In this document: positions 1 to 64,000 of the stretch, in pieces
How positions within the stretch are numbered: position 1 is the stretch's first letter
Layout of the letters: each line of letters opens with the position of its first letter
Source: Candidatus Avelusimicrobium intestinale
GTDB lineage: Bacteria > Elusimicrobiota > Elusimicrobia > Elusimicrobiales > Elusimicrobiaceae
Reading direction: 5' to 3'
Length of the DNA stretch: 64,000 bases
Assembly: GCA_902765225.1 (NCBI GenBank)
Contig: CACWYV010000001.1
Location: 248,001 to 312,000, forward strand
Position numbers and translations under genes: made by a program
Notes under the pieces: model-generated
The model's input: the letters and a program-made list of their open reading frames with translations, nothing else
The model's database searches: none
Told to the model about the DNA's origin: nothing

Positions 1-602
1 CCGCTGCCTTTGCCGCCCGGGAACTGTCCCCGGTGGTGATTAACGCCGGTGACGGGGCACACGCACACCCCACGCAAGCGTTGCTGGATTTGTTTACATT
101 GCGTGAAAAAGGCCTGCGCCTTAACGGTCTTAAAATGGTCATTGTAGGAGATATTTTGCATAGCCGTGTGGCGCGTTCCAATATCGCATTATGGACGAAA
201 TACGGGGCCGACATTCACGTGTGCGGGCCGGGTTCACTCTTGCCGCACGATTTGGCCGCGTTGGGCGTGACCGTACACGATCATATAGAGGATGCGCTCA
301 AAGACGCTTACGTTATCAATGCGCTGCGCATTCAGTTGGAGCGTCAACAAAAAGGGATGTTTCCCTCTCCGCGGGAATACGCCCGGTTGTTTGGTATAAC
401 CGACCAACGGCTCAAGTTGGCCAAACCCGGGGCGGTTATTTTGCATCCCGGGCCTCTCAACCGCGGCTTGGAAATTGCCTGGGAGACGGCCTATAACAGC
501 CAATCGGCCGTTTTACAACAAGTAGAAAACGGTGTAGCCATCCGTATGGCACTACTCGCGTTGACCTTGAAAGGAGAAAATTTAGATGAAAATTTTGATT
601 AA
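1..602 (+). CDS. pyrB: Aspartate carbamoyltransferase catalytic subunit, 5' truncated by window edge
   Basis: Condenses carbamoyl phosphate with L-aspartate, the committed step of de novo pyrimidine synthesis in the cytoplasm. The frame is open from base 3 and reads ...ARELSPVVINAGDGAHAHPTQALLDLFT, containing the classic ATCase HPTQALLDLFT segment; the later HPGPLNRG motif, which contacts the substrates, is also present. Only the C-terminal two thirds are in the window, so the GTG near base 33 is internal and not the real start. The stop overlaps pyrC by 17 nt, so the two genes are probably translationally coupled. The promoter and any PyrR-type attenuator would lie to the left of the window. 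Confidence 0.95.
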   Translation, partial: AAFAARELSPVVINAGDGAHAHPTQALLDLFTLREKGLRLNGLKMVIVGDILHSRVARSNIALWTKYGADIHVCGPGSLLPHDLAALGVTVHDHIEDALKDAYVINALRIQLERQQKGMFPSPREYARLFGITDQRLKLAKPGAVILHPGPLNRGLEIAWETAYNSQSAVLQQVENGVAIRMALLALTLKGENLDENFD

Positions 603-1878
603 AAACGGACACGTGGTGGATCCCAGCCAATCACTTAACGCGACGGCGGATATTTTGGTGGAAGACAACCGTATTGCACAAGTGGCTCCGCATATTCACG
701 TCGCGTGCGACCGCGAGGTGGACGCCTCCGGATTAACGGTTATTCCCGGACTGGTAGATGTTCACACGCATTTACGCGAACCGGGATATGAGGCCAAGGA
801 AGATATTGTCTCCGGCACCCAGGCCGCGGCACATGGAGGCGTAACTACGGTGGCGTGTATGCCTAACACGCACCCGGTGGTAGATACTTCTATTGTTTTA
901 TCCGGCATTCAAGAGCGGGCGGCCCGGCAAGCCTGGGCTCATGTGGAAGTGATTGGGGCTATTACGAAAGGCAGTCAAGGCAAAGAGTTGGCCGAAATGG
1001 GCGATATGGCCGCGCACGGGGCGATAGCTTTTTCCGACGACGGACATTACGTTTCATCCGCGCGCATGTTTTTGTTGGCTGCCCAGTATGCGAAAGGGAT
1101 TCATAAACCGCTTATTTCCCACTCCCTAGATGAAGAACTCAATACCCAAGGTTTCATGCACGAAGGGGTTGTGTCGGCTCACTTGGGGATTCCCGGCGTT
1201 GCGTCGGTGGCGGAAGATATAGCCGTAGCGCGGGATTGCCTGATTGCCCAATATACCGGCGCCCATATCCACATAGCACATATTTCTACCAAAGGCGCAG
1301 TGGATATCGTGCGTCATTTTAAAGCACAAGGGGTACGCGTCACGGCCGAGGCCACCGTTCATCACTTAACTCTAACAGATGAAGCGTGTGCGGGATTCAA
1401 TACGGCCGCCAAAGTCAGCCCTCCCTTGCGCAGTGCGGAACATGTGCGCGCCTTGCGCGAGGGAATTTTGGACGGCACCTTGGATGCAATTGTGACGGAC
1501 CATTCCCCGCATGCGCCGGAAGAAAAAGACGTGGAATTTCGGTTTGCCCCCAACGGCTTTACCGGGTTGGAAACCTCGCTAGGGGTTGTGTTGACCGATT
1601 TGTATCATACCGGGGTAATGGATTTGCCCACACTTGTTACGAAGATGAGTTACGCACCGGCCCAACTGTTTGGATTATCCGGCGGAACGCTCCGTCCGGG
1701 AGCTGCCGCAGATATAACACTGGTGGATCTCAACCGGGAGTGGACGGTAGATAGCCACTATTTCTACACGCGCGGAAAATTTACGCCTTTTGAAGGTAAA
1801 AAATGCAAAGGCCAAGCCGTAGCGACTATGCTATCGGGGAAGTTTGTTATGGAAAACGGAAAAGTTTTATGCAATTAA
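586..1878 (+). CDS. pyrC: Dihydroorotase, class I
   Basis: Cyclises N-carbamoyl-aspartate to dihydroorotate. The 430-aa product starts MKILIKNGHVVDPS, has the zinc-binding DVHTHLREPG motif near residue 60, FSDDG (the Asp position used instead of a carboxylated Lys in many class I enzymes), HIAHIS, and VTDHSPHAPEEKD near residue 305. Length is normal for the family. The start is set by an AAGGAG site within the end of pyrB. It lies second in the pyr operon. Normally carA would come next in Bacillus-type pyr operons, but carB follows instead. Confidence 0.96.
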   Translation: MKILIKNGHVVDPSQSLNATADILVEDNRIAQVAPHIHVACDREVDASGLTVIPGLVDVHTHLREPGYEAKEDIVSGTQAAAHGGVTTVACMPNTHPVVDTSIVLSGIQERAARQAWAHVEVIGAITKGSQGKELAEMGDMAAHGAIAFSDDGHYVSSARMFLLAAQYAKGIHKPLISHSLDEELNTQGFMHEGVVSAHLGIPGVASVAEDIAVARDCLIAQYTGAHIHIAHISTKGAVDIVRHFKAQGVRVTAEATVHHLTLTDEACAGFNTAAKVSPPLRSAEHVRALREGILDGTLDAIVTDHSPHAPEEKDVEFRFAPNGFTGLETSLGVVLTDLYHTGVMDLPTLVTKMSYAPAQLFGLSGGTLRPGAAADITLVDLNREWTVDSHYFYTRGKFTPFEGKKCKGQAVATMLSGKFVMENGKVLCN

Positions 1879-1905
1879 TAGATGTGTCACAAGGAGTTTT
1901 TTATC

Positions 1906-4900
1906 ATGCCTAAAATCAGTAATGTGCGCAAAGTGTTAGTAATTGGATCCGGGCCGATTGTTATCGGCCAAGCAGCCGAATTTGACTACGCCGGCACCCA
2001 AGCTTGCCGGGCTTTGAAAGAAGAAGGGTTGGAAGTGGTTTTGGTCAATTCCAATCCGGCCACCATCATGACGGACACCCATATTGCAGACCGCGTGTAT
2101 GTGGAACCGATTACCGTTGATTTTTTGGAACGCGTTATTCAAAAAGAACGGCCGGATGCATTACTGGCTACGCTCGGGGGCCAAATTGGGCTTAATATGG
2201 CTATGGCGCTGGAAGAGAAAGGTGTTTTGTCGGCCTATAGTGTGCGCGTTCTGGGCACGCCTTTAAGTGCTATCCGCCGAGGGGAAGACCGGGAATGTTT
2301 CAAACAAACGATGGAACAAATCGGCCAACCGGTGCCCGAAAGCGTAATTGTTACACACGCGGACGAGGCGCTACAGTTTGCCCGGCAAATCGGTTATCCG
2401 CTGATTATTCGTCCGGCATATACGCTGGGCGGAACGGGTGGCGGCATTGCCCATAATGATGCGGAGCTGACCGACATGCTTGCCAAAGGACTTGATTGCA
2501 GCCCGATTGGCCAATGCTTGGTAGAACGTTCTATTGCCGGGTGGAAAGAAATTGAATTTGAAGTCATCCGCGACGGCGCCGATAACAACCTGATTATTTG
2601 TTCTATGGAAAATGTGGATCCGGTTGGTATTCATACGGGAGATTCCATTGTGGTGGCCCCGGCCCAAACTTTGCGTCCCAACGAGTTGGAATTATTGCGC
2701 CAAGCCGCGTTGAATATTGTGCGTGCGCTCGGGGTGGTAGGCGGGTGTAACGTGCAATTGGCTCTAAAACCCGGTTCTACCGACTATTATGTGATAGAGG
2801 TTAATCCGCGTGTAAGCCGTTCGTCGGCGCTGGCATCCAAAGCAACCGGATATCCCATTGCCAAAGTAACCTCTAAAATTGCACTCGGATACCGGCTGGA
2901 TGAAATTGCTACCCCAATGTCCCCGGGGGCGCACGCGTTGTTTGAGCCGCAAGTAGATTATACCGTGGTCAAATTCCCGCGTTGGCCGTTTGATAAATTT
3001 ATCACAGCCGACCGTACGTTGGGTCCGCAAATGAAAGCTACCGGCGAAGTGATGGCGTTGGAATATTCCTTTGAAAGCGCTTTGTTAAAGGCGGTTCGTT
3101 CGCTGGAAATCGGGCGTGTCCACTTGGAACAACCGGAATTAAAAACTAAAACGGATCAGGAAGTCCGTGCCGCCATCGCTACGCCGGATAGCGAGCGCTT
3201 GTTTGCGATTGCGGAGGGGCTGCGGCGCGGGTTTTCAACATCGGAAATTTATGAGGCTACGCAAATTGACCCGTGGTTTTTGGATAAAATTCGCCATATT
3301 ACCGATTTGGAGCGGGAATTAACCAGTCACCCGCTTACGGCGGAACTATTAAAAAAAGCCAAACAATTTCAATTTGCCGATAGAACAATCGGGGCTTTAA
3401 CCGGACGTACGGAAGCGGAAATCCGCGCGTTGCGTCTTAAGCACCAAATTATTCCGGCCTACCGGGTGGTCAATACCTATCCGTGTACACGCAAACAAGA
3501 TACCGGATATTATTATTCCACTTATAGCGCACCGGACGAAGTGCCTGTATCCGGCAAGAAAAAAGTTGTCGTATTGGGCGCGGGGCCGATCCGGGTCGGG
3601 CAAGGAGTGGAATTTGATTATTGTTCCGTACATGGTGTCCATGCCCTAAAAGCCATGGGTTACGAAACGCTTATCATCAATAATAACCCCGAAACCGTAT
3701 CTACCGATTTTGATATTTCGGACCGCCTCTATTTTGAACCGCTTACGTTGGAAGATGTCCTCAACGTATGGGAGAAAGAAAAACCCGAAGGGGTATTGGT
3801 GCAATTCGGTGGGCAAACGGCTATCAATTTGGCCGAGCCGTTGGATAAGGCAGGGGTCGTTATTTTGGGTTCCGGCGTGGACAGCATTGATCAGGCCGAG
3901 GATCGCCGCCGTTTTGATGCTTTGCTTGCACAATATCATATTCCGCGGCCGCAAGGGAGAACTTGTTTTACCACGCAAGAAGCATTTGCTGCCGCCAAAG
4001 AAATTGGTTATCCGGTTATGGTGCGGCCGTCGTATGTGCTGGGGGGGCGGGCGATGGAGATTGTGCATCACGAAGATGAACTGGCCCGGTATATGACCTA
4101 CGCCGTTAAAGTCAACGAGGAACACCCGGTTTTGGTGGATCATTATATTATGGGCGACGAAGTGGAAGTAGATGCTATTTGCGACGGGAAAGAAGTGTTT
4201 CTCCCCGGTATTATGCAACACATTGAAAAAACAGGCATCCACTCGGGGGATTCTATCGCCGTTTATCCGCCGCGGGATATGACCGAACACGTCATCACGC
4301 AAATTATAGATTATACCACTAAACTGGCACTGGGGTTACATCTCAAAGGTATGATGAACGTGCAATACATTGTGCGCGACGACGAAGTGTATGTAATTGA
4401 AGTAAACCCGCGTTCCTCTCGTACCGTTCCGTTTTTAAGTAAAGTAACCGGTGTGCCTATGGTAGAAGTAGCGGTAAAATGTGCGTTGGGCTTTTCACTC
4501 AAACAGCAAGGGTATAAGCCGGGGCTGCAACTGTTCCCCAACTATTATGCGGTGAAGGCCCCTGTCTTTAGTTTTAATAAAATGACCAATGTGGACGCTG
4601 TGCTGGGACCTGAAATGAAATCTACCGGGGAAGTTATGGCGTGTGATTATCAGTATAACCGTGCCTTATATAAAGCCTTTTTGGCTTGCGGCGTACATAT
4701 TCCGCAAACCGGTACCGTGCTGATGACCGTTAATGATGACGATAAACCGGAAGCTGCTCAAATTGCCAAAGGATTTATTGATTTGGGTTACTCTATTTTG
4801 GCCACCAGCGGAACAGCGGAGTATTTGCAAGAACAAGGTATTCCGGTACAGACGGCACTGAAAGTTAATGAGGGCGAAAATAATTTAGTTGACGATATTA

Positions 4901-5118
4901 AAGCCGGTCGTATTGCCTTAGTGATCAATACGCCTAATCATACATCCAGTGCCGCGCAGGACGGTTTTAAAATCCGCCGTGCCAGTGTGGAACGCGCGAT
5001 TGCGTGCTTAACTTCCATTGATACGGCCCGCGGATTACAAAAAGTATTGCGGGCTATGCGCCGCCGGGTGCCGCGGGTGTTGGCGCTGCAGGATTTAGAG
5101 TGGGAGCGTGAAGCGTAA
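1906..5118 (+). CDS. carB: Carbamoyl-phosphate synthase large subunit
   Basis: Makes carbamoyl phosphate from bicarbonate, ATP and ammonia supplied by the small subunit CarA. From ATG 1906 the protein is about 1070 aa, the usual length. It has the duplicated ATP-grasp architecture (KVLVIGSGPIVIGQAAEFDYAG at the start, VVVLGAGPIRVGQGVEFDYCS near residue 560) and a C-terminal MGS-type regulatory domain. I chose 1906 rather than the in-frame ATG at 1882 because AAGGAG lies at 1891 and family members begin just before KVLVIG. The stop TAA shares its last A with the pyrK start (TAATG). The partner gene carA is not in the window. Confidence 0.96.
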   Translation: MPKISNVRKVLVIGSGPIVIGQAAEFDYAGTQACRALKEEGLEVVLVNSNPATIMTDTHIADRVYVEPITVDFLERVIQKERPDALLATLGGQIGLNMAMALEEKGVLSAYSVRVLGTPLSAIRRGEDRECFKQTMEQIGQPVPESVIVTHADEALQFARQIGYPLIIRPAYTLGGTGGGIAHNDAELTDMLAKGLDCSPIGQCLVERSIAGWKEIEFEVIRDGADNNLIICSMENVDPVGIHTGDSIVVAPAQTLRPNELELLRQAALNIVRALGVVGGCNVQLALKPGSTDYYVIEVNPRVSRSSALASKATGYPIAKVTSKIALGYRLDEIATPMSPGAHALFEPQVDYTVVKFPRWPFDKFITADRTLGPQMKATGEVMALEYSFESALLKAVRSLEIGRVHLEQPELKTKTDQEVRAAIATPDSERLFAIAEGLRRGFSTSEIYEATQIDPWFLDKIRHITDLERELTSHPLTAELLKKAKQFQFADRTIGALTGRTEAEIRALRLKHQIIPAYRVVNTYPCTRKQDTGYYYSTYSAPDEVPVSGKKKVVVLGAGPIRVGQGVEFDYCSVHGVHALKAMGYETLIINNNPETVSTDFDISDRLYFEPLTLEDVLNVWEKEKPEGVLVQFGGQTAINLAEPLDKAGVVILGSGVDSIDQAEDRRRFDALLAQYHIPRPQGRTCFTTQEAFAAAKEIGYPVMVRPSYVLGGRAMEIVHHEDELARYMTYAVKVNEEHPVLVDHYIMGDEVEVDAICDGKEVFLPGIMQHIEKTGIHSGDSIAVYPPRDMTEHVITQIIDYTTKLALGLHLKGMMNVQYIVRDDEVYVIEVNPRSSRTVPFLSKVTGVPMVEVAVKCALGFSLKQQGYKPGLQLFPNYYAVKAPVFSFNKMTNVDAVLGPEMKSTGEVMACDYQYNRALYKAFLACGVHIPQTGTVLMTVNDDDKPEAAQIAKGFIDLGYSILATSGTAEYLQEQGIPVQTALKVNEGENNLVDDIKAGRIALVINTPNHTSSAAQDGFKIRRASVERAIACLTSIDTARGLQKVLRAMRRRVPRVLALQDLEWEREA

Positions 5119-5882
5119 TGACCAAAATGCTTGAAAAGGCGCCGGTGCTGTTGCAACAACCGTTGGATGAAAAAACATTCCGGTTGCGTTTGGGGGCAGC
5201 CCAAATTGCCCGGCAAGTACAGCCGGGACAGTTTGTACATATTAAATTGCTTGCACCGGGCGGTTCGTTGTTGCGCCATCCTTTTGGGGTAGCGGCGGTA
5301 GATGTGGACGGTGGCACGTTGGACATAATTTACCGGGTGACGGGCCCTTTTACCCGGGTACTGACGACATTAGCCGTTACAAATGAGGTCAGTGTGCTCG
5401 GTCCGCTCGGGCAGGGGTTTGATTTATCGGCTCAACGGGCGCTGCTTGTAGGAGGGGGGACCGGGTTGGCCCCGTTACTGTTTTTGTCTGCCCGGTTGGG
5501 ATCGTCTAAAACCGACGTGCTGATAGGCGGCAAAACAGAAACCGAACTGTTTTGGCAAGATTTATTCCGTCCGTTTGTTGGACATGCTTTTGTGACGACA
5601 GATGACGGTTCCTGCGGCACGCGCGGCACCGTTATGGCCGTCTTGCCCGGCTTACTCTTAAAAGGATATGACCGGATCTATACGTGTGGTCCTTCCCCCA
5701 TGATGAAAGCCGTGGCACACGAATGTATGCTACGCCGGATTGCGTGTCAAGTATCACTGGAAAAATATATGGCGTGCGGGCTGGGAGCGTGTTTGTCGTG
5801 TACGTGCCAAGGACGTGAGAAACGGATGAAAATTTGTACGGACGGCCCGGTATTTTGGAGTTCAGAGGTAACGGAATGGTAA
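5118..5882 (+). CDS. pyrK: Dihydroorotate dehydrogenase electron-transfer subunit
   Basis: FAD and [2Fe-2S] subunit that passes electrons from the PyrD flavin to NAD+ in the class 1B dihydroorotate dehydrogenase. The 254-aa protein shows the ferredoxin-reductase fold signatures (LVGGGTGLAPLL near residue 110, YTCGPSPMMKAV near residue 190) and the C-terminal cluster motif CGLGACLSCTC followed by a further Cys about 11 residues on. It overlaps carB by one base and pyrD by 7 nt, consistent with a PyrD2K2 complex made from coupled genes. Confidence 0.94.
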   Translation: MTKMLEKAPVLLQQPLDEKTFRLRLGAAQIARQVQPGQFVHIKLLAPGGSLLRHPFGVAAVDVDGGTLDIIYRVTGPFTRVLTTLAVTNEVSVLGPLGQGFDLSAQRALLVGGGTGLAPLLFLSARLGSSKTDVLIGGKTETELFWQDLFRPFVGHAFVTTDDGSCGTRGTVMAVLPGLLLKGYDRIYTCGPSPMMKAVAHECMLRRIACQVSLEKYMACGLGACLSCTCQGREKRMKICTDGPVFWSSEVTEW

Positions 5883-6835
5883 GTTCATTGTTAAAGACGG
5901 ATATGGCCGGATTACACTTAAAAACGCCGTTGATTGCGGCTTCCGGTACGTTTGGTTTTGGGATAGAATTTGCCGATTTGGTCCCGTTGGAACAAGTAGG
6001 TGCCGTGTGTGTGAAAGGACTTTCGCTAACACCCAGTTGCGGCAATTGCGGCCAACGGGTGGTAGAAACTCCTTCGGGAATGTTAAATGCTATCGGGTTG
6101 GAAAATCCGGGTTGTGCGTATTTTTTGGAACATATTTTGCCCAAACTGCAAACGTTTGATGTGCCCGTTATCGCCAATATTTACGGCCATAGTATAGAAG
6201 AATATGCGGCCGTGGCGCAAGCATTAGATGTAAACGGCGTGAGCGCGGTGGAAATTAATATTTCCTGCCCCAATGTTAAACAAGGCGGGCTTGCGTTCGG
6301 TACAGATCCGCAAACTGCGGCGAAAGTAGTGAAAGCTGTCAAAGCCAACACGCATAAACCGGTGATTACAAAATTGTCTCCGAATGTAACGGATATAGTC
6401 GCTCTCGCCCAAGCTGCGGAGGAGGCCGGCAGTGATGCGCTTTCGCTCATTAACACTTTATTGGGTATGAAAATTGATATTCGTACACATAGGCCCGTCC
6501 TCGGAAATATGGTCGGCGGCTTAAGCGGTCCGGCCGTGCGCCCGGTGGCGGTACGTATGGTATATCAGGTAGCCCAGCACGTACGCATACCCCTTATCGG
6601 TATGGGCGGAGTAGAGCGGGTGGAAGACGTTGTTGAAATGATGATGGCCGGGGCCAGCGCCGTAGCCGTCGGAACCGCTAACTTGTATCAACCCGATACA
6701 CTACTCACACTGACCCGGGAATTACAGGATTACTGCGTGCGCGAAAAAGTTTCTTGTGTACAGGATGTTGTGGGGCAAGCATTGCCACAAGGGAAGCAAA
6801 GTATGCCGTATTTTCAAAAGAAGGAGAAAGTATGA
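5876..6835 (+). CDS. pyrD: Dihydroorotate dehydrogenase, class 1B catalytic subunit
   Basis: Oxidises dihydroorotate to orotate using FMN; NAD+ is the final acceptor through PyrK. The protein of about 319 aa has KTPLIAASGTFGFG at the N-terminus and EINISCPNVKQGG, whose Cys is the class 1 catalytic base, followed by ...LINTLLGMKID and GMGGVERVEDVVEMMMAGASAV near the C-terminus. I place the start at ATG 5876, inside the pyrK stop region, because homologues begin near this point and the upstream in-frame ATG at 5834 lies deep in pyrK. The stop overlaps the pyrF start as ATGA. Confidence 0.94.
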   Translation: MVSSLLKTDMAGLHLKTPLIAASGTFGFGIEFADLVPLEQVGAVCVKGLSLTPSCGNCGQRVVETPSGMLNAIGLENPGCAYFLEHILPKLQTFDVPVIANIYGHSIEEYAAVAQALDVNGVSAVEINISCPNVKQGGLAFGTDPQTAAKVVKAVKANTHKPVITKLSPNVTDIVALAQAAEEAGSDALSLINTLLGMKIDIRTHRPVLGNMVGGLSGPAVRPVAVRMVYQVAQHVRIPLIGMGGVERVEDVVEMMMAGASAVAVGTANLYQPDTLLTLTRELQDYCVREKVSCVQDVVGQALPQGKQSMPYFQKKEKV

Positions 6836-7548
6836 CCAGAAACAAATTGATTGTTGCATTAGACTTTCCGACGTTACAAGAAGCCCGGCGTTGTGTGTTG
6901 ACTTGCGCAGAGACGGTGCATTACTACAAAGTCGGCATGGAGCTTTACTACGCCGCCGGGAATGAAATAATTGCATTTCTTAAAGAGCATCAAAAACAAG
7001 TTTTTTTGGATTTAAAATTGCAAGATATTCCTAATACGGTTTCCCGTGCCGTGCGGATATTGACCCGGTTGGGAGTAGATATGATAAACGTACACGCTTC
7101 TGGGGGGCTTAAGATGATGCAAGCCGCCCGGCAAAGCATGCAGGAACAAGTGCAGACATTGGGCATTACGCCGCCGAAATTGATTGCTGTAACGGTGCTA
7201 ACCAGCATGGACGAAACAGAATTTGAAGTTCTTAATTATAAAACTTCGGTCGCGGAGCAAGTAGTATCCTTAGCGAAATTGGCTAAACAAGCGGGACTGG
7301 ACGGCGTAGTGGCTTCCCCGCAAGAAGCAGCCGGTATCCGGCAAGCGTGCGGAGATGATTTTTTGATTGTCACGCCGGGCGTTCGGCCGCTGGGCGAGGA
7401 TACGCAAGACCAACGCCGTATTACTACGCCCGCGCAAGCCATTAAAAACGGAGCAGATTATATTGTAGTGGGCCGCCCGATTACGCAAGCGGCAGACCCA
7501 CAAGCGGTCGCCCGGGCTATTGAGCAAGAGATCAATTTTAAAAAATAG
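6832..7548 (+). CDS. pyrF: Orotidine 5'-phosphate decarboxylase
   Basis: Decarboxylates OMP to UMP, the last step of the pathway. The 238-aa product begins MTRNKLIVALDFPT and carries the hallmark catalytic segment DLKLQDIPNTV (DxKxxD), HASGG, VTPGVRP and VVGRPIT for phosphate binding. Start 6832 overlaps the pyrD stop (ATGA) and follows AAGGAG; the longer in-frame extension to 6754 lies inside pyrD and is rejected. Only 8 nt separate it from pyrE. Confidence 0.95.
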   Translation: MTRNKLIVALDFPTLQEARRCVLTCAETVHYYKVGMELYYAAGNEIIAFLKEHQKQVFLDLKLQDIPNTVSRAVRILTRLGVDMINVHASGGLKMMQAARQSMQEQVQTLGITPPKLIAVTVLTSMDETEFEVLNYKTSVAEQVVSLAKLAKQAGLDGVVASPQEAAGIRQACGDDFLIVTPGVRPLGEDTQDQRRITTPAQAIKNGADYIVVGRPITQAADPQAVARAIEQEINFKK

Positions 7549-7556
7549 GAGAAAGT

Positions 7557-8138
7557 ATGGAAGCGCTAACCGAACAAGAAGTATTACGTTTATTAGAGGA
7601 AACAAAAGCAGTACTACACGGTCATTTTTTGCTGACCAGTGGTTTGCATAGTCCAGTATATGTGGAAAAATTTAATGTGTTGCAACACCCGCTCTACACG
7701 GAAAAACTTTGCCGGGAAATTGCCCGTCGTTTTCAAAACGAGAAAATAGAATTGGTGGTGGGTCCGGTTACCGGGGGATTATTACTAAGCCATGAAGTCG
7801 GCAAAGCACTGGGTACGCGTGCCATTTTTACCGAGCGTGCTGATGGGAAAATGACACTCAAACGTGGTTTTGAAATTCCGGCAGGAGCGCGGGTACTTGT
7901 GGTGGAAGACGTAGTAACAACGGGGGGTAGCGTGCAGGAAGTAATGCGGGTCGTGCGCGAACACGGGGGCGTGGTCGCCGGTGTGGGGTTGTTGGTGGAC
8001 CGCAGCGGCGGCAAGGCTGATTTCGGCGTGCGGACGGAGGCCCTTGTACATTTAACGGTGGACACTTATACCCCCGACAATTGCCCGTTGTGCCGCGCCG
8101 GAAAACCGTTTACCCAACGTGGGCGCACCGGAAAATAA
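7557..8138 (+). CDS. pyrE: Orotate phosphoribosyltransferase
   Basis: Joins orotate to PRPP to give OMP. The 193-aa protein contains the PRPP loop VLVVEDVVTTGGSVQEV (residues about 105-120), GPVTGGLLLSHEVGKALG and a TSGLHSPVYVEK N-terminal segment. A cysteine pair near the end (CPLCRAGKPF) is common in this PyrE subgroup. An AGGAGA site precedes ATG 7557. It closes the pyr operon; the 250 nt that follow show no strong intrinsic terminator. Confidence 0.95.
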   Translation: MEALTEQEVLRLLEETKAVLHGHFLLTSGLHSPVYVEKFNVLQHPLYTEKLCREIARRFQNEKIELVVGPVTGGLLLSHEVGKALGTRAIFTERADGKMTLKRGFEIPAGARVLVVEDVVTTGGSVQEVMRVVREHGGVVAGVGLLVDRSGGKADFGVRTEALVHLTVDTYTPDNCPLCRAGKPFTQRGRTGK

Positions 8139-8387
8139 ACGGCCGGAATTCCCTTCAAGTATTCCATTACACGTAGAACAGAGGATCCTCTTTACTGTTT
8201 TGCGAAGTAGCCGTCTTTTCCGCTTGACACACGATAGTCACTGCCACCGGAAAGAATTATTCATACGGCTAATGCGTTGTTTATGGGGCTTTTAATATAC
8301 ATAGATATTGCCAATCAGGGAGATAACTTTGATTGGTTAAATGCCTTCATAAAATTCGTCTGTCACCTCTTGCGCTAATCCAACTAA
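8139..8387. other. Intergenic spacer between pyrE and marR-like gene
   Basis: No open frame of gene-like composition was found on either strand. The only clear structure is a 7-bp inverted repeat, CCAATCA at 8311-8317 and TGATTGG at 8330-8336, with a 12-nt loop. A convincing rho-independent terminator for the pyr operon is missing, so read-through or Rho-dependent ending is possible. Confidence 0.5.
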
Positions 8388-8419
8388 TATTTGACAAATA
8401 AAAAGTTTCTTTGTAAACT
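8388..8419 (+). promoter_or_regulatory. Promoter and probable MarR operator
   Basis: A -35 TTGACA (8391-8396) is separated by 17 nt from a -10-like TAAACT (8414-8419). The -35 sits inside a perfect palindrome TATTTG-A-CAAATA (8388-8400), and the -10 is framed by AGTTT/AAACT arms (8404-8419). A MarR dimer bound at the palindrome would cover the -35, so autorepression is a natural inference. The -10 ends only 6 nt before the start codon and there is no Shine-Dalgarno, so the transcript is probably leaderless. Confidence 0.6.
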
Positions 8420-8425
8420 ATTTAT

Positions 8426-8914
8426 ATGAAAACAAATAAATTAGACTTAAGCCACTATGCCATAGACCCTTCCAAGGGGCGCAAATACGAGGATATTGCA
8501 TACGTGTTTGCCTTGATATATAACAAACTCCAAACGCGGGTTGGGTGCTATTTAAGCCGGTATGATTTATCCCTGGTGCAATTTAATTTGCTTATGCTGG
8601 CTGCCTACCAAAACAAAGGAAAAGGCATTAACCAAGTGGAAATTTCCAAACACCTGATTGTTTCGGCCAGTAACATCACTAAACTGGTGGAGAAATCGGT
8701 TCGGGCCGGCTTAATTACACGCCAAACAAATCCGCAAAGCCGCCGGGAAAATATCATCTGTATTACGCAAAAAGGGCAAGCGCTTATTGACGAGGTCTGG
8801 CCCCAGTATGACAAATTGGTAAAAAGTTTGACGGAAAAAATACCGGCCAAGGACCGTCCGCAAATGGAACAAATTTTAAAAAATTGGTTTGCCGCATTGC
8901 AAGAGGAGAAATAA
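8426..8914 (+). CDS. MarR-family transcriptional regulator
   Basis: Predicted dimeric winged-helix repressor of 162 aa. The central part (INQVEISKHLIVSASNITKLVEKSVRAGLITRQ...RRENIICITQKGQALIDEV) matches the MarR recognition helix and beta-wing, with the usual all-alpha dimerisation ends. It is separated by one nucleotide from the downstream acyltransferase fusion gene, so its likely role is control of that membrane-lipid operon. The ligand is unknown. Confidence 0.88.
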   Translation: MKTNKLDLSHYAIDPSKGRKYEDIAYVFALIYNKLQTRVGCYLSRYDLSLVQFNLLMLAAYQNKGKGINQVEISKHLIVSASNITKLVEKSVRAGLITRQTNPQSRRENIICITQKGQALIDEVWPQYDKLVKSLTEKIPAKDRPQMEQILKNWFAALQEEK

Positions 8915-8915
8915 T

Positions 8916-11900
8916 ATGTTATCCCTACTCAAAACTTTCTTTAATCGTTCGTTTTTGGCGTTGTTTTGTACACAATATTTGGGCTCATTTAATGATAATT
9001 TCTTTCGTACGGCTATGGTTACCTTTGTTACCTACAAAGTGACTACTATGGCCGATGGAGATAAAGCCATTATTGTGTCATTGGCGGTAGCGTTATTTAT
9101 GTTGCCGTACTTTTTATTTTCGGCGTTAGCCGGCGAATTGGCCGATAAATTTCGCAAGGATATCCTGATTAAAGCTACGAAAGTGTTGGAGCTTATTATT
9201 GTGGTCCTTGCCGGAGTTGGGTTTTTAACGACCAACGTACCGCTTTTGTTAAGTGTACTGTTTTTAATGGGTACGCAATCGGCTTTTTTTGGACCTGTGA
9301 AATACAGTATCTTGCCCGACATTTTGAATGAAAAACAGCTTATTGCCGGGAACGGTATTATTGAAGCGGGAACGTATGGTTCTATCCTCCAGGGTACGAT
9401 TTTCGGCGGATTGATTATTACACTATCGCAGATTGAATGGGGGAGCTTTTCCCTAAAAATAAATGAATTTTCCTTGCCCGGTTTAATGCTGATAGTGGCC
9501 GTGCTGGGATTACTATCCAGTATGTTTCTGCCGGCGCAAAAACCTGCTAATCCGGATCTCAAAATAGATAAGAATTTTCTGCGCAGTACTTGGAAAAATA
9601 TGGCATTTGCTAAACAAAATCATAATATTTTTCTGTGTATTTTGGGTATCTCTTGGTTTTGGTTGTTGGGTACAGCGCTGATTGCCCAAATGCCGGCATT
9701 GGCGCACAATGTGTTGAACGGTACGCCGGGCCTATTCACTTTCTTGCTTACACTTTTTTCGTGCGGAATAGGTTTAGGGTCTTTACTGTGTCAATTTTTA
9801 GTCAAAGGTGAAATCACCAGTAAATACGTGCCGGTTAGCGCCATTATCATGACCGTATTTTTGGCCGATTTAGCCTGTGCTACCGCAGGGTATATCCCCT
9901 CGGCCGAGGCGATAGATTATAAAGCATTTTTAATGACGTTTGCGGGTAAACGTATTACGCTTGATTTACTCGGTTTTTCGGTGTGCGGTGGTTTGTATAT
10001 AGTTCCGCTTAATGCCATGCTACAGGCCTTGGCCACCGGGAGTACCCGCTCTCGCGTGATTGCCACCAATAACATCATCAATTCGCTTTTTATGGTGTTG
10101 GGTAGCGGATTTTGCACCGGGCTGCTGGCCATGCACTTTACGATCCCCGCTGTTTTTGGTGTGATTGCATTTGCGAATGCTTTGGCCGCTATTTATATTT
10201 GCGGGCTACTCCCGCAGCATATTGTCCGTATGATTTTAAAGCGGGCCCTCAATTTTGTGTATGATGTAAAAATAAAAGGAAAAGAAAACTGGAAGAATTT
10301 GCAAGGAAACGCGCTTATTATTGCCAACCATACTTCCTTTTTAGATGCAGTGTTGTTGTGGGTGTACATCCCGGAAGATTTGTACTTTGCTATTGATACC
10401 TACGTAAGCCAAAAATGGTGGGTAAAACCGTTTTTGCATCTCGTTAAATATTTCCCAATAGACCCCACTAACCCCATGGCGGTGAAGTCCATTATTGAGG
10501 AAGTAAAATTAGGCAAACGGGTGGTAATTTTCCCGGAAGGGCGCATTACCACGACCGGTGGGCTTATGAAAATTTATCCCGGCCCGGCCATGATTGCCGA
10601 CAAAAGCGATGCCCAACTGTTGCCGGTATATCTGGAAGGAAGCCAGTATTCGCTTTTCTCGCGCTTTGGTACACAATTTAAAACGCGCCCGCACAGTAAA
10701 ATTACCATTACGATTCAAGCGCCTACTACGCTTAAAGTGGATGCCACACTCACCGGCAAGGCACGCCGTTTGGCCGCCGCCCGTAGCTTATATGATTTGA
10801 TGGTGAATATGAAATACGAGGCCGGAAACTTGCAGGAAACGTTGTTTGATTCCTTGATTGATGCGTATAACTTGGTCGGGCGTAGACGGCGTGTTATCAA
10901 CGACGTAACACGCAAGCCGCTTAATTTTGGTCAATTTCTAACGGCCGTATTTGTGCTGGGGAAGAAAATCGCCAAATATCAAAAACCAGGTGAAAAAACG
11001 GGGTTTTTGCTTCCCAATATGACGGCTAGTGTGGTGACATTCTTTGGGATGCGGGCTTTCAATATTACGCCGTGCATGCTCAATTTTTCCATTGGTACAA
11101 AGAATATGCTCGCTTGTTGTAAAACGGCTCAAATTAAAACCATTTTTACGTCTAAAATCTTCTTAAAACAAGGCGGACTATTGGACGTTGCCGCCGCCCT
11201 TAAAAAAGCTGGACTCAAACTTATTTATTTAGAAGATTTAAAAAAAGAAATCACTCTTTGGGATAAAGTGATTGGCTGGGTGGCGTCCTATTTCCCGCGC
11301 CGGTATTACAAAATGGTGCGTGGAAACGTAAGTTCCAAAGATCCCGCTGTGGTGCTTTTTACATCAGGCAGCGAAGGTACCCCCAAAGGGGTAGTGCTCA
11401 GCCACGAAAACCTGCAAGCCAATGTGCTTCAAGTACATAGTGTGTTAGATTTTGGCCTAAAAAACCGCGTGTTTAATGCCATGCCGATCTTCCATTCGTT
11501 CGGGCTTACCGGCGGACTTTTAATGCCGTTATTATCGGGCGTTCCGGTGTTTTGTTATCCGTCCCCGTTGCACTATCGTATTGTGCCGGAGATGATTTAC
11601 AACCGCAATGCCACGATTATCTTTGGTACGGATACGTTCTTTAACGGGTATGCCAAAATGGCGCATCCGTACGATTTGTACTCGGTCAAATTAGCTGTGG
11701 TAGGGGCGGAAAAATTAAAAGAAGAAACCATCCGCAAATACTACGATCAGTTTGGCTTGCGTATCATGGAAGGATACGGTGCTACCGAAACCGCACCCGT
11801 GATGGCCGTCAATACTCCCATGCACTTTAAGCGGGGCAGTGTGGGCCGTTTTGTACCGGGCCTTGAATATAAGTTGGAAAAAATCCCCGGCGTGGAAGAA

Positions 11901-12362
11901 GGCGGTAAATTGTGGGTGAAAGGAGCCAACATTATGGCGGGGTATCTGCGCGAGAGTAACCCCGGTGTATTGGAGCCGCCGCAAGGCGGTTGGTATGATA
12001 CCGGCGACATTGTGCGCGTGGATGAAGACGGCTTCGTGTTTATTTTAGGCCGCGCCAAACGCTTTGCCAAAATCGCGGGAGAGATGATTTCCTTAACGGC
12101 TGTAGAAACGGAAGTCAATGCGCTGTGGCCTAACAAAATGCACGCAGTAGTGAATATCCCCGATGAGAAAAAGGGAGAACAGTTGGTACTGTTTACCACG
12201 GAACCGACAGCCGAACGCGCGGCATTATTGGCAGCCTTTAAAGAAAAAGGCCTTAGTGAGTTGGCCGTACCTAAAACCATTCGCGTAGTAGAAGAAATCC
12301 CTCTTATGGGTACAGGCAAAGTAGATTACGTAAAACTTAAAGAAATGGCTCGGCAAAACTAG
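8916..12362 (+). CDS. aas: LplT-PlsC-acyl-ACP synthetase fusion (lysophospholipid uptake and reacylation)
   Basis: A 1148-aa three-part membrane protein. Residues 1 to about 420 form an MFS transporter like LplT (FLALFCTQYLGSFNDNFFRTA). Residues about 440-640 are a PlsC-type 1-acyltransferase with NHTSFLD (HX4D) and FPEGR. Residues about 660-1148 are an AMP-forming acyl-ACP synthetase with LFTSGSEGTPKGVVLSH, GYGATETAP and YDTGD. In E. coli, LplT and the bifunctional Aas are separate and import and reacylate 2-acyl-lysophospholipids; here all three activities are in one chain. The start at 8916 follows AGGAGA and lies 2 nt after the marR stop; the in-frame codons upstream overlap marR. Confidence 0.9.
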   Translation: MLSLLKTFFNRSFLALFCTQYLGSFNDNFFRTAMVTFVTYKVTTMADGDKAIIVSLAVALFMLPYFLFSALAGELADKFRKDILIKATKVLELIIVVLAGVGFLTTNVPLLLSVLFLMGTQSAFFGPVKYSILPDILNEKQLIAGNGIIEAGTYGSILQGTIFGGLIITLSQIEWGSFSLKINEFSLPGLMLIVAVLGLLSSMFLPAQKPANPDLKIDKNFLRSTWKNMAFAKQNHNIFLCILGISWFWLLGTALIAQMPALAHNVLNGTPGLFTFLLTLFSCGIGLGSLLCQFLVKGEITSKYVPVSAIIMTVFLADLACATAGYIPSAEAIDYKAFLMTFAGKRITLDLLGFSVCGGLYIVPLNAMLQALATGSTRSRVIATNNIINSLFMVLGSGFCTGLLAMHFTIPAVFGVIAFANALAAIYICGLLPQHIVRMILKRALNFVYDVKIKGKENWKNLQGNALIIANHTSFLDAVLLWVYIPEDLYFAIDTYVSQKWWVKPFLHLVKYFPIDPTNPMAVKSIIEEVKLGKRVVIFPEGRITTTGGLMKIYPGPAMIADKSDAQLLPVYLEGSQYSLFSRFGTQFKTRPHSKITITIQAPTTLKVDATLTGKARRLAAARSLYDLMVNMKYEAGNLQETLFDSLIDAYNLVGRRRRVINDVTRKPLNFGQFLTAVFVLGKKIAKYQKPGEKTGFLLPNMTASVVTFFGMRAFNITPCMLNFSIGTKNMLACCKTAQIKTIFTSKIFLKQGGLLDVAAALKKAGLKLIYLEDLKKEITLWDKVIGWVASYFPRRYYKMVRGNVSSKDPAVVLFTSGSEGTPKGVVLSHENLQANVLQVHSVLDFGLKNRVFNAMPIFHSFGLTGGLLMPLLSGVPVFCYPSPLHYRIVPEMIYNRNATIIFGTDTFFNGYAKMAHPYDLYSVKLAVVGAEKLKEETIRKYYDQFGLRIMEGYGATETAPVMAVNTPMHFKRGSVGRFVPGLEYKLEKIPGVEEGGKLWVKGANIMAGYLRESNPGVLEPPQGGWYDTGDIVRVDEDGFVFILGRAKRFAKIAGEMISLTAVETEVNALWPNKMHAVVNIPDEKKGEQLVLFTTEPTAERAALLAAFKEKGLSELAVPKTIRVVEEIPLMGTGKVDYVKLKEMARQN

Positions 12363-12371
12363 GAGACAAAT

Positions 12372-13178
12372 ATGAACGCGGTATGGATGTGTTTGACCGG
12401 ATTGGTTTATGTGAGCGGGTTATTTTTGTTCCAAAACAACTTATTGTTTTTTCCCGATAGGAAATATGTACCGCCGCATCAAGCACAAGCAGAAATGTTT
12501 CAAGAAATTTCTCTGACAGCCAAAGACGGTAACCCGATTCGTCTTTGGTATGCTCAGGGGGATAAAACTAAACCGGCCGTGCTTTTTCTGCACGGTAACG
12601 CCGGGCAAATCGCCACGTTTTCCGAGCAACTACAAGTGCTCACACAGGCCGGATATGGGGTTCTTGCCATGGAGTACCGCAGTTTCGCTAAAGTGCCGGG
12701 AAAAATTAGGCAAGATGTTATTTTCTCTGATGCGGCCCAGTCTTTTGATTTTCTAAAAAAGCAAGGCTATCCCAAGATTGTGGTATATGGTTATTCGTTT
12801 GGCGCGGCGATGGCGGCGGGGTTGACTTCGCTACGGGAGGCGGACGGGCTCATCTTAACGGCGCCTTTTTATTCCTTGAAACGGGAAGTGGGTGATAAAC
12901 CCGTACCGTTTGCCAAACAGGTGCTACGTGATGAATATCCGTCGTATCAATACGTGGAAAAATTTACAAAACCGCTACTTATCATTACCAGTAAAAAAGA
13001 TCGGTTGATTTCCTGGAAACATGCGCAAGATTTATTTAACCTCTCGCCGTCTGCGCAGAAAGAAATTTTTGTGTTGGATAAGCCGAACCATAATTCTCTT
13101 TATTACAGCGGTGCCAACTTGCCGTATATATTGGAGTTCTTGAAGAAGTTGGAGGCCGGGAAAAATGAAAAAAACTAA
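12372..13178 (+). CDS. Alpha/beta hydrolase, membrane-anchored (BEM46/ABHD13-like)
   Basis: The 268-aa protein has an N-terminal hydrophobic segment (residues about 4-22), then an alpha/beta-hydrolase core: LFLHGNAG oxyanion region, GYSFG nucleophile elbow (Ser near residue 143), a probable acid in ITSKKDRLI and the catalytic His in KPNHNSLYY. This layout matches the BEM46-like hydrolases with unknown substrates. It is 9 nt after the Aas fusion with an AGGAG site, so it is probably the third gene of the marR operon and could act on lipids or esters, though that is inference. Its stop overlaps the convergent YjdF-like gene by 4 bp. Confidence 0.8.
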   Translation: MNAVWMCLTGLVYVSGLFLFQNNLLFFPDRKYVPPHQAQAEMFQEISLTAKDGNPIRLWYAQGDKTKPAVLFLHGNAGQIATFSEQLQVLTQAGYGVLAMEYRSFAKVPGKIRQDVIFSDAAQSFDFLKKQGYPKIVVYGYSFGAAMAAGLTSLREADGLILTAPFYSLKREVGDKPVPFAKQVLRDEYPSYQYVEKFTKPLLIITSKKDRLISWKHAQDLFNLSPSAQKEIFVLDKPNHNSLYYSGANLPYILEFLKKLEAGKNEKN

Positions 13179-13777
13179 TTTCGTTTTTTGCGTCCGAAGT
13201 AAAAACAAAACAGTACGCACGCTACGATAGCGCCCAGGGTGTCCATCAGCATATCTTTTTGGGCATCCCATATATCACCTTGCGACCCCAAAAATGCAAG
13301 CCCGGCCGAGCCGCCGTCCACCTCGGCATACGTCCATTCTACTAGTTCCCAAAAGTTGGCAACAGCCATAATAAACACAATGCCCAAGAAAGCAGCCCAT
13401 TTAAACGAAGTAACAATTTTCTTTCGCCATAAAAACTCGCTAACCAGAAACCCACTTAGACCGATGGTGAAATGGGCTAGCCGGTCGTAATGGTTGCGCT
13501 CAAAGCCGAAGAATTGCGTTATATAATCAAATGGAACGCGTTCAAATGTATAATGGGCTCCTATAATTTGTAGAAAACAAAACAGAAAAATCAAAAAATA
13601 GGCCAAATTGGAAAATTGAAATTTCTTATACGTGCAGACAAACGGCGCAAGCAGAAAGAATGCCGTCAAAAATTCAGTCCACCATACTTGTACATCGTAG
13701 GGGGAATAGGCGGACCAAATGGTTTCTGCAAATAAAATGAGTAGGAGGGTAAATAGAAATTTTTTATCTTTTGTCAT
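13175..13777 (-). CDS. YjdF-like (DUF2238) integral membrane protein
   Basis: Roughly 200 aa with about six hydrophobic helices. Conserved DUF2238 motifs are visible: HYDRLAHF near residue 95, WELVEWTYAE near residue 145 and QGDIWDAQKDMLMDTLGA near residue 175. The function of the family is unknown. I chose ATG 13777 rather than the in-frame ATG at 13795, because the upstream ATG overlaps a perfect TATAAT (plus-strand 13787-13792), which puts the transcription start beside ATG 13777. Confidence 0.8.
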   Translation of the reverse strand: MTKDKKFLFTLLLILFAETIWSAYSPYDVQVWWTEFLTAFFLLAPFVCTYKKFQFSNLAYFLIFLFCFLQIIGAHYTFERVPFDYITQFFGFERNHYDRLAHFTIGLSGFLVSEFLWRKKIVTSFKWAAFLGIVFIMAVANFWELVEWTYAEVDGGSAGLAFLGSQGDIWDAQKDMLMDTLGAIVACVLFCFYFGRKKRN

Positions 13778-13786
13778 AACAACGAT

Positions 13787-13792
13787 ATTATA
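13787..13792 (-). promoter_or_regulatory. -10 element of YjdF-like gene
   Basis: Minus-strand TATAAT ends 9 nt before the ATG at 13777. No Shine-Dalgarno is present, so the message is probably leaderless or nearly so. No good -35 is visible at 16-18 nt. Confidence 0.5.
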
Positions 13793-13838
13793 CATTAAAT
13801 TCCCCAGCAGATTAAATCTACCGAGGAAAAAATAGCGA

Positions 13839-13859
13839 AAACCCGCACCAGGCGGGTTT
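13839..13859 (-). terminator. Terminator of the ankyrin lipoprotein gene
   Basis: Perfect 8-bp stem AAACCCGC/GCGGGTTT (13839-13846, 13852-13859) with a 5-nt loop, followed on the minus strand by TTTTCGCTATTTTTT. It also blocks read-through towards the YjdF-like gene. Confidence 0.8.
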
Positions 13860-13867
13860 CAAATTCA

Positions 13868-13903
13868 TACGGTGCTTTTAGTTTGGGTAGCACGGTGCTT
13901 ATT
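13868..13903. repeat. 36-nt repeat R1
   Basis: First of three 36-nt related copies (others 15329-15364 and 16316-16351). The shared pattern is TACGG-N7-TAGTTT-N4-TAGCA-N3-TGCT-N-ATT. Each copy lies beside a hairpin terminator in the same relative orientation. It overlaps the last codon of the ankyrin gene. Confidence 0.6.
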
Positions 13904-15116
13904 CTTCGGCTCCGGCTTTTTTAAGGAGTTGGATAATTTCTTCATTTTCGGCTTCTTTCGCGAATTTTAAAGCTGTTTTACCGTTCTTATCTTTGATATT
14001 TGGATTTGCTTTAGCTGATAACAACATCTTAACAATATCTGTATATCCATTCATACTAGAAATCATTAAAGCCGTTATGTTGTTGTTTTTATCTCCAATA
14101 TTAACGTTAGCCCCATTTGCTAATAATATCTTAACCACTTCGGTATGCCCATCTTGGCTAGCAAGCATTAACGCTGTTATTCCTTCTTTTTCGTCAATTT
14201 CATTTACATTAGCGCCAGCTTCTAATAATATTTTAACGACAGCGATATGCCCATTTAGACTTGCCGACATTAGAGCTGTCCAATTCCCATTCGCGGTTTT
14301 GTGGTTTGCATCGGAACCCGCTGCCAATAATTTCTTAACGGTATCAGCTTGGCCTGCTTGACTAGCTATCATCAAAGCTGTCCAACCTTTTTTATCTACC
14401 AAGTTTACGTTTGCACCAACTTTCAATAATGTTTCCATGATATCAGTATATCCATGATTGCTAGCAAACATCAAAGATGTTTGGCCACCATATGAAGCCG
14501 CATTTACATCGGCCTTAGCCGCTAATAATGCTTTAACGATGTCAAGATGTCCATATTCGCTAGCATTCATTAAGGCGGAGAGTCCTCGATGTGTACGTTC
14601 GTTAACATTAGCTCCAGCGGCTAGCAGTGCTTTAACGATATCGGTATATCCATTTCGGCTAGCAATCATTAAAGCTGTTAAATTATCTGTTTTATCGCCC
14701 ACATTGGTATTAGCACCAGCTGCTAATAATATTTTCACAATATCCATATGCCCATCCTGGCTGGCGACCATTAAAGCTGTTATACCGTATTCTTTATCTA
14801 ATTCATTTACATTTGCTCCAGCAGCTAATAACCGTTCTACAGCAAAAGCGGAATCATTTCGGACAGCTAAAGTTAGGAGGGGTTCACCATCTGCGGTTTT
14901 TTGGTTAGGGTCCGCTTTATCGTGTTCTAGAGAACGGATAATAGAGTCTCTATCATCTGTTTGGATAGCTTCTTCCAAAGTTTGTACTTTTTGTGGCAAG
15001 GATTCTATAGCGGCGGTTAAGTCATAATCTTCTGGAACAATTCCTATATCAGCAGATTCTTTGTTACACGCAGATAAAGACAGCAAGATAACAATACTTA
15101 ATAAAAGTTTACGCAT
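13899..15116 (-). CDS. Ankyrin-repeat lipoprotein
   Basis: The 405-aa protein starts with a lipoprotein signal peptide (MRKLLLSIVILLSLSAC; lipobox LSAC), then from about residue 75 carries about ten 33-residue ankyrin repeats of the form TALMxASxxGHxDIVKxLLAAGANVN. It is probably anchored in a membrane facing the periplasm or the surface and binds other proteins; a partner is not evident. An AGGAGAA site precedes the ATG. The terminator lies at 13839-13859. The near-identical DNA repeats make the gene prone to repeat-number change by recombination. Confidence 0.9.
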   Translation of the reverse strand: MRKLLLSIVILLSLSACNKESADIGIVPEDYDLTAAIESLPQKVQTLEEAIQTDDRDSIIRSLEHDKADPNQKTADGEPLLTLAVRNDSAFAVERLLAAGANVNELDKEYGITALMVASQDGHMDIVKILLAAGANTNVGDKTDNLTALMIASRNGYTDIVKALLAAGANVNERTHRGLSALMNASEYGHLDIVKALLAAKADVNAASYGGQTSLMFASNHGYTDIMETLLKVGANVNLVDKKGWTALMIASQAGQADTVKKLLAAGSDANHKTANGNWTALMSASLNGHIAVVKILLEAGANVNEIDEKEGITALMLASQDGHTEVVKILLANGANVNIGDKNNNITALMISSMNGYTDIVKMLLSAKANPNIKDKNGKTALKFAKEAENEEIIQLLKKAGAEE

Positions 15117-15170
15117 ATTCTTCTCCTACAAGGGGGATATATTCCTATTATAAAACATTTTATTCGCCTG

Positions 15171-15336
15171 TACGCCACTTCTTCCCCGGCCTTGTCAGCA
15201 TAAAACGAGAATATTTACCAAAACGCGCCTAAACCCACCAAAATTCCCCTACTATCAGTGGTGCACAAAAAAATCCCCGTCGGGCAAAATGCCTAACGGG
15301 GATTTATGCTATAAACTCAAAACTAAAATACGGAGT
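15171..15336. repeat. tRNA-Asp 3'-flank repeat, copy A
   Basis: About 166 bp related to copies B (15946-16115) and C (31582-31753). Shared blocks include GTCAGCATAAA, AATATTTACCAAAAC, the hairpin AATCCCCGT/ACGGGGATT (15272-15280, 15296-15304) followed on the minus strand by a T run, and AAAACTAAAATACGGAGT (15319-15336). In copy C this sequence is the natural terminator region of tRNA-Asp, so copy A looks like a relic of an earlier integration. Confidence 0.75.
15272..15304 (-). terminator. Hairpin terminator in repeat copy A
   Basis: AATCCCCGT/ACGGGGATT stem with an inner GGCA/TGCC stem. On the minus strand it is followed by seven T. There is no tRNA left next to this copy. Confidence 0.65.
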
Positions 15337-15364
15337 GTGTAGTTTGAGTAGCAAGGTGCTGATT
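15329..15364. repeat. 36-nt repeat R2
   Basis: Second member of the 36-nt family, starting within the end of repeat copy A and ending just upstream of the Sel1-like gene. The core is TAGTTTGAGTAGCAAGGTGCT. Confidence 0.6.
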
Positions 15365-15402
15365 TAGTACAATACAAAATATATATTATTTGGAGATATT
15401 GT

Positions 15403-15873
15403 ATGTCTAAATACATTGTTCTGTTAATTGTGCTGTTTGCAGGTATTTTATTGTTTTTGAAAAATTTTCAACCCGTTACACTAGAGGTAAATGGAAAACA
15501 ATACAAGATTTCGGCTAAAAGGAAGAACCTTATCCAGAAAGCGCAACAGGGAGATATAAAAGCACAGTATGAAATAATTACAGAATATTATCAAGCACTC
15601 CCTCGCCCCAAACAATTTATTCCGGAATTGTGTTTTACTTTTACTCAAGAGCTTGCCCAAAAAGAACAAGATTTGGGCGTGTTGACTGAACTGGGAGATC
15701 TATACTTTGAAGGGGTTGGTACACCGCGTGATTCAAAGCAAGCCGCCGCTATGTATAAACGGGCAATAGAATTATATGATAATCCAACCCCTGGACTTTA
15801 TATTCCCGAAAAATCTGCCAAATACAGACAGTTTTTGCAAGATACTCTAAGCAAATATGAAACAGGGAAATAA
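15403..15873 (+). CDS. Small membrane-anchored Sel1-like repeat protein
   Basis: The 156-aa protein has one N-terminal hydrophobic segment (residues about 4-20) and a single clear Sel1-like repeat near residues 95-130 (LTELGDLYFEGVGTPRDSKQAAAMYKRAIE). Sel1 repeats mediate protein contacts. A GGAGATATTG site precedes the ATG. It is the only gene between repeat copies A and B, so it may be the cargo left by one integration event. Specific function unknown. Confidence 0.7.
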   Translation: MSKYIVLLIVLFAGILLFLKNFQPVTLEVNGKQYKISAKRKNLIQKAQQGDIKAQYEIITEYYQALPRPKQFIPELCFTFTQELAQKEQDLGVLTELGDLYFEGVGTPRDSKQAAAMYKRAIELYDNPTPGLYIPEKSAKYRQFLQDTLSKYETGK

Positions 15874-15945
15874 GTCCTTGCAATAATTACTCCTTGCACA
15901 CCGAATTGGCAAGAACAAGAGCAAATCTTTCACAAATAATCGCAA

Positions 15946-16115
15946 GTGCACGACTTCCTGCCCAGTCCCGTCAGCATAAAAACAAAAGATTCTTCACAAT
16001 TCACGAAAACCCACCAAATTTTTATGCTATAAGTGGCGCATAAAAAAATTCCCGTCGGGCGTTAACCTCTACGGGGATTTATGCTAATAATTTAAAACTA
16101 AAATACGGAGTCGAC
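15946..16115. repeat. tRNA-Asp 3'-flank repeat, copy B (left island boundary)
   Basis: Second copy of the flank repeat. It contains GTCAGCATAAAA, a CCCGT/ACGGG hairpin (16047-16055, 16071-16079) and ends with 22 nt (16094-16115) that are identical to 31732-31753. Those 22 nt include GGAGTCGAC, the last bases of tRNA-Asp on the minus strand. After 16115 the sequence diverges from the tRNA. This is the pattern expected for the distal attachment site of an element inserted at the tRNA 3' end. Confidence 0.8.
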
Positions 16116-16288
16116 ACGTTCGGTCACAAGTCGCCTTACTGACGTGCGGCGCTCGCGACCCCGCCTCCCCATGCTCGCCTTTCGTGCTTGCCGGGACGGC
16201 TCGCACTCAAACTCGCATAAGGGTCCGGCTTTCGAATCTCGACGCAATACCAAGCAGTTGGTATTGCTCGAACCTCCACAAAAATTAA

Positions 16289-16307
16289 AACCCCCATAAA
16301 GGGGGTT
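16289..16307 (-). terminator. Hairpin terminator at the left island end
   Basis: AACCCCC/GGGGGTT stem with a 5-nt loop; on the minus strand it is followed by TTAATTTTT. It could end leftward transcription leaving the Fic gene and the doublet array. Confidence 0.6.
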
Positions 16308-16315
16308 CAAATTTT

Positions 16316-16351
16316 TACGGTGGTTGTAGTTTTGCTAGCACTATGCTAATT
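16316..16351. repeat. 36-nt repeat R3
   Basis: Third member of the 36-nt family (TAGTTTTGCTAGCACTATGCT core), immediately right of the hairpin at 16289-16307 and immediately left of the doublet array. Confidence 0.55.
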
Positions 16352-16355
16352 TTTC

Positions 16356-16770
16356 AAACAGGCAGTAAACAGGCAGAAAATGGTGCTTTTTTCTTTCCAA
16401 AGCGGTAGAAAAGCGGTTGAAGATGGCATTTCTAATTTTTTAGCAAAGCGGCAATGAAGCGGCAAAAAGTGCTAGTTTTTTTGTTTTGCCAAAGCGGCAG
16501 AAAAGCGGCTGAAAATGGTACTTTTTGATAAATTTTGAAGCGGTGACAAAGCGGCGAGAATTGGTAATTTGCAAAGCGACGATAAAGCGAGGAAAAATAC
16601 TTTCAAACAGGCGACAAACAGGCGAGAATTTGCGTTTTTATTCCCTGCAAAACAGGGAAAATACAGGGAAAAACGATGAGTTTTCTTTAAATTTTAAAGA
16701 TTTTTCCTACTAACACTCGATACAAATTTCTCAAATTCCCTAAAATTCCAAACAGGGAACAAGCAGGGAA
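16356..16770. repeat. Array of nine paired 10-mers at 11-bp pitch
   Basis: Nine units, starting at 16356, 16399, 16445, 16491, 16537, 16573, 16605, 16650 and 16750. Each unit is two near-identical 10-mers whose starts are exactly 11 bp apart. The motif changes between units (AAACAGGCAG, AAAGCGGTAG, AAAGCGGCAG, AAACAGGCGA, AAACAGGGAA), but the two halves within a unit change together. Most units are followed by an ATGGT-like segment and a T-rich run, and several starts are 43-46 bp apart. There is no CRISPR-like spacer logic and no gene. The last unit ends 2 bp before the 3' end of the Fic gene. Confidence 0.8.
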
Positions 16771-16771
16771 A

Positions 16772-17821
16772 TTATTTGTTTAACTTATACTTTCGTGCTC
16801 TTTTGGAAGGATCCGCTACTACCACAAACCCTTGTCGTACCCATTTTTGGAGTAGCTGTCTAGCCGTCCTTCCGGCAAAGTGGAACAATTCTTCTATATC
16901 CCTAGACGTGATAAACTCGTTCTTTTCAAAGAGTACCAATGCTTGTTTTTGGCGTGCATCCAATGCGTTAATATTTTTGCTTTGGTCTTTTGCGGTGCTA
17001 TGTGCCTGTAAGTGCTTTTGTACGCTTTGGAACGAATAGAGCATACCGGACACAAAAAACTCAATCCAGCCGGTTATATCGGCCTCGGCGCGACCCATAT
17101 AATAGTTATGTGAGGGCCCAACCGCAAGCGCATTATAATAATCTTGTAAATGTTGGTAGTAGTATTCTTCCAGGTTATAAATACCCTTTAAGTCATAGCC
17201 GCCCTGGTGCAGAATAAGCGTGGTCAAAATACGTGCTGTTCTGCCGTTTCCATCATAATAGGGGTGTATAGTTACAAACTGATAATGGGCAATAGCCGCT
17301 ACAATAGGGATAGGCAATGTATGGGTGCTTTCGTTAATCCACTCTATAAGCCCGGTCATTAGTGGGCCTACGTCTTTGGCTTCCGGCGGCATATATACAA
17401 TCGTACCCGTTTGGGCATCTACTACCGAGTTTTGTTCCGTGCGGTACTGAGTAGGTGTATTTTTGCCAATAATGAGGCCATGTAGGAGTTGGATATTTGA
17501 TTCCGTAACGATATGCTTTTTAGCCAGTACAGCCACTTCATCCAAAGCATTAAAATACCCCTTAACTTCCTTTTCATCCCGTTCTCGGCCCTGAATGGCT
17601 TGCCCTTTTAATACTTCACGCACTTCCCGTTCCGTTAAGCGATTACCCTCAATGACTGTGGAATAATGTGTGGTAACAATGCGGGATGTCTCTTTGAGCC
17701 CGGCCAGGACTTTGGGCGTTAATGGCATACCCTTGACCTGCTCTTTGATTTGGTCTATTTTATAGAGCTTTTCAAGGATAGACTTTGTAATTTGATAATT
17801 TGGATGAAATGTTATTGGCAT
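16772..17821 (-). CDS. Fic-domain AMP/NMP transferase with C-terminal winged helix
   Basis: Fic enzymes transfer AMP or other nucleotide moieties to target hydroxyl groups. The protein (about 349 aa from ATG 17821) has the active-site motif HPYYDGNGRTAR near residue 190 and an N-terminal inhibitory motif STVIEGNRL near residue 55 ((S/T)xxxE(G/N)), so it is a class II self-inhibited Fic protein. The last 75 residues look like a winged helix (FITSRDIEELFHFAGRTARQLLQKWVRQGFV). ATG 17821 is preferred over GTG 17833, because AGGAG overlaps the GTG. It has its own promoter at 17848-17877 and may regulate itself. Confidence 0.9.
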   Translation of the reverse strand: MPITFHPNYQITKSILEKLYKIDQIKEQVKGMPLTPKVLAGLKETSRIVTTHYSTVIEGNRLTEREVREVLKGQAIQGRERDEKEVKGYFNALDEVAVLAKKHIVTESNIQLLHGLIIGKNTPTQYRTEQNSVVDAQTGTIVYMPPEAKDVGPLMTGLIEWINESTHTLPIPIVAAIAHYQFVTIHPYYDGNGRTARILTTLILHQGGYDLKGIYNLEEYYYQHLQDYYNALAVGPSHNYYMGRAEADITGWIEFFVSGMLYSFQSVQKHLQAHSTAKDQSKNINALDARQKQALVLFEKNEFITSRDIEELFHFAGRTARQLLQKWVRQGFVVVADPSKRARKYKLNK

Positions 17822-17847
17822 ATATATTGGCACTCCTGTATGCCATT

Positions 17848-17877
17848 ATTATGCCATTAAAAAGACAGGGGTGTCAA
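17848..17877 (-). promoter_or_regulatory. Promoter of the fic gene with 11-bp direct repeat
   Basis: Minus-strand -35 TTGACA (plus 17872-17877), 18-nt spacer, -10 CATAAT (plus 17848-17853). TGGCATA occurs twice at an 11-bp spacing across the -10 and again inverted (TATGCCA) at the start codon, a plausible operator. Confidence 0.65.
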
Positions 17878-17912
17878 GGAATTATTATAAAATTTTAACA
17901 TAGAAGTAAAAT

Positions 17913-17937
17913 GCCCCCAAGTTTTAGACTTGGGGGC
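17913..17937 (-). terminator. Terminator of the GIY-YIG gene
   Basis: 9-bp stem GCCCCCAAG/CTTGGGGGC with a 7-nt loop; followed on the minus strand by ATTTTACTT. It separates the GIY-YIG gene from the fic promoter. Confidence 0.75.
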
Positions 17938-17944
17938 GGGATTG

Positions 17945-18268
17945 CTAGCGTTTACCACATAGATTTTCGTTCCCATAGTAAGCACGGATTCCGTGTTCTA
18001 CTTGCAAACGATTTTCTAGCGAGGTGTAAGGCATATAGTGAACGTAAAATTCAATATAACCTTGCTTGCTTTTTAGCCATTGATCTTTTCTGTCGTGGTT
18101 TTGGATTCTGTCTTGAAGTCCACCACTTTCTCCAACATCTAACAGATAACGTTCTCCATTAAAACGCCGATCAACTACGGCATAAATGCCAGAAAGGTTT
18201 TTGATACTTTCTGGTGTAAGAGGACCTTCAAAAACATATGAAGATCCGTTTGTACTACTAATTTTCAT
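17945..18268 (-). CDS. Small GIY-YIG superfamily protein
   Basis: About 107 aa. LSGIYAVV at residue about 30 and YLLDVGESGGLQDRI about 15 residues later match the GIY and YIG strands with the following Arg-containing helix; a Glu (VEHGIRAYYG) near residue 95 would be the metal ligand. Single-domain GIY-YIG proteins are nucleases or nuclease-like; the substrate here is unknown. ATG 18268 is used; GTG 18280 is the alternative. A GATAAT hexamer ends 4 nt before ATG, so this may be another short-leader message. It is the middle gene of a three-gene leftward cluster with fic and the small wHTH-like gene. Confidence 0.7.
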   Translation of the reverse strand: MKISSTNGSSYVFEGPLTPESIKNLSGIYAVVDRRFNGERYLLDVGESGGLQDRIQNHDRKDQWLKSKQGYIEFYVHYMPYTSLENRLQVEHGIRAYYGNENLCGKR

Positions 18269-18280
18269 TTTTATTATCAC

Positions 18281-18461
18281 TTTGTTATACTTTTAAGGGC
18301 GTGAACCTTAAAAGGGTTGAGAAAGTGGGAAGGAAATGATATACTTTAATATATAGTAAGCTATATTTCATAAGCCACTTTCTTTGGAAACTGACTTGTG
18401 AAACAAGTAGCTTCCGTATTAAAGGGTGCGGACTGCTGCAACAGTTCGTGCCCTATTAAAT
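18281..18461 (+). ncRNA. Candidate small structured RNA
   Basis: This 181-nt gap has no gene but three hairpins: AGAAAGTGG pairing with CCACTTTCT over about 50 nt, ACTTGT-gaa-ACAAGT, and a 13-pair stem at 18423-18435/18442-18454 with a 6-nt loop. The last stem has three G-U pairs that are valid only in plus-strand RNA and would be A-C mismatches on the minus strand. It could instead act as a rough terminator for the leftward gene ending at 18462. Confidence 0.4.
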
Positions 18462-18773
18462 TTAGTGGTGATTTTCTTCTAGCCACTTTGGCGTGGCATA
18501 GAATCCTTTCCGGTGCGGGATTGGTTGGATCCTTTTTGCCAAAACCAATCTGCGTACGGCAGCACCTACTAAACGTCTTTGGATTTCTTTTTCTGTTTTT
18601 CTATAAAGAGCTACCCAAAGTTCGTTGATAGAGGCCGCTCCTTCGAATTGAGTTTCTAAGAGGTCAAAAAGGACTTCATCACGGTCGTTTTGTTGAGCTC
18701 GTTTCAGTTCTTTGACCATGAACTCGGGTAAATCTTGCAAGTCATACCGCTTGCCGAGGTTTTCTGTTGTCAT
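18462..18773 (-). CDS. Small winged-helix-like protein of unknown function
   Basis: 103 aa from ATG 18773, chosen because GAGGAGA lies 6 nt upstream; the in-frame ATG at 18812 would overlap the promoter. I do not recognise the family. The charged N-terminal half is helical (DLPEFMVKELKRAQQNDRDEVLFDLLETQFEG), and the C-terminal half (ELWVALYRKTEKEIQRRLVGAAVRRLVLAKRIQPIPHRKGFYA) resembles a winged-helix recognition unit. It could be the regulator of the leftward cluster. Confidence 0.6.
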   Translation of the reverse strand: MTTENLGKRYDLQDLPEFMVKELKRAQQNDRDEVLFDLLETQFEGAASINELWVALYRKTEKEIQRRLVGAAVRRLVLAKRIQPIPHRKGFYATPKWLEENHH

Positions 18774-18793
18774 AAGCTTCTCCTCTATTAAAG

Positions 18794-18822
18794 AGTATAG
18801 CAAAAAATACAAAATAATGCAA
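18794..18822 (-). promoter_or_regulatory. Promoter of the small wHTH-like gene
   Basis: -35 TTGCAT (plus 18817-18822), 17-nt spacer, -10 TATACT (plus 18794-18799), followed by an AGGAG site and the ATG at 18773. Confidence 0.7.
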
Positions 18823-19335
18823 CTACTTTTGCTTTTTTAGCGTAAAAAGTGTGAAAAAACGAGTATTGAAGTGTGCAGAATCTGCGATTTTAATTGTTTT
18901 TAAGACGTTTTCCGCACTACAGCTCCATTTTCTCCCACTCGATACGCTATATCTTGGTATTAAGATCTTCAATCAGCAGTTCCTAGGGGCCTTTGCCATT
19001 CCAACACAGTCTACAGATTTGTTTCCTTTTAGAAGAGTTCTGATCCTGTTTGGGTAATTACGGATTGTATAATCTATTCAATGTAGTTCACCAAAAATAT
19101 AAATATAAGAACTCGGATTTAAATTCAAGGAACATCACATCTACCGTTTTTTATCCATGTTTAATTCTCTTTTTCTTACTTTTTTATTCTTTAAAAGTTT
19201 TTATTTATTCTTTTTATTTGTTTTTTAAAAGTGATTCACGCTTATTTATTAATATTGTGATGTTTTTATTTAAAATGTGAATCTCTTAAACGCGATGTGA
19301 AGAATCCGTGGACTTATCGGTTGTTATCATTTTAA
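18823..19335. other. AT-rich intergenic stretch without recognised gene
   Basis: About 510 nt with short open frames of no recognisable family. The right half (19130-19260) is a T-rich strand with long pyrimidine runs. No strong terminator or promoter was found. The left half may be decayed coding sequence on the minus strand, but I could not assign it. Confidence 0.4.
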
Positions 19336-19779
19336 TCAGTACAGGGTTTTCGTTCCTCCATCATAGAGAACGGCATGTCCAGCTTTAATCAACTCTTTCC
19401 CTAAACTTTCGCCATTTACATCGACATCACAAAGTAGCCGGAAATACTTATCTCGTCCACAATTGTACAATAGAATTTTACCGCTTTTAAGGAAGCGTTC
19501 ACTATATTCCTTGGCTTGTTTGGCTCGAGCTTTCGTTTCTGCCGTTCCGCCTTTCATTTCGGGGCAATCTACTCTCCTGACGCGAACGGAAATATATTTG
19601 CAGAAAACCTCAATATTGCAAGAGGGGATATCTACGTAAAACGTATCTCCGTCATATACGGATATCAAGGATACGTTGTCAAAATTTGCCATATCTTTTT
19701 GCTGGCTTGCGCTTATATGTGCACAGCTGGCTAATAACAGTACGCAAGTTAGCATAAGTGATATTTTACCTATAGTCAT
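19336..19779 (-). CDS. Thermonuclease (SNase)-family lipoprotein
   Basis: The 147-aa protein begins with a lipoprotein signal (lipobox LLASC near residue 19) and then an SNase fold. The segments VYDGDTFYVDIP, SVRVRRVDCPE and RDKYFRLLCDV supply Asp, Arg, Asp, Glu and Arg residues at the places used for Ca2+ binding and catalysis in staphylococcal nuclease. It therefore probably degrades nucleic acid outside the cytoplasm while tethered to a membrane. AAGGAGG precedes the ATG. The 21-bp element at 19821-19841 lies upstream. Confidence 0.85.
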   Translation of the reverse strand: MTIGKISLMLTCVLLLASCAHISASQQKDMANFDNVSLISVYDGDTFYVDIPSCNIEVFCKYISVRVRRVDCPEMKGGTAETKARAKQAKEYSERFLKSGKILLYNCGRDKYFRLLCDVDVNGESLGKELIKAGHAVLYDGGTKTLY

Positions 19780-19820
19780 AATGCCTCCTTAAATCTGTAT
19801 CATTCCTAAACATATTGCTA

Positions 19821-19841
19821 ATCTGGCATTTTTTGACAATT
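19821..19841 (-). promoter_or_regulatory. 21-bp conserved cargo-gene element, copy 1
   Basis: Read on the minus strand it contains TTGTCAAAAAATGCCAGAT and lies about 40 nt upstream of the nuclease lipoprotein ATG. It matches copies at 24921-24941 and 25904-25924 with one or two differences. On the plus strand the same bases supply the TTGACA -35 of the FHA-like gene, so one site could control both divergent genes. Confidence 0.65.
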
Positions 19842-19863
19842 AGTATTGGAAATAAGATACAAT
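19833..19863 (+). promoter_or_regulatory. Promoter of the FHA-like/kinase pair
   Basis: -35 TTGACA (19833-19838) and -10 TACAAT (19858-19863) with a 19-nt spacer. The -10 ends 9 nt before ATG 19873 and there is no Shine-Dalgarno. Confidence 0.55.
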
Positions 19864-19872
19864 GAAATTATT

Positions 19873-21708
19873 ATGAATTTAGCCATACCCACAAAACGAG
19901 ATTTTCAGGAAGATCGCAAGCAAGCAGAATATGCTCTGTTAGAGTATGTTGCATTGATGGTATTCCCATGCAATAAGGAGAGCGATGAAAGGGCTTCCCG
20001 GTTTTGTGAATTATGGCAAAGTGGCTCTATCGACTTGCATGAATTTTGGGGTAAATACGGCGAAATTAGCGAACATGAAAGAGAGTTTGCGGACTTTTGC
20101 GTATCCAAGATAGGGAAAGGCGAAGATTGGGAACAAGGCCCACAAGCGGGAGTTGTTTCGGATGATGTCCCCGATAGAGAAGGCAAATCAGGTAACGAAG
20201 AAGTAGATGCGGAATTACCGCAAGAGACCACAAATGTGGATGATTTTATAGGAAAGTTAAAGGAATTTTTATCGTCATTGCCGAGCAGCACCTTTAACAA
20301 ATTTTTAGTATTTTTCCTGTCCACTCACAACTTTATAGTTGTAAATGCAGCCAAATCTCCCTCTGACATGCCCAAAGAAGTCCAAAATAGCATGCCGGCT
20401 CAAGGCGGACATTTGTCCTATGAAACCAAAAGACTGCACTTAGAACGACTATATCCTTTTTGGGCTTGTTTGGATCGGATTTTAGGTAATAAATACATTT
20501 TGTCTGATCAAAAAATCCAGCAACAACAATACGGGAGACTGTACAAAGCGGCTCATATTACCAATTCAAGCCGCGAGAAGAAAAAACTGGTACAAATTAT
20601 AAGTTCTTTTTTTGATAAGTTCCCTGGTCAATTTGAGGAGTTACAAGAGCCAATTATACAGTCCATTATGCGTGCTCCGTTGCAAACAAGACTGCAGGAT
20701 TTGCCCAAACAGGCAATAAGCCGCAGAGATCAAATGCATATCATATTGCCGGAAGTATTTAAGGGGTGTTCTCAATACGATAAAGAGCGACTACTCCTGA
20801 TAAGAAATGAATTTATTAAAACTGAAAAAGCGGCTGTAGGTGATGCTTATTTGGAACATAGACGAACCTGTGCCAAGTGTAAGCAAGCTGAAGAATCCAT
20901 GCGCGAAGTGATGGAATATCGCTATGGTCGCTTGCAAGAAATAATGAATAAGCCGATTTATCCTGTCCATAAACCCAATAACGGACAAATAAGCGCTACA
21001 ACTCCCCAAGAATTAGTGCAATATTACGAAGAACGCTATAAGAAAATTCCCTGCGAATTACACAAATGTTATTTGACGTTAGCATGCAAACGAAATGGCG
21101 AAATTGAAAAAGCTAATGCTTTGCTGATGTCTAATGAAACTATTGCCCCTGCTACAAATCCAACTATGGGAACAGTTATATCTGTATATTGTGCTTGTGG
21201 CAAAGAAGATGAATATCACTTGAATGCGTTGCGTTCCCCTAAAATTGCTATTGGGCGGTTAGATGAAGAAGATCCACTGGATATTCCGCAAATTAATGTG
21301 TGCCAACCGGATGGCCTGGCTATGTCGCGCGACATGTTAACGTTTGAATATCAGGCAAACAGGCAAGATTGGTTGGTGCACCCCAAAAAAGAACAAGAGG
21401 GGAATTTGTGGTTTTTGTCCCAAGATAAGTTGTTTAATTTATTAGACAGGCAAATTGGCACTGCCGGAGAGCTGAATGTTGATTTTGCGGAAAGTTTTGA
21501 ACCGCTAACGCGTGATATTTGGCTATCGGACATTGCCGGGATCGGAGTGTTTTGGGAAGGATCGGTATTGTTTGCAGGGCAATTGTTAAAAGGAGCAAAG
21601 CACCCCTTGTTAGGGCGGCTGCCGACAGGATGGTACATAGAAGTAAAGGCACAACGCCGCAGCAAAACTATTATGAAGAGCTTTGCCGAGAGATCATTTG
21701 TAGAGTAA
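19873..21708 (+). CDS. Unknown protein with C-terminal FHA-like segment, partner of the kinase
   Basis: A 611-aa protein I do not recognise overall. The N-terminal 110 residues are helical and acidic, the middle part has CAKCKQ and a CACGKE segment that could bind zinc, and residues about 455-520 resemble an FHA phosphothreonine-binding domain (IAIGRLDEED, LDIPQINV, AMSRDMLTFEYQ: the GR, polar and SR positions). ATG 19873 is preferred over the TTG at 19846, which overlaps the promoter. The kinase gene starts 3 nt after its stop, so the two proteins are probably co-translated and may form a kinase-reader pair. Confidence 0.6.
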   Translation: MNLAIPTKRDFQEDRKQAEYALLEYVALMVFPCNKESDERASRFCELWQSGSIDLHEFWGKYGEISEHEREFADFCVSKIGKGEDWEQGPQAGVVSDDVPDREGKSGNEEVDAELPQETTNVDDFIGKLKEFLSSLPSSTFNKFLVFFLSTHNFIVVNAAKSPSDMPKEVQNSMPAQGGHLSYETKRLHLERLYPFWACLDRILGNKYILSDQKIQQQQYGRLYKAAHITNSSREKKKLVQIISSFFDKFPGQFEELQEPIIQSIMRAPLQTRLQDLPKQAISRRDQMHIILPEVFKGCSQYDKERLLLIRNEFIKTEKAAVGDAYLEHRRTCAKCKQAEESMREVMEYRYGRLQEIMNKPIYPVHKPNNGQISATTPQELVQYYEERYKKIPCELHKCYLTLACKRNGEIEKANALLMSNETIAPATNPTMGTVISVYCACGKEDEYHLNALRSPKIAIGRLDEEDPLDIPQINVCQPDGLAMSRDMLTFEYQANRQDWLVHPKKEQEGNLWFLSQDKLFNLLDRQIGTAGELNVDFAESFEPLTRDIWLSDIAGIGVFWEGSVLFAGQLLKGAKHPLLGRLPTGWYIEVKAQRRSKTIMKSFAERSFVE

Positions 21709-21711
21709 ATT

Positions 21712-24700
21712 ATGCCTAAAACTCAATATATACAACAAAAAGAAAAATCACAGCCCTTGTTTATGAAGCGCGGGGATATCTTGTCTGAATTTTTTGAAAT
21801 ATCCGACAGAGCCCGCGAAGGTGGTATGGGAGATGTGTTTTTCTGCCGAGATAAACGGGATAATAAGTTTTATGTATTAAAGACCTTTCAGGAAATTAAA
21901 GAAGGCAAAGATAATAATTTAAGAAATTTTGATAAAGAGGCCATGGCTTCTCTTCAAATACCGCGCCTCCCCTATGTGGTATATACCAAAACTCTTATTG
22001 CAGACGGGACAAGACAATATTTGGTGATGGATTTTGTTGGAAAACAACCCCGTAGTTTGGAAGAACCAGTACAAGGCGAAACCCTCGCACGTGTCTTGAA
22101 AAGCACTAAAATAGAGTACAAACAAGCGTTAATCTGGGCGATTGAATTCTGTAGGGGTATGCAGAATTTGCATAAACATGGTATTGCTGTGCATAAAGAT
22201 ATTAAGTTGGATAATATTTTGCTGGCGCCTGATAACAGTATCTGTATTACGGATTTTGGTCTATCTGTATTGAATAAAAAAGGAGGAACAAAAGGATATT
22301 TTCCTCCTGAATATGATGAATCTTCCGAATTAACAGAGCAAAGCGATATTTATTCCTTCGGAATTGTTTTATATCAACTATTTTTCAATACCTGTTCGGT
22401 CACAATAAACCAAGAACTTGTTGATAAAAATATTTTGTTGAAGCAATGCTTAAAGAATAATCCGAAAGAACGCTATCAGCATTTTTCTGATTTAGAAAAA
22501 GACTTAAAAAAAGAATTAAAACAAAAATTTCCCGAATATAAACTACAAAATATGCCGCGTTTGACTATGACTGCGGATGATTATTTCGGGAAAGGTTTAG
22601 GATTGTATGTTTTAACTTTAGGATTAAGACAAGATAAGGAATTACACCCTCTTCCGCTGGCAGAGAAATTGCTCGGTAAATCTATAAAATTAAACCCTTA
22701 CCATGCAGCTGCTTATTATTATCGAGCTCGTGTTATATCAGAAGAACACCCTTTTGCAGGATATTATGTCAGTATGAAAGATAAGCGATTTATTCCTGAT
22801 AGTTCGGAAAAACGAGCAATTCAAAGAATTCAATCAGATGAAAAATATGCCCAGCAATATAGCGCATTGTACGCTAATTTAATAGAACTGGAACATTATG
22901 CTAAACAGCACGAAGACCCATATATTCAACCGAATGATGACATCTTTTTAAAAACATATATAAAACATTCTCGCAGACATCCGCGCGATCCATATTTACA
23001 TAACAATTTAGGGGTTTTTGAAGAATATACAAAACATTATAACGAAGCGATAAATCATCTAACAAAAGCTATTAAATTATTACCAAATTACGCTATAGCA
23101 TATGCCAATAGAGCCTCCGTGTATTTGTTACTAAATCAAGAGAAAAAAGCATTAAAAGATTGCGCTAAATATACACAATTACGGCAGGGGAACAAATCTT
23201 TTATTCCGCCTACTTTGTTTTATGGAATTTATGTGAGAATTTTTCGTCGATACTGTTGGAACAAAGAATATAAAAAAGCATACGCTTGGTATGAGAAACA
23301 TTTAGATCTATTCCCTAAGTTAAATCCAGAACAAAGAAGAAAAATGTTAAACAGAGTACGTTTCCAAATACAATATCATCGTTTAACTCATTTGTCGTCT
23401 AAGTATGATAAAAAAGAAATTCTTAAAGAGTATAGAGAACTGTGGAAATTATACAAACAAATTCAACAAGAGAAAATTGAAATCAAAAAAGAAGATTGGT
23501 TTAGCGCGGAAGAAAAACAAAGTTTGCAAATTAGTAATTGTGGATTTCCTACAAAACCCAATATGCGCCCTATATTTTTTAGGCGTATTTGTATTGAACA
23601 TCCGAGTGCGCCTATTCTAAATGAAATGGGATATTATGTCGCTGGTTGGGGGAGAAATGATATCCCCGAGGAAGGTGTTTCCGGAGCGCATTTCCCAGAA
23701 AAAGCCATTCCGTATTTTGATCGAGCTATTGAAGCGGATAGAACCTATGCGCCTGCTTATTATAATAGGGCTCGCGCTTATCAAGAATGTAACGAATATG
23801 CTAAAGCGATATCTGACTATACCACAGCACTTAAGTTGGCCCCAGAACAAGCATATTCCGACTCAACCAGATGTGAGTATTATATGGATCGCATATGTAA
23901 TCTAATAGATGGTAACGATGGGAGTTTTCGAGATGGGCAGCGTTGGATTGATATGATGGAAAGCGGCGATATTCTATCTATGAGGATTAAGGAACAGTAT
24001 TCTAGTCATTATATTGGCGCTCATCTAATAGTTGATAAGGAAGTTGATATTGAGTATCCCCATAAGCCGCACATTTATAAACTTATATTAAATAAGGCAA
24101 AGTTTTATTTCAGGGCAACTCGGTACGAAAAAGCTTTGTATTATTTGCAGAAATTAGGAAGATTCGAAGATGCACCGAAATTGTATGTTCAAAAAGGTAC
24201 TTGCTTTTATAAATTAGGCCAATATCAAGAAGCATTAAAATGCTTTTTAAATATAAATACAGATAAAGAAGATCGTAAAACCATTATGTGTTCCAATGCG
24301 AATATTGCTTTATGTCATGCTAAGTTGGGAAATACAGAACAAGAAAAAGTACATTTGAACAAAGCCTTCAACGATTTTTTTATAACTATGGGCCTTGCCC
24401 AAGATCCAAATCTTAGGGAAGGTATTGTCAAGGCAACAGGTCGACGCGTATTAATGGAAAAGACAGATAAAGGATATGTTAGGGCCAATCTTGATAAAAA
24501 ATTTTATCAACAAGTGTCCAGTTACTTTGAGTCTTGTTACAAACAATGTTTAGTTAAAAATAAATTATTTAACATTGTCATGCCCGTAGATATGGTTGAT
24601 ATGATTTTTCTTGACAATGCATATTATCAGCGTGCAGAATGTTATTTCGCTTTAAAAAATTATGCTGCCGCTCTGGCTGATTACACAAAGATTTTGCAAT

Positions 24701-24810
24701 CGTATTATCCATTCCCCTCGGCCTTTATTCCGAAATTTGTATTGCATGTTGAGGAAAAAATAACGACATGCGAGAAAGCATTAAAAATAGCGCCTACAAA
24801 GAAATCTTAG
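21712..24810 (+). CDS. Ser/Thr protein kinase with TPR repeats
   Basis: A 1032-aa protein. The N-terminal kinase domain (about residues 28-270) has a GGMGDVFF glycine loop, Lys57 in VLKTF, the catalytic HKDIKLDN loop (Asp163, with HRD changed to HKD), DFG at 181-183 and PPEY in place of APE, so it is probably active. The rest is TPR-like: LHNNLGVFEEYTKHYNEAINHLTKAIKLLP, APAYYNRARAYQECNEYAKAISDYTTALKLAP and CFYKLGQYQEALKCF are clear units. No membrane segment is seen. It is coupled to the FHA-like gene and ends at a strong terminator. The coding sequence is AT-rich relative to host genes. Confidence 0.88.
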   Translation: MPKTQYIQQKEKSQPLFMKRGDILSEFFEISDRAREGGMGDVFFCRDKRDNKFYVLKTFQEIKEGKDNNLRNFDKEAMASLQIPRLPYVVYTKTLIADGTRQYLVMDFVGKQPRSLEEPVQGETLARVLKSTKIEYKQALIWAIEFCRGMQNLHKHGIAVHKDIKLDNILLAPDNSICITDFGLSVLNKKGGTKGYFPPEYDESSELTEQSDIYSFGIVLYQLFFNTCSVTINQELVDKNILLKQCLKNNPKERYQHFSDLEKDLKKELKQKFPEYKLQNMPRLTMTADDYFGKGLGLYVLTLGLRQDKELHPLPLAEKLLGKSIKLNPYHAAAYYYRARVISEEHPFAGYYVSMKDKRFIPDSSEKRAIQRIQSDEKYAQQYSALYANLIELEHYAKQHEDPYIQPNDDIFLKTYIKHSRRHPRDPYLHNNLGVFEEYTKHYNEAINHLTKAIKLLPNYAIAYANRASVYLLLNQEKKALKDCAKYTQLRQGNKSFIPPTLFYGIYVRIFRRYCWNKEYKKAYAWYEKHLDLFPKLNPEQRRKMLNRVRFQIQYHRLTHLSSKYDKKEILKEYRELWKLYKQIQQEKIEIKKEDWFSAEEKQSLQISNCGFPTKPNMRPIFFRRICIEHPSAPILNEMGYYVAGWGRNDIPEEGVSGAHFPEKAIPYFDRAIEADRTYAPAYYNRARAYQECNEYAKAISDYTTALKLAPEQAYSDSTRCEYYMDRICNLIDGNDGSFRDGQRWIDMMESGDILSMRIKEQYSSHYIGAHLIVDKEVDIEYPHKPHIYKLILNKAKFYFRATRYEKALYYLQKLGRFEDAPKLYVQKGTCFYKLGQYQEALKCFLNINTDKEDRKTIMCSNANIALCHAKLGNTEQEKVHLNKAFNDFFITMGLAQDPNLREGIVKATGRRVLMEKTDKGYVRANLDKKFYQQVSSYFESCYKQCLVKNKLFNIVMPVDMVDMIFLDNAYYQRAECYFALKNYAAALADYTKILQSYYPFPSAFIPKFVLHVEEKITTCEKALKIAPTKKS

Positions 24811-24850
24811 CTATATACACTTACCTATACAACTGTCAGAGAATGCCCAA

Positions 24851-24874
24851 AAGCCCCTTTAAATGAAGGGGCTT
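24851..24874 (+). terminator. Terminator of the FHA-like/kinase operon
   Basis: Perfect 9-bp stem AAGCCCCTT/AAGGGGCTT with a 6-nt loop, then TCGTATTTTAT. Confidence 0.8.
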
Positions 24875-24920
24875 TCGTATTTTATATGGAAATTCTTTAA
24901 AAATGATTTTTCTATAGATA

Positions 24921-24941
24921 AATTGTCAAAAAACGCCAGAT
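24921..24941 (+). promoter_or_regulatory. 21-bp conserved cargo-gene element, copy 2
   Basis: Contains TTGTCAAAAAACGCCAGAT, located 49 nt upstream of the DUF805 ATG. It is inverted relative to copy 1, so the FHA-like/kinase operon lies between near-perfect 21-bp inverted copies. Confidence 0.65.
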
Positions 24942-24990
24942 ATTTCGCTTTAATGGAAGGACATTTCAAAAAGAATAAAAGGAGAAAATC

Positions 24991-25332
24991 ATGTTTGTAA
25001 ATGCACTGAAATTATTTAGTTGGGAAGGTCGTGTTTGCCGCCGTCAGTACTTGCTGGCATTTATATTGGTAGTTATTGCCGCTACGATACTTGCCGCGGG
25101 TATGGACAATGGAAGAGGCGGAGAAGGCCCAGCACAATTTCTTATGATTTTGGGGCAATTAGCTTTAATTCCCACGCAAATTAAACGTTTGCACGATATC
25201 GGTTGGAGTGGGTGGATAATTTTGTTGGCTCTTGTTCCCGGAATTAACTTGATATTGGGGCTTGGGTTATTTCTCTTCTCCGGCACAAAAGGCCCTAATA
25301 AATACGGAGAAGACCCGCATACCGGTAAATAA
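24991..25332 (+). CDS. DUF805 membrane protein
   Basis: The 113-aa protein has the DUF805 signature positions: WEGRVCRRQYLLAF at the N-terminus, IKRLHDIGWSGWIILL in the middle and GTKGPNKYGEDP at the end, with three hydrophobic helices. The family (YhaH/YhaI) is of unknown function and is often carried on accessory DNA. AGGAG lies 8 nt before ATG. It is alone between two copies of the 21-bp element. Confidence 0.85.
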   Translation: MFVNALKLFSWEGRVCRRQYLLAFILVVIAATILAAGMDNGRGGEGPAQFLMILGQLALIPTQIKRLHDIGWSGWIILLALVPGINLILGLGLFLFSGTKGPNKYGEDPHTGK

Positions 25333-25336
25333 TTTT

Positions 25337-25903
25337 AGCGTTGTGAAAGACAAGGGATAGGGCCCTTGTTAAAAATACGCTAAGGTGTACAGACAACAAT
25401 TACCGTCTGGTGTAGTTGGGCCAGGTGCGAGCCGGTACAGAAAGGACGACTTGGAAACGAACCGGCTTATTATCCCGACAGGGTATTTAAGGTTGTGAAG
25501 CATTTTCATATTTAGTGCGTGAGAAAGTTATATGCGATCTGTAAGATAACTTTCTGCTGCGAAAGAAAGCCCAAAAATAGAAGAAATCTGCCTTTTGTTA
25601 GGGCAAAGGCCTCCGCCAACTGGGCGTTGGGTCCAACCGTTGAAAGAAACGGTTCCCGTTCCGCGGATTTCTCAAAATAGGTTTCTATCTGCCCCGACTT
25701 TTCAGGTAGAAGCAGGTTTTACGGAAACAGCATATTATCTTGTGGGCGCATATAACCGGAAACCTAAACTTTCTGGTTTACTCTCATAACCTTAGAAAGG
25801 GTGTTAACCCGTAATAAGTGCCGTAAGTGAATGTAAAAACTCGGCAGCGTAATTGGCCAAGTAGATTGAATTTCACAGCTTGGTGTCTATGATTTGTATA
25901 GGG
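25337..25903 (+). ncRNA. Candidate large structured non-coding RNA (about 550 nt)
   Basis: No gene-like frame, but dense hairpins: ACAAGGG/CCCTTGT (25350-25369), AGCCGGT/ACCGGCT (25430-25467), a 10-bp perfect stem AGAAAGTTAT/ATAACTTTCT (25522-25555), CCAAC/GTTGG (25616-25630), AACCGTT/AACGGTT with a GAAAGA loop (25635-25654), a 9-pair stem (25683-25711) and another 9-pair stem with a G-U pair (25754-25778). Further short stems are GGGT/ACCC (25799-25810), TGCCG/CGGCA (25819-25846) and CCAAG/CTTGG (25857-25883). Near-terminal ACAGAC (25389) and GTCTAT (25885) could close the molecule. Size and mobile-element setting recall the ornate large RNAs GOLLD and ROOL, but no sequence match was tested. 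Confidence 0.6.
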
Positions 25904-25924
25904 AAATGTCAAAAAACGCCAGAT
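25904..25924 (+). promoter_or_regulatory. 21-bp conserved cargo-gene element, copy 3
   Basis: Contains TGTCAAAAAACGCCAGAT and marks the end of the hairpin-rich stretch. It lies about 100 nt upstream of the NYN nuclease gene and has the same orientation as copy 2; TATAGT at 25932-25937 could serve as the -10. Confidence 0.6.
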
Positions 25925-25937
25925 TTAAGCTTATAGT

Positions 25938-26026
25938 GTAGGGGGCCACACCCGGTAGGGAGTAATCCCATAGTTGGCATATCTTAATATGACCCTTAAC
26001 AAAAGGGTATAGCTAAGGAGAATTAT
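25938..26026 (+). promoter_or_regulatory. Structured 5' leader of the NYN nuclease gene
   Basis: GGGA/TCCC (25958-25969) and CCCTT-aacaa-AAGGG (25993-26007) hairpins precede the AAGGAG site at 26014. The second hairpin is close enough to affect translation start. Confidence 0.4.
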
Positions 26027-26422
26027 ATGACAAGTCTTATTATTGACGGTTCCAATGTAATCCGTTCGGCTTACGGTCTGCAAGGTAAGCCCAATTTCGC
26101 TCTTGAAGCCCGCCTGGCTAATCAATTGGTTCAATATCTATCCGGTCTTAATACCGATACTTCCCGCACGATTGAGTGTTACTTTGACGGTTTTAAGCGT
26201 GCCATAAGCCGCCCGCGCGGCCTTAGTGTGTTTTTTTCTGCCAAGCATAAAGCCGATAAATTGATTGTCAATTCCGTTTACGAACATATACAAAACTATG
26301 ATCACAATGTATGTGTGGTAACGGCAGATAATGAGATTATCCAAAAATCTCGTGCTTGCGGAGCCCGCGTACAATATACCTACGACTTTTTGAAAGGTTT
26401 TTGGCCCTATATCAATTTTTAA
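26027..26422 (+). CDS. NYN/PIN-like (YacP-type) ribonuclease
   Basis: The 131-aa protein has the PIN-fold acidic positions of the NYN family: LIIDGSNVIRSAYG at residue 4, ECYFDG near residue 50, FFSAKHKADKLIVNSVYEH near residue 70 and VVTADNEIIQKSRACGARV near residue 95. Such proteins are metal-dependent single-strand RNA nucleases. The gene is shorter than full YacP (about 170 aa). It sits between the candidate large RNA and a PIF1-like helicase gene (10 nt gap), so an RNA-processing role linked to the neighbouring RNA is attractive but unproven. Confidence 0.8.
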   Translation: MTSLIIDGSNVIRSAYGLQGKPNFALEARLANQLVQYLSGLNTDTSRTIECYFDGFKRAISRPRGLSVFFSAKHKADKLIVNSVYEHIQNYDHNVCVVTADNEIIQKSRACGARVQYTYDFLKGFWPYINF

Positions 26423-26432
26423 GGAGACTGAC

Positions 26433-27773
26433 ATGACAACACAAATTATTCCTTCCGAATTGGAAATGACAGACGAAATCAAACAAGCCATTTATTATAT
26501 TAACCATGGGGATAATGTCTTTATTCATGGCCGTCCGGGAACGGGAAAATCCACCTTTCTCAAAGGATTGCGATCGCACTTAAATGTAAAAAGCAAGAAT
26601 GCTATGTTTGTGGCTCCTACGGGTATTGCGGCTTTGAATATTCACGGGCAAACGATTCACTCTTTCTTTCACATTAACCCACAAGACATGCATGCGCCGC
26701 TGGACTATGCCAACCGAAATGCCATAAAAACAGCATGGAAAAACTTGGATATTTTAGTTGTGGATGAAATATCCATGGTAAGAGCAGATATTTTTGACAA
26801 GATGAACGAGCGTTTGCAGGCCGTATTGGACGATGAACGTCCTTTTGCCCACAAACAGGTTATTGTGGTGGGGGATCTAAACCAATTAGCTCCGGTACTT
26901 AACGAAAAATCTAATTTACAACAAGATCAACAATGTAAGGAAACTTATGAAACTTCTTATGTGTTTGAAGCCAAATGTTGGGAAGGAATGAATTTTAAGC
27001 ATATTTTCTTCACAAAAATTTTTCGCCAAACGGACGTGGAGTTTACAGGTAATTTAGCTGCATTAGAATCGCCACATAGTAAGAATTTCTCTCAAGCTCT
27101 TGCTTATTTCAACAAGCGTGTAACTGATAAACGTCCGCAAGAAGCTGTGTGTTTATGTGCACGTAAAATTGATGCGGAGAAAATTAATCAGGCCGAACTT
27201 GATAAGTTACCGCAACCTACCTATCGTATCCCTGCTTTTCAAAGTAGTCGCTACGATAACGATTGGAAAGAAAGCAATTGCCCGGCTCCCAAGGTGTTAT
27301 ACCTGAAAATCGGCGCCAAGGTTATGTTTGTGCGCAATGATGAGAAAAAACTGTTTGTAAACGGGATGTTGGGACGGGTTAAAAGTATCAACTGCGTGAA
27401 GGAAAAGACGATTAAAAGTATTACCGTGGAAGTTGCCGGAAATCGCGAAGTGGAAGTGCATTGTTGTACTTGGTATAAGACGATACTTAACAAAAAAACG
27501 GGCCGTCAGGAACCGGATATGGAAAATTATTTTTGCCAATTCCCTTTACAACTGGCATGGGCTACAACCATCCATAAAGCACAGGGTATGACTTTTGACT
27601 CTGCTTATGTGGATATGGGCGAAAAGGGAGCTTTTAGTATTGGACAAACCTACGTGGCCTTAAGTCGTGTCCGCACCGTTGACGGATTGTGGCTTAAAAA
27701 ACCGTTGCAAGAGTCGGATATTTTGCCGAATCCGGCCGTAGAGAAATTTTACAAAGATATAAAAGGAGAATAA
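26433..27773 (+). CDS. PIF1-like 5'-3' DNA helicase
   Basis: A 446-aa superfamily 1B helicase: Walker A GRPGTGKST near residue 37, APTGIAALNIHGQTIHSFF, Walker B LVVDEISMVRADIFD, GDLNQLAPV, an IFRQ motif and the C-terminal WATTIHKAQGMTFDSAYVDMG and YVALSRVR motifs. PIF1 helicases unwind G4 or forked DNA; mobile elements often carry one for replication or recombination. AAGGAG precedes the ATG. It is co-directional with the NYN nuclease and with the small membrane protein 2 nt downstream. Confidence 0.92.
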   Translation: MTTQIIPSELEMTDEIKQAIYYINHGDNVFIHGRPGTGKSTFLKGLRSHLNVKSKNAMFVAPTGIAALNIHGQTIHSFFHINPQDMHAPLDYANRNAIKTAWKNLDILVVDEISMVRADIFDKMNERLQAVLDDERPFAHKQVIVVGDLNQLAPVLNEKSNLQQDQQCKETYETSYVFEAKCWEGMNFKHIFFTKIFRQTDVEFTGNLAALESPHSKNFSQALAYFNKRVTDKRPQEAVCLCARKIDAEKINQAELDKLPQPTYRIPAFQSSRYDNDWKESNCPAPKVLYLKIGAKVMFVRNDEKKLFVNGMLGRVKSINCVKEKTIKSITVEVAGNREVEVHCCTWYKTILNKKTGRQEPDMENYFCQFPLQLAWATTIHKAQGMTFDSAYVDMGEKGAFSIGQTYVALSRVRTVDGLWLKKPLQESDILPNPAVEKFYKDIKGE

Positions 27774-27775
27774 CT

Positions 27776-28000
27776 ATGGAATTAGTGGGTGGGATCGGAG
27801 TATTTGTATTGTTGATTGTAGGTGGACTACATGCTATGGTACCTCAAAACTCTAAATTACGTTTGAGTATTTGTATTTGCTTGGCTGTCGGCCTTTGCTT
27901 TACCGGAACGATGCATGGGGTTTTATTGGCGATTGGGCTGATATTTGTGGAAATGATTGTAAACAAAGTCATTTCTTTTTGGAAAAATATATCATTATAA
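27776..28000 (+). CDS. Small two-helix membrane protein
   Basis: 74 aa, almost entirely hydrophobic, with two predicted helices (residues about 4-22 and 30-62) and a basic end. I do not recognise a family. AAGGAG overlaps the end of the helicase gene, giving clear translation signals. Confidence 0.6.
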   Translation: MELVGGIGVFVLLIVGGLHAMVPQNSKLRLSICICLAVGLCFTGTMHGVLLAIGLIFVEMIVNKVISFWKNISL

Positions 28001-28016
28001 AATAAGGAGAATAGTT

Positions 28017-28886
28017 ATGAATAGAAAATTTTTTGTTGTTTTGATGAGTAGTTTATTTATTTTTGCTTGTGGGGAAAAATTACCAACGGTAGATAGTAGC
28101 ACTTCGGAAACATATAAGGCCTCGTTGGATCGTGTAAGTCAGTCCGTACCAAAAGAAAAGGAAGAAAATTTTAACTTTTCCATCAGTATTTTGGCCATGG
28201 AATCTATTAAGGAACACATTATTGATGGAGTTATAATGACTGATGACGAGCAAGACGAACAAGGTAAGAAAGAATTTCAAAAATCCTTGCACGGCCTTAA
28301 TTACAAGCAAATTATGTCTCGGAGTGATCAGGTCATGAAATCAAAAATGGAAAGGGCTAAGGAACAATATGAAGAAGAATTGATGAATACCATTGATGCT
28401 ATTGTTGCCGCTAAAAAAATTAAAACGGAGTTATCTAAAATTATCATAACTGACAAGGCCATAGATAGTAAGAACTTATCTATGAAATTAGAAAATAAAA
28501 CTAATTCTTCACTAAAGAAACTCTTAGTATTGGGATTAGTGGCCCCTACGGAGGATTCATTACCCAATCCACGAGTTCTATTTATTGATTTTGAAAAGCC
28601 TCTTGCTCCAAAAGAAGCGCGAACAGTTGTAATTCCCTTGAAGGAAGAATATGGTTGGAAACCTACTGATTATTTGGCAATTCCTCGCATTTCTTTAGAT
28701 ATAGTTCGCGCCGAAGATGTGAAGAAAAAAGTAATACTCAACGATAAGTTGGCCGAAGCATTTGGGGGGTATGTGGATCTTCGGAAGAATTATCAAGAAC
28801 TGCAAACCTTATTGGAAGGGCAGAACGATTGGGTGTCTGTTTTCACAGTAGAAAATATCGCCAAAGGGTTTTTCCCACTTAAATAA
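28017..28886 (+). CDS. DUF6694-like lipoprotein
   Basis: The 289-aa protein has a lipoprotein signal (MNRKFFVVLMSSLFIFAC) and then a segment ETYKASLDRVSQSVPKEKEENFNFSISILAMESI...LHGLNYKQIMSRSDQV that fits the N-terminal DUF6694 pattern. A coiled-coil-like stretch (residues about 95-130) and a beta-rich C-terminal half follow. Function unknown. An AAGGAG site precedes the ATG; 50 nt separate it from DUF2924. Confidence 0.65.
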   Translation: MNRKFFVVLMSSLFIFACGEKLPTVDSSTSETYKASLDRVSQSVPKEKEENFNFSISILAMESIKEHIIDGVIMTDDEQDEQGKKEFQKSLHGLNYKQIMSRSDQVMKSKMERAKEQYEEELMNTIDAIVAAKKIKTELSKIIITDKAIDSKNLSMKLENKTNSSLKKLLVLGLVAPTEDSLPNPRVLFIDFEKPLAPKEARTVVIPLKEEYGWKPTDYLAIPRISLDIVRAEDVKKKVILNDKLAEAFGGYVDLRKNYQELQTLLEGQNDWVSVFTVENIAKGFFPLK

Positions 28887-28937
28887 TATAACTTGACTTC
28901 TAGGGCGTTATAAGCGGTAATGTGTATAGGAGAGAAT

Positions 28938-29321
28938 ATGCAGAACTATACACATTTAACCACTCGGGAATTAGAGTTAAAATGGCTGGAATTAATAGGC
29001 CGTCCTATGCCACCAATTGGGCGAAGTTTAATTATTAAATATCTGTTGTGGTATGAACAAGCCAAGCGTGAGAAAATCTCTCCACTTGGCTTTTTTCATG
29101 AAGTGGCCCAAGCCGCTAAGGGAGCAGATAAACGCCCTAAAGCCACTCTTGAGATAGGCTCTAAACTAATCCGTTCCTATCAAGGACTTAAGTATGAAGT
29201 AGAAATCGTTCCACAAGGGTATCTGTACGAGAATAATCTCTACAAAAGCCTGTCCGGTGTAGCCAAGGCTATTACAGGTAAAAGCTGGAACGGGAATGTA
29301 TTCTTTGGAGTAAAAAAATGA
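28938..29321 (+). CDS. DUF2924 protein, recombinase partner
   Basis: 127 aa from ATG 28938, chosen because AGGAGA lies just upstream. LTTRELELKWLELIGRPMPP, LLWYEQAKRE and YKSLSGVAKAITGKSWNGNVFFGV match DUF2924, a family typically encoded directly upstream of serine recombinases in phage-like and alphaproteobacterial elements. The C-terminal part looks like a DNA-binding fold. Its stop overlaps the recombinase start (ATGA), so the two are coupled and may act together, for example as recombination accessory factor and enzyme. Confidence 0.8.
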   Translation: MQNYTHLTTRELELKWLELIGRPMPPIGRSLIIKYLLWYEQAKREKISPLGFFHEVAQAAKGADKRPKATLEIGSKLIRSYQGLKYEVEIVPQGYLYENNLYKSLSGVAKAITGKSWNGNVFFGVKK

Positions 29322-30940
29322 GTGATAAGAAAATACGTTGTGCTATCTATACGCGCAAATCAACTGAAGAAGGTTTAGAGCAAGAGTTTAACAGTTTGCA
29401 AGCCCAGCGGGAAGCGTGTGAAGCATATATTAAAAGCCAAAAGCACGAGAATTGGCAATTATTACTTACCGAATATGATGATGGCGGATATTCAGGGGGC
29501 AATATGGAAAGACCGGCTTTAAAACGTCTGCTCCAAGATGTTCAAAACGGACTAATTGATATTATTGTTGTTTACAAAATAGACCGTTTAACTCGCAGTT
29601 TAATGGACTTTAGCAAGATAGTGGAAGTGTTAGATAAGCATAATGCCTCGTTTGTATCTATTACTCAACATTTTAATACCACTACCAGTATGGGGCGGCT
29701 CACATTAAATATGCTACTCTCATTTGCCCAGTTTGAGCGGGAAGTAACCGGTGAACGTATCCGGGATAAGATTAGTGCGAGTAAGAAAAAAGGGATGTGG
29801 ATGGGTGGCAAACCACCATTAGGATATTATCGTAAAGATAAGAAAATCTACCCGGATGAAGAGAAATCCGTACTTATCAATAATATCTTTAAGAAATACA
29901 TAGAACTTAAAAGTACCACCTTATTAAAAGATTGGCTCGCGGAGCAAGGACGTAATATATCAGTAGGTAATTTGAACTGTATCTTGCGTAATAAAGCATA
30001 TATCGGCCTAGTTGGACATAAAGGCACATGGTATCAGGGGGAACATCAAGGGATAATCCCAATAGAACTATTTGAACAGGTCCAAACAGTAATGGCGGAT
30101 AATCGTATTAACCGTCAGCATTATGATCCTAAAAAGAGCCTTTTATCCGGCAAACTATATGATGATAAAGACAACACTATGAGCCCTAGTTGGAGTACGG
30201 GGTGTAGTGGTAAAATATATCGCTATTATGTGAGCCAAGCCATTATCCGCAAAGAGCCCGCCAAGTTGGGAAAGATAGGAAAAGTATCTCTGCCACAATT
30301 AGAGCAGTTTATAGATAATTGGTTTAGTGAATTTTTGAAGGACAAAACAAAAATATATCCGTATATCCAACAGTTTGGCGTAAGCAAACAACAGGGAATT
30401 ATCAAAAAACTACCATCATATCCAATAACGCGGAATATAGAAAAAGAACTAATCAAACGTGTGAAATTAAATCCCAACAGGATAGAAATTACACTATATC
30501 AAGAACAAGTAACCGAACTATTAAATGCCATTTATGAACATAGAGAAATAATCCTGCTCAAACCCGAAAAATTGAAGAATGAAAATACCTACACGGAACC
30601 GTACCATATCGGTACAATAGCCAACGGAGAAAAGATAATTGTGGGGCGGTTTGTAGAACCAAGAAAAAGGCCAAATACTGAACTTATTAAAATCTTAAAT
30701 CAGGCCTATACTTGGCATCAAGAAATATTAGACGGAAAAACTACCCAAGAAATAGCCAATAGAGAAAAGGTTTGCGTGCAGTATGTGCGCCGGATCCTCA
30801 ATTTGAGTTTCTTATCACCCAAAATCGTACGCTCTATCCTAAACGGTACCCAACCCGCCGATTGCACCCTCAAAAAATTGCTATCCATTAAAACGTCAGA
30901 TTGGCAGGAACAAACTAAACTCTTGCTGAATAACCCATAG
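29318..30940 (+). CDS. Large serine recombinase/integrase
   Basis: A 540-aa resolvase-type integrase. The catalytic N-terminal domain starts RCAIYTRKSTEEG (catalytic Ser15) and contains YKIDRLTRS and FAQFEREVTGERIRDKI. The recombinase domain follows from about residue 155 (GKPPLGYYRKDKK). At LLSGKLYDDKDNTMSPSW the usual Cys-rich zinc ribbon is replaced by a Cys-poor version, as in other DUF2924-associated enzymes. A helix-turn-helix lies near residue 490 (TTQEIANREKVCVQYVRRIL). It is the best candidate for mobility of the island and lies next to the tRNA-Asp end. Confidence 0.9.
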   Translation: MSDKKIRCAIYTRKSTEEGLEQEFNSLQAQREACEAYIKSQKHENWQLLLTEYDDGGYSGGNMERPALKRLLQDVQNGLIDIIVVYKIDRLTRSLMDFSKIVEVLDKHNASFVSITQHFNTTTSMGRLTLNMLLSFAQFEREVTGERIRDKISASKKKGMWMGGKPPLGYYRKDKKIYPDEEKSVLINNIFKKYIELKSTTLLKDWLAEQGRNISVGNLNCILRNKAYIGLVGHKGTWYQGEHQGIIPIELFEQVQTVMADNRINRQHYDPKKSLLSGKLYDDKDNTMSPSWSTGCSGKIYRYYVSQAIIRKEPAKLGKIGKVSLPQLEQFIDNWFSEFLKDKTKIYPYIQQFGVSKQQGIIKKLPSYPITRNIEKELIKRVKLNPNRIEITLYQEQVTELLNAIYEHREIILLKPEKLKNENTYTEPYHIGTIANGEKIIVGRFVEPRKRPNTELIKILNQAYTWHQEILDGKTTQEIANREKVCVQYVRRILNLSFLSPKIVRSILNGTQPADCTLKKLLSIKTSDWQEQTKLLLNNP

Positions 30941-30978
30941 AGAGCGCATCTCTACAAAATTATGCTAAAACAAAGGGA

Positions 30979-31524
30979 TTATTTTTTGGAAGATAGATAT
31001 TTATTGAGATACTCTTCGATTTGCAGGTATCGCAATACGGAAGAGTTACTCAAATCATGTGTCTGCTTTAGAGCTTGCTTTCGTAAATCCTGAATAGCAT
31101 CATAATATCGCTCATTAATAACGAGTTCCAAGTCAATATCTGACTTTTTCAAATATTCTTTAGCACTTAAGACAGATTTTAAAGCATCATACTTTGCCCC
31201 TTCTTTAGAAGATTTAACAATAGGGCTCCAAAGCATGTAATATTGAGTAAAATTTTCAAAATGATTTTGGACATATTCTTTATCTTTAGTAAATTTGTGA
31301 ATAAAACGGTTTTCTGTATCGGGACGGCGTTTTTGAGGATCCACATATTGCAATCCATGAATATGGGCTGCTACTTCACAGACATAAATTTCTTTGTCGA
31401 CAATATTTAATCCGATCACGTCGATTTCTGTTTGATGAGGACCTTTGATGTTGTACTCTACAAATTCACATTTTTTAATGTGTCGTAGCCATTCACCGGT
31501 TATTTCTTCTGCAATATTATGCAT
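30979..31524 (-). CDS. Possible PD-(D/E)XK-like protein, active site altered
   Basis: 181 aa. QTEIDVIGLNIVDKEIYVCEVAAHIHGLQYV resembles the core of restriction-endonuclease-like folds, where D is followed by E-x-K; here the E is present but the Lys position reads Ala or His. The rest is helical. It may be an inactive or divergent nuclease, or the resemblance may be accidental. The gene is opposite in direction to the recombinase and is the last gene of the island. A specific function cannot be given. Confidence 0.5.
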   Translation of the reverse strand: MHNIAEEITGEWLRHIKKCEFVEYNIKGPHQTEIDVIGLNIVDKEIYVCEVAAHIHGLQYVDPQKRRPDTENRFIHKFTKDKEYVQNHFENFTQYYMLWSPIVKSSKEGAKYDALKSVLSAKEYLKKSDIDLELVINERYYDAIQDLRKQALKQTHDLSNSSVLRYLQIEEYLNKYLSSKK

Positions 31525-31581
31525 AAAATTTCTCTCTTAAAAGATTTTCTATATTGTAGCAATTTTCCCAAATTTATATTT

Positions 31582-31753
31582 AGTGAACGACTTCCTACCA
31601 AGTTAGGTCAGCATAAATAGAGAATATTTACCAAAACACGCCCAAACCTGCCAAAATCTGCATGCTATCAGTGGCGCACAAAAAAATCCCCGTCGGGCAA
31701 AATGCCTAACGGGGATAAATGCTAATAATCAAAAACTAAAATACGGAGTCGAC
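31582..31753. repeat. tRNA-Asp 3'-flank repeat, copy C (right island boundary)
   Basis: Intact copy next to the real tRNA. It holds GTCAGCATAAAT, AATATTTACCAAAACACGCC, the terminator hairpin and the 22-bp core (31732-31753), which overlaps the tRNA 3' end. Copy A is very similar over the hairpin block, copy B more diverged there but identical in the 22-bp core. Confidence 0.8.
31686..31716 (-). terminator. Terminator of tRNA-Asp
   Basis: ATCCCCGT/ACGGGGAT stem with an inner GGCA/TGCC stem, followed on the minus strand by TTTTTTT; 28 nt downstream of the tRNA. Confidence 0.85.
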
Positions 31754-31818
31754 GAGATTCGAACTCGCGGTCTCTGCCTTGACAGGGCAGCGTGTTAACC
31801 AGGCTACACCACGACTCC
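31744..31818 (-). tRNA. tRNA-Asp (GTC)
   Basis: Cloverleaf on the minus strand: acceptor GGAGTCG/CGACTCC, discriminator G, T-arm with GTTCGAATC, anticodon stem CTGCC/GGCAG with loop CTGTCAA and anticodon GTC. CCA is not encoded. Its 3' end is the target of the island: GGAGTCGAC recurs at the left boundary. Confidence 0.95.
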
Positions 31819-31843
31819 AAACAACTCAAAAAGGCGTATTCAT

Positions 31844-31873
31844 ATTGTATCTTAAAAAGGGCTGCTACGTCAA
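31844..31873 (-). promoter_or_regulatory. Promoter of tRNA-Asp
   Basis: -35 TTGACG (plus 31868-31873), 18-nt spacer, -10 TACAAT (plus 31844-31849), 25 nt before the tRNA 5' end. Confidence 0.7.
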
Positions 31874-31896
31874 ATATTTCCCGTACAGACTACTGA

Positions 31897-32799
31897 CTAT
31901 TCGGCAAAATCGCCCCACAAGATCTGTTCCAGTTCCAGCGCAATGCCGTGTTTTTCCTGCACTTTTTGACGCACTTGGCGCATCAGTTCGCGGATATCTT
32001 CCGGCGTAGCGTGATTAAAATTGATGATAAACCCGGCATGCTTTTCCGACACTTTAGCCCCGCCCACCGTCAACCCGCGCAAGCCCGTGTCATCAATCAG
32101 GCGTGAGGCATAATCGTTGGCGGGCCGTTTAAATACACTGCCGGCATTGGGGTATTCCAGCGGTTGTTTATCCCGCCGTTTTTGCAACGTAAGGTTGCGC
32201 TCTTCTGTTAAGTGAAAAGGATCTGCGGGGGAAAGTTTAAAAGAAGCCGAAAGAATGATATAATTCTCCACTCCTGCGACATGCCGGTATCCGTGTTCCA
32301 CTTCTTCTTTGCGCAAAGTAGCCGGGTGGCCCTGCCAATCTATGACGTCAAAATATTCCAAACAATCAAATGTTTCCTGCCCGTAAGCACCCGCGTTCAT
32401 ATACACGGCTCCGCCGACGCTCCCCGGTATGCCGGATAAATTCTCCATGCCGCCCAGCCCCAAACGGCAGGCTGTTTGACATACGTGGTCCAAGGCGGCT
32501 CCGGCTTGCGCTTTGATGTGAGTGCTGTCAGCGGAAATTGCATTCATGCGCGCGGTAGCACATACGATACCTTGTACGCCTTTAGAACCTACCAATATGT
32601 TGGACCCATATCCCAAAATGTGCAACGGAATTTGATACGTCTGCGCCAATTTTAACACAAAACTCCATTCTTCCTGCGACGCAGGACACACATATGCCTC
32701 CGCCGGGCCACCGGTGCGATACGTGGAATGCAACGCCATCGGCTCGGCCAGGAGGCATCGTTCACCAAAAAATTGTTGGAGTTCTTGTTTGTAATCCAT
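31897..32799 (-). CDS. murB: UDP-N-acetylenolpyruvoylglucosamine reductase
   Basis: NADPH- and FAD-dependent second step of UDP-MurNAc synthesis. The 300-aa protein has HSTYRTGG and GYGSNILV FAD-binding segments, GIPGSVGGAVYMNAGAYG near residue 120, YPNAGSVFKRP with the catalytic Ser near residue 215 and GGAKVSEKHAGFIIN. The short type II form (without the extra Tyr loop of E. coli) is consistent with the length. It lies 3 nt after the outer-membrane protein gene, in the same direction, and separates the island from the cell-wall genes further right. Confidence 0.95.
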   Translation of the reverse strand: MDYKQELQQFFGERCLLAEPMALHSTYRTGGPAEAYVCPASQEEWSFVLKLAQTYQIPLHILGYGSNILVGSKGVQGIVCATARMNAISADSTHIKAQAGAALDHVCQTACRLGLGGMENLSGIPGSVGGAVYMNAGAYGQETFDCLEYFDVIDWQGHPATLRKEEVEHGYRHVAGVENYIILSASFKLSPADPFHLTEERNLTLQKRRDKQPLEYPNAGSVFKRPANDYASRLIDDTGLRGLTVGGAKVSEKHAGFIINFNHATPEDIRELMRQVRQKVQEKHGIALELEQILWGDFAE

Positions 32800-32802
32800 A
32801 AA

Positions 32803-33504
32803 TTAAAAGTTAAATCCTAAACCGCCCTGAAAACCTTGGTTTCCGGCCGTCTTGGTGTACGCCCCGAACACATACACAAACGGGAACGGGCTGACGCGCA
32901 AGCCCGCCGTATAGCGTACGGCTCCGTCGGAAGTATCTCGGTTGGCTGTCATTTTACGGGTAGAAAAATCGCCATAGTCGTAGCCAATGCCCACATACGG
33001 TGTTAAAAAAACGACGGAAGCAGAAGCCACTGCAGATACAGAATAATGATCGGTCGTGTACCAATCGGTTTGAGCGCGGTCGTAAAAGCCGGAGAGAGTT
33101 AAGTCGGCCACTTCTAAAAAATCATAAGAATACTTAATCCCGGCCCCGATAGATTCAAAACCGTTGACGGCGGTGCCTCGTAGGGCGGCAGAAATGCCGA
33201 CTACCGGAATATATGTTTCTGCCGTTACAAAGCCGGTTATTAAGTAATCTTCGGAAGAAATATCGTTGTCTTTGCTTACTTTTACCGCTCCAAACGAGCC
33301 GCCGACATCAAACCCGGGGAAAGAAGTCGCTTTCCCGGTGTGGAAATCATTAATGCCGATGAGCGTGTTAATGTCCTTATTGTACGCGGACAAATTAGAC
33401 CCGGCGGTGTAGTGGTCGCGGAAGTCATCCGCGATATTTTGAGAGGCAAAAGCCCCCGTTACAAAAACGACCAAACTGCAAAAAGTAAACAACCAGTTTT
33501 TCAT
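32803..33504 (-). CDS. Outer-membrane beta-barrel protein
   Basis: 233 aa with a signal peptide (MKNWLFTFCSLVVFVTGAFA) and alternating hydrophobic/polar strands rich in Gly, Tyr and Phe, ending in GGLGFNF with a C-terminal Phe as required for BAM recognition. The family is not recognised. GGAGGG lies just before ATG 33504; the in-frame ATG at 33525 is rejected. It is upstream of murB, 3 nt apart. Confidence 0.75.
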   Translation of the reverse strand: MKNWLFTFCSLVVFVTGAFASQNIADDFRDHYTAGSNLSAYNKDINTLIGINDFHTGKATSFPGFDVGGSFGAVKVSKDNDISSEDYLITGFVTAETYIPVVGISAALRGTAVNGFESIGAGIKYSYDFLEVADLTLSGFYDRAQTDWYTTDHYSVSAVASASVVFLTPYVGIGYDYGDFSTRKMTANRDTSDGAVRYTAGLRVSPFPFVYVFGAYTKTAGNQGFQGGLGFNF

Positions 33505-33604
33505 CGCTCCCTCCTTGCGAAACAAAAAGATATATACTATGATAGAAAAAGAAAGGCATCAGTGCAACCTGTTCCTTTTAAATTTGGCCAAAAAGGAGAA
33601 TTTT

Positions 33605-35146
33605 ATGGTTAGTGAATTTGCCGGAACGTTATCCACCCAAAAAATAGATATTGACACTTTACACAATTCCTTTTATAAACCGTCACACACGCCTGTGCCC
33701 GTTAAATTCGGCACATCCGGTCACCGCGGCACGTTGGGAGAGGGGTTTTGTGCCCTGCACGCGCGAGCCATCGCCCAAGCTGTTGCCCGTATCCATTTGG
33801 AGAATCACATCACAGGTCCGGTGTTGGTAGGTGGAGATACGCGGCTGATGTCGCGCGATACGGCCCAGTTGTGCGCCGAAGTACTGACGGGGAACGGTCT
33901 TACCGTTATTTTGCCCGATATTCCCGTGCCGACGCCGGTTTTCTCGTTTGAAATTCGCAGTGGGCGGGCGGCAGCTTCTTTGAATGGTACGGCCAGCCAC
34001 AATCCGCCGCAAGAGATGGGGCTCAAATATAATCCGTCTCACGGCGGCCCGGCGGACAGCACGCTAACCGGACAAATTGAAAAATACGCCAATGAATATA
34101 TGGCTCACCCGGACGCTATTAAAACATTACCGTTAGCGCAGGCGCGTCAACGGGGGCTTGTCCAAACGGCGGATGTTATTACGCCGTATGTAGAGGAACT
34201 GGGCAAGAGAATTGATTTCAACAAGATTGCGTCCGCCCCTTGTAAGTTTGCCGTACACCCGTTAGGGGGAACCAGTTTGCCTTTTTACCGGGCGATTAAA
34301 GAAAAATACGGGCTTGCCAATGTAGATATCGTTAGCGACGTGCAAGACCCGACATTTTATTTTATCCCGTTAGATCACGACGGGAAAATCCGCATGGACC
34401 CGTCCTCTCAGTATCCCATGAAACCGTTAATTGAACTGGTGCAAAAGGGGGAATATGCGTTTGCCGGGGCCAGCGACCCGGATGCCGACCGCTTTGGTTG
34501 TGCTACCGCCAACGGCGGACTGATTGTGCCCAACCACGCACTTTGTGTAATGGCGGATTATCTGGTACGCCATCAGCGGGTGAAAGGGGCCACGGCTATC
34601 GGCCGCACGCTGGGAACAACTGCTCTGTTGGACCGGATTGCCCAAAATTATGGACTAGAATTGGATGAAGTAAATGTAGGATTTAAATATTTTGTGGAAG
34701 GACTGGACAAAGGCCGCTATGTATTGGCGGGCGAAGAAAGCGCGGGAATGTCGGTCAGCGGGTGGACCACGGAAAAGGACGGTATGTTTGCCGTGTGTTT
34801 GCTTATGGAAATCCAGGCTGTTGAGGGTGATATTGCGGACTTGTACCAAACGCTGACGCAGAAATATGGTACTTCTTACTATACGCGGGTAGATATCCCA
34901 ACGGACGCCGACACCAAAAAACGCGTCAAAGCCCTAAAAGCGGCCGATTTTTCCTCTCTCAAAGAGGTTGCCGGTGAAAAAGTTTCCCGCGTGCGCGACA
35001 CGGACGGCATTAAAGTCTATTTGGAAAACTCGTGGTTTTTGGTACGGCCCAGCGGTACAGAAAATATTTTGAAGGTCTATGCCGAAACGTTCACCGGAAA
35101 CGAACACTTGCAAGAATTGATTACGCAGGCCCAAAAGGTGTTGTAA
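33605..35146 (+). CDS. pgm: Alpha-D-phosphohexomutase, phosphoglucomutase type
   Basis: Interconverts glucose-1-phosphate and glucose-6-phosphate. About 513 aa from ATG 33605 (AAGGAG upstream; the longer frame to 33515 overlaps the divergent gene). KFGTSGHRG at residue 35, the phosphoserine loop NGTASHNPPQEMGLKYNPSHGGPAD, the metal loop ASDPDADRFG, the sugar loop GEESAGMS and the phosphate loop RPSGTEN are all present. The downstream aminotransferase gene is convergent with a 15-nt gap. Confidence 0.93.
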   Translation: MVSEFAGTLSTQKIDIDTLHNSFYKPSHTPVPVKFGTSGHRGTLGEGFCALHARAIAQAVARIHLENHITGPVLVGGDTRLMSRDTAQLCAEVLTGNGLTVILPDIPVPTPVFSFEIRSGRAAASLNGTASHNPPQEMGLKYNPSHGGPADSTLTGQIEKYANEYMAHPDAIKTLPLAQARQRGLVQTADVITPYVEELGKRIDFNKIASAPCKFAVHPLGGTSLPFYRAIKEKYGLANVDIVSDVQDPTFYFIPLDHDGKIRMDPSSQYPMKPLIELVQKGEYAFAGASDPDADRFGCATANGGLIVPNHALCVMADYLVRHQRVKGATAIGRTLGTTALLDRIAQNYGLELDEVNVGFKYFVEGLDKGRYVLAGEESAGMSVSGWTTEKDGMFAVCLLMEIQAVEGDIADLYQTLTQKYGTSYYTRVDIPTDADTKKRVKALKAADFSSLKEVAGEKVSRVRDTDGIKVYLENSWFLVRPSGTENILKVYAETFTGNEHLQELITQAQKVL

Positions 35147-35161
35147 AGCAAGAGAGTTCTT

Positions 35162-36133
35162 TTACGCTTCTTCGTAAAATTCGCGGATGAGGTTGCACAC
35201 GCGGACTATTTCTTCTTGTGTAATGTCGGCCGTTAAAGGCAAGGCCAAGATTTCTTGGGCGGCCTGTTGGGTGACAGGATAATCTTCCGCCCGAAAATGA
35301 AACGGTGTTCCCAGCGGATGTTCGTACAACGGGGTGGGATAGCACGCCAACCCTTTCACCCCATGATTTTCTAAATAAGTTTTCAAATCGGTTCTTTTTT
35401 CTGTGCGTATTACGTAATAAGAATAAGAGGGCTCCCATTCCGCCGGCGGATCCGGTGGCAAAACGACGGGTATTCCCGCTAACTCTTCCGCATACCAAGC
35501 GGCGGCTTTGCGACGTTGTTCGGTCCGTTCTTCTGTTGTATTTAACAAGGCCAACCAGCAGTCGGCTTGTTGGGAAGTTACCTGTTCCGTCGGATTTAAG
35601 GTGCGGCATTTAGCGGCTAGTTCGTCATCATTCGTGGTGAGGCATCCCAACAACTTGTTTTTATCTCCGCGTAATTCCAAGCACCCCGCGTGACCGATAC
35701 TACCCGTTGTAATTCCGTCACACCGGGCCAGTAGTGCCTGGGAACTTTCTTCTATCACATATAACCCATGTTCATTGGCTAGGTGCATCAGCGCATCCAT
35801 GTTCGCCGGATATCCGTACAGATGAACGGGAACGATGGCTTTGGTCTGCTTGGTGATGTGATGTTCTACGTTGGCGGCTTCCAACGTGTACGTATGCGGA
35901 TTGATATCCGCAAACACAAGCCGGGCGCCCGTATCTACAATGGCGGCAGCTACGCAACTATCCGCAAACGGAGAGGTGATGACTTCATCTCCCGGGCCGA
36001 CAGGAACCGCTTGGAGAACGGTTTGGAGTGCTTGTCGGCCCGAAGAAGATAGGACCGCGTATTTTACGCCAATCTTTTTGGCAATCGCAGTTTCAAGGGC
36101 AGATAAGGGGGATGATGGATGATCATCCGTCAT
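35162..36133 (-). CDS. DegT/DnrJ/EryC1/StrS-type sugar aminotransferase, short form
   Basis: PLP enzyme that usually makes amino sugars for surface polysaccharides. The 323-aa protein has VLSSSGRQALQTVL, DEVITSPFADS, AIVPVHLYGYPANM and VIEESSQALLA. The expected SxxxxK(N)L lysine lies in RGDKNKLLG, though the flanking residues are unusual. It is 50-70 residues shorter than most family members, chiefly at the N-terminus. A GAGGAG site precedes the ATG at 36133 and the MgtC-like gene is 16 nt upstream in the same direction. Confidence 0.75.
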   Translation of the reverse strand: MTDDHPSSPLSALETAIAKKIGVKYAVLSSSGRQALQTVLQAVPVGPGDEVITSPFADSCVAAAIVDTGARLVFADINPHTYTLEAANVEHHITKQTKAIVPVHLYGYPANMDALMHLANEHGLYVIEESSQALLARCDGITTGSIGHAGCLELRGDKNKLLGCLTTNDDELAAKCRTLNPTEQVTSQQADCWLALLNTTEERTEQRRKAAAWYAEELAGIPVVLPPDPPAEWEPSYSYYVIRTEKRTDLKTYLENHGVKGLACYPTPLYEHPLGTPFHFRAEDYPVTQQAAQEILALPLTADITQEEIVRVCNLIREFYEEA

Positions 36134-36149
36134 AAGCAGGGGGTTCTCC

Positions 36150-36779
36150 TCATTTGTATAAACTATGCACTTCGGGCATTTCTAACAGTTCACAGGTAAT
36201 GTTCTGAAATTCCGCTCCCGTGAAAGTGGCCACTAAACTTACATGGAACAAATCGTCCTGTTTTGTCACTTCCCGCTTAAGGATAGATACGTGGTGCCGT
36301 TCAATGGCGGCAGACACCTTGTTGACGGCTTGCCAGTTGGGGTCACAGGTGAGGAAAATGGTGTCGTAATGTTTCAAAAATTCTACCAAGTGAATGGCTT
36401 TGCGCATGACGAACTGTAAAATTAAAATAGCCGTTGTGCTAAACGTGGCTAACAGAAATTCCCCGTATCCCACCGCCATTCCAACGGCAGCTACCGCCCA
36501 TACGCTGGCGGCGGTAGTTAAGCCGGAGATTTTATTTCCGTCCCGCAAAATAGAACCCGCGCCGATGAACCCCACGCCCGTTACTACTTGGGCGGCAATA
36601 CGCCCCGGATCTCCGCCGGCATTGCCCATATATTCGGATAATATGGTAAACAACATGGCCCCCAAACAAATTAAACAGTTGGTGGTGTAACCGGCGGGTT
36701 TATCGTGATATTGGCGTTCCATGCCCAGCACCCCGCCCAGTGCCAATGCCAGAAAAATTTTAATAATCAGATCTTCCAT
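36150..36779 (-). CDS. MgtC/SapB family membrane protein
   Basis: About 209 aa. The N-terminal 140 residues are a four-to-five helix MgtC domain: GGVLGMERQYHDKPAGYTTNCLICLGA, then VVTGVGFIGAGSIL near residue 75 and GLTTAASVWAVAAVGMAVGYG. The C-terminal part looks like an ACT-like soluble domain. MgtC proteins affect Mg2+ homeostasis and F-type ATPase in pathogens; the general role elsewhere is not settled. ATG 36779 is chosen, because the ATG at 36794 overlaps the -10. Confidence 0.87.
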   Translation of the reverse strand: MEDLIIKIFLALALGGVLGMERQYHDKPAGYTTNCLICLGAMLFTILSEYMGNAGGDPGRIAAQVVTGVGFIGAGSILRDGNKISGLTTAASVWAVAAVGMAVGYGEFLLATFSTTAILILQFVMRKAIHLVEFLKHYDTIFLTCDPNWQAVNKVSAAIERHHVSILKREVTKQDDLFHVSLVATFTGAEFQNITCELLEMPEVHSLYK

Positions 36780-36785
36780 AAATTT

Positions 36786-36814
36786 ATCATACAATACGCG
36801 GCTTTAAAAAGCAA
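36786..36814 (-). promoter_or_regulatory. Promoter of the MgtC-like gene, leaderless type
   Basis: -35 TTGCTT (plus 36809-36814), 17-nt spacer, -10 TATGAT (plus 36786-36791), ending 6 nt before the ATG at 36779. Confidence 0.65.
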
Positions 36815-36833
36815 ACGCAACACCCGGGGGCAA

Positions 36834-38225
36834 TCACTTGTTTTTATCGGTGCGTTCCCTGAAAATACGTGCGTTGACTAACCGTTTGAACACGCGGCCG
36901 CGTTCTTCAAAACTGCGGAATTGGTCAAACGAAGAACACGCCGGAGATAGCAATACCACGTCACCACGTTGGGCTTGGCGGAACGCGGTATCTACGGCCT
37001 TGTCCAGTGTATCGCACCGTTTGACGGGGTAACCGGGTAATTCCCGTTCAATCTTATCCATGGCTTCGCCGATGGTTAATACGCACTTGCACGAGGCCTT
37101 CAAATACGGTAGTAAAACTTCGTAAGAAGCTCCTTTATCGCGGCCGCCCAAAATCAGCCAAATGTTGTTGCGGGCATCAAAACTTTTCAGGGCCGTAATG
37201 GTGGAATCTAAATTGGTGGCCTTGGAATCATTGACGTACGTTACCCCGTGGTGCTGGGCAAATTGTTCAATACGGTGTTCCATGGCGTGAAAATGGTCAA
37301 ACGCGGTTTGAATGGTCTTTTCCGGCACGCCGGCACTAAAAGCCATCAGGGCAGCGGCCATGGCGTTTTCAATGTTGTGGATTCCTTTTAGTTGCGGCGG
37401 GCGAAGTTGGTGTCCTTCGCTGAATACTAATTCGTCCCCGTCAAAGACAACGACCGTTTGAAGCAAGTGTTTCGGATTGGTGGAAAACGCCAACACGCGA
37501 CTGTGGGCCTGAGCGGATAATTCGGCACAAAAAGCATCGGCTCCGTTGACAACGAGCACATCGTTAGAACGTTGGTGCTTGAAAATTTTTCCCTTGGCTT
37601 TGACGTAATTACGCATATTGCCGTGATGGTCCAAATGGTCCGGTGTAATGTTTAACAGACAAGCGATATGTGGCCGGAAAAAGGTGCTGTCCTCCAATTG
37701 ATAACTGGAAACTTCAATGACCAGGTCATCGCCGGCTTGGATTTTATCGGCACACAACGAAACGGGACTGCCGATATTTCCGCACACAAATACTTGTTTT
37801 TTTTGCTTTTGTTTACGGGCGTGTGTTTTTAATACCTCGCCTAACAAAGCCGTGGTGGTGGTTTTCCCGTTCGTTCCGCTTACGGCAAATACGCGTACCC
37901 CTTTGGGCATAAAGGCCAAAGCTGTTTCCAATTCGCTGAACACGGGGATCTTTCGTTTTTTGGCTTGTTGCAAGATGGGAATCCGCGGGAAAATCCCCGG
38001 ACTTTTCACCCAAAAATCACATTGGAAAAGAGCGTCGGTATGACCGCCGGTTTCTACCTGTATCCCGGCAGGCAACGCAATTTTTTGGGCGTTTATAACG
38101 GGGGCCTCTTCGCTGATGAGAACTTGCACACCGTGTTTATGAAGCAAAGCGGCTACGGCCTGTCCGCTCTTGCCTAGACCAATAATTCCCGCCTTTTTAC
38201 CGGACCACATCTCTGGTTTGAACAT
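36834..38225 (-). CDS. murD: UDP-N-acetylmuramoylalanine-D-glutamate ligase
   Basis: Adds D-Glu to UDP-MurNAc-L-Ala. 463 aa with GIIGLGKSGQAVA at the N-terminus, the ATP loop SGTNGKTTTTALL near residue 117, NITPDHLDHHGN, HRIEQFAQHHGVTYVNDSKATN near residue 300 and LLSPACSSFDQFRSFEERG near the C-terminus. It overlaps the end of murE by 29 nt and has AGGAG inside murE. Gene order murE-murD without mraY or murF is atypical of the classic dcw cluster. Confidence 0.95.
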   Translation of the reverse strand: MFKPEMWSGKKAGIIGLGKSGQAVAALLHKHGVQVLISEEAPVINAQKIALPAGIQVETGGHTDALFQCDFWVKSPGIFPRIPILQQAKKRKIPVFSELETALAFMPKGVRVFAVSGTNGKTTTTALLGEVLKTHARKQKQKKQVFVCGNIGSPVSLCADKIQAGDDLVIEVSSYQLEDSTFFRPHIACLLNITPDHLDHHGNMRNYVKAKGKIFKHQRSNDVLVVNGADAFCAELSAQAHSRVLAFSTNPKHLLQTVVVFDGDELVFSEGHQLRPPQLKGIHNIENAMAAALMAFSAGVPEKTIQTAFDHFHAMEHRIEQFAQHHGVTYVNDSKATNLDSTITALKSFDARNNIWLILGGRDKGASYEVLLPYLKASCKCVLTIGEAMDKIERELPGYPVKRCDTLDKAVDTAFRQAQRGDVVLLSPACSSFDQFRSFEERGRVFKRLVNARIFRERTDKNK

Positions 38226-39672
38226 GGGTTTTCTCCTGTAAAAATTGGCGTACGACTTCCTGATCGGAAAAATGCCGTTTTTCCGTACCGATTAGTTGGT
38301 AGTTTTCGTGTCCTTTGCCGGCCACAATGACAATATCATTAGGTTGGGCGGTGGCCAATGCACGTCGGATAGCTGCCGCCCGGTCCGGGATGATTTCATA
38401 ATTGGAGCATTCTTTCATTCCGGCCAGGATGTCATCAAAAATTTGCTGGGGATTTTCACAACGCGGGTTATCGTTTGTTAAGAAAACGCGGTCGGCTTGT
38501 GTGCAAGCCGTCTTCCCCATTAAAGGACGTTTGGTGCGGTCCCGTTGGCCGCCGCAACCAAAGACGAGAAATACTTTCCCTTTTTTAAAAGGGGCCACTG
38601 TAGCAAAAGCGCGCTCCAGTGATTCGTTGGTATAGGCAAAATCCACAAAGGCAAAAAAGTTTTGTCCTTCGTCTATACGTTCCATGCGGCCCGGTACGCC
38701 CGGCAGGGCGTCCAATCCCCGGACGATTGTTTTGGTGGGGATGGCATGGGCGGCTGCGGCTGCCCATGCGGCAAGCGCATTGTATACGTTATGTTTGCCT
38801 AACAAACGGATGCGAGCCGGCGTTCCGTTTACCGTAAACGAAGTATCGGTCAACGATTCGTGAATATCTTGCGCGTAGAAATCAGCTTTCGGATTTTTTT
38901 GGCTAAAGGTAATTACAGGCACACGCCCTTGTAAAGAGGCGGCTAATTGTTGACCGTACGGGTCGTCTATATTGATAATAGCATTGCGGTTAGGTTTGGG
39001 GTTTTGCGGGTCGGCCACATTTTCAAACAGCTTACGTTTGGCCGCAAAATAATTTTCAAAGGTAAGGTGGAAATCCAGATGATCCCGTTGTAAATTAGTA
39101 AACACGGCCGTATCATACCAAATATGCCGCACGCGTTGTAATTCCAGCGCGTGGGAAGATACTTCCATCACAACCGACTGGGCATGGGCCTGTTTCATTT
39201 GCGCTAATAATTGAAAAAGCGGTATCGCAGCGGGCGTAGTATTGGGGGCATCACAAATTTTTTGCCCGCCGACACGGTAATTAACGGTGCCCAACGCGCC
39301 CACGGTTTGCCCGGCGGCGATTAAAATACTTTCCAACAGATAAGCAATGGACGTTTTCCCTTTGGTGCCCGTAATACCGAACATGGTTAAATTATCCGAC
39401 GGACGACCGTAAAATTCATACGCGGCATCTGCCATGTCGCGGTCTATATCATTTGAAAGTAAAAAAGGAATAGATAATTTCTCTGCCGGATGTTGAGCGG
39501 AAACAATAAGAACGGCCCCGTTATTGATGGCCTGCGGGATAAACAGATTACCGTCGCAATTAGCTCCTTTCAAGGCAAAAAACACGTTTCCGGGCCGCAC
39601 ATCTTGTGAACGGAACGTCAGTCCGGTTACGGTCAATTCATGCCGCTTGGCATAATCTAACACAGCACTCAT
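38197..39672 (-). CDS. murE: UDP-N-acetylmuramoylalanyl-D-glutamate-2,6-diaminopimelate ligase
   Basis: Adds the third peptide residue of peptidoglycan. About 491 aa with the ATP loop GTKGKTS near residue 107, NLQRDHLDFH, and the specificity motif NDNPRCENP near residue 405, which is the meso-diaminopimelate signature. The start could be 39675 or 39672 (ATGATG); a TATAGT -10 lies 6 nt before ATG 39672 and there is no Shine-Dalgarno. It is the first gene of the murE-murD unit. Confidence 0.94.
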   Translation of the reverse strand: MSAVLDYAKRHELTVTGLTFRSQDVRPGNVFFALKGANCDGNLFIPQAINNGAVLIVSAQHPAEKLSIPFLLSNDIDRDMADAAYEFYGRPSDNLTMFGITGTKGKTSIAYLLESILIAAGQTVGALGTVNYRVGGQKICDAPNTTPAAIPLFQLLAQMKQAHAQSVVMEVSSHALELQRVRHIWYDTAVFTNLQRDHLDFHLTFENYFAAKRKLFENVADPQNPKPNRNAIINIDDPYGQQLAASLQGRVPVITFSQKNPKADFYAQDIHESLTDTSFTVNGTPARIRLLGKHNVYNALAAWAAAAAHAIPTKTIVRGLDALPGVPGRMERIDEGQNFFAFVDFAYTNESLERAFATVAPFKKGKVFLVFGCGGQRDRTKRPLMGKTACTQADRVFLTNDNPRCENPQQIFDDILAGMKECSNYEIIPDRAAAIRRALATAQPNDIVIVAGKGHENYQLIGTEKRHFSDQEVVRQFLQEKTHVQTRDVVR

Positions 39673-39678
39673 CATACT

Positions 39679-39684
39679 ACTATA
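39679..39684 (-). promoter_or_regulatory. -10 element of murE, leaderless type
   Basis: Minus-strand TATAGT, 6 nt before ATG 39672; -35 not convincing. Confidence 0.45.
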
Positions 39685-39720
39685 TACTACAAAATTAGAC
39701 GGATGGAGAAAAAGGATTGT

Positions 39721-40455
39721 TTACCGGGTGTCCGATATCCGCGCGGCCATTTCCTGCGCCATTTGGGCCAAGTGCTTTTTGATTTGCGGTTGTTTGGTTT
39801 CCAGCAGGGGCAAAAGTACGGTGCGTATCCAGTTGCGCGTGAAAGCGTCGTCCCAATTCGTTTCATCGGTAATGTGAGTTAGGCCGTTGTGAACGAGGTA
39901 TTCTTCCACCTCGGCGCGGGTAACGCATAATAACGGACGGATAATTTGGACGGACGGTGTCAACGGGCGGCGCAGCGGGATGCCTGCGAGCCCTTTGGCT
40001 TTTGTGCCGCGCAGTAGATTAAGCAGTACCGTTTCGGCTTGGTCATCCAGGTGGTGCCCAAGCGCCAGTTTCGTGGCCCCCCATTGGCGGGCCACTTGCG
40101 TAAACACGGTGTAGCGGGCTTTGCGGGCGGCGTGCTCGGGGCTGAGTTTAAAAGTGCGTGCTACCGTTTTTACATTGGCTTTGCGGGCAAAAAATTCAAT
40201 GTTCCATTGCCGGCAAAATTCTTTGCAGAAGCGTTGGTCTGCGGTGGCGGCTTTGCCGCGCAGTCCGTGGTTTACGTGCAAAGCGGCTAAACGGAAATGC
40301 TTTTCTTTAGACAAATAATGCAAAAAATGGAGCAAACAAACAGAGTCCGCTCCGCCGCTCAATCCGACGAGGATAGCATCCTTTCGGGTAATAAGTTGGC
40401 TTGCGAACGCCCGCATACGCGGCAGGACAGAAGCACAAAATCTTGTTTTTGTCAT
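39721..40455 (-). CDS. tilS: tRNA(Ile)-lysidine synthase, short form
   Basis: Modifies C34 of tRNA-Ile (CAT) to lysidine with ATP and lysine. The 244-aa protein has the PP-loop LSGGADSVCLL near residue 33, HVNHGLRG and GHHLDDQAETVLLNLLRGT near residue 138. It lacks the C-terminal domains of the E. coli enzyme and resembles the short enzymes such as that of Aquifex. Divergent from the response regulator; the two promoters share a -10 region. Confidence 0.92.
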   Translation of the reverse strand: MTKTRFCASVLPRMRAFASQLITRKDAILVGLSGGADSVCLLHFLHYLSKEKHFRLAALHVNHGLRGKAATADQRFCKEFCRQWNIEFFARKANVKTVARTFKLSPEHAARKARYTVFTQVARQWGATKLALGHHLDDQAETVLLNLLRGTKAKGLAGIPLRRPLTPSVQIIRPLLCVTRAEVEEYLVHNGLTHITDETNWDDAFTRNWIRTVLLPLLETKQPQIKKHLAQMAQEMAARISDTR

Positions 40456-40462
40456 ATAAAAA

Positions 40463-40470
40463 AGTATAAT
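40463..40470. promoter_or_regulatory. Shared divergent -10 for tilS and response regulator
   Basis: AGTATAAT reads TATAAT on the plus strand (40465-40470) and TATACT on the minus strand (40463-40468). The minus -10 ends 7 nt before the tilS ATG; the plus -10 is followed by a 27-nt leader with AGAGGT. Confidence 0.6.
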
Positions 40471-40497
40471 AAATAAGAGAGGTCTAAAGAAACATCT

Positions 40498-40863
40498 ATG
40501 AAAAAGAGAATTTTAATTGTAGAAGATGAACCCGCTATTGTAGATTTACTGCGCATGGTTTTGACTCGTGAAAATTACGAAGTTCACGCTTGTCAGTCCG
40601 GTCGGGAAGCCATTGCCAAGATGAAAAAAGTTATGCCGCACCTGATGATTTTAGATGTGATGTTGCCGGGGTTGGACGGTGCCAGCATTATGCGTATCAT
40701 CAGCGAGGATGAAGTCCTTTCTTCTACGCCGGTTATTGTTTCTTCCGCGTTGTTGGAGTCGGAGGAGATGTTCAAACCGTATCCACAGGTAAAAGACTTT
40801 TGTTCAAAACCGTTTGTGCTTAAGGACTTTGTAGCCAAAGTCAAAAGAGCCATCGGCGATTAA
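40498..40863 (+). CDS. Single-domain response regulator
   Basis: 121-aa receiver domain (CheY-like): acidic pocket VEDEPA at the N-terminus, phospho-Asp in MILDVMLPGLDG near residue 53, Ser in IVSSALLE and Lys in FCSKPF near residue 102. No output domain and no sensor kinase nearby, so it probably signals by protein contact. A strong terminator follows. Confidence 0.92.
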   Translation: MKKRILIVEDEPAIVDLLRMVLTRENYEVHACQSGREAIAKMKKVMPHLMILDVMLPGLDGASIMRIISEDEVLSSTPVIVSSALLESEEMFKPYPQVKDFCSKPFVLKDFVAKVKRAIGD

Positions 40864-40885
40864 AAAATTCTTTTGAGTTAAGATA

Positions 40886-40915
40886 AGCGCGCAAGCAGTG
40901 TTTTGCTTGCGCGCT
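40886..40915. terminator. Bidirectional terminator between response regulator and queA
   Basis: Perfect 12-bp stem AGCGCGCAAGCA/TGCTTGCGCGCT with a 6-nt loop and ATTTTAT after it; serves the two convergent genes. Confidence 0.85.
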
Positions 40916-40955
40916 ATTTTATCGTCGGAAAATTGACTGAATTTTTTGTTGTTAT

Positions 40956-41993
40956 TTACAAAATCAGCATACTGTCGCCAAACGAGTAGAAGCGGTATTT
41001 CTTTTCCACGGCTTGCAGGTAGGCCTCGTAAATAAAATCTTCTCCGGCAAATGCACTGGTCATACATAAAGGGGTAGAGTCCGGGAAATGAAAATTCGTA
41101 ATCAAACAATCAATGGCTTTGAACTTATAGCCGGGATAGATAAATAAATCGGTCCATTTTTTACCGGCGTGTGTGATGTGGCCTTCGTCCGTGAAACTTT
41201 CCAGCGTGCGGGTACTGGTGGTTCCGCACGAAAACACCCGTTTGCCGGCGGCGCGTACGGCGTTTAAGGTTTCGGCGGTTTGCGGGGACACCTCGCCGAG
41301 TTCTGCCAACATTTTATGGTCTTGCGGCTCGCCGCGCAGCGGTTTAAAGGTTCCCCACCCTACGTGCAACGTAATGTAACAAATACGGACACCTTTGTCT
41401 TTTAATTTCTGTAATAATTCCGGCGTAAAATGAAACCCTGCCGTGGGAGCGGCAATGGACCCCTTGTATTTGGCATAGACGGTTTGGTAGCGTTCTTTGT
41501 CGGTTTCAATGCTGGCGCTCATCCCGTTGTGTTTGCGGGCTTTCTCAATATATTGCGGCAAGGGCATAAGGCCGTGTTCGTCGCAAAACGGAAAAATGTC
41601 GCCCGTATTAAATTCCAGTAGCACTTCGTTTGCATCTGTTTTTCCGCACATGCGCGCCGTCAGGCCATCCCCAAAATCCAACAAAAGCCCTTCTTTATAC
41701 TCCCGCGTTAAAACGGCCCAAGTACGCGCATGGATTGTCGGGCGTACGAGTAAAATTTCCACCTTCCCGCCGGTAGGTTTGTGGGCAAAAAGTTTAGCGG
41801 GGAAAACTTTTGTGTTGTTAATGACGAGCGCATCCCCGGGATTAAAATATTCGTGTATGTCGCGGAAAATGCGGTGTTCAATTTGGTGCGTATCGCGGTG
41901 CAAAACCATTTGGCGCGCGCTGTCGCGCGGCGTAGCCGGTTGTTTGGCGATCAGCGGATCTAAATCTAATTGTTTAAAACGTTCAAAAGCCAT
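40956..41993 (-). CDS. queA: S-adenosylmethionine:tRNA ribosyltransferase-isomerase
   Basis: Transfers the ribosyl part of SAM to 7-aminomethyl-7-deazaguanine in tRNA, giving epoxyqueuosine. 345 aa with VINNTKVFPAKL, AAPTAGFHFTPELL, ITLHVGWGTFKPL and the C-terminal FHFPDSTPLCMTSAFAG. Length is normal. It is the last gene of ruvA-ruvB-spoIID-like-queA, starting 2 nt after the preceding stop without a clear Shine-Dalgarno, so it is probably coupled. Confidence 0.95.
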   Translation of the reverse strand: MAFERFKQLDLDPLIAKQPATPRDSARQMVLHRDTHQIEHRIFRDIHEYFNPGDALVINNTKVFPAKLFAHKPTGGKVEILLVRPTIHARTWAVLTREYKEGLLLDFGDGLTARMCGKTDANEVLLEFNTGDIFPFCDEHGLMPLPQYIEKARKHNGMSASIETDKERYQTVYAKYKGSIAAPTAGFHFTPELLQKLKDKGVRICYITLHVGWGTFKPLRGEPQDHKMLAELGEVSPQTAETLNAVRAAGKRVFSCGTTSTRTLESFTDEGHITHAGKKWTDLFIYPGYKFKAIDCLITNFHFPDSTPLCMTSAFAGEDFIYEAYLQAVEKKYRFYSFGDSMLIL

Positions 41994-41995
41994 AA

Positions 41996-43318
41996 TTATT
42001 TAGTTAAAGAAATTAATTTAGAGCCGGGATAATAATGTTTCAAAATCTTTTCGTACGAGTGGCCGGCCAGTGCCATGCCTTTGGCCCCGTCCTGACACAT
42101 ACCGATACCGTGCCCGTAGCCGCGGCCTTCAAAAAGGACGCTGTGTTTTTGCAAATGAATTTTTGTAATTTTACAACTGCGTAGTCCCGCTGCCAAGCGG
42201 AAAGGATTGCACGGCATGGTTTTGCTCCCTTTAGATGTTTGCAAGGTGATGTTGGTGGCACGGCCCGTGCGGGTTTTGCGGGCTACTTTGATGTTTTTTA
42301 GTTTGCCGGAGAGGCCGGATTGTTGGGCGTAATTTTCTATTTTTTCCCGCGGGATTTCCATGTGCCATTGGTATGTTTTGGAATGTGTATCATATCCGCA
42401 CGAGGCCCCATCCAACGGCTTGATGGCTTTGACAGACGGATTCCAAATGCTGACGCTGTCCGTCGCGCCGCCGCAATTGCCGTGGTAAAAAGTATGGAAC
42501 AGTTTGCCCTCGTACGTGAGCACTTTATTTTTGGTAGAATCTACCGCCGTACGGACAGATTCATACTGCGTGCCGCCGCCTTTATACATTTGGCTGCGTA
42601 CGTCACTATATACATCAAACGGTTTATGTTGTGTCGTTTCTAATGTTTTAAGCGTGTAGGTGCGGGCCGCCACGGCTTGCGCTTTGAGGGCTTCCAGCGG
42701 CCAAGTATGGCTCATTTCGTAGGGGAGGACGCCGTAAAGGTATGTTTCCAAATCGGCATATTCTATTAAAGAGAATTTTTTTCGCTCCGGCCAAATAATC
42801 AGTTTGCCGGTATAGACGTTATTATCCCACGTGAGCGTGGTGTCTTTAGCGGGTTCAATGATAATCGGTTGGACGGCTTGCAGCGACCCGGCTTGAATTT
42901 GGCCCGATTTAAGTGCGCGCAAAGTTAAGGTGCCGGGGGCGGAAATTTTGAATTTCTTACGCAAATCTTGTGTGTAAATATAAATGCGGCCGGAGTGCTT
43001 TACGGAAGCGGAAGTAATATTTTCAGCCAGTAGCACGCGCACGAGCCGCAAAGCCGTGCCGGAGGAGGATAAATCCGGGGCCGGAGCTTGCGAGGGCGTT
43101 TGAACAGATTCCCGGGAGGCGGGGTCCAACGCTTCTTTGGCGGCGGTCAACGCTGCGGCTTGCGCAGAGGATTTTTCTTCCAATACCGAAGGACCCGCCA
43201 ACTGCTGCTCTGCCGTTTTGGGGGCGGCGGCCGCAATGCGTTTGGTGGGGGCTTGGCACGCGGTGAATAGCCCTGCGGCTATGAATGACACAAAGAAAGA
43301 AACCAATTGTTTTTTCAT
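41996..43318 (-). CDS. SpoIID/LytB-domain lipoprotein
   Basis: 440 aa with a lipoprotein signal (lipobox LFTAC at about residue 20), an Ala-rich linker and a SpoIID domain from about residue 160. The domain shows DLETYLYGVLPYEMSHTWPLEALKAQAVAARTYTL, the Tyr-Glu region expected for the catalytic Glu, HGNCGGATDS and GRGYGHGIGMCQDGAKGMA. SpoIID proteins are lytic transglycosylases acting on stem-peptide-free glycan; here the role is probably in cell-wall turnover, not sporulation. It lies between ruvB and queA. Confidence 0.9.
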   Translation of the reverse strand: MKKQLVSFFVSFIAAGLFTACQAPTKRIAAAAPKTAEQQLAGPSVLEEKSSAQAAALTAAKEALDPASRESVQTPSQAPAPDLSSSGTALRLVRVLLAENITSASVKHSGRIYIYTQDLRKKFKISAPGTLTLRALKSGQIQAGSLQAVQPIIIEPAKDTTLTWDNNVYTGKLIIWPERKKFSLIEYADLETYLYGVLPYEMSHTWPLEALKAQAVAARTYTLKTLETTQHKPFDVYSDVRSQMYKGGGTQYESVRTAVDSTKNKVLTYEGKLFHTFYHGNCGGATDSVSIWNPSVKAIKPLDGASCGYDTHSKTYQWHMEIPREKIENYAQQSGLSGKLKNIKVARKTRTGRATNITLQTSKGSKTMPCNPFRLAAGLRSCKITKIHLQKHSVLFEGRGYGHGIGMCQDGAKGMALAGHSYEKILKHYYPGSKLISLTK

Positions 43319-43320
43319 AA

Positions 43321-44343
43321 TTAAAAGAGTAAATCGGCGTGCAATTTGCGCCCTAAATGTTCGTACGCTTTGCGGGTTGCCACGCGGCCGCGCGGTGTGC
43401 GGGCTATAAACCCGGCTTTGATTAAGAACGGTTCAATGACATCCGTCAGTGTATCTACAGATTCGGAAACGGCGATAGCCAAATTGTCTACACCCACCGG
43501 CCCGCCGGAAAAGCGGTCAATCAGGGCTTCTAACAAGCGTTTATCCACGCTGTCTAACCCTTCGGCATCAATGTCTAGCGAATCCATAGCATTTCGGGCA
43601 ATCTCTTGCGTAATAACACCTTGCCCTTTGACTTGGGCGAAATCGCGCGCCCGGCGCAGTAAGCGGTTGGCAATGCGCGGTGTGCCGCGGGAACGCTGGG
43701 CCAATTCGGTTAAGCCGTCCCGGTCGGCCGCTATGTTGAGTAGTCGAGCGGAGCGTGCCAAGATGTCGGTTATTTCGGGCGTTTCATAAAATCCTAAATT
43801 AAATACAATGCCAAAGCGGTCGCGCAGCGGCCCGGTCAGCAGACCCGAACGGGTGGTGGCCCCGACGAGCGTAAAATGCGGTACGGCCAATTTGAGCGTC
43901 GTGCTGCCGGCACCTTTGCCGGTATTGATAAAGAAAGTAAAATCTTCCATGGCCGGATAAAGGGCTTCTTCCACGGCGGGGTTTAGGCGGTGAATTTCGT
44001 CAATAAACAAGATGTCCCCTTCCGCCAGTTCGGTGGTGAGCATAGCGGCTAAATCGCCGGGGCGCGCAAGCACCGGGCCGGAAGTTACCTTGATGTTGAC
44101 GCCCATTTCATGCGCCAAAATATTCGCTAGCGTCGTTTTCCCGAGTCCGGGCGGAGCATAAAATAAACAATGGTCTAATGCTTCCGCGCGGGATTTGGCG
44201 GCCTGAATAAAAATGCGCAAATTGTCTTTTAATTTTTCTTGGCCGACAAATTCATCCAACGTGGCCGGGCGCAACGCGGCTTCCAGTCCGGCGGATTCGT
44301 CGGGCAGTTGGGTAACGGTTAAAATTTCGTTTTGGTTGCTCAT
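43321..44343 (-). CDS. ruvB: Holliday junction branch-migration ATPase
   Basis: 340-aa AAA+ motor that drives branch migration with RuvA. Shows [19 protein letters not shown], Walker [12 protein letters not shown] near residue 65, Walker [10 protein letters not shown] and [18 protein letters not shown]; the winged helix follows at the C-terminus. The start overlaps the ruvA stop by 4 bp (ATGA). ruvC is not in the window. Confidence 0.97.
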
Positions 44344-44951
44344 TTCTTTAATACCCGCAGGGCCTCTTTAATAACGTGTTCAAGCGGCTCGTTTGGTTTC
44401 ACACCCTGCGTGTGCAACGTGTCTAACGCACGCCGGGCTTCGGCACTGGAATAACCGAGCGCACCCAGAGCGTCTAATACATCGCGCAGATAAGCCGGCT
44501 CGTCCAATACCTTAATTTTGCTTTCCCCTTGAATAGACACCGCATCCATTTTGTCTTTGAGAGAGGTAATCAGTTTCTCTGCCGTTTTGGCCGTAAAACC
44601 GAAAATACCGGTTAAAATTTTAGGGTCGCGTTGAATAATAGCGTTGTGAAAATCCGCCACCGAACGCAAGGCCTTGTTTAGAAATTCCATGGCTTTTTTA
44701 GGCCCCGTGTTGGGAATCGCATTTTTAAAAAGCAACCACAGCTCTTTGTCCTCTTTGTGTGTAAAAGCGTATAAAACGGTTCCGTCATAAGGAGAAATAG
44801 ATTCCGCCACGTACAAAGCCGTCTGTTGTCCAACAGTCAGTTCCTGTGCACTGCTTTTGGCTAGGTTCACTTCATACCCCACGCCGCCACACAGAACGAC
44901 AGCTCCGTCTTCCCGGGTTTCTAAAATTTCTCCCTTCAAATAGACAATCAT
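44340..44951 (-). CDS. ruvA: Holliday junction DNA helicase subunit
   Basis: 203-aa DNA-binding tetramer subunit. The OB-fold N-terminus starts [20 protein letters not shown], followed by HhH segments ([26 protein letters not shown]) and a C-terminal domain ([15 protein letters not shown]). First gene of its operon; an extended -10 (TGGTAAAAT) ends 6 nt before the ATG and no Shine-Dalgarno is present. Confidence 0.95.
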
Positions 44952-44957
44952 ATTTTT

Positions 44958-44966
44958 ATTTTACCA
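44958..44966 (-). promoter_or_regulatory. Extended -10 of ruvA, leaderless type
   Basis: Minus-strand TGGTAAAAT; the hexamer TAAAAT (plus 44958-44963) is 6 nt before ATG 44951. Confidence 0.55.
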
Positions 44967-45084
44967 TAAATGGGTGGGAGTTTTGAGAGCCGTGCCCACG
45001 CATTATGGGAAAATACTTTTAGAAAATGATACAATAAACACAGTCCCATGACGGGATAATTTGACTTTTACGAGGACAACAAAA

Positions 45085-45906
45085 ATGCGTAATGTAACTC
45101 CTGTGTCTCCTGTGTCAGGCAAATCGTTTATGTGGATTTTGCCATTGATAGTCGTACTGATGTGTGTGTTCGCGGCGTTTGATGCGTACTTTACCGTTTC
45201 CGCCGGTAACGTGGCTGTTAAGTTGCGGTTCGGCAAATTGGTAGGCGCGTATGGTGAAGGCATCCACTACAAAATGCCGTTTGTGGACAGTATTGAGAAA
45301 TTTTCCGTCCGTATCAAAAAAGATTCGTTTGATACCGAAGCGTTTTCTAAAGATTTGCAGACGGTGGGTTTGACGTTGGCTGTCAACCATCGCATCATGC
45401 CCAATACGGTAGAGTCTATTTACCGCAACTTGGGGCCGGAATACACCAATACCATTTTAAAACCGGCGGTGGAAGAATGGACAAAAGCCGTTATTGCTAA
45501 ATATTCGGCAGATAGTTTGATTGCCAACCGTGTGGAAGTAGCCCGGGAACTGAATGATATTTTGAAAGCCAAAATGGCAGAAAAAGAAGTGATTGTTTCC
45601 GATATTGCTATTACAAACTTTGAGTTTTCCAAACAATTCCTAAAAGCGGTAGAAGAAAAACAAATTGCCGAACAAGAAGCCAAACGCGCGACTAACTTGG
45701 TGGAAAAAGTGAAGAAAGAAGCCGAGCAGAAAATCCTACAGGCCGAGGCGGAAGCCAAATCGTTGCGGTTGCAGCGCGAAGTGGTGTCCGATAACTTAAT
45801 CAAACTGCGCCAAGTGGAAGCCCAGTTGCGCGCTATTGAAAAATGGGACGGTCATATGCCGCATTATATGGCGGGCAACCAGATGCCGTTTGTTGTGGCT
45901 AAATAA
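45085..45906 (+). CDS. SPFH/band 7 membrane protein
   Basis: 273 aa from ATG 45085 (GAGGA upstream; the frame extends to 45061 without support). One N-terminal helix (residues about 15-35), a band 7 domain (VAVKLRFGKLVGAYGEGIHYKMPFVDSIEKF) and a long Ala/Glu/Lys coiled coil at about residues 185-245. Prohibitin/HflK-type proteins form rings that organise membrane proteases or microdomains. No partner protease is adjacent. A strong terminator follows. Confidence 0.85.
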   Translation: MRNVTPVSPVSGKSFMWILPLIVVLMCVFAAFDAYFTVSAGNVAVKLRFGKLVGAYGEGIHYKMPFVDSIEKFSVRIKKDSFDTEAFSKDLQTVGLTLAVNHRIMPNTVESIYRNLGPEYTNTILKPAVEEWTKAVIAKYSADSLIANRVEVARELNDILKAKMAEKEVIVSDIAITNFEFSKQFLKAVEEKQIAEQEAKRATNLVEKVKKEAEQKILQAEAEAKSLRLQREVVSDNLIKLRQVEAQLRAIEKWDGHMPHYMAGNQMPFVVAK

Positions 45907-45923
45907 AACGGAACCTGTTTAGT

Positions 45924-45957
45924 AAAATGGGAGACTCTTGAACGAGTCTCCCATTTT
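45924..45957. terminator. Bidirectional terminator after the SPFH gene
   Basis: Perfect 14-bp stem AAAATGGGAGACTC/GAGTCTCCCATTTT with a 6-nt loop and T tracts on both sides. Confidence 0.9.
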
Positions 45958-46107
45958 TTACGATTTTGTTTTCAAGTACTGGTGTGCCCGGATTTCCTTT
46001 TGTAATTCTTTTGTCAGATCCGGCGGATCCTGCTTGAATATCGGTTTATAGAAATACGTGTAATAACGGAAGGCCCGCCGGGGTCTAGGACTTTGGACCC
46101 AATTCAC
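45958..46107 (-). CDS. Putative 49-aa basic small protein
   Basis: Minus-strand frame GTG 46107 to TAA 45958, reading MNWVQSPRPRRAFRYYTYF... and ending HQYLKTKS. The composition (Arg, Tyr, Phe, Lys; no low-complexity bias) is protein-like, and the stop lies exactly at the convergent terminator. The spacer would otherwise be empty. No good Shine-Dalgarno is seen, and the frame stays open upstream into the Sel1 gene leader, so the start is uncertain. Family unknown. Confidence 0.4.
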   Translation of the reverse strand: MNWVQSPRPRRAFRYYTYFYKPIFKQDPPDLTKELQKEIRAHQYLKTKS

Positions 46108-46142
46108 GAGAAGAAAAATGCACCGAAACGGTTGGAATATAT

Positions 46143-46148
46143 TATAAT
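46143..46148 (+). promoter_or_regulatory. -10 element of the Sel1-repeat gene
   Basis: TATAAT, 34 nt before ATG 46183; an AGGAT Shine-Dalgarno-like site lies between them. Confidence 0.5.
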
Positions 46149-46182
46149 AAATGGAACAGCTTTTGCAGGATATTTATTGATT

Positions 46183-47316
46183 ATGAAAAAATATGTACGC
46201 GTAGCAGGGATATTAGCAGCGGTAGCCATTATTTACTGGTTCGGGTTTTACAAAACGCCGGAACAGCGGAAGTTTGCGCAAGCGTTGGCAGCTGCCAACC
46301 GCGGGGATGTTTCTGCGCAAGTGTCGGTGGGGGACTACTATGCTCACGGGGTGGGTACCGATACAAACGCTTCCCAGGCCATGGAATGGTACCGGAAAGC
46401 CGCTTTAGGAGGGTCTGCTGAGGCCCAGTGGCGGTGCGCTCAAGAATATATCAGCGGCAAACTGGTAGCGCAGGATTTAGAAGAAGCCGCCGTGTTTTTG
46501 CTTCTGGGTGTTAAACAGGGGGACGGTCGTGCCCAAGAAGAACTATCCAATTTTTATGCCGAGGGATTGGGCGGGTTAACCAAACATGCAGGGGAAAGTG
46601 CTTTCTGGGCTTGGCAAGCTGCCCAGAAAAATCAGGAAGCCCAAGCCCAGCAAAAATGGCGCGAACTGGAGCAGCAATCTCCGGCCTTGTGTGAACAAGT
46701 GAAGGTTTTTTCTCAAGATTTTAAACAGGCCCAAGCCGGGGATGCCATGGGGCGGTTGCGCGTCGGACAGGCCTATTTAGAGGGCAAACCGATTCTTTCC
46801 AATGCGGAAGAAGCCGCCCGTTGGTTGACGGCAGCGTGGCAAGAAGACCAGTTGCCGCAAGCCGGTTTTCTGTTAGCGCAGATGTATGAAACCGGCAGAG
46901 GGGTTCCGGCAGACATAGAAGCGGCTGATGCACTGCTCGCGGAATTGGCCCGATTGCCGTATGCGCCGGCCCAATATGTGTTGGGTAGCCGGGCGTATTA
47001 TGCCAACCCGCCGCAGTATAAAGAGGCATTCGGTTGGTTTTCCAAGGCGGCGGCCGGCGGTCATGCTCCGGGGCAATACATGACGGGTTTTATGCTTTTG
47101 CGCGGCCAAGGTACCAATTCCAAAGTATCCCAGGGCATACATTTTTTGACGTTAGCTGCCAACCAGGATTACGACCCGGCCCAGTACTTGTTGGGGTGGA
47201 TGTATTTGAAAGGACAACACGTGGCCCGCAATTCCAAGACGGCGCGTTATTGGTTGGAGCGCGCTAGCCAAAACGGGAATATACAAGCCCAGGTCTTGCT
47301 GGCAAAAAAGAAATAA
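46183..47316 (+). CDS. Sel1-repeat protein, membrane-anchored
   Basis: 377 aa from ATG 46183. An N-terminal helix (VRVAGILAAVAIIYWFGFY) is followed by about eight Sel1 repeats, for example AQVSVGDYYAHGVGTDTNASQAMEWYRKAALGG, AGFLLAQMYETGRGVPADIEAADALL and AQYLLGWMYLKGQHVARNSKTARYWLERAS. It is probably a scaffold at the inner membrane or in the periplasm. The longer frame to 46093 precedes the promoter and is rejected. Paralogous in type to the small Sel1 protein at 15403. Confidence 0.85.
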   Translation: MKKYVRVAGILAAVAIIYWFGFYKTPEQRKFAQALAAANRGDVSAQVSVGDYYAHGVGTDTNASQAMEWYRKAALGGSAEAQWRCAQEYISGKLVAQDLEEAAVFLLLGVKQGDGRAQEELSNFYAEGLGGLTKHAGESAFWAWQAAQKNQEAQAQQKWRELEQQSPALCEQVKVFSQDFKQAQAGDAMGRLRVGQAYLEGKPILSNAEEAARWLTAAWQEDQLPQAGFLLAQMYETGRGVPADIEAADALLAELARLPYAPAQYVLGSRAYYANPPQYKEAFGWFSKAAAGGHAPGQYMTGFMLLRGQGTNSKVSQGIHFLTLAANQDYDPAQYLLGWMYLKGQHVARNSKTARYWLERASQNGNIQAQVLLAKKK

Positions 47317-47332
47317 TCTTTTTTAACAACCC

Positions 47333-47362
47333 AAAAGAGCAACCGGCAACGGTTGCTCTTTT
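47333..47362. terminator. Bidirectional terminator between Sel1 gene and pcrA
   Basis: 13-bp perfect stem AAAAGAGCAACCG/CGGTTGCTCTTTT with a GCAA loop and a following T run, between convergent genes. Confidence 0.9.
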
Positions 47363-47392
47363 TTGTGGATGTAATAGGCTGGAAATGGGTAG

Positions 47393-49873
47393 TTATAAAA
47401 TTTCAAGCGGGGCGAATTTGAGCATAAACGTGCGGCGGGTTCCGTTGCCAAACACAACGGTAATTTTGGCACTATCGCCCGAGCCCGCAATTTGTACAAT
47501 TTTCCCTTGCCCGAATACACCGTGTTTTACCAATCCTCCCACAGCTACGCCGTCGGCATTTTTTTCGGCGGGTTTTTCGGGAAGGGCGGGAGCGGGCGGT
47601 ACAGCCCCGGGCACGCGCCGCGGGTCCGATAACCTGTATCCGGCTGATTGGGGTGCCGCATACAACGAGCCGACGCCCGGCGTGCGGGAATAACCGGAGT
47701 AGGAAGAGGAAGTATAATCCAAATTATCATCTTCTTGGATTTCATAGCCGTCTTCGTCATAACGCTTTTGGAAACGGCTTTTGTGGACGTATCCTTCCAA
47801 TCTGTCGCCGTAAGGACGTCCCTCGTCATACCGGCGTTTGCGGCTTGTAAACCGTTCATAATTGCCGCCGGAGTAGGCGGAGTTTCCGCCCCAGGCAAAA
47901 TGCGTGCGCGGCGTAGCTTCTTCGGCGGTGTTTTCGTCAAGTAGTTCGCTTTCAAACAAAAAACGCGAGGGTAAATTTTCTTGTAATTGTCCAAACTTGC
48001 GGCGTGTTTGCGCGTACGTTAAAAACAACCGCTTGCGTGCACGCGTCATAGCCACATAACAAAGGCGCCGTTCTTCTTCTAAATCGTCCTCGTTATCACA
48101 CCCGATAGGGAACAGGTTTTCCTCTAATCCGGTTACAAACACGTTATCAAACTCTAACCCTTTGGCCAGGTGAACGGTCATGAGGGTAACGGCGCCCGAT
48201 TCGTCGGCCTGGGTTTCGTCATCCCCGGTTAGGAGTGAAATTTCTTGCAAGAAGTCGGCTACAGAGGGTTCTTTTTCGCCTTTTTCGCAACGTTCTTCGT
48301 ATTCTTTGACAGCGTTGATAAGGGCGTCTAAGTTTTGCAAGCGGCTCTCGGCTTCCGGGTCTTTTTCAATTTCCGCTTTAACCGCGTCCATATAGCCGGA
48401 TTGCGTAAGAATTTTATGGAAGATATCGGTAGGGGCCGTGAATAACATCTCGCCGCGCCACTTTTCAAACAGTTGGGCCAGTTTAATAGCGGCTTTCACC
48501 GCGGCTGAACTTAACCCCGGCACATACGCGGCATTTTTGAGCGTTTCATAAAGTGAAATTTGTTTTTCTTGTGCGTGGGCCACTAATCTTTCTTGCGCTG
48601 TTTTTCCAAGCCCGCGCGCGGGGGTGTTGATGATACGCAGTAAACTTACGTCGTCATTAGGCGTGACCAATATGCGTGCGTAACACATCATATCTTTAAT
48701 TTCTTTACGGTCGTAAAACCGCACGGTGCCGATTAAGCGGTACGGAATTTGGTAACGGCGGAAAGCATCTTCAAAACTGCGGCTTTGGGCGTTGGTGCGG
48801 TAAAAAACGGCGATATCTTTTAAACTGGCTCCCTCGGTTTCTACCAAAGATTTAATATTTTGACTGACCCAACGTGCTTCGCGCCCTTCGCTTTCCAGTT
48901 GGCGTACTTCAATAGGGTCGCCGGAGTCTTTTTCAGTAAATAAATTCTTTTCTTTGCGCTGTTTATTTTTGGAAATAAGTTTATTGGACGCATCCAAAAT
49001 CACTTTGGTAGAGCGGTAATTTTGCTCTAACGTAATGATTTTGGCATCTTTAAAATCGCGTTCAAATTCCAGGATGTTGCGGATGTTCGCCCCGCGCCAA
49101 GAATAAATGCTCTGGTCCGGGTCGCCCACTACACAAAGTTTGCGGTGGCCGGCCGCCAACATTTTGGTAATCAAGTATTGGGTGCGGTTAGTGTCCTGGT
49201 ATTCGTCCACAAGGACGTATTGGAAGAAATCTTGGTAATAGTGGCGGATATCCTCGTGGTCGCGCAGTAAAACAGCGGTTTTGACGAGTAAATCGCCAAA
49301 GTCCAACGCGCCGGCCTCTTTGAGTTTTTGTTCGTAGCGGCGGTAAATTTCTGCCGCGCGGATGCGGCCGTCCAAGCCCGAAGCGGTGGCCGATTGCATC
49401 ATGGTATCGGGCGAAATCATATCGTCCTTGGCGCGGGAAATGGCACTGACTATTTGCCCCACTTCTTTTTTGGGCTCTTTAACACCCATTTGTTCCAGTA
49501 GCAAAGTAACGACTTTTTTCTGGTCGTTGTCATCGTAAATGGCAAAATCTTTGGTAAGGCCCAACACTCCCGCGTGTTGGCGCAAAATCCGCACACCAAA
49601 CGAGTGGAACGTATGTATCCACACGCGCCGCGCATTACCGGGAACCAGTTGTTCCACACGTTCGCGCATTTCGCCCGCTGCCTTGTTGGTAAACGTAACG
49701 GCCAAAATGCGCGCGGGGTTATACCCGTCTGCGATTAACTTGGCGATTTTGGTGGTGAGCGTTTTTGTTTTACCCGTTCCGGCTCCGGCCACAATCAGGC
49801 ACGGCCCGTCGTCGTAATTCACGGCGGAAAGTTGTTGTGGATTTAAAGAATTAAGAGCGTCTTGTAAGGTCAT
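47393..49873 (-). CDS. pcrA: ATP-dependent 3'-5' DNA helicase, PcrA/UvrD type
   Basis: SF1A helicase of repair and replication. About 826 aa from ATG 49873, which overlaps the preceding stop (ATGA). Walker A VAGAGTGKTKTL near residue 28, LVDEYQDTN, GDPDQSIYSWRGA, EQNYRS, MTVHLAKGLEFDNVFVTGLEENLFP and VAMTRARKRLFLT are all present. The tail (GGLVKHGVFGQGKIVQIAG) is the PcrA-type Tudor-like RNAP-interacting domain, separated by a Tyr/Arg-rich linker. Last gene of a six-gene leftward operon. Confidence 0.95.
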   Translation of the reverse strand: MTLQDALNSLNPQQLSAVNYDDGPCLIVAGAGTGKTKTLTTKIAKLIADGYNPARILAVTFTNKAAGEMRERVEQLVPGNARRVWIHTFHSFGVRILRQHAGVLGLTKDFAIYDDNDQKKVVTLLLEQMGVKEPKKEVGQIVSAISRAKDDMISPDTMMQSATASGLDGRIRAAEIYRRYEQKLKEAGALDFGDLLVKTAVLLRDHEDIRHYYQDFFQYVLVDEYQDTNRTQYLITKMLAAGHRKLCVVGDPDQSIYSWRGANIRNILEFERDFKDAKIITLEQNYRSTKVILDASNKLISKNKQRKEKNLFTEKDSGDPIEVRQLESEGREARWVSQNIKSLVETEGASLKDIAVFYRTNAQSRSFEDAFRRYQIPYRLIGTVRFYDRKEIKDMMCYARILVTPNDDVSLLRIINTPARGLGKTAQERLVAHAQEKQISLYETLKNAAYVPGLSSAAVKAAIKLAQLFEKWRGEMLFTAPTDIFHKILTQSGYMDAVKAEIEKDPEAESRLQNLDALINAVKEYEERCEKGEKEPSVADFLQEISLLTGDDETQADESGAVTLMTVHLAKGLEFDNVFVTGLEENLFPIGCDNEDDLEEERRLCYVAMTRARKRLFLTYAQTRRKFGQLQENLPSRFLFESELLDENTAEEATPRTHFAWGGNSAYSGGNYERFTSRKRRYDEGRPYGDRLEGYVHKSRFQKRYDEDGYEIQEDDNLDYTSSSYSGYSRTPGVGSLYAAPQSAGYRLSDPRRVPGAVPPAPALPEKPAEKNADGVAVGGLVKHGVFGQGKIVQIAGSGDSAKITVVFGNGTRRTFMLKFAPLEIL

Positions 49874-50367
49874 TTGAGTTGTCGCACGCGTAAACCGCAG
49901 ATCCATTTGCCTAATGAAGCATTAGTTATTCCCTCTATAATAATAAAATCTATTCCCAACCATAAATAGATAAATATGACAAAAGGCACATTCGGGAACG
50001 TTCTGTAAGAAATAAAGCTAAACAACCCAACCCAGAAATAATCAAGCACATAGGCTATCAGAATTCGTGTAAAAGAACGGGGGCTGACAGAAAGCGCCAT
50101 CGCCATTTTACCCAAAGAAGATCCTTTCCAAGTTTCCGAGATCCCGTAGTAAAAAAGAGGAGAAAATAAGATTGCCCGCTTAGTTCCATTAACAATGTTT
50201 TCAGGGGGCAGGTTGGGATTATACAGGGCGCAAAACATAACAAGCAGGCATCCTAGCATTACCATACTAATCAAAAAAAAGTCTATTATATAGGACACCG
50301 GTATCTGCCAAATAACGGGTTTTTGCCACCAAGCAGGTTTTCGTAACGTGTTTGTTTGATTGTCCAT
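49870..50367 (-). CDS. RDD-family membrane protein, copy 2
   Basis: About 165 aa, three to four helices. The C-terminal NASLGKWICGLRVRQLK is an RDD motif. ATG 50367 is chosen because AGGGGAAT lies upstream; the in-frame ATG at 50397 belongs to a 15-nt sequence nearly identical to the pcrA start. Function unknown; the gene is diverged from copy 1. Confidence 0.7.
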   Translation of the reverse strand: MDNQTNTLRKPAWWQKPVIWQIPVSYIIDFFLISMVMLGCLLVMFCALYNPNLPPENIVNGTKRAILFSPLFYYGISETWKGSSLGKMAMALSVSPRSFTRILIAYVLDYFWVGLFSFISYRTFPNVPFVIFIYLWLGIDFIIIEGITNASLGKWICGLRVRQLK

Positions 50368-50382
50368 ATCATTCCCCTGTTT

Positions 50383-50397
50383 GTCTTGTAATGTCAT
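50383..50397 (-). repeat. Fossil copy of the pcrA start
   Basis: ATGACATTACAAGAC here against ATGACCTTACAAGAC at 49859-49873 (14 of 15 identical), each overlapping the stop of an RDD gene as ATGA. It marks the junction of a tandem duplication. Confidence 0.65.
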
Positions 50398-50972
50398 TTT
50401 GATTTCGGAGTTCTGTTCACTTTGAAAAGCAATTCGCCCAAAGTGGCATCAAAAAAGATATCCGTTAAAGTATAATACAGAAACCAGTAAAAACCAAATA
50501 CGAGAGGGAGTAGCCATGCTGCGTAAGACATGTAAATTGATTTTAATGAAATCATTATCAGGAACAAAGATACTATACTCATACCACCAATAAGTCCGAC
50601 GTCAATTGAACACGCATAGTAATATGTAGCCCCCAGAGGGCCGAAGACATAATAGAAATACTTAGATACAAAAGATTTTGGCTTGTCTTTTTGTTGATCG
50701 GAAATAATAGGGCACGGACATTTCATGATTATTTGACCGAGAGTCCTTTTGCCCCAAATCTTAGGCCAAACATATAAGCCCATGGTTACGAACATAAACA
50801 AAAATGGCAACGCTAGTAAAAAAACTACTGCCGTGTCTGACATATTATTTACGGGTCGTGAGTAAACCAAAAAAGATATCAAACTGCCCATACCGAAGAT
50901 GAGCATATCAATCGCGTTGGCAAGAGCTGCTTGCCACCATGGATAAGTTGCTACTTCTTTCTTGTTTTCCAT
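50394..50972 (-). CDS. RDD-family membrane protein, copy 1
   Basis: 192 aa with four to five helices and RDD-like elements: NAIDMLIFGMGSLISF near the N-terminus, IWGKRTLGQIIMKCP in the middle and DATLGELLFKVNR near the end. Ends with a 4-bp overlap with a relic of the pcrA start. AAGGAAAATG precedes the ATG. Function of the family is largely unknown; some RDD proteins act as ion/proton antiporters. Confidence 0.7.
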   Translation of the reverse strand: MENKKEVATYPWWQAALANAIDMLIFGMGSLISFLVYSRPVNNMSDTAVVFLLALPFLFMFVTMGLYVWPKIWGKRTLGQIIMKCPCPIISDQQKDKPKSFVSKYFYYVFGPLGATYYYACSIDVGLIGGMSIVSLFLIMISLKSIYMSYAAWLLPLVFGFYWFLYYTLTDIFFDATLGELLFKVNRTPKSK

Positions 50973-50973
50973 A

Positions 50974-51294
50974 TCATTTTCCTTTTTTTACTTTCGGTGC
51001 AGGTAGTTGCGCGGCAACCACGCCTACTAATTCTTGTAAAAAATTCCGGTCGTCGGTGTTTTCCACTACTAACATCGGTTTGGCCCCCGGATAAGGCGGC
51101 TCTAAAACCGGGTCTTTCACCAGAGCCAACGCTGCGGGGGCTGGCTTAACTAGCAGGCGGTTATCATACAACCCACCAACCACCTTACCTTGATAATATA
51201 GCACATACTCTCCCATCATGGCGCGTGTGCGCACGGTGGGTAACCCGGCCAGTTGGTCCAAAATAAATGTTACAAATTCTTTACTTGTTGCCAT
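50974..51294 (-). CDS. TfoX N-terminal domain protein
   Basis: 106 aa. RAMMGEYVLYYQGKVVGGLYDNRLLVKPAPA fits the TfoX_N domain (RxMFGGYGLYxxGxxFA pattern). The stand-alone domain occurs widely without a link to competence. Located 4 nt after the RlmD-like gene and 1 nt before RDD copy 1, on the same strand. Confidence 0.8.
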   Translation of the reverse strand: MATSKEFVTFILDQLAGLPTVRTRAMMGEYVLYYQGKVVGGLYDNRLLVKPAPAALALVKDPVLEPPYPGAKPMLVVENTDDRNFLQELVGVVAAQLPAPKVKKGK

Positions 51295-51298
51295 TATG

Positions 51299-52519
51299 TT
51301 ATTTTAATTTCAGTTGCACAAAGGTTTCAATGTGGTCCGTGTGCGGGAAAAAATCAAATGCTTCCACGTGTAAAATTTCGTAACGTTGCGTGAGCGTTTT
51401 TAAGTCCGTAGCCAACGTAACCGGATTGCACGAAATGTAAAGTACATTCTCCACGCCGCTCTCTGTTACCGCTTTGCACGCTTTGGGGTGCATACCGCCG
51501 CGGGGCGGGTCCAAAATAATCAGCGCATCTTTGCGCTCAATCGGTTGTTGCTTAACGAAATCTTCTACCTTGGCGCAGAAAAATTGCACGTTTTTCACGC
51601 CGTTTAATTTGGCGTTTTCAATACCGTTGTAAATAGCGGGCGCGACGGACTCCACACAAATACTTTTCTCGCACAAATCTGCACACGAAAGCGAAAAACT
51701 GCCCGCGCCGCCGTACAAATCGTAAATTTTCTTGGGTGCGAGTTTTTTAACAAACCCGCGCACGCGGCTATACATTTTTTGTGCGGTTTTTGTGTTTGTT
51801 TGAAAAAACGATTGCGGAGAGAGTTTAAAAACCACTTCGCGCTCTGGCGTGCCGTTATCGCCTGTCAAAATAATTTTTTCAAAAATATGGTCTTTGCCTT
51901 TTAATACGCGCAAACTTTCCGGCGCGGCTGTATCGGAGAGCCCGGTATTAACAGCCGCCATAATGTTTGCGTTTGGCAAGATGCTTTCCACCGCGGCCAC
52001 AAACGTTTTTTCGTTAAAGTCGTCCGTTACGAACAAGACAACAATTTGTTCGCCGGTGTTTTTGCCTTCGCGCACTAAAAGATGGCGCAAAACGCCTGTA
52101 TGTTTGCGTGTATCGTAATACGGCAGATTTTCTTTGGCAGCCCACGCACGCAAGGCGCTTAAAAGCGGTACAAGTTTATCGCTAAATAAAAGGCATTCGC
52201 TGATTTCCACTGCCCGATCAAAGCGGCCTTTGTACTTAAAACCGAGGGCTTGCTCAAATTCCAACGGGCGTGTTTTGTTGGCGGGGTCTTTTTTGTTGTA
52301 GTCTTCGCGCCATTTGACTTGGTGGCAAAACCCTAGCTCCACCTTGTTGCGGAAATAAAACGGCTCGTCCGTTTGGGTGACGGGGATTGTTTCTGTCCAA
52401 AATTCGCGTAAAGTTTCCTGCAACTTGGCTTGTTTTTTAGCCACTTGCTCGTTGTAGGGCAGATTTAATAGCGCGCACCCGCCGCACACGCCAAAATGTT
52501 TACACGTTTGGTTAGGCAT
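51299..52519 (-). CDS. 23S rRNA (uracil-C5) methyltransferase, RlmD/TrmA family
   Basis: About 406 aa from ATG 52519, which overlaps the end of ychF. An [4Fe-4S] motif CKHFGVCGGC at the N-terminus (fourth Cys in EISECLLF), the SAM-binding IYDLYGGAGSFSL near residue 265, ILDPPRGGMHP and the catalytic Cys in YISCNPVTLATDL near residue 375 are seen. The TRAM domain of RlmD is reduced or absent. Which uridine is methylated cannot be told from sequence alone. The longer start at 52546 lies deeper in ychF. Confidence 0.88.
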   Translation of the reverse strand: MPNQTCKHFGVCGGCALLNLPYNEQVAKKQAKLQETLREFWTETIPVTQTDEPFYFRNKVELGFCHQVKWREDYNKKDPANKTRPLEFEQALGFKYKGRFDRAVEISECLLFSDKLVPLLSALRAWAAKENLPYYDTRKHTGVLRHLLVREGKNTGEQIVVLFVTDDFNEKTFVAAVESILPNANIMAAVNTGLSDTAAPESLRVLKGKDHIFEKIILTGDNGTPEREVVFKLSPQSFFQTNTKTAQKMYSRVRGFVKKLAPKKIYDLYGGAGSFSLSCADLCEKSICVESVAPAIYNGIENAKLNGVKNVQFFCAKVEDFVKQQPIERKDALIILDPPRGGMHPKACKAVTESGVENVLYISCNPVTLATDLKTLTQRYEILHVEAFDFFPHTDHIETFVQLKLK

Positions 52520-53585
52520 TGATTTTAAACAGGCAGACGTCGCCATCCTTTACAATATAGTCTTTCCCTTCGCTGCGGATTAAGCCGTGCTCTTTAAGGG
52601 CTTTTTCAGAGCCGTATTTTACTAAGTCGTCAAACGTATAAACATCCGCGCGGATGAAACCTTTTTCAAAATCGCTGTGGATTTTACCCGCCGCTTGCGG
52701 AGCCGTACACCCCACGGGAATCAACCAACTGCGTACTTCCACTTCTTCCCCCGCGGTAAAATAGGTGCAAAGGTTTAAGAGTTTCATTCCTTCGCGCACG
52801 ACTTTTTCCAACCCGGTATAATCGTTACCCGTTTCGGCCAAGAACGCGTGTTTTTCTTCTTCGCTAAATTCGGCGATGTCGGCCTCAAACTTAACGCAAA
52901 GTTCCACAAACCCCGCACCGTTTTCTTTAGCGTATGCGGCCACTTTGGCGGCGTTCTCTTCGTTGCGTTTTTCGCTATTGTTGCCCACATATAAGACGGG
53001 TTTGGACGTCAAAAATTGATACTCTTTAAGTTCTTCCGGCTCTAAACCCAAGGACGAAACCGGCTTACCGTTTTCCAACGCGGCTTTAATTTCTTTCATC
53101 CGCTCAAAGGCGGCCACGGCGTCTTTCTTGCCGGACTTGGCGTTACTGCCCAAGCGGTCGCAAATTTTGGTGGCACTTTCCAGGTCTGCCAGCATTAGCT
53201 CGGTATTGATAATTTCAATGTCGCGCAGCGGGTCCACGGAGTTCATGACGTGGGTGACGTTTTCGTCTTCAAACAGCCGTACCACGTGGATAATGGCGTC
53301 CACTTCGCGGATGTTGGCTAAAAATTTATTACCCAATCCTTCGCCTTGGCTGGCCCCTTTCACAATACCCGCAATATCCACAAATTTTATAAACGCGGCC
53401 GTTTTCTTGGGCGGTTTGAACATTTCAAACAACTTATCCAGCCGTTTATCCGGTATCGGCACAATGCCGACGTTGGGCTCAATGGTGCAGAAAGGATAGT
53501 TGCTGGCTTCCGCTCCGGCACAGGTTAACGCATTAAAAAGGGTGGATTTGCCTACATTGGGAAGACCTACGATACCGATTTCCAT
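52512..53585 (-). CDS. ychF: Redox-regulated ATPase of the Obg-like family
   Basis: 357 aa. Walker A GLPNVGKSTLFNAL at residue 8, the switch region VDIAGIVKGASQGEGLGNKFLANIREVDAI and a C-terminal TGS domain ending KDGDVCLFKINA. The G4 position is NNSE rather than NKxD, as expected for ATP-specific YchF/OLA1. Binds ribosomes. AAGGAG precedes the ATG. First gene of ychF-rlmD-tfoX-RDD1-RDD2-pcrA. Confidence 0.96.
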   Translation of the reverse strand: MEIGIVGLPNVGKSTLFNALTCAGAEASNYPFCTIEPNVGIVPIPDKRLDKLFEMFKPPKKTAAFIKFVDIAGIVKGASQGEGLGNKFLANIREVDAIIHVVRLFEDENVTHVMNSVDPLRDIEIINTELMLADLESATKICDRLGSNAKSGKKDAVAAFERMKEIKAALENGKPVSSLGLEPEELKEYQFLTSKPVLYVGNNSEKRNEENAAKVAAYAKENGAGFVELCVKFEADIAEFSEEEKHAFLAETGNDYTGLEKVVREGMKLLNLCTYFTAGEEVEVRSWLIPVGCTAPQAAGKIHSDFEKGFIRADVYTFDDLVKYGSEKALKEHGLIRSEGKDYIVKDGDVCLFKINA

Positions 53586-53608
53586 AGAAAACTCCTTAAA
53601 GAAAAAGA

Positions 53609-53717
53609 TGCCAAAATATTTAACGGGGCAACACCCCTATTCTAAATATTTTAGCATTTTGTATTTACCCTCGGGGAAGGGGCCAAAGGTCCTAGACGTG
53701 TCTAGGTCTTTTGGCCC
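53609..53717. promoter_or_regulatory. Two large stem-loops in the ychF/metalloprotease divergent spacer
   Basis: Stem-loop 1: 14-bp arms (53609-53622, 53643-53656, one mismatch) enclosing GGGG/CCCC. Stem-loop 2: about 17 pairs with one mismatch (53680-53697, 53700-53717). Stem-loop 2 ends exactly where the -35 of the metalloprotease gene begins. Because both genes point away, these are not simple terminators. Confidence 0.55.
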
Positions 53718-53746
53718 TTGAAATTGGGGTGCTTGAAGATTATACT
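53718..53746 (+). promoter_or_regulatory. Promoter of the metalloprotease gene
   Basis: -35 TTGAAA (53718-53723), 17-nt spacer, -10 TATACT (53741-53746). Confidence 0.7.
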
Positions 53747-53782
53747 TTAATATATAAGACTGTTTACCAAGCGGAGTTTATT

Positions 53783-55306
53783 ATGAAAAAGTTTCATCTT
53801 ATTTTAAGTGCATTCTTCTTTCTACCATTGGTCGGGGTGGCGGCCCCGTGGGGTATTTTGGAAGAAGCCGTTTCGGCCAGAGATTACGGCGTGGACAAAC
53901 TGCTTGCGCGGGAGAGTATCCGCTATGCGGTTTCGCAGGAGATTACGCCGCAAGAGGAACAGGCTTTCCTGTCTAATTTGCGTAAGTGGCCCCAAGAAAC
54001 GTTGAAATTCATCCGCAATAGCGGACGGGAACGGGAGTTCCGGGACGTCGTGCCGGTATTGGAACAGAAATTAACCTTTGAAAAGGTACAAACGGCGGAA
54101 GAAGCGGATGTGTGGTTAAAAATAATGGAGGGGATAGGAGCGGCTGGCTCTTTTAATACCGAATCTCACCGTATTGCCATTAACCTTGAATATAGAGCAT
54201 ACTTGGCGGAGACGAGTTTGCATGAGATTGGTCACTATTACGGATTGGGTGACCAATATGAGTCTGCGCGTGACAATTCCCACCGGGAATACTCTAGCAA
54301 TGCCAATGACGTACAGAATAGTATCATGCGGGACCAATCAGTCACATATGCAAAGATTACCTGTGATGATGCGGACGGTTTTATCAATCTAATTGATTTG
54401 CGTGTTTCCCAGAATACGGGGCGTTTTTCGTCGCGGTCGGCCAACGGGTGGAAGAGTTTGTGTTCGCCCAAAGTGACGTATAAAAAGGCAAAAACCTTAA
54501 ACCGGGATTATGACCGCATCCAGAAAGATGAGCAGAACGAAAAAAGCGTACAGTATGACAGCGAAGGGAATGCCGTGGAGGAAGATTGGGATTCTTTCTT
54601 GACGGATGAAAATCTATTTCCGCTATTTACTATTTCCCCCAAGGACCGGATTGTTTCTGCGGCGGATGGACTGGTCACACGGGTGGAATCCTACGTAGGG
54701 ACGCCGGTTTGTCCGCTTCCCAAGCAAGGTGGGCCGGCCATTCGTGAATTTAAATATGTTCAAGAAAGTAAAGATATTTACAAAGTCCATATACGTTGTT
54801 TGCACGGAACCAAAGAGGTAAAAAAATACTCGTTCCCGGTGGTACACGACGCGGAATGGATGTTGTTTTTTGACGAAAAAATTTCGGCTGCCCGGCCCGC
54901 GCAGACCATTCAATTCCCCTTTGATGGAACATACAGTCTGAGTGTTGAATTTTCTAAATTCCGTTTGGCCAAAGTATTGGTTGCCCAATCCCAGGCGGTA
55001 GGTGGGCAGATTGTCGCAGCCAGGATGACTTGTCCTTTAGCGGGAGAGTCTTTTAAGGTAGAGTTAGAGACCCCGCAAGCGTATAACTATGAGATAGCGG
55101 CCCGGGATTTCCAAAAATTTCTTACCAACCGCCGGGTGCCGCAAGAACATCGGACGGTCGTATCCGAAATGAAACAGGTGTGTGATAAAAACATCGCAAA
55201 TATCAGCAGTTTCTACCGCAATTTTTATCAGCCCCTATTCGGGATAAATACGGGCTTAACGGATGCGGAACTCCGGCAGAAAGTCGGCAGATTGCTTGGG
55301 AAATAA
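53783..55306 (+). CDS. Secreted metalloprotease-like protein (HExxHxxGxxD)
   Basis: About 507 aa from ATG 53783 (GGAG upstream) with a signal peptide (MKKFHLILSAFFFLPLVGVAAP). LHEIGHYYGLGDQYES near residue 170 gives the metzincin-type zinc motif HExxHxxGxxD, with Asp as third ligand and catalytic Glu. Paired cysteines later in the protein could form disulfides. The C-terminal 300 residues match nothing I know. It is alone, with its own promoter and terminator, so it probably acts in the periplasm or outside the cell. Confidence 0.7.
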   Translation: MKKFHLILSAFFFLPLVGVAAPWGILEEAVSARDYGVDKLLARESIRYAVSQEITPQEEQAFLSNLRKWPQETLKFIRNSGREREFRDVVPVLEQKLTFEKVQTAEEADVWLKIMEGIGAAGSFNTESHRIAINLEYRAYLAETSLHEIGHYYGLGDQYESARDNSHREYSSNANDVQNSIMRDQSVTYAKITCDDADGFINLIDLRVSQNTGRFSSRSANGWKSLCSPKVTYKKAKTLNRDYDRIQKDEQNEKSVQYDSEGNAVEEDWDSFLTDENLFPLFTISPKDRIVSAADGLVTRVESYVGTPVCPLPKQGGPAIREFKYVQESKDIYKVHIRCLHGTKEVKKYSFPVVHDAEWMLFFDEKISAARPAQTIQFPFDGTYSLSVEFSKFRLAKVLVAQSQAVGGQIVAARMTCPLAGESFKVELETPQAYNYEIAARDFQKFLTNRRVPQEHRTVVSEMKQVCDKNIANISSFYRNFYQPLFGINTGLTDAELRQKVGRLLGK

Positions 55307-55323
55307 GCAGTAAACCTTTCTTG

Positions 55324-55354
55324 AAAAAGCCTGTCCAAATCGGACAGGCTTTTT
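55324..55354 (+). terminator. Terminator of the metalloprotease gene
   Basis: 13-bp perfect stem AAAAAGCCTGTCC/GGACAGGCTTTTT with a 5-nt loop and T run. Confidence 0.9.
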
Positions 55355-55435
55355 TATGGGAAAAGGGTAGGTTTTGGGGAGCTTCTTGTGTAAGGGTTCT
55401 TTATTATATAAAATAGTCTATAAGGAGCAATTTTT

Positions 55436-55717
55436 ATGGATATTACCAAAAAAGATGTTGAACTGGCCGGAAAGTTGGCCCATATGCATATCAGTGAAGA
55501 AGAATCTTCCCTTTATGAGGAGCAACTCAAAGCCCTGTTTAATTGGGTGCAGGAACTGTCGGCCGTCAATACAGACGGTGTTACTTTGACCCAAACGGAT
55601 TTAGCGGCTTTTGTCCGTTCGGACGTGCCGGTGGAGAATGAAGCCCTTGCGCAGGAATTGCGTAACGACTTCGCCGCCCAAGAAAATGCGTGTGCCAAAG
55701 TGAAAAAGGTGTTGTGA
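55436..55717 (+). CDS. gatC: Asp/Glu-tRNA amidotransferase subunit C
   Basis: 93-aa subunit that stabilises GatA and joins it to GatB. MDITKKDVELAGKLAHMHISEEE at the start and the conserved RSDVPVENE segment near residue 60 identify it. AAGGAG lies before the ATG. gatA follows by 1 nt; gatB is not in the window. Confidence 0.92.
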   Translation: MDITKKDVELAGKLAHMHISEEESSLYEEQLKALFNWVQELSAVNTDGVTLTQTDLAAFVRSDVPVENEALAQELRNDFAAQENACAKVKKVL

Positions 55718-55718
55718 T

Positions 55719-57134
55719 ATGATGACGATTGTGCAAATTTTAAAAGCTGTTTCTTCCGGCGAACAAACCGCCGAACAAATTACCCGCGCCGCGTTGGCTA
55801 AAATTGCCGAACTGAATCCCACCATCAATGCGTTTGTGGAAGTGTTTGAACAGGATGCTTTGGCGCAAGCCAAGGCCGTGGATGAAAAACGTTCCCGCGG
55901 GGAAAAATTAGGTCCGTTGGCGGGCGTGCCGGTGGCTATCAAAGATAACATTTTGTATAAAGGGCACAAAGCAACGTGTTGTTCCAAAATGTTGGCTAAT
56001 TATGTAGCCTCTTATACTTCTACTGTCGTGGAGAAATTACTGGCAGCTGACGCGGTGATTATCGGTCGTACCAATATGGACGAATTTGCCATGGGCAGCA
56101 GTAACCAAACGTCGGTATACGGTCCGGTAAAAAATCCGGTAGATACCGAGCGGGTTCCCGGCGGTAGTTCCGGCGGAAGTGCCGCGGCAGTTGCTGCCGG
56201 CATGGTGCCGCTTGCCTTAGGAACGGATACCGGCGGTTCAGTCCGGCAGCCGGCGAGTTTTTGCGGAGTAGTTGGTGTAAAACCGGGCTATGGGCGTATC
56301 TCGCGCTATGGAGTAATTGCTTTTGCGTCCAGTGCGGACCAAGTAGGGGTGCTAGCTGCCAATGTGCAAGATGCCGCGTTGGGATTAGAAGTACTATCAG
56401 GTAAAGATACGCATGACTCTACTTCTTTGGATGCTCCCGTCCCGGCCTATACGCAACATTTTACCCCGGATTTAAAAGGTGTCAAGGTAGGGCTGCCCAA
56501 AGGGTTTTTAGATGGTCTGTACGAAGACATTAAACTACGTTTGGATGCGGCTGCCGAACAACTTAAAAAATTAGGAGCCGAGATGGTAGAAGTGGACGTG
56601 CCGCTGGCTAAATATTCTGCCCCCTGCTACTACATCATTACCAGTGCCGAAGCCAGTTCCAACTTGGGCCGCTACGACGGTATCCGTTACGGCTATTCGG
56701 CGCAAGAAGCCCCCGATTTAAATGCGTATTATTTGCAATCCCGTGCACTTTTCGGTCTGGAAGTGAAGAAACGTTTGATTATCGGTACATACGCACTGAC
56801 GTCACAGCGGTATGAAGAATGTTTCTTAAAGGCCATGAAAGTGCGCGAACTCATCCGGCAAGATTTCAAAAAAGTGTTTGAAAATGTGGACGTGCTCCTT
56901 ACGCCTACTTCTCCGACTACCGCTTTCCGGCTAGGTAAATGGGGTAAAAATCCGTTGTCGTTATATTTGGCGGATTTGTACACTTGTCCGGGGAATATCG
57001 GCGGATTGGCGGGTATAAGTGTGCCGTACGGAAAGGATAAAAAAGGGTTGCCCGTGGGAGTGCAGTTTTACGGACCTATTTTACAGGAAGAAAAGATTTT
57101 AAACGCGGCCTATCATTTGGAGAAAAGTTTATGA
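55719..57134 (+). CDS. gatA: Asp/Glu-tRNA amidotransferase subunit A
   Basis: Glutaminase of the transamidation complex that corrects Glu-tRNA-Gln or Asp-tRNA-Asn. 471 aa of the amidase signature family: catalytic Lys in VPVAIKDNILYKG, the GGSSGGSAAAVAAGMVPLALGTDTGGSVRQPA stretch with the cis-Ser and nucleophile Ser near residues 150-175, and KPGYGRISRYG. The start may be ATG 55719 or 55722. The stop overlaps the Nudix start (ATGA). Confidence 0.95.
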   Translation: MMTIVQILKAVSSGEQTAEQITRAALAKIAELNPTINAFVEVFEQDALAQAKAVDEKRSRGEKLGPLAGVPVAIKDNILYKGHKATCCSKMLANYVASYTSTVVEKLLAADAVIIGRTNMDEFAMGSSNQTSVYGPVKNPVDTERVPGGSSGGSAAAVAAGMVPLALGTDTGGSVRQPASFCGVVGVKPGYGRISRYGVIAFASSADQVGVLAANVQDAALGLEVLSGKDTHDSTSLDAPVPAYTQHFTPDLKGVKVGLPKGFLDGLYEDIKLRLDAAAEQLKKLGAEMVEVDVPLAKYSAPCYYIITSAEASSNLGRYDGIRYGYSAQEAPDLNAYYLQSRALFGLEVKKRLIIGTYALTSQRYEECFLKAMKVRELIRQDFKKVFENVDVLLTPTSPTTAFRLGKWGKNPLSLYLADLYTCPGNIGGLAGISVPYGKDKKGLPVGVQFYGPILQEEKILNAAYHLEKSL

Positions 57135-57592
57135 TTGTGTCCGAATTTTCCTGCGGCGGGGTTGTGCTGGACGGCAAGAAGGTGTTGCTTGTTCAGGTGA
57201 AAAACATGAAAGGGAAGAAAATTTGGACGTTTCCCAAAGGGCACATTGAGCCCGGCGAAACACCCCGCCAAGCCGCTTTGCGCGAAGTATTGGAAGAAAC
57301 CGGTTATAAGGCCAGTATTATTCACCCCATGATCAGTGTACGCTATGCGTTTACGTTGCACGGTAATTACATTAAGAAAAAAGTGCAATGGTATTTGATG
57401 AAGAAACTGGGACGTATCGGCAAACATGATGCTTCTGAAATTTTAGCTATCCGGTGGGTATCGTTGCTTAAAGCGCATGAGTTAGTCCAGTATCCCAGTG
57501 ATATACGGTTGTTGGATATGCTGATGGCTTCTATGCATATTGCGCCGCATCCCGTAGCAGAAGAAACGGAAGCCGTCTCTGCCGAAGAATAG
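57131..57592 (+). CDS. Nudix hydrolase, Ap4A/RppH-like
   Basis: 153 aa. The Nudix box begins GHIEPGE near residue 37 and continues to REVLEETGY, so all catalytic Glu and Arg positions are kept. The WTFPKGHIE context and small size fit diadenosine-polyphosphate hydrolases. Coupled to gatA. Terminator follows. Confidence 0.87.
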   Translation: MIVSEFSCGGVVLDGKKVLLVQVKNMKGKKIWTFPKGHIEPGETPRQAALREVLEETGYKASIIHPMISVRYAFTLHGNYIKKKVQWYLMKKLGRIGKHDASEILAIRWVSLLKAHELVQYPSDIRLLDMLMASMHIAPHPVAEETEAVSAEE

Positions 57593-57610
57593 AAAAATTT
57601 TTAGACAGAA

Positions 57611-57636
57611 AAGCCCCGCGCTCATACGCGGGGCTT
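57611..57636. terminator. Terminator after the Nudix gene
   Basis: 10-bp stem AAGCCCCGCG/CGCGGGGCTT with a 6-nt loop; on the minus strand it follows the tRNA-Ala 3' fragment, as it would in an original tRNA gene. Confidence 0.85.
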
Positions 57637-57642
57637 AAATTT

Positions 57643-57674
57643 TGGACCTGACAAGGATCGAACTTGCGACCTCC
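57643..57674 (-). repeat. Duplicated 3' part of tRNA-Ala
   Basis: 32 nt identical to 57785-57816, covering the discriminator, 3' acceptor strand, whole T-arm and part of the variable region of tRNA-Ala. The rest of the tRNA is missing here. It resembles an attachment-site scar. Confidence 0.8.
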
Positions 57675-57749
57675 ACAGCCGCGACGGCACGGCACCGCGC
57701 CTGCGTCGGTCTTTAGCGGATTCTTTAACGGTTCCTCATTTCCAACAAA

Positions 57750-57771
57750 AAACCCACCTTTCGGCGGGTTT
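57750..57771 (-). terminator. Terminator of tRNA-Ala
   Basis: AAACCCGCC/GGTGGGTTT on the minus strand with a GAAA loop and one G-U pair, followed by a T run. Confidence 0.8.
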
Positions 57772-57781
57772 CTGTTGTAAA

Positions 57782-57857
57782 TGGTGGACCTGACAAGGAT
57801 CGAACTTGCGACCTCCTGCATGCCATGCAGGCGCTCTCCCAGCTGAGCTACAGGCCC
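57782..57857 (-). tRNA. tRNA-Ala (GGC)
   Basis: Minus-strand cloverleaf: acceptor GGGCCTG/CAGGTCC (one G-U), A discriminator and encoded CCA (57782-57784), anticodon stem CCTGC/GCAGG with loop ATGGCAT and anticodon GGC, T-loop GTTCGATCC. Unlike tRNA-Asp in this window it encodes CCA. Confidence 0.95.
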
Positions 57858-57868
57858 GTTATATTTTT

Positions 57869-57897
57869 ATTATAACAGTTTTTGACTAAAAGAGCAA
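57869..57897 (-). promoter_or_regulatory. Promoter of tRNA-Ala
   Basis: -35 TTGCTC (plus 57892-57897), 17-nt spacer, -10 TATAAT (plus 57869-57874). Confidence 0.65.
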
Positions 57898-57948
57898 CAG
57901 GTAATCCCTCCGGTTTATTGCCTGGGTGTGCTTATGCGTGGCGGTTGA

Positions 57949-58779
57949 TTATCCGCGGAATAATCCGCGCAGCAGTTTAATTTCTTGAGCGTATCCGTCT
58001 AAATCGTTGGGGGTTTCCAAACAGAACGGCAGGTGCTTCAAGGCCGGGTGGTTAATAACCGTTGCTAACGTTTCTGTGCCGATGGTTCCACCCCCGATGA
58101 CGGCGTGACGGTCTTTATGGGCGCCGCGCGGGTTTAAACTGTCGTTAAGATGAACGGCTTTCAAACGCGCCAGCCCGATTTGCTTATCAAATTCCGCTAT
58201 CACATCATCCAACCGGGTCAGGTCATACCCGCCGTCGCTAATATGGCAGGTATCCAAACAAATACCCATTTTATCGTTTTGCTTTACACCGTCCAAAATG
58301 TATTTGAGTTCGTCAAACGTCCGGCCGATTTCGCTTCCCTTACCGGCCATGGTTTCCAAAAGTACGGTGGTGGTTTGGGCGGGTGTCAAAATTTCATTTA
58401 ATAACCCGATAATAAATTGCGTGCCGGTTTCCACCCCTTGTCCCACATGACTGCCCGGGTGAAAATTATATAGATTTCCGGGGAGATACTCCATCCGTTG
58501 CAAATCGTCTTGCATGGTGAGTCGGGCAAATTCACGTGTTTTGGGATCTGCCGACGCCGGGTTGAGCGTATAAGGGGCGTGGGCAATAATCGGCGCAAAA
58601 TGCTTTTCTTGGAGTAATTGGCGCAAAGAGGCGGCATCTTGCGGGTCGATGGCTTTGGCTTTGCTCCCGCGCGGGTTGCGCGTAAAAAATTGAAAGGTAT
58701 CCGCGCCGATGGACAGGGCTGTTTTCCCCATGGCTTCAAATCCATCCGACGAAGATAAATGACAACCTATGTGCAACAT
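57949..58779 (-). CDS. nfo: Endonuclease IV (AP endonuclease)
   Basis: Zinc-dependent base-excision repair enzyme cutting at abasic sites. 276 aa with [58 protein letters not shown] and [25 protein letters not shown] carrying the His, Asp and Glu metal ligands. GGAG precedes the ATG. It lies 4 nt after ltaE on the same strand. Confidence 0.96.
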
Positions 58780-58783
58780 GCGG

Positions 58784-59824
58784 TTACTCCGTTAACCGTT
58801 TGAGATCGGTGATGAATTGCCGCACGTCTTCTTCCCGCGTGGCCCAACTGGTACAAATGCGGATGGCCGAATGGTTGTGATCGTACGGTTTGAGGTGGGA
58901 AAATACATATTGCTGTTCCAAATCTTTGAGTATCTCATTGGGTACAATGGGGAATTGTTGGTTGGTGGGAGACGGATACAAGAAAGAGAAACGGGCTTCT
59001 TCGCACGCAGTGCGAATGAGGGCGGCCATCCGGTTAGCGTGAGCAGCCAGTTGTAAATACAAACCGTCTTGGAATAGGGTTAAAAACTGTATTCCCAAAA
59101 TACGGCCTTTGGCTAAAATGGCCCCGTGTTGTTTCATGGTGTAGCGGAAATCTTTTTGGAGTTTTGGGTTTGTGATGACCACCGCTTCTCCCAACAAGGC
59201 TCCCAATTTGGTTCCCCCAATGTAGAACACGTCGCAACAGGTCGCCACATCTTGCCAAGAAACATCATTCTCTTCGGCTGTCAGGCCATAACCCAACCGG
59301 GCGCCGTCCATAAATAAATAAAGCCCGTTTTCATCACACGCGCGGCGTAAATCGTAGAGTTCTTGTTTGGAATATAATGTGCCGAACTCGGTTGGAAACG
59401 AAATATAAACCATTTTCGGTTGGGGAGCGAATTCGGGATTGTCATCCTGCCAATGTTCGCGGCAAAGACGGGAAACCTGTTCGGCCGTGATTTTGCCGTT
59501 CCGGTGCGGAGCTGTCAAGATGCGGTGCCCGGTCATTTCAATGGCTCCCGCTTCGTGCACATTGATGTGTCCGCAATCGGGGGCGAGTACTCCCTGGTAA
59601 GAACGTAGAAAAGCGGCAATGACAGTTAAATTGGTTTGGGTACCCCCGCTAATAAAATGAACAGCCGCCTGCGGCGCGGCACACAGTTGCTTGATGGTTT
59701 CCGCCGCTTGCAGGCAATACGTGTCCTGCCCGTAACCGGGGAGTTGTTCTAAATTGGTCTGGGCCAGCCGTTCCAAAATCCGCGGATGGGCCCCTTCGCT
59801 GTAATCACAGTTAAAACGGATCAT
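58784..59824 (-). CDS. ltaE: Low-specificity L-threonine aldolase
   Basis: PLP enzyme cleaving threonine to glycine and acetaldehyde. 346 aa with [14 protein letters not shown] at the N-terminus, [21 protein letters not shown], the aspartate in [11 protein letters not shown] and the PLP lysine in [12 protein letters not shown] near residue 205. The family also includes related beta-eliminating lyases. A TAAAAT -10 ends 7 nt before the ATG; no Shine-Dalgarno. Confidence 0.88.
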
Positions 59825-59831
59825 ATGTTTT

Positions 59832-59837
59832 ATTTTA
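59832..59837 (-). promoter_or_regulatory. -10 element of ltaE, leaderless type
   Basis: Minus-strand TAAAAT followed by AAAACAT and the ATG, closely like the ruvA start region. Confidence 0.45.
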
Positions 59838-59929
59838 CTTTTTTTCGCGTTAAAAGCAAGTTTTATTTTACAGGATAAAAAATATACGTAAATTGAGCGA
59901 ATTGTATAGAGGAAAAGGAGGTCCGTTTT

Positions 59930-59986
59930 TGGTATAATAAAATGGTTAGAATAAGGGAAGCGGCCTGAGCCGCAATTCCCGGAGAG
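59930..59986 (+). promoter_or_regulatory. Promoter and hairpin leader of kdsD
   Basis: Extended -10 TGGTATAAT (59930-59938). The leader contains a hairpin GGGAA-GCGGC-ctga-GCCGC-aa-TTCCC (59955-59980) that ends right at the GGAGAG Shine-Dalgarno, so it could limit ribosome access. Confidence 0.5.
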
Positions 59987-59992
59987 TGAACT

Positions 59993-60964
59993 ATGCCAGA
60001 AAAAGCCGCTATTGCACAGGATTTGCCCGCCGTTCGGGAAACCGTTGCGCGTGAAATCGCGTGTTTAAAACAATTGGAAGAGTTGCTTGCCCAGTCGCCG
60101 TTGCCGCACGTGTTGGACCTGATGCAACACACCAAGGGGCGTATCGTGTTTACCGGAATGGGCAAATCGGGTATTGTGGCCAAAAAGATTGTGGCGTCCT
60201 TGGCTTCCACGGGAACTCCGGCATTTTTTGTGCACCCGGCCGAGGCCAGCCACGGCGATTTGGGGATGATTTCCACCGACGATATGGTCATAGCTATTTC
60301 CAACAGCGGCGAATCTAAAGAATTGGCGGATATTTTGAATTATTGTAAACGTTTTGGCATACCGCTCGTTGGCATTACGAAAAACCGGCAGAGTACCTTG
60401 GCCCAATATGCCGATTGTGTGCTGCCTTTGCCTAATATGCCGGAGGCCGACCCGTTGGGGCTGGCGCCTACTTCTTCTACTACGGCCACGTTGGTACTTG
60501 GGGATGTGCTGACGGTAGCCCTAATGAACCGCAAACAGTTTACCAAGCAAGATTTTCAGGTGCGACACCCTGGGGGTAAGTTGGGGGCGATTTTGCAGCG
60601 GGTCAAAGATATTATGCACCAAGGGGAAGAAATCCCGCTCTTGGATGAGGATACCCCCATACCCACTATCCTAGTAGAAATGAGTAACAAACGGTTAGGT
60701 TGCGTGGGTTTTGTGAATAAACAAGGGGAATTAACCGGTATCTTTACTGACGGAGATTTGCGGCGAAAAATGTCTCCGGCGTTGTTTACCCAACGCGGCC
60801 GGGACGTTATGACCCCTAACCCCAAGCACGTCCCCGGGGAAATGATGGCGGCTGAAGCGTTGCACTTTATGAACGAAAAGAAAATTACCACATTGTTTGT
60901 TACACAAGGGAACAAACCCGTCGGGATTATTCATATTCACGATTTGCTGAAGTTAGGTTTATAG
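59993..60964 (+). CDS. kdsD: Arabinose-5-phosphate isomerase
   Basis: Converts ribulose-5-phosphate to arabinose-5-phosphate, the first step to Kdo of LPS. 323 aa: SIS domain (GKSGIVAKKIVASLASTGTPAFFVHPAEASHGDLGMI near residue 55, ISNSGESKELADIL near residue 100) and two CBS domains (from residue about 205, IMHQGEEIPLLDED and VMTPNPKHV). A Gram-negative marker. It is followed by the MsbA-type exporter gene, which fits an LPS context. Confidence 0.93.
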   Translation: MPEKAAIAQDLPAVRETVAREIACLKQLEELLAQSPLPHVLDLMQHTKGRIVFTGMGKSGIVAKKIVASLASTGTPAFFVHPAEASHGDLGMISTDDMVIAISNSGESKELADILNYCKRFGIPLVGITKNRQSTLAQYADCVLPLPNMPEADPLGLAPTSSTTATLVLGDVLTVALMNRKQFTKQDFQVRHPGGKLGAILQRVKDIMHQGEEIPLLDEDTPIPTILVEMSNKRLGCVGFVNKQGELTGIFTDGDLRRKMSPALFTQRGRDVMTPNPKHVPGEMMAAEALHFMNEKKITTLFVTQGNKPVGIIHIHDLLKLGL

Positions 60965-61000
60965 GTCCGTGTGAACGGGTGGTTACGGGTAGGAGTAAGC

Positions 61001-62764
61001 ATGAAGAAAATCAAAGGAATGATGTCTAAAAATTTAATGGTTAAAAATTTTCGTCGGATGTGGCCCTACATCAAACCATATTGGTTTCGCGCTTGTTTGG
61101 GGGTGGCCCTGACGGTTCCTGTGGGTGCGTTGGACGGAGCCGTGGCGATGTTTTTAAAGCCGTTTATGGATAAGGTTATGGTGGATAAACAACCTCATTT
61201 TTCCGCCTTAATTCCGTTTTTAATCGTTGGATTTACCGTTGTGCAAGGAATTTTGTTGTATTCGTCCAACTACTTAAACACCTGGGTCGGTCAGAAAATT
61301 ACCATTGGGGTGAAACGGAAGCTATACGCCAAACTGCTTTCTATGGATACTTCTTACTTTGACGGCAATAACTCCGGGACTATTTTATTCCGCTATTCCA
61401 ACGATGCCGAAACGGCTTCCACGGGGTTGGTGGAAAATTTAAAAAAATTCCTTTCTAAAACATTTTCCTCTTTATCGTTAGTTTGTGTACTCATTTATAA
61501 CTCTTGGCAGTTGGCCATTATTGCAATTGCGGTATTGGCGCTGTTCGTGCCGCCGATGTCTATCGTGCGCAAAAAAATGAAAGACATTCTGGCCCGTACG
61601 GTGGGAAATGTGTCGCGCGTGCTTACTATTTACAACGAAACGTTTGCCGGGAATAAGACCATCCGTTCTTTTACGTTGGAAGAAACCTTTCAAGACCAAT
61701 TCAAAACCGCTACGGATTTAACTTTTGCCTTGGCTATGAAACTGGTCAAAGGGACGAACTGGCTTTCGCCGGTGATGCATATTTTTATGTCTATCGGTAT
61801 TGCACTGGTAATTGGATGCGGGGGATATTTAATTGTGCACGGTACGATTACCAGCGGTAACTTTGTGGCCTTTATCGCGGCCCTGATGATGTTGTATTCG
61901 CCGTTAAAAGGGGTGGGCAATAACTACGTGGCTATTCAAAATTCTTTCCTGGCCATTGACCGCATTTTTAACATTCTGGATTTGGAACCCCGTATCAATG
62001 ACCATCCGGATGCCAAAACATTAACGGAAATCCGCCAGGGGATTGTGTTTGACCACGTGCATTTTTCCTACGTGCCCGGGCGGGAAGTGTTAAGCGATAT
62101 CAATTTGGAAATCCCCGTTGGCAAAACGATTGCTCTGGTAGGTAATTCGGGGGGTGGGAAGACGACAATATCTTCTCTCTTGCCCCGCCTCTACGATATC
62201 CACAAAGGAAGTATTAAAATAGACGGAACGGATATTAAGAACATCACCCAAAAGTCCCTGCGCCAACAAATCGCGATGGTGTTTCAGGATAATTTCCTTT
62301 TTTCGGGCACCGTGCGGGAGAATATTTTACTGGGCAATAAAAACGCTACAGAGGAAGCCATTTGGCATGCACTAAGAAATGCCTGTTTGGACCAGTTTAT
62401 AAAAGAATTGCCCAATGGGTTGGATACGGAAATTGGCGAACGGGGCATTTTGCTCTCCGGCGGACAAAAACAACGTTTGGCGATTGCGCGCGCATTCATT
62501 AAAAATGCGCCCATTGTGATTTTAGATGAGGCCACCAGCGCATTGGATAACAAGTCCGAACGGGTCGTGCAAGAGGCTCTGGACAATTTGATGAAAAACC
62601 GCACGGTCATTGTAATTGCTCACCGGTTGAGTACCGTTCAAAATGCCGACAAAATTGTGGTTATCAACGATGGCAAAATCGCGGAAGAAGGAACGCATCA
62701 GGAATTATTAAAAAAAGACGGTGCCTATGCAGCCTTGTATGCTATGCAATTTAAAGGGAAATAA
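61001..62764 (+). CDS. msbA: Lipid A/lipid export ABC transporter (MsbA type)
   Basis: 587 aa from ATG 61001 (TAGGAG upstream). A six-helix exporter domain (residues about 20-320) is fused to an ATPase domain: Walker A GNSGGGKTTISSLL near residue 385, Q-loop VFQDNFLFSGTVRENI, signature LLSGGQKQRLAIARAF, Walker B VILDEATSALD and H-loop IAHRLSTV. MsbA flips lipid A-core across the inner membrane; other heterologous lipid exporters look alike. The upstream kdsD supports an LPS role. Confidence 0.87.
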   Translation: MKKIKGMMSKNLMVKNFRRMWPYIKPYWFRACLGVALTVPVGALDGAVAMFLKPFMDKVMVDKQPHFSALIPFLIVGFTVVQGILLYSSNYLNTWVGQKITIGVKRKLYAKLLSMDTSYFDGNNSGTILFRYSNDAETASTGLVENLKKFLSKTFSSLSLVCVLIYNSWQLAIIAIAVLALFVPPMSIVRKKMKDILARTVGNVSRVLTIYNETFAGNKTIRSFTLEETFQDQFKTATDLTFALAMKLVKGTNWLSPVMHIFMSIGIALVIGCGGYLIVHGTITSGNFVAFIAALMMLYSPLKGVGNNYVAIQNSFLAIDRIFNILDLEPRINDHPDAKTLTEIRQGIVFDHVHFSYVPGREVLSDINLEIPVGKTIALVGNSGGGKTTISSLLPRLYDIHKGSIKIDGTDIKNITQKSLRQQIAMVFQDNFLFSGTVRENILLGNKNATEEAIWHALRNACLDQFIKELPNGLDTEIGERGILLSGGQKQRLAIARAFIKNAPIVILDEATSALDNKSERVVQEALDNLMKNRTVIVIAHRLSTVQNADKIVVINDGKIAEEGTHQELLKKDGAYAALYAMQFKGK

Positions 62765-62781
62765 CAAAGAGGAGAAATAAC

Positions 62782-63873
62782 ATGACGCGTATTATAGATG
62801 AACTCCAACTGGATTACAGTGATGTGCTGTTTCGGCCCAAGCGCACCACGTTAAACTCCCGCAGCGAGGCCAATATTTTGCGGGAATATACGTTTAGATG
62901 GTATCCCAAAACCCTTCGGGCTTGTGGGATTATGGCTGCTAATATGGCCACCACGGGTACGTTCGCAATGAATGACTCTTTGGAAAAATTTAATGCAGTT
63001 ACTTGCTTGCATAAGCATTATACACCGGAACAACTGGTGGCTTATTTTTCTAAGCCGCATCCGTTGGCATTTATTTCCACCGGTCTCAAAGATAGCAAAG
63101 AGAATTTGTTTAACTTATTGGAACAAAATCCGCACATAGACAAGTTATGCGTGGATATTGCTAACGGTTACATCCCCAAATTGTTGAGTTTTGTTAAAGA
63201 ACTGCGGACCCGTTTCCCTAAGATATTACTGATGGTGGGCAACGTGGTAACGGGTGATATGACGCAAGATTTAATTCTATCCGGCGCGGATATTGTGAAA
63301 GCGGGCATTGGGCCCGGCTCGGTATGCATTACGCGTTCCCAAACCGGCGTTGGCCGGCCGCAGCTATCTACCGTGATGGAAGTGGCCGATGCGGCCCACG
63401 GTGTAGGCGGTATGATTTGCGCCGACGGCGGTTGTACCGTACCGGGAGACGTGGCCAAGGCCTTTGGCGGCGGGGCCGATTTTGTGATGTTGGGGGGCTT
63501 GTTGGCCGGTTCAGACGAGGCCGCCGGACGATTGGTTACGCGCCGCGCTCTGACCAATTGGTATGAACCGAACGGAAAAGAATTGCAAACAGAAGAACGC
63601 CAGTATAAAGAATTTTATGGGATGAGTTCCAAATTAGCCCAACAGAAACATTTTGGCGGCATGGCCCGTTATCGTACTACCGAAGGACGCGAAAAGTTAA
63701 TCCCCTATACCGGTCCGGTCAGCCAGGTTATGGAAAATATTTTAGGGGGATTACGCAGTACGATGTCTTATATCGGAGCGACGAAATTAAAAGATATTCC
63801 CAAATGTACGACCTTTTACCGGGTCAACAAGCAATTGAATACTGTGTTCGCCGACATGAAGGATATTGATTAA
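62782..63873 (+). CDS. guaC: GMP reductase
   Basis: Reductively deaminates GMP to IMP with NADPH. 363 aa of the IMPDH/GMPR barrel without CBS domains. YSDVLFRPKRTTLNSRSE at the start, GIGPGSVCITRSQTGVGRPQLS with the catalytic Cys near residue 186, and GGADFVMLGGLLAGSDEA. The long C-terminal segment HFGGMARYRTTEGRE is the GMPR-type flap. AGGAG precedes the ATG and msbA ends 17 nt upstream. Confidence 0.93.
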   Translation: MTRIIDELQLDYSDVLFRPKRTTLNSRSEANILREYTFRWYPKTLRACGIMAANMATTGTFAMNDSLEKFNAVTCLHKHYTPEQLVAYFSKPHPLAFISTGLKDSKENLFNLLEQNPHIDKLCVDIANGYIPKLLSFVKELRTRFPKILLMVGNVVTGDMTQDLILSGADIVKAGIGPGSVCITRSQTGVGRPQLSTVMEVADAAHGVGGMICADGGCTVPGDVAKAFGGGADFVMLGGLLAGSDEAAGRLVTRRALTNWYEPNGKELQTEERQYKEFYGMSSKLAQQKHFGGMARYRTTEGREKLIPYTGPVSQVMENILGGLRSTMSYIGATKLKDIPKCTTFYRVNKQLNTVFADMKDID

Positions 63874-63973
63874 CGGCTAATCGTCTGTAGATCCTTGATT
63901 GGGCGGATTATATCCCCGGATTGCAAAAAGCCATTTTCCCTATTGGCAAAAAGGAGGCAGTTACTGATAGGGT

Positions 63974-64000
63974 ATGAAGCAGGAACCACTGATTAGTATT
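63974..64000 (+). CDS. Start of a probable family 2 glycosyltransferase, cut by window edge
   Basis: Nine codons, MKQEPLISI, which match the usual N-terminus of GT2 glycosyltransferases (PLISIIVPVYN). AAGGAGG lies at 63951-63957, a rather long 16 nt upstream, and an in-frame stop precedes the ATG. Too short for a firm call. Confidence 0.45.

Follow-up and report, generated by a model that had tools for sequence, protein, structure and literature searches.

What occupies the roughly 550 nt that separate a DUF805 membrane protein gene from an NYN nuclease gene within a mobile island of an Elusimicrobium genome? In the 64,000-nt stretch of this genome analysed here (the window), an initial annotation had placed a candidate large structured non-coding RNA at 25337-25903, likening it to GOLLD and ROOL while allowing that it could be a new class. 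The island features that bear on the question are as follows.

16041-31753: mobile island, bounded by ~75-bp direct repeats at 16041-16115 and 31679-31753
24991-25332, plus strand: DUF805 membrane protein gene, directly upstream of the RNA (Pfam PF05656, E=3e-20)
25334-25890, plus strand: large structured RNA (homologues in 10 genomes; alifold z=-14.6; 41 double-sided compensatory pairs)
25907-25924, plus strand: motif TGTCANAAANGCCAGAT, recurring across the element, a putative promoter or operator that separates the RNA from NYN (3 matches vs 0.08 expected)
26027-26422, plus strand: NYN (YacP-like) nuclease gene, downstream of the RNA (Pfam PF05991, E=3e-9)
26433-27773, plus strand: PIF1/Dda-like helicase gene (Pfam PF05970, E=2e-32; PHROG Dda-like helicase, E=2e-72)
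27776-28000, plus strand: gene for a 74-aa small membrane-like protein with a TGTMHG motif, candidate partner of the RNA (present in 6 of 66 genomes, each of which carries the RNA)
28920-30940, plus strand: mobility module, consisting of a DUF2924 gene and a large serine recombinase (Pfam PF11149, PF00239, PF07508)

The RNA lies between the DUF805 stop codon (25330-25332) and the NYN start codon (26027), with both genes on the plus strand, and its length is ~557 nt in the window and roughly 465-592 nt among homologues. As first noted, the gap contains no gene-like open reading frame (ORF). The sole listed plus-strand ORF, at 25595-25789 (64 aa), falls mostly inside a domain that is missing from three homologues, and a check of coding potential found stops in every forward frame of every homologue, with no frame open in any copy. 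Folding energy is -219 kcal/mol for the plus strand, whose dinucleotide shuffles average -189 ± 7.6 (z = -4.0); the minus strand likewise beats its own shuffles, by a smaller margin (z = -3.2). The interval originally drawn required trimming at its 3' side: the RNA itself spans ~25334-25890, whereas 25891-25903, together with the DNA as far as 26026, belongs to a separate, conserved NYN leader/promoter region.

Homologues were collected by BLASTN against 61 genomes, which returned five relatives at 68-94% identity, and with two covariance models representing the 3' end of the RNA (R1) and its 5' core (R2). Together, R1 and BLASTN located a single copy in each of 10 genomes, out of 66 belonging to the same genus. 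Carriers identified in a motif scan of 84,980 named genomes are uncultured Elusimicrobium or Elusimicrobiales MAGs from rumen or gut, mostly rumen bins. Outside the carrier genus, R1 and R2 matched nothing among 341 Elusimicrobiota genomes; BLASTN against phages and plasmids produced nothing except one 27-nt chance match, and pattern scans of IMG/VR, checked with the models, gave zero or chance matches. A Colwellia match from the 84,980-genome scan was rejected as chance, its sequence reading as coding DNA (permease-like). Weak R1 matches in genomes G062 and G076 were set aside too, since on reading they resemble coding DNA. Four groups can be distinguished among the ten copies: A (window, L021, L023 and L025; 91-97% identical), B (L026-L028), C (L024), and D (L022 and L029, the latter cut by a contig end), with 55-71% identity between groups. 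A literature search, beyond whose reach most subscription journals lay, turned up no description of this RNA in Elusimicrobium.

Alignment of these sequences with MAFFT, followed by RNAalifold, produced a single global architecture: a helix between the two ends closes it, and it further comprises a hairpin at the 5' end, long-range helices, a covarying loop-loop pseudoknot, and about a dozen hairpins. The plus-strand alignment folds at -188, compared to -105 ± 6 for column shuffles that preserve phylogeny and conservation classes (z = -14.6), and scores better than the minus strand (-146, z = -11.7). Compensatory pairs numbered 50, while refolded column shuffles gave 20 ± 4 and a maximum of 30. 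In a separate default MAFFT alignment, 92% of cells were paired across the 130 pairs of the named structure and 41 pairs showed double-sided change; sliding the partners by 1-3 columns left 36-49% of cells paired and 3-10 double-sided pairs, a contrast that is inflated because the structure was derived from the same sequences, and from which bias the refolded-shuffle control is free. Covariation among homologues is thus strong in aggregate, and the claim rests on these aggregate tests because our sample (ten copies, about five lineages, one genus) includes too few lineages for a tree-based single-pair covariation test to have power. On the plus strand, many of the variable pairs switch between G-C and G-U, a pattern that argues for a plus-strand RNA. 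With covarying conserved structure over more than 450 nt and no conserved ORF, the element resembles large structured bacterial non-coding RNAs in kind, and to judge from its sequences it is almost certainly a real, conserved, plus-strand structured RNA. Its principal parts, all on the plus strand, are listed below.

25335-25383, plus strand: P1, 5' hairpin outside the closing helix, with an apical stem at 25349-25370 (8 of 15 pairs change on both sides)
25390-25889, plus strand: P2, closing helix 25390-25394 / 25885-25889, joining the ends of the body (93% of cells paired; 2 of 5 pairs double-sided)
25397-25855, plus strand: P3, long-range helix 25397-25401 / 25851-25855 (4 of 5 pairs double-sided)
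25407-25465, plus strand: P4 arm, an extended branched stem around a conserved GUUACAGAAGGGCGA loop (helices 5-8 of the named structure)
25466-25818, plus strand: P5, long-range helix CUUAUUAU 25466-25473 / GUAAUAAG 25811-25818 (100% of cells paired, in every sequence)
25486-25796, plus strand: P7, long-range helix 25486-25502 / 25779-25796 (17 pairs, 95% paired, 6 double-sided)
25511-25768, plus strand: loop-loop pseudoknot, UUUAG 25511-25515 / CUAAA 25764-25768 (100% paired, 9 sequences)
25522-25555, plus strand: P9, hairpin with a perfect 10-bp stem (94% paired)
25573-25680, plus strand: variable domain, ~105 nt, absent from L026-L028 (group B) in the alignment
25681-25713, plus strand: P11, hairpin (5 of 10 pairs double-sided)
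25754-25778, plus strand: P12, hairpin whose loop forms the pseudoknot (94% paired)
25856-25884, plus strand: P15, 3' hairpin with a conserved UUGAAUUUCA loop (97% paired)

P1 begins 2 nt past the DUF805 stop codon. The pairing between the two ends, initially put forward as possible, corresponds to P2, a conserved helix with two covarying pairs. The pseudoknot connects the highly conserved UUUAG loop to the loop of P12, and in L022 both of its sides have changed, to UUCAG/CUGAA. The perfect 10-bp stem that had been singled out (AGAAAGTTAT 25522-25531 / ATAACTTTCT 25546-25555) is conserved as P9. The 7-bp stem AACCGTT/AACGGTT also exists, but sits in the variable domain, whose absence from group B indicates that it is dispensable.

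The RNA lies in a mobile element, as had been proposed: a serine-recombinase island whose ~75-bp terminal repeats include the 3' end of a tRNA-Asp (31743-31819) and its downstream hairpin. Seven of the ten copies reside in one serine-recombinase island family and three in other small islands; the group C island begins directly past a tRNA. Gene order in the related islands, partly cut by contig ends in L023 and L026, is SNase, 620-aa protein, kinase/TPR, cargo (YHYH, DUF805 or ankyrin), RNA, NYN, PIF1, DUF6694, DUF2924 and recombinase. The NYN and PIF1 proteins are 99% identical between genomes G000 and G008 whereas the adjacent MurB is 67% identical, suggesting that the island moved recently; the corresponding DNA-level identities are 94% for the RNA, 95% for NYN, 97% for PIF1, and 68% for murB. 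In L022, mnmA and a GAF-protein gene are separated by a 2.6-kb insertion, which contains the RNA and is missing from relatives such as G011 and G064. In a sister island in G019, a different gene takes the place of both the RNA and a 160-aa protein. These cases suggest that the RNA comes and goes with cargo.

The genes for the 620-aa protein and the Ser/Thr kinase-TPR protein adjoin one another in the window (19846-21708 and 21712-24810). The former protein has no Pfam, PADLOC or PHROGs match, and the kinase domain of the latter resembles PD-T4-6-type defence kinases. A remote relative of the island, L063 in genome G016, encodes NYN (42%), PIF1 (45%), and a kinase in rearranged order, and the RNA was not detected there.

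The function of the RNA can be approached through the genes that surround it. The most serious alternative to a trans-acting RNA is a cis-acting 5' leader of very large size, which would regulate the gene or operon 3' of it, either as a riboswitch-like element or in response to a protein. Such a leader would fit with the RNA always preceding a gene on the same strand, and with a start codon that follows the last helix by 36-75 nt in L024, L022, and L029 (groups C and D). However, the gene 3' of the RNA varies by lineage (NYN, a 77/79-aa membrane protein, or a 160-aa protein), and these genes come from unrelated families. In addition, TGTCANAAANGCCAGAT separates the RNA from NYN in the seven islands of the main family, and we found neither an intrinsic terminator in or past the RNA nor conserved sequestration of a ribosome-binding site. 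A conserved closed structure of 500 nt is also unusual for a leader, and we regard this explanation as unlikely.

In the window, fewer than 20 nt lie between the end of the RNA and TGTCANAAANGCCAGAT, which has further copies at 24924-24941 (plus strand) and 19821-19838 (minus strand). In the main (homologous) island family it stands upstream of SNase, the YHYH/DUF805 unit, and NYN, and it is likely an element-specific promoter or operator. If so, NYN would be independent of the RNA as a leader, and the RNA would form the 3' part of the DUF805/ankyrin transcript. In L022, a promoter-like TTGTGA-16-TATAGT ends shortly 5' of P1, past the terminator-like end of another RNA element, a placement that suggests a transcript starting at P1; promoter-like sites are no commoner than in shuffled DNA. 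The NYN leader itself (25907-26026) is conserved, being 96-98% identical in group A and 88% identical in group B over 118 nt, and holds several short hairpins; it is possibly a separate regulatory RNA.

A structural role in trans is the best reading, given that the genes around the RNA vary and that a distinct control motif lies beyond it; action in trans is, in our judgement, somewhat favoured. On this view, transcription would either run through from the cargo gene (DUF805, ankyrin or YHYH) or, as L022 suggests, start at a promoter belonging to the RNA. The product would then be kept or processed as a stable species and would act in trans the way OLE, ROOL or GOLLD do, serving as a scaffold or an RNA-protein particle. 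The best candidate for a partner would be the small membrane protein encoded in the same operons, comparable to OapA for OLE. In L024 and L029, the first gene 3' of the RNA codes for this 74-79-aa protein, which in group A is encoded in the same operon. One island family accounts for most of the cases in which it accompanies the RNA. The three group B islands and L022 lack a recognisable small membrane protein, which makes it a lead only; that it is the partner of this RNA seems doubtful. Suspicion first fell on OapA as the OLE partner through the same kind of gene adjacency (PMC11332333). NYN accompanies the RNA in seven carriers, and a 42% relative occurs in one non-carrier.

Searches against Rfam found nothing in the window at curated thresholds and nothing credible at E<=10, and the divergent homologues L022 and L003 gave no match at E<=5. 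A weak ARRPOF match upstream in L022 did not recur in the other copies of that element and was rejected. These searches bear on whether the RNA could be catalytic, as a novel ribozyme with self-cleaving, self-splicing or other activity. Its large size, closed architecture, long-range helices, pseudoknot, and invariant unpaired stretches are all features of known large ribozymes, and group II introns, including circularly permuted ones (PMC8637638), are likewise large structured RNAs in mobile DNA. However, models for HEARO, group I and group II introns (core or domain V), RNase P, and small ribozymes had no match (E<=10 in the window, E<=5 in L022 and L003), no reverse transcriptase was seen, and the RNA lies between intact genes, with no interrupted gene or exon in view. 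A ribozyme is thus improbable, more so than a leader. Less probable still is a recombination or replication site that folds as single-stranded DNA: its location in mobile islands and the better-than-shuffled folding of the minus strand would suit such an element, but the plus-strand alignment outscores the minus strand (-188 vs -146), DNA structure would not favour the plus-strand G-C/G-U alternation, and the RNA lies away from the tRNA repeats that form the island ends.

The likeness to GOLLD and ROOL that was first proposed holds in kind but not in membership, since no Rfam covariance model, including those for ROOL, GOLLD, and OLE, gave a credible match to the RNA in the window (E<=10) or in L022 and L003 (E<=5). 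The OLE gene adjoins oapA, which encodes a membrane protein. In L024 and L029 a small membrane-like protein gene lies next to the RNA, and in group A it belongs to the same operon, but group B and L022 lack a recognisable one. OLE is similar in length to the window RNA; it differs in its host phylum, and the neighbouring proteins of the window RNA were not recognised as OLE-associated. To our knowledge, OLE does not occur as mobile-island cargo. GOLLD RNAs, many of which exceed 800 nt, are encoded in prophages or phages, often near tRNA arrays. The window island is integrated at a tRNA, but no structural phage genes were recognised among its scanned proteins (Pfam, PHROGs). ROOL forms a homo-octameric RNA nanocage. 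It shares with the window RNA its length class, rumen samples, mobile elements near tRNA genes, and a function that is not known (PMC12286853), whereas the window RNA was found only in Elusimicrobium islands and has no match in phage or viral collections.

That the RNA is a highly divergent member of ROOL, GOLLD or OLE missed by the Rfam models is very improbable: its length, similar to that of OLE and ROOL, would agree with this, as would two traits it has in common with ROOL, an origin in the rumen and a mobile setting next to a tRNA (PMC12286853), but Rfam models searched one by one gave no match in the window (E<=10) or in divergent homologues (E<=5). The suggestion of a new class fared better: with no Rfam match in the window or in the L022 and L003 copies, the RNA very likely represents a new family. 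A leader, a ribozyme, and a DNA-level site are ranked behind a trans-acting structural RNA, and on balance we favour the interpretation that the feature encodes a large ornate non-coding RNA of a new class, which Elusimicrobium mobile islands carry as cargo and which works in trans. More tentatively, it may specify an RNA-based machine, either a homo-oligomer or a membrane-bound RNP containing the adjacent small protein, that evolved independently of OLE, ROOL, and GOLLD.

Few bacterial RNAs are this large and complex, and what most of them do is not known. An unrelated ~560-nt class would allow one to ask anew whether large structural RNAs arise repeatedly in mobile elements, and what purpose they serve. 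The assets of this class are a clear architecture, a dispensable domain, and a compact neighbourhood that includes a small membrane protein, a YacP-like nuclease, and a PIF1 helicase, and the structure model is explicit enough for synthesis and probing now. Recent work has shown that three large bacterial RNAs assemble without protein (PMC12286853).

A second, unrelated structured RNA of ~240 nt occurs in related islands (L022:10755-10995, plus strand, with further copies L133-L138 and L142-L146). It was found at 15 places in 10 of 66 genus genomes, with up to three per genome and no copy in the window genome, and the copies searched had no credible Rfam match. Its alignment folds with z = -19.5, and it features a strongly covarying pseudoknot (e.g., GAGGUUCAAAGC/GCUUUGAACCUC, GAGAAGCCAAAC/GAUUGGCUUCUC) and a terminator-like 3' hairpin with a U run. 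In L022 and L024, this ~240-nt RNA is located upstream of the large RNA.
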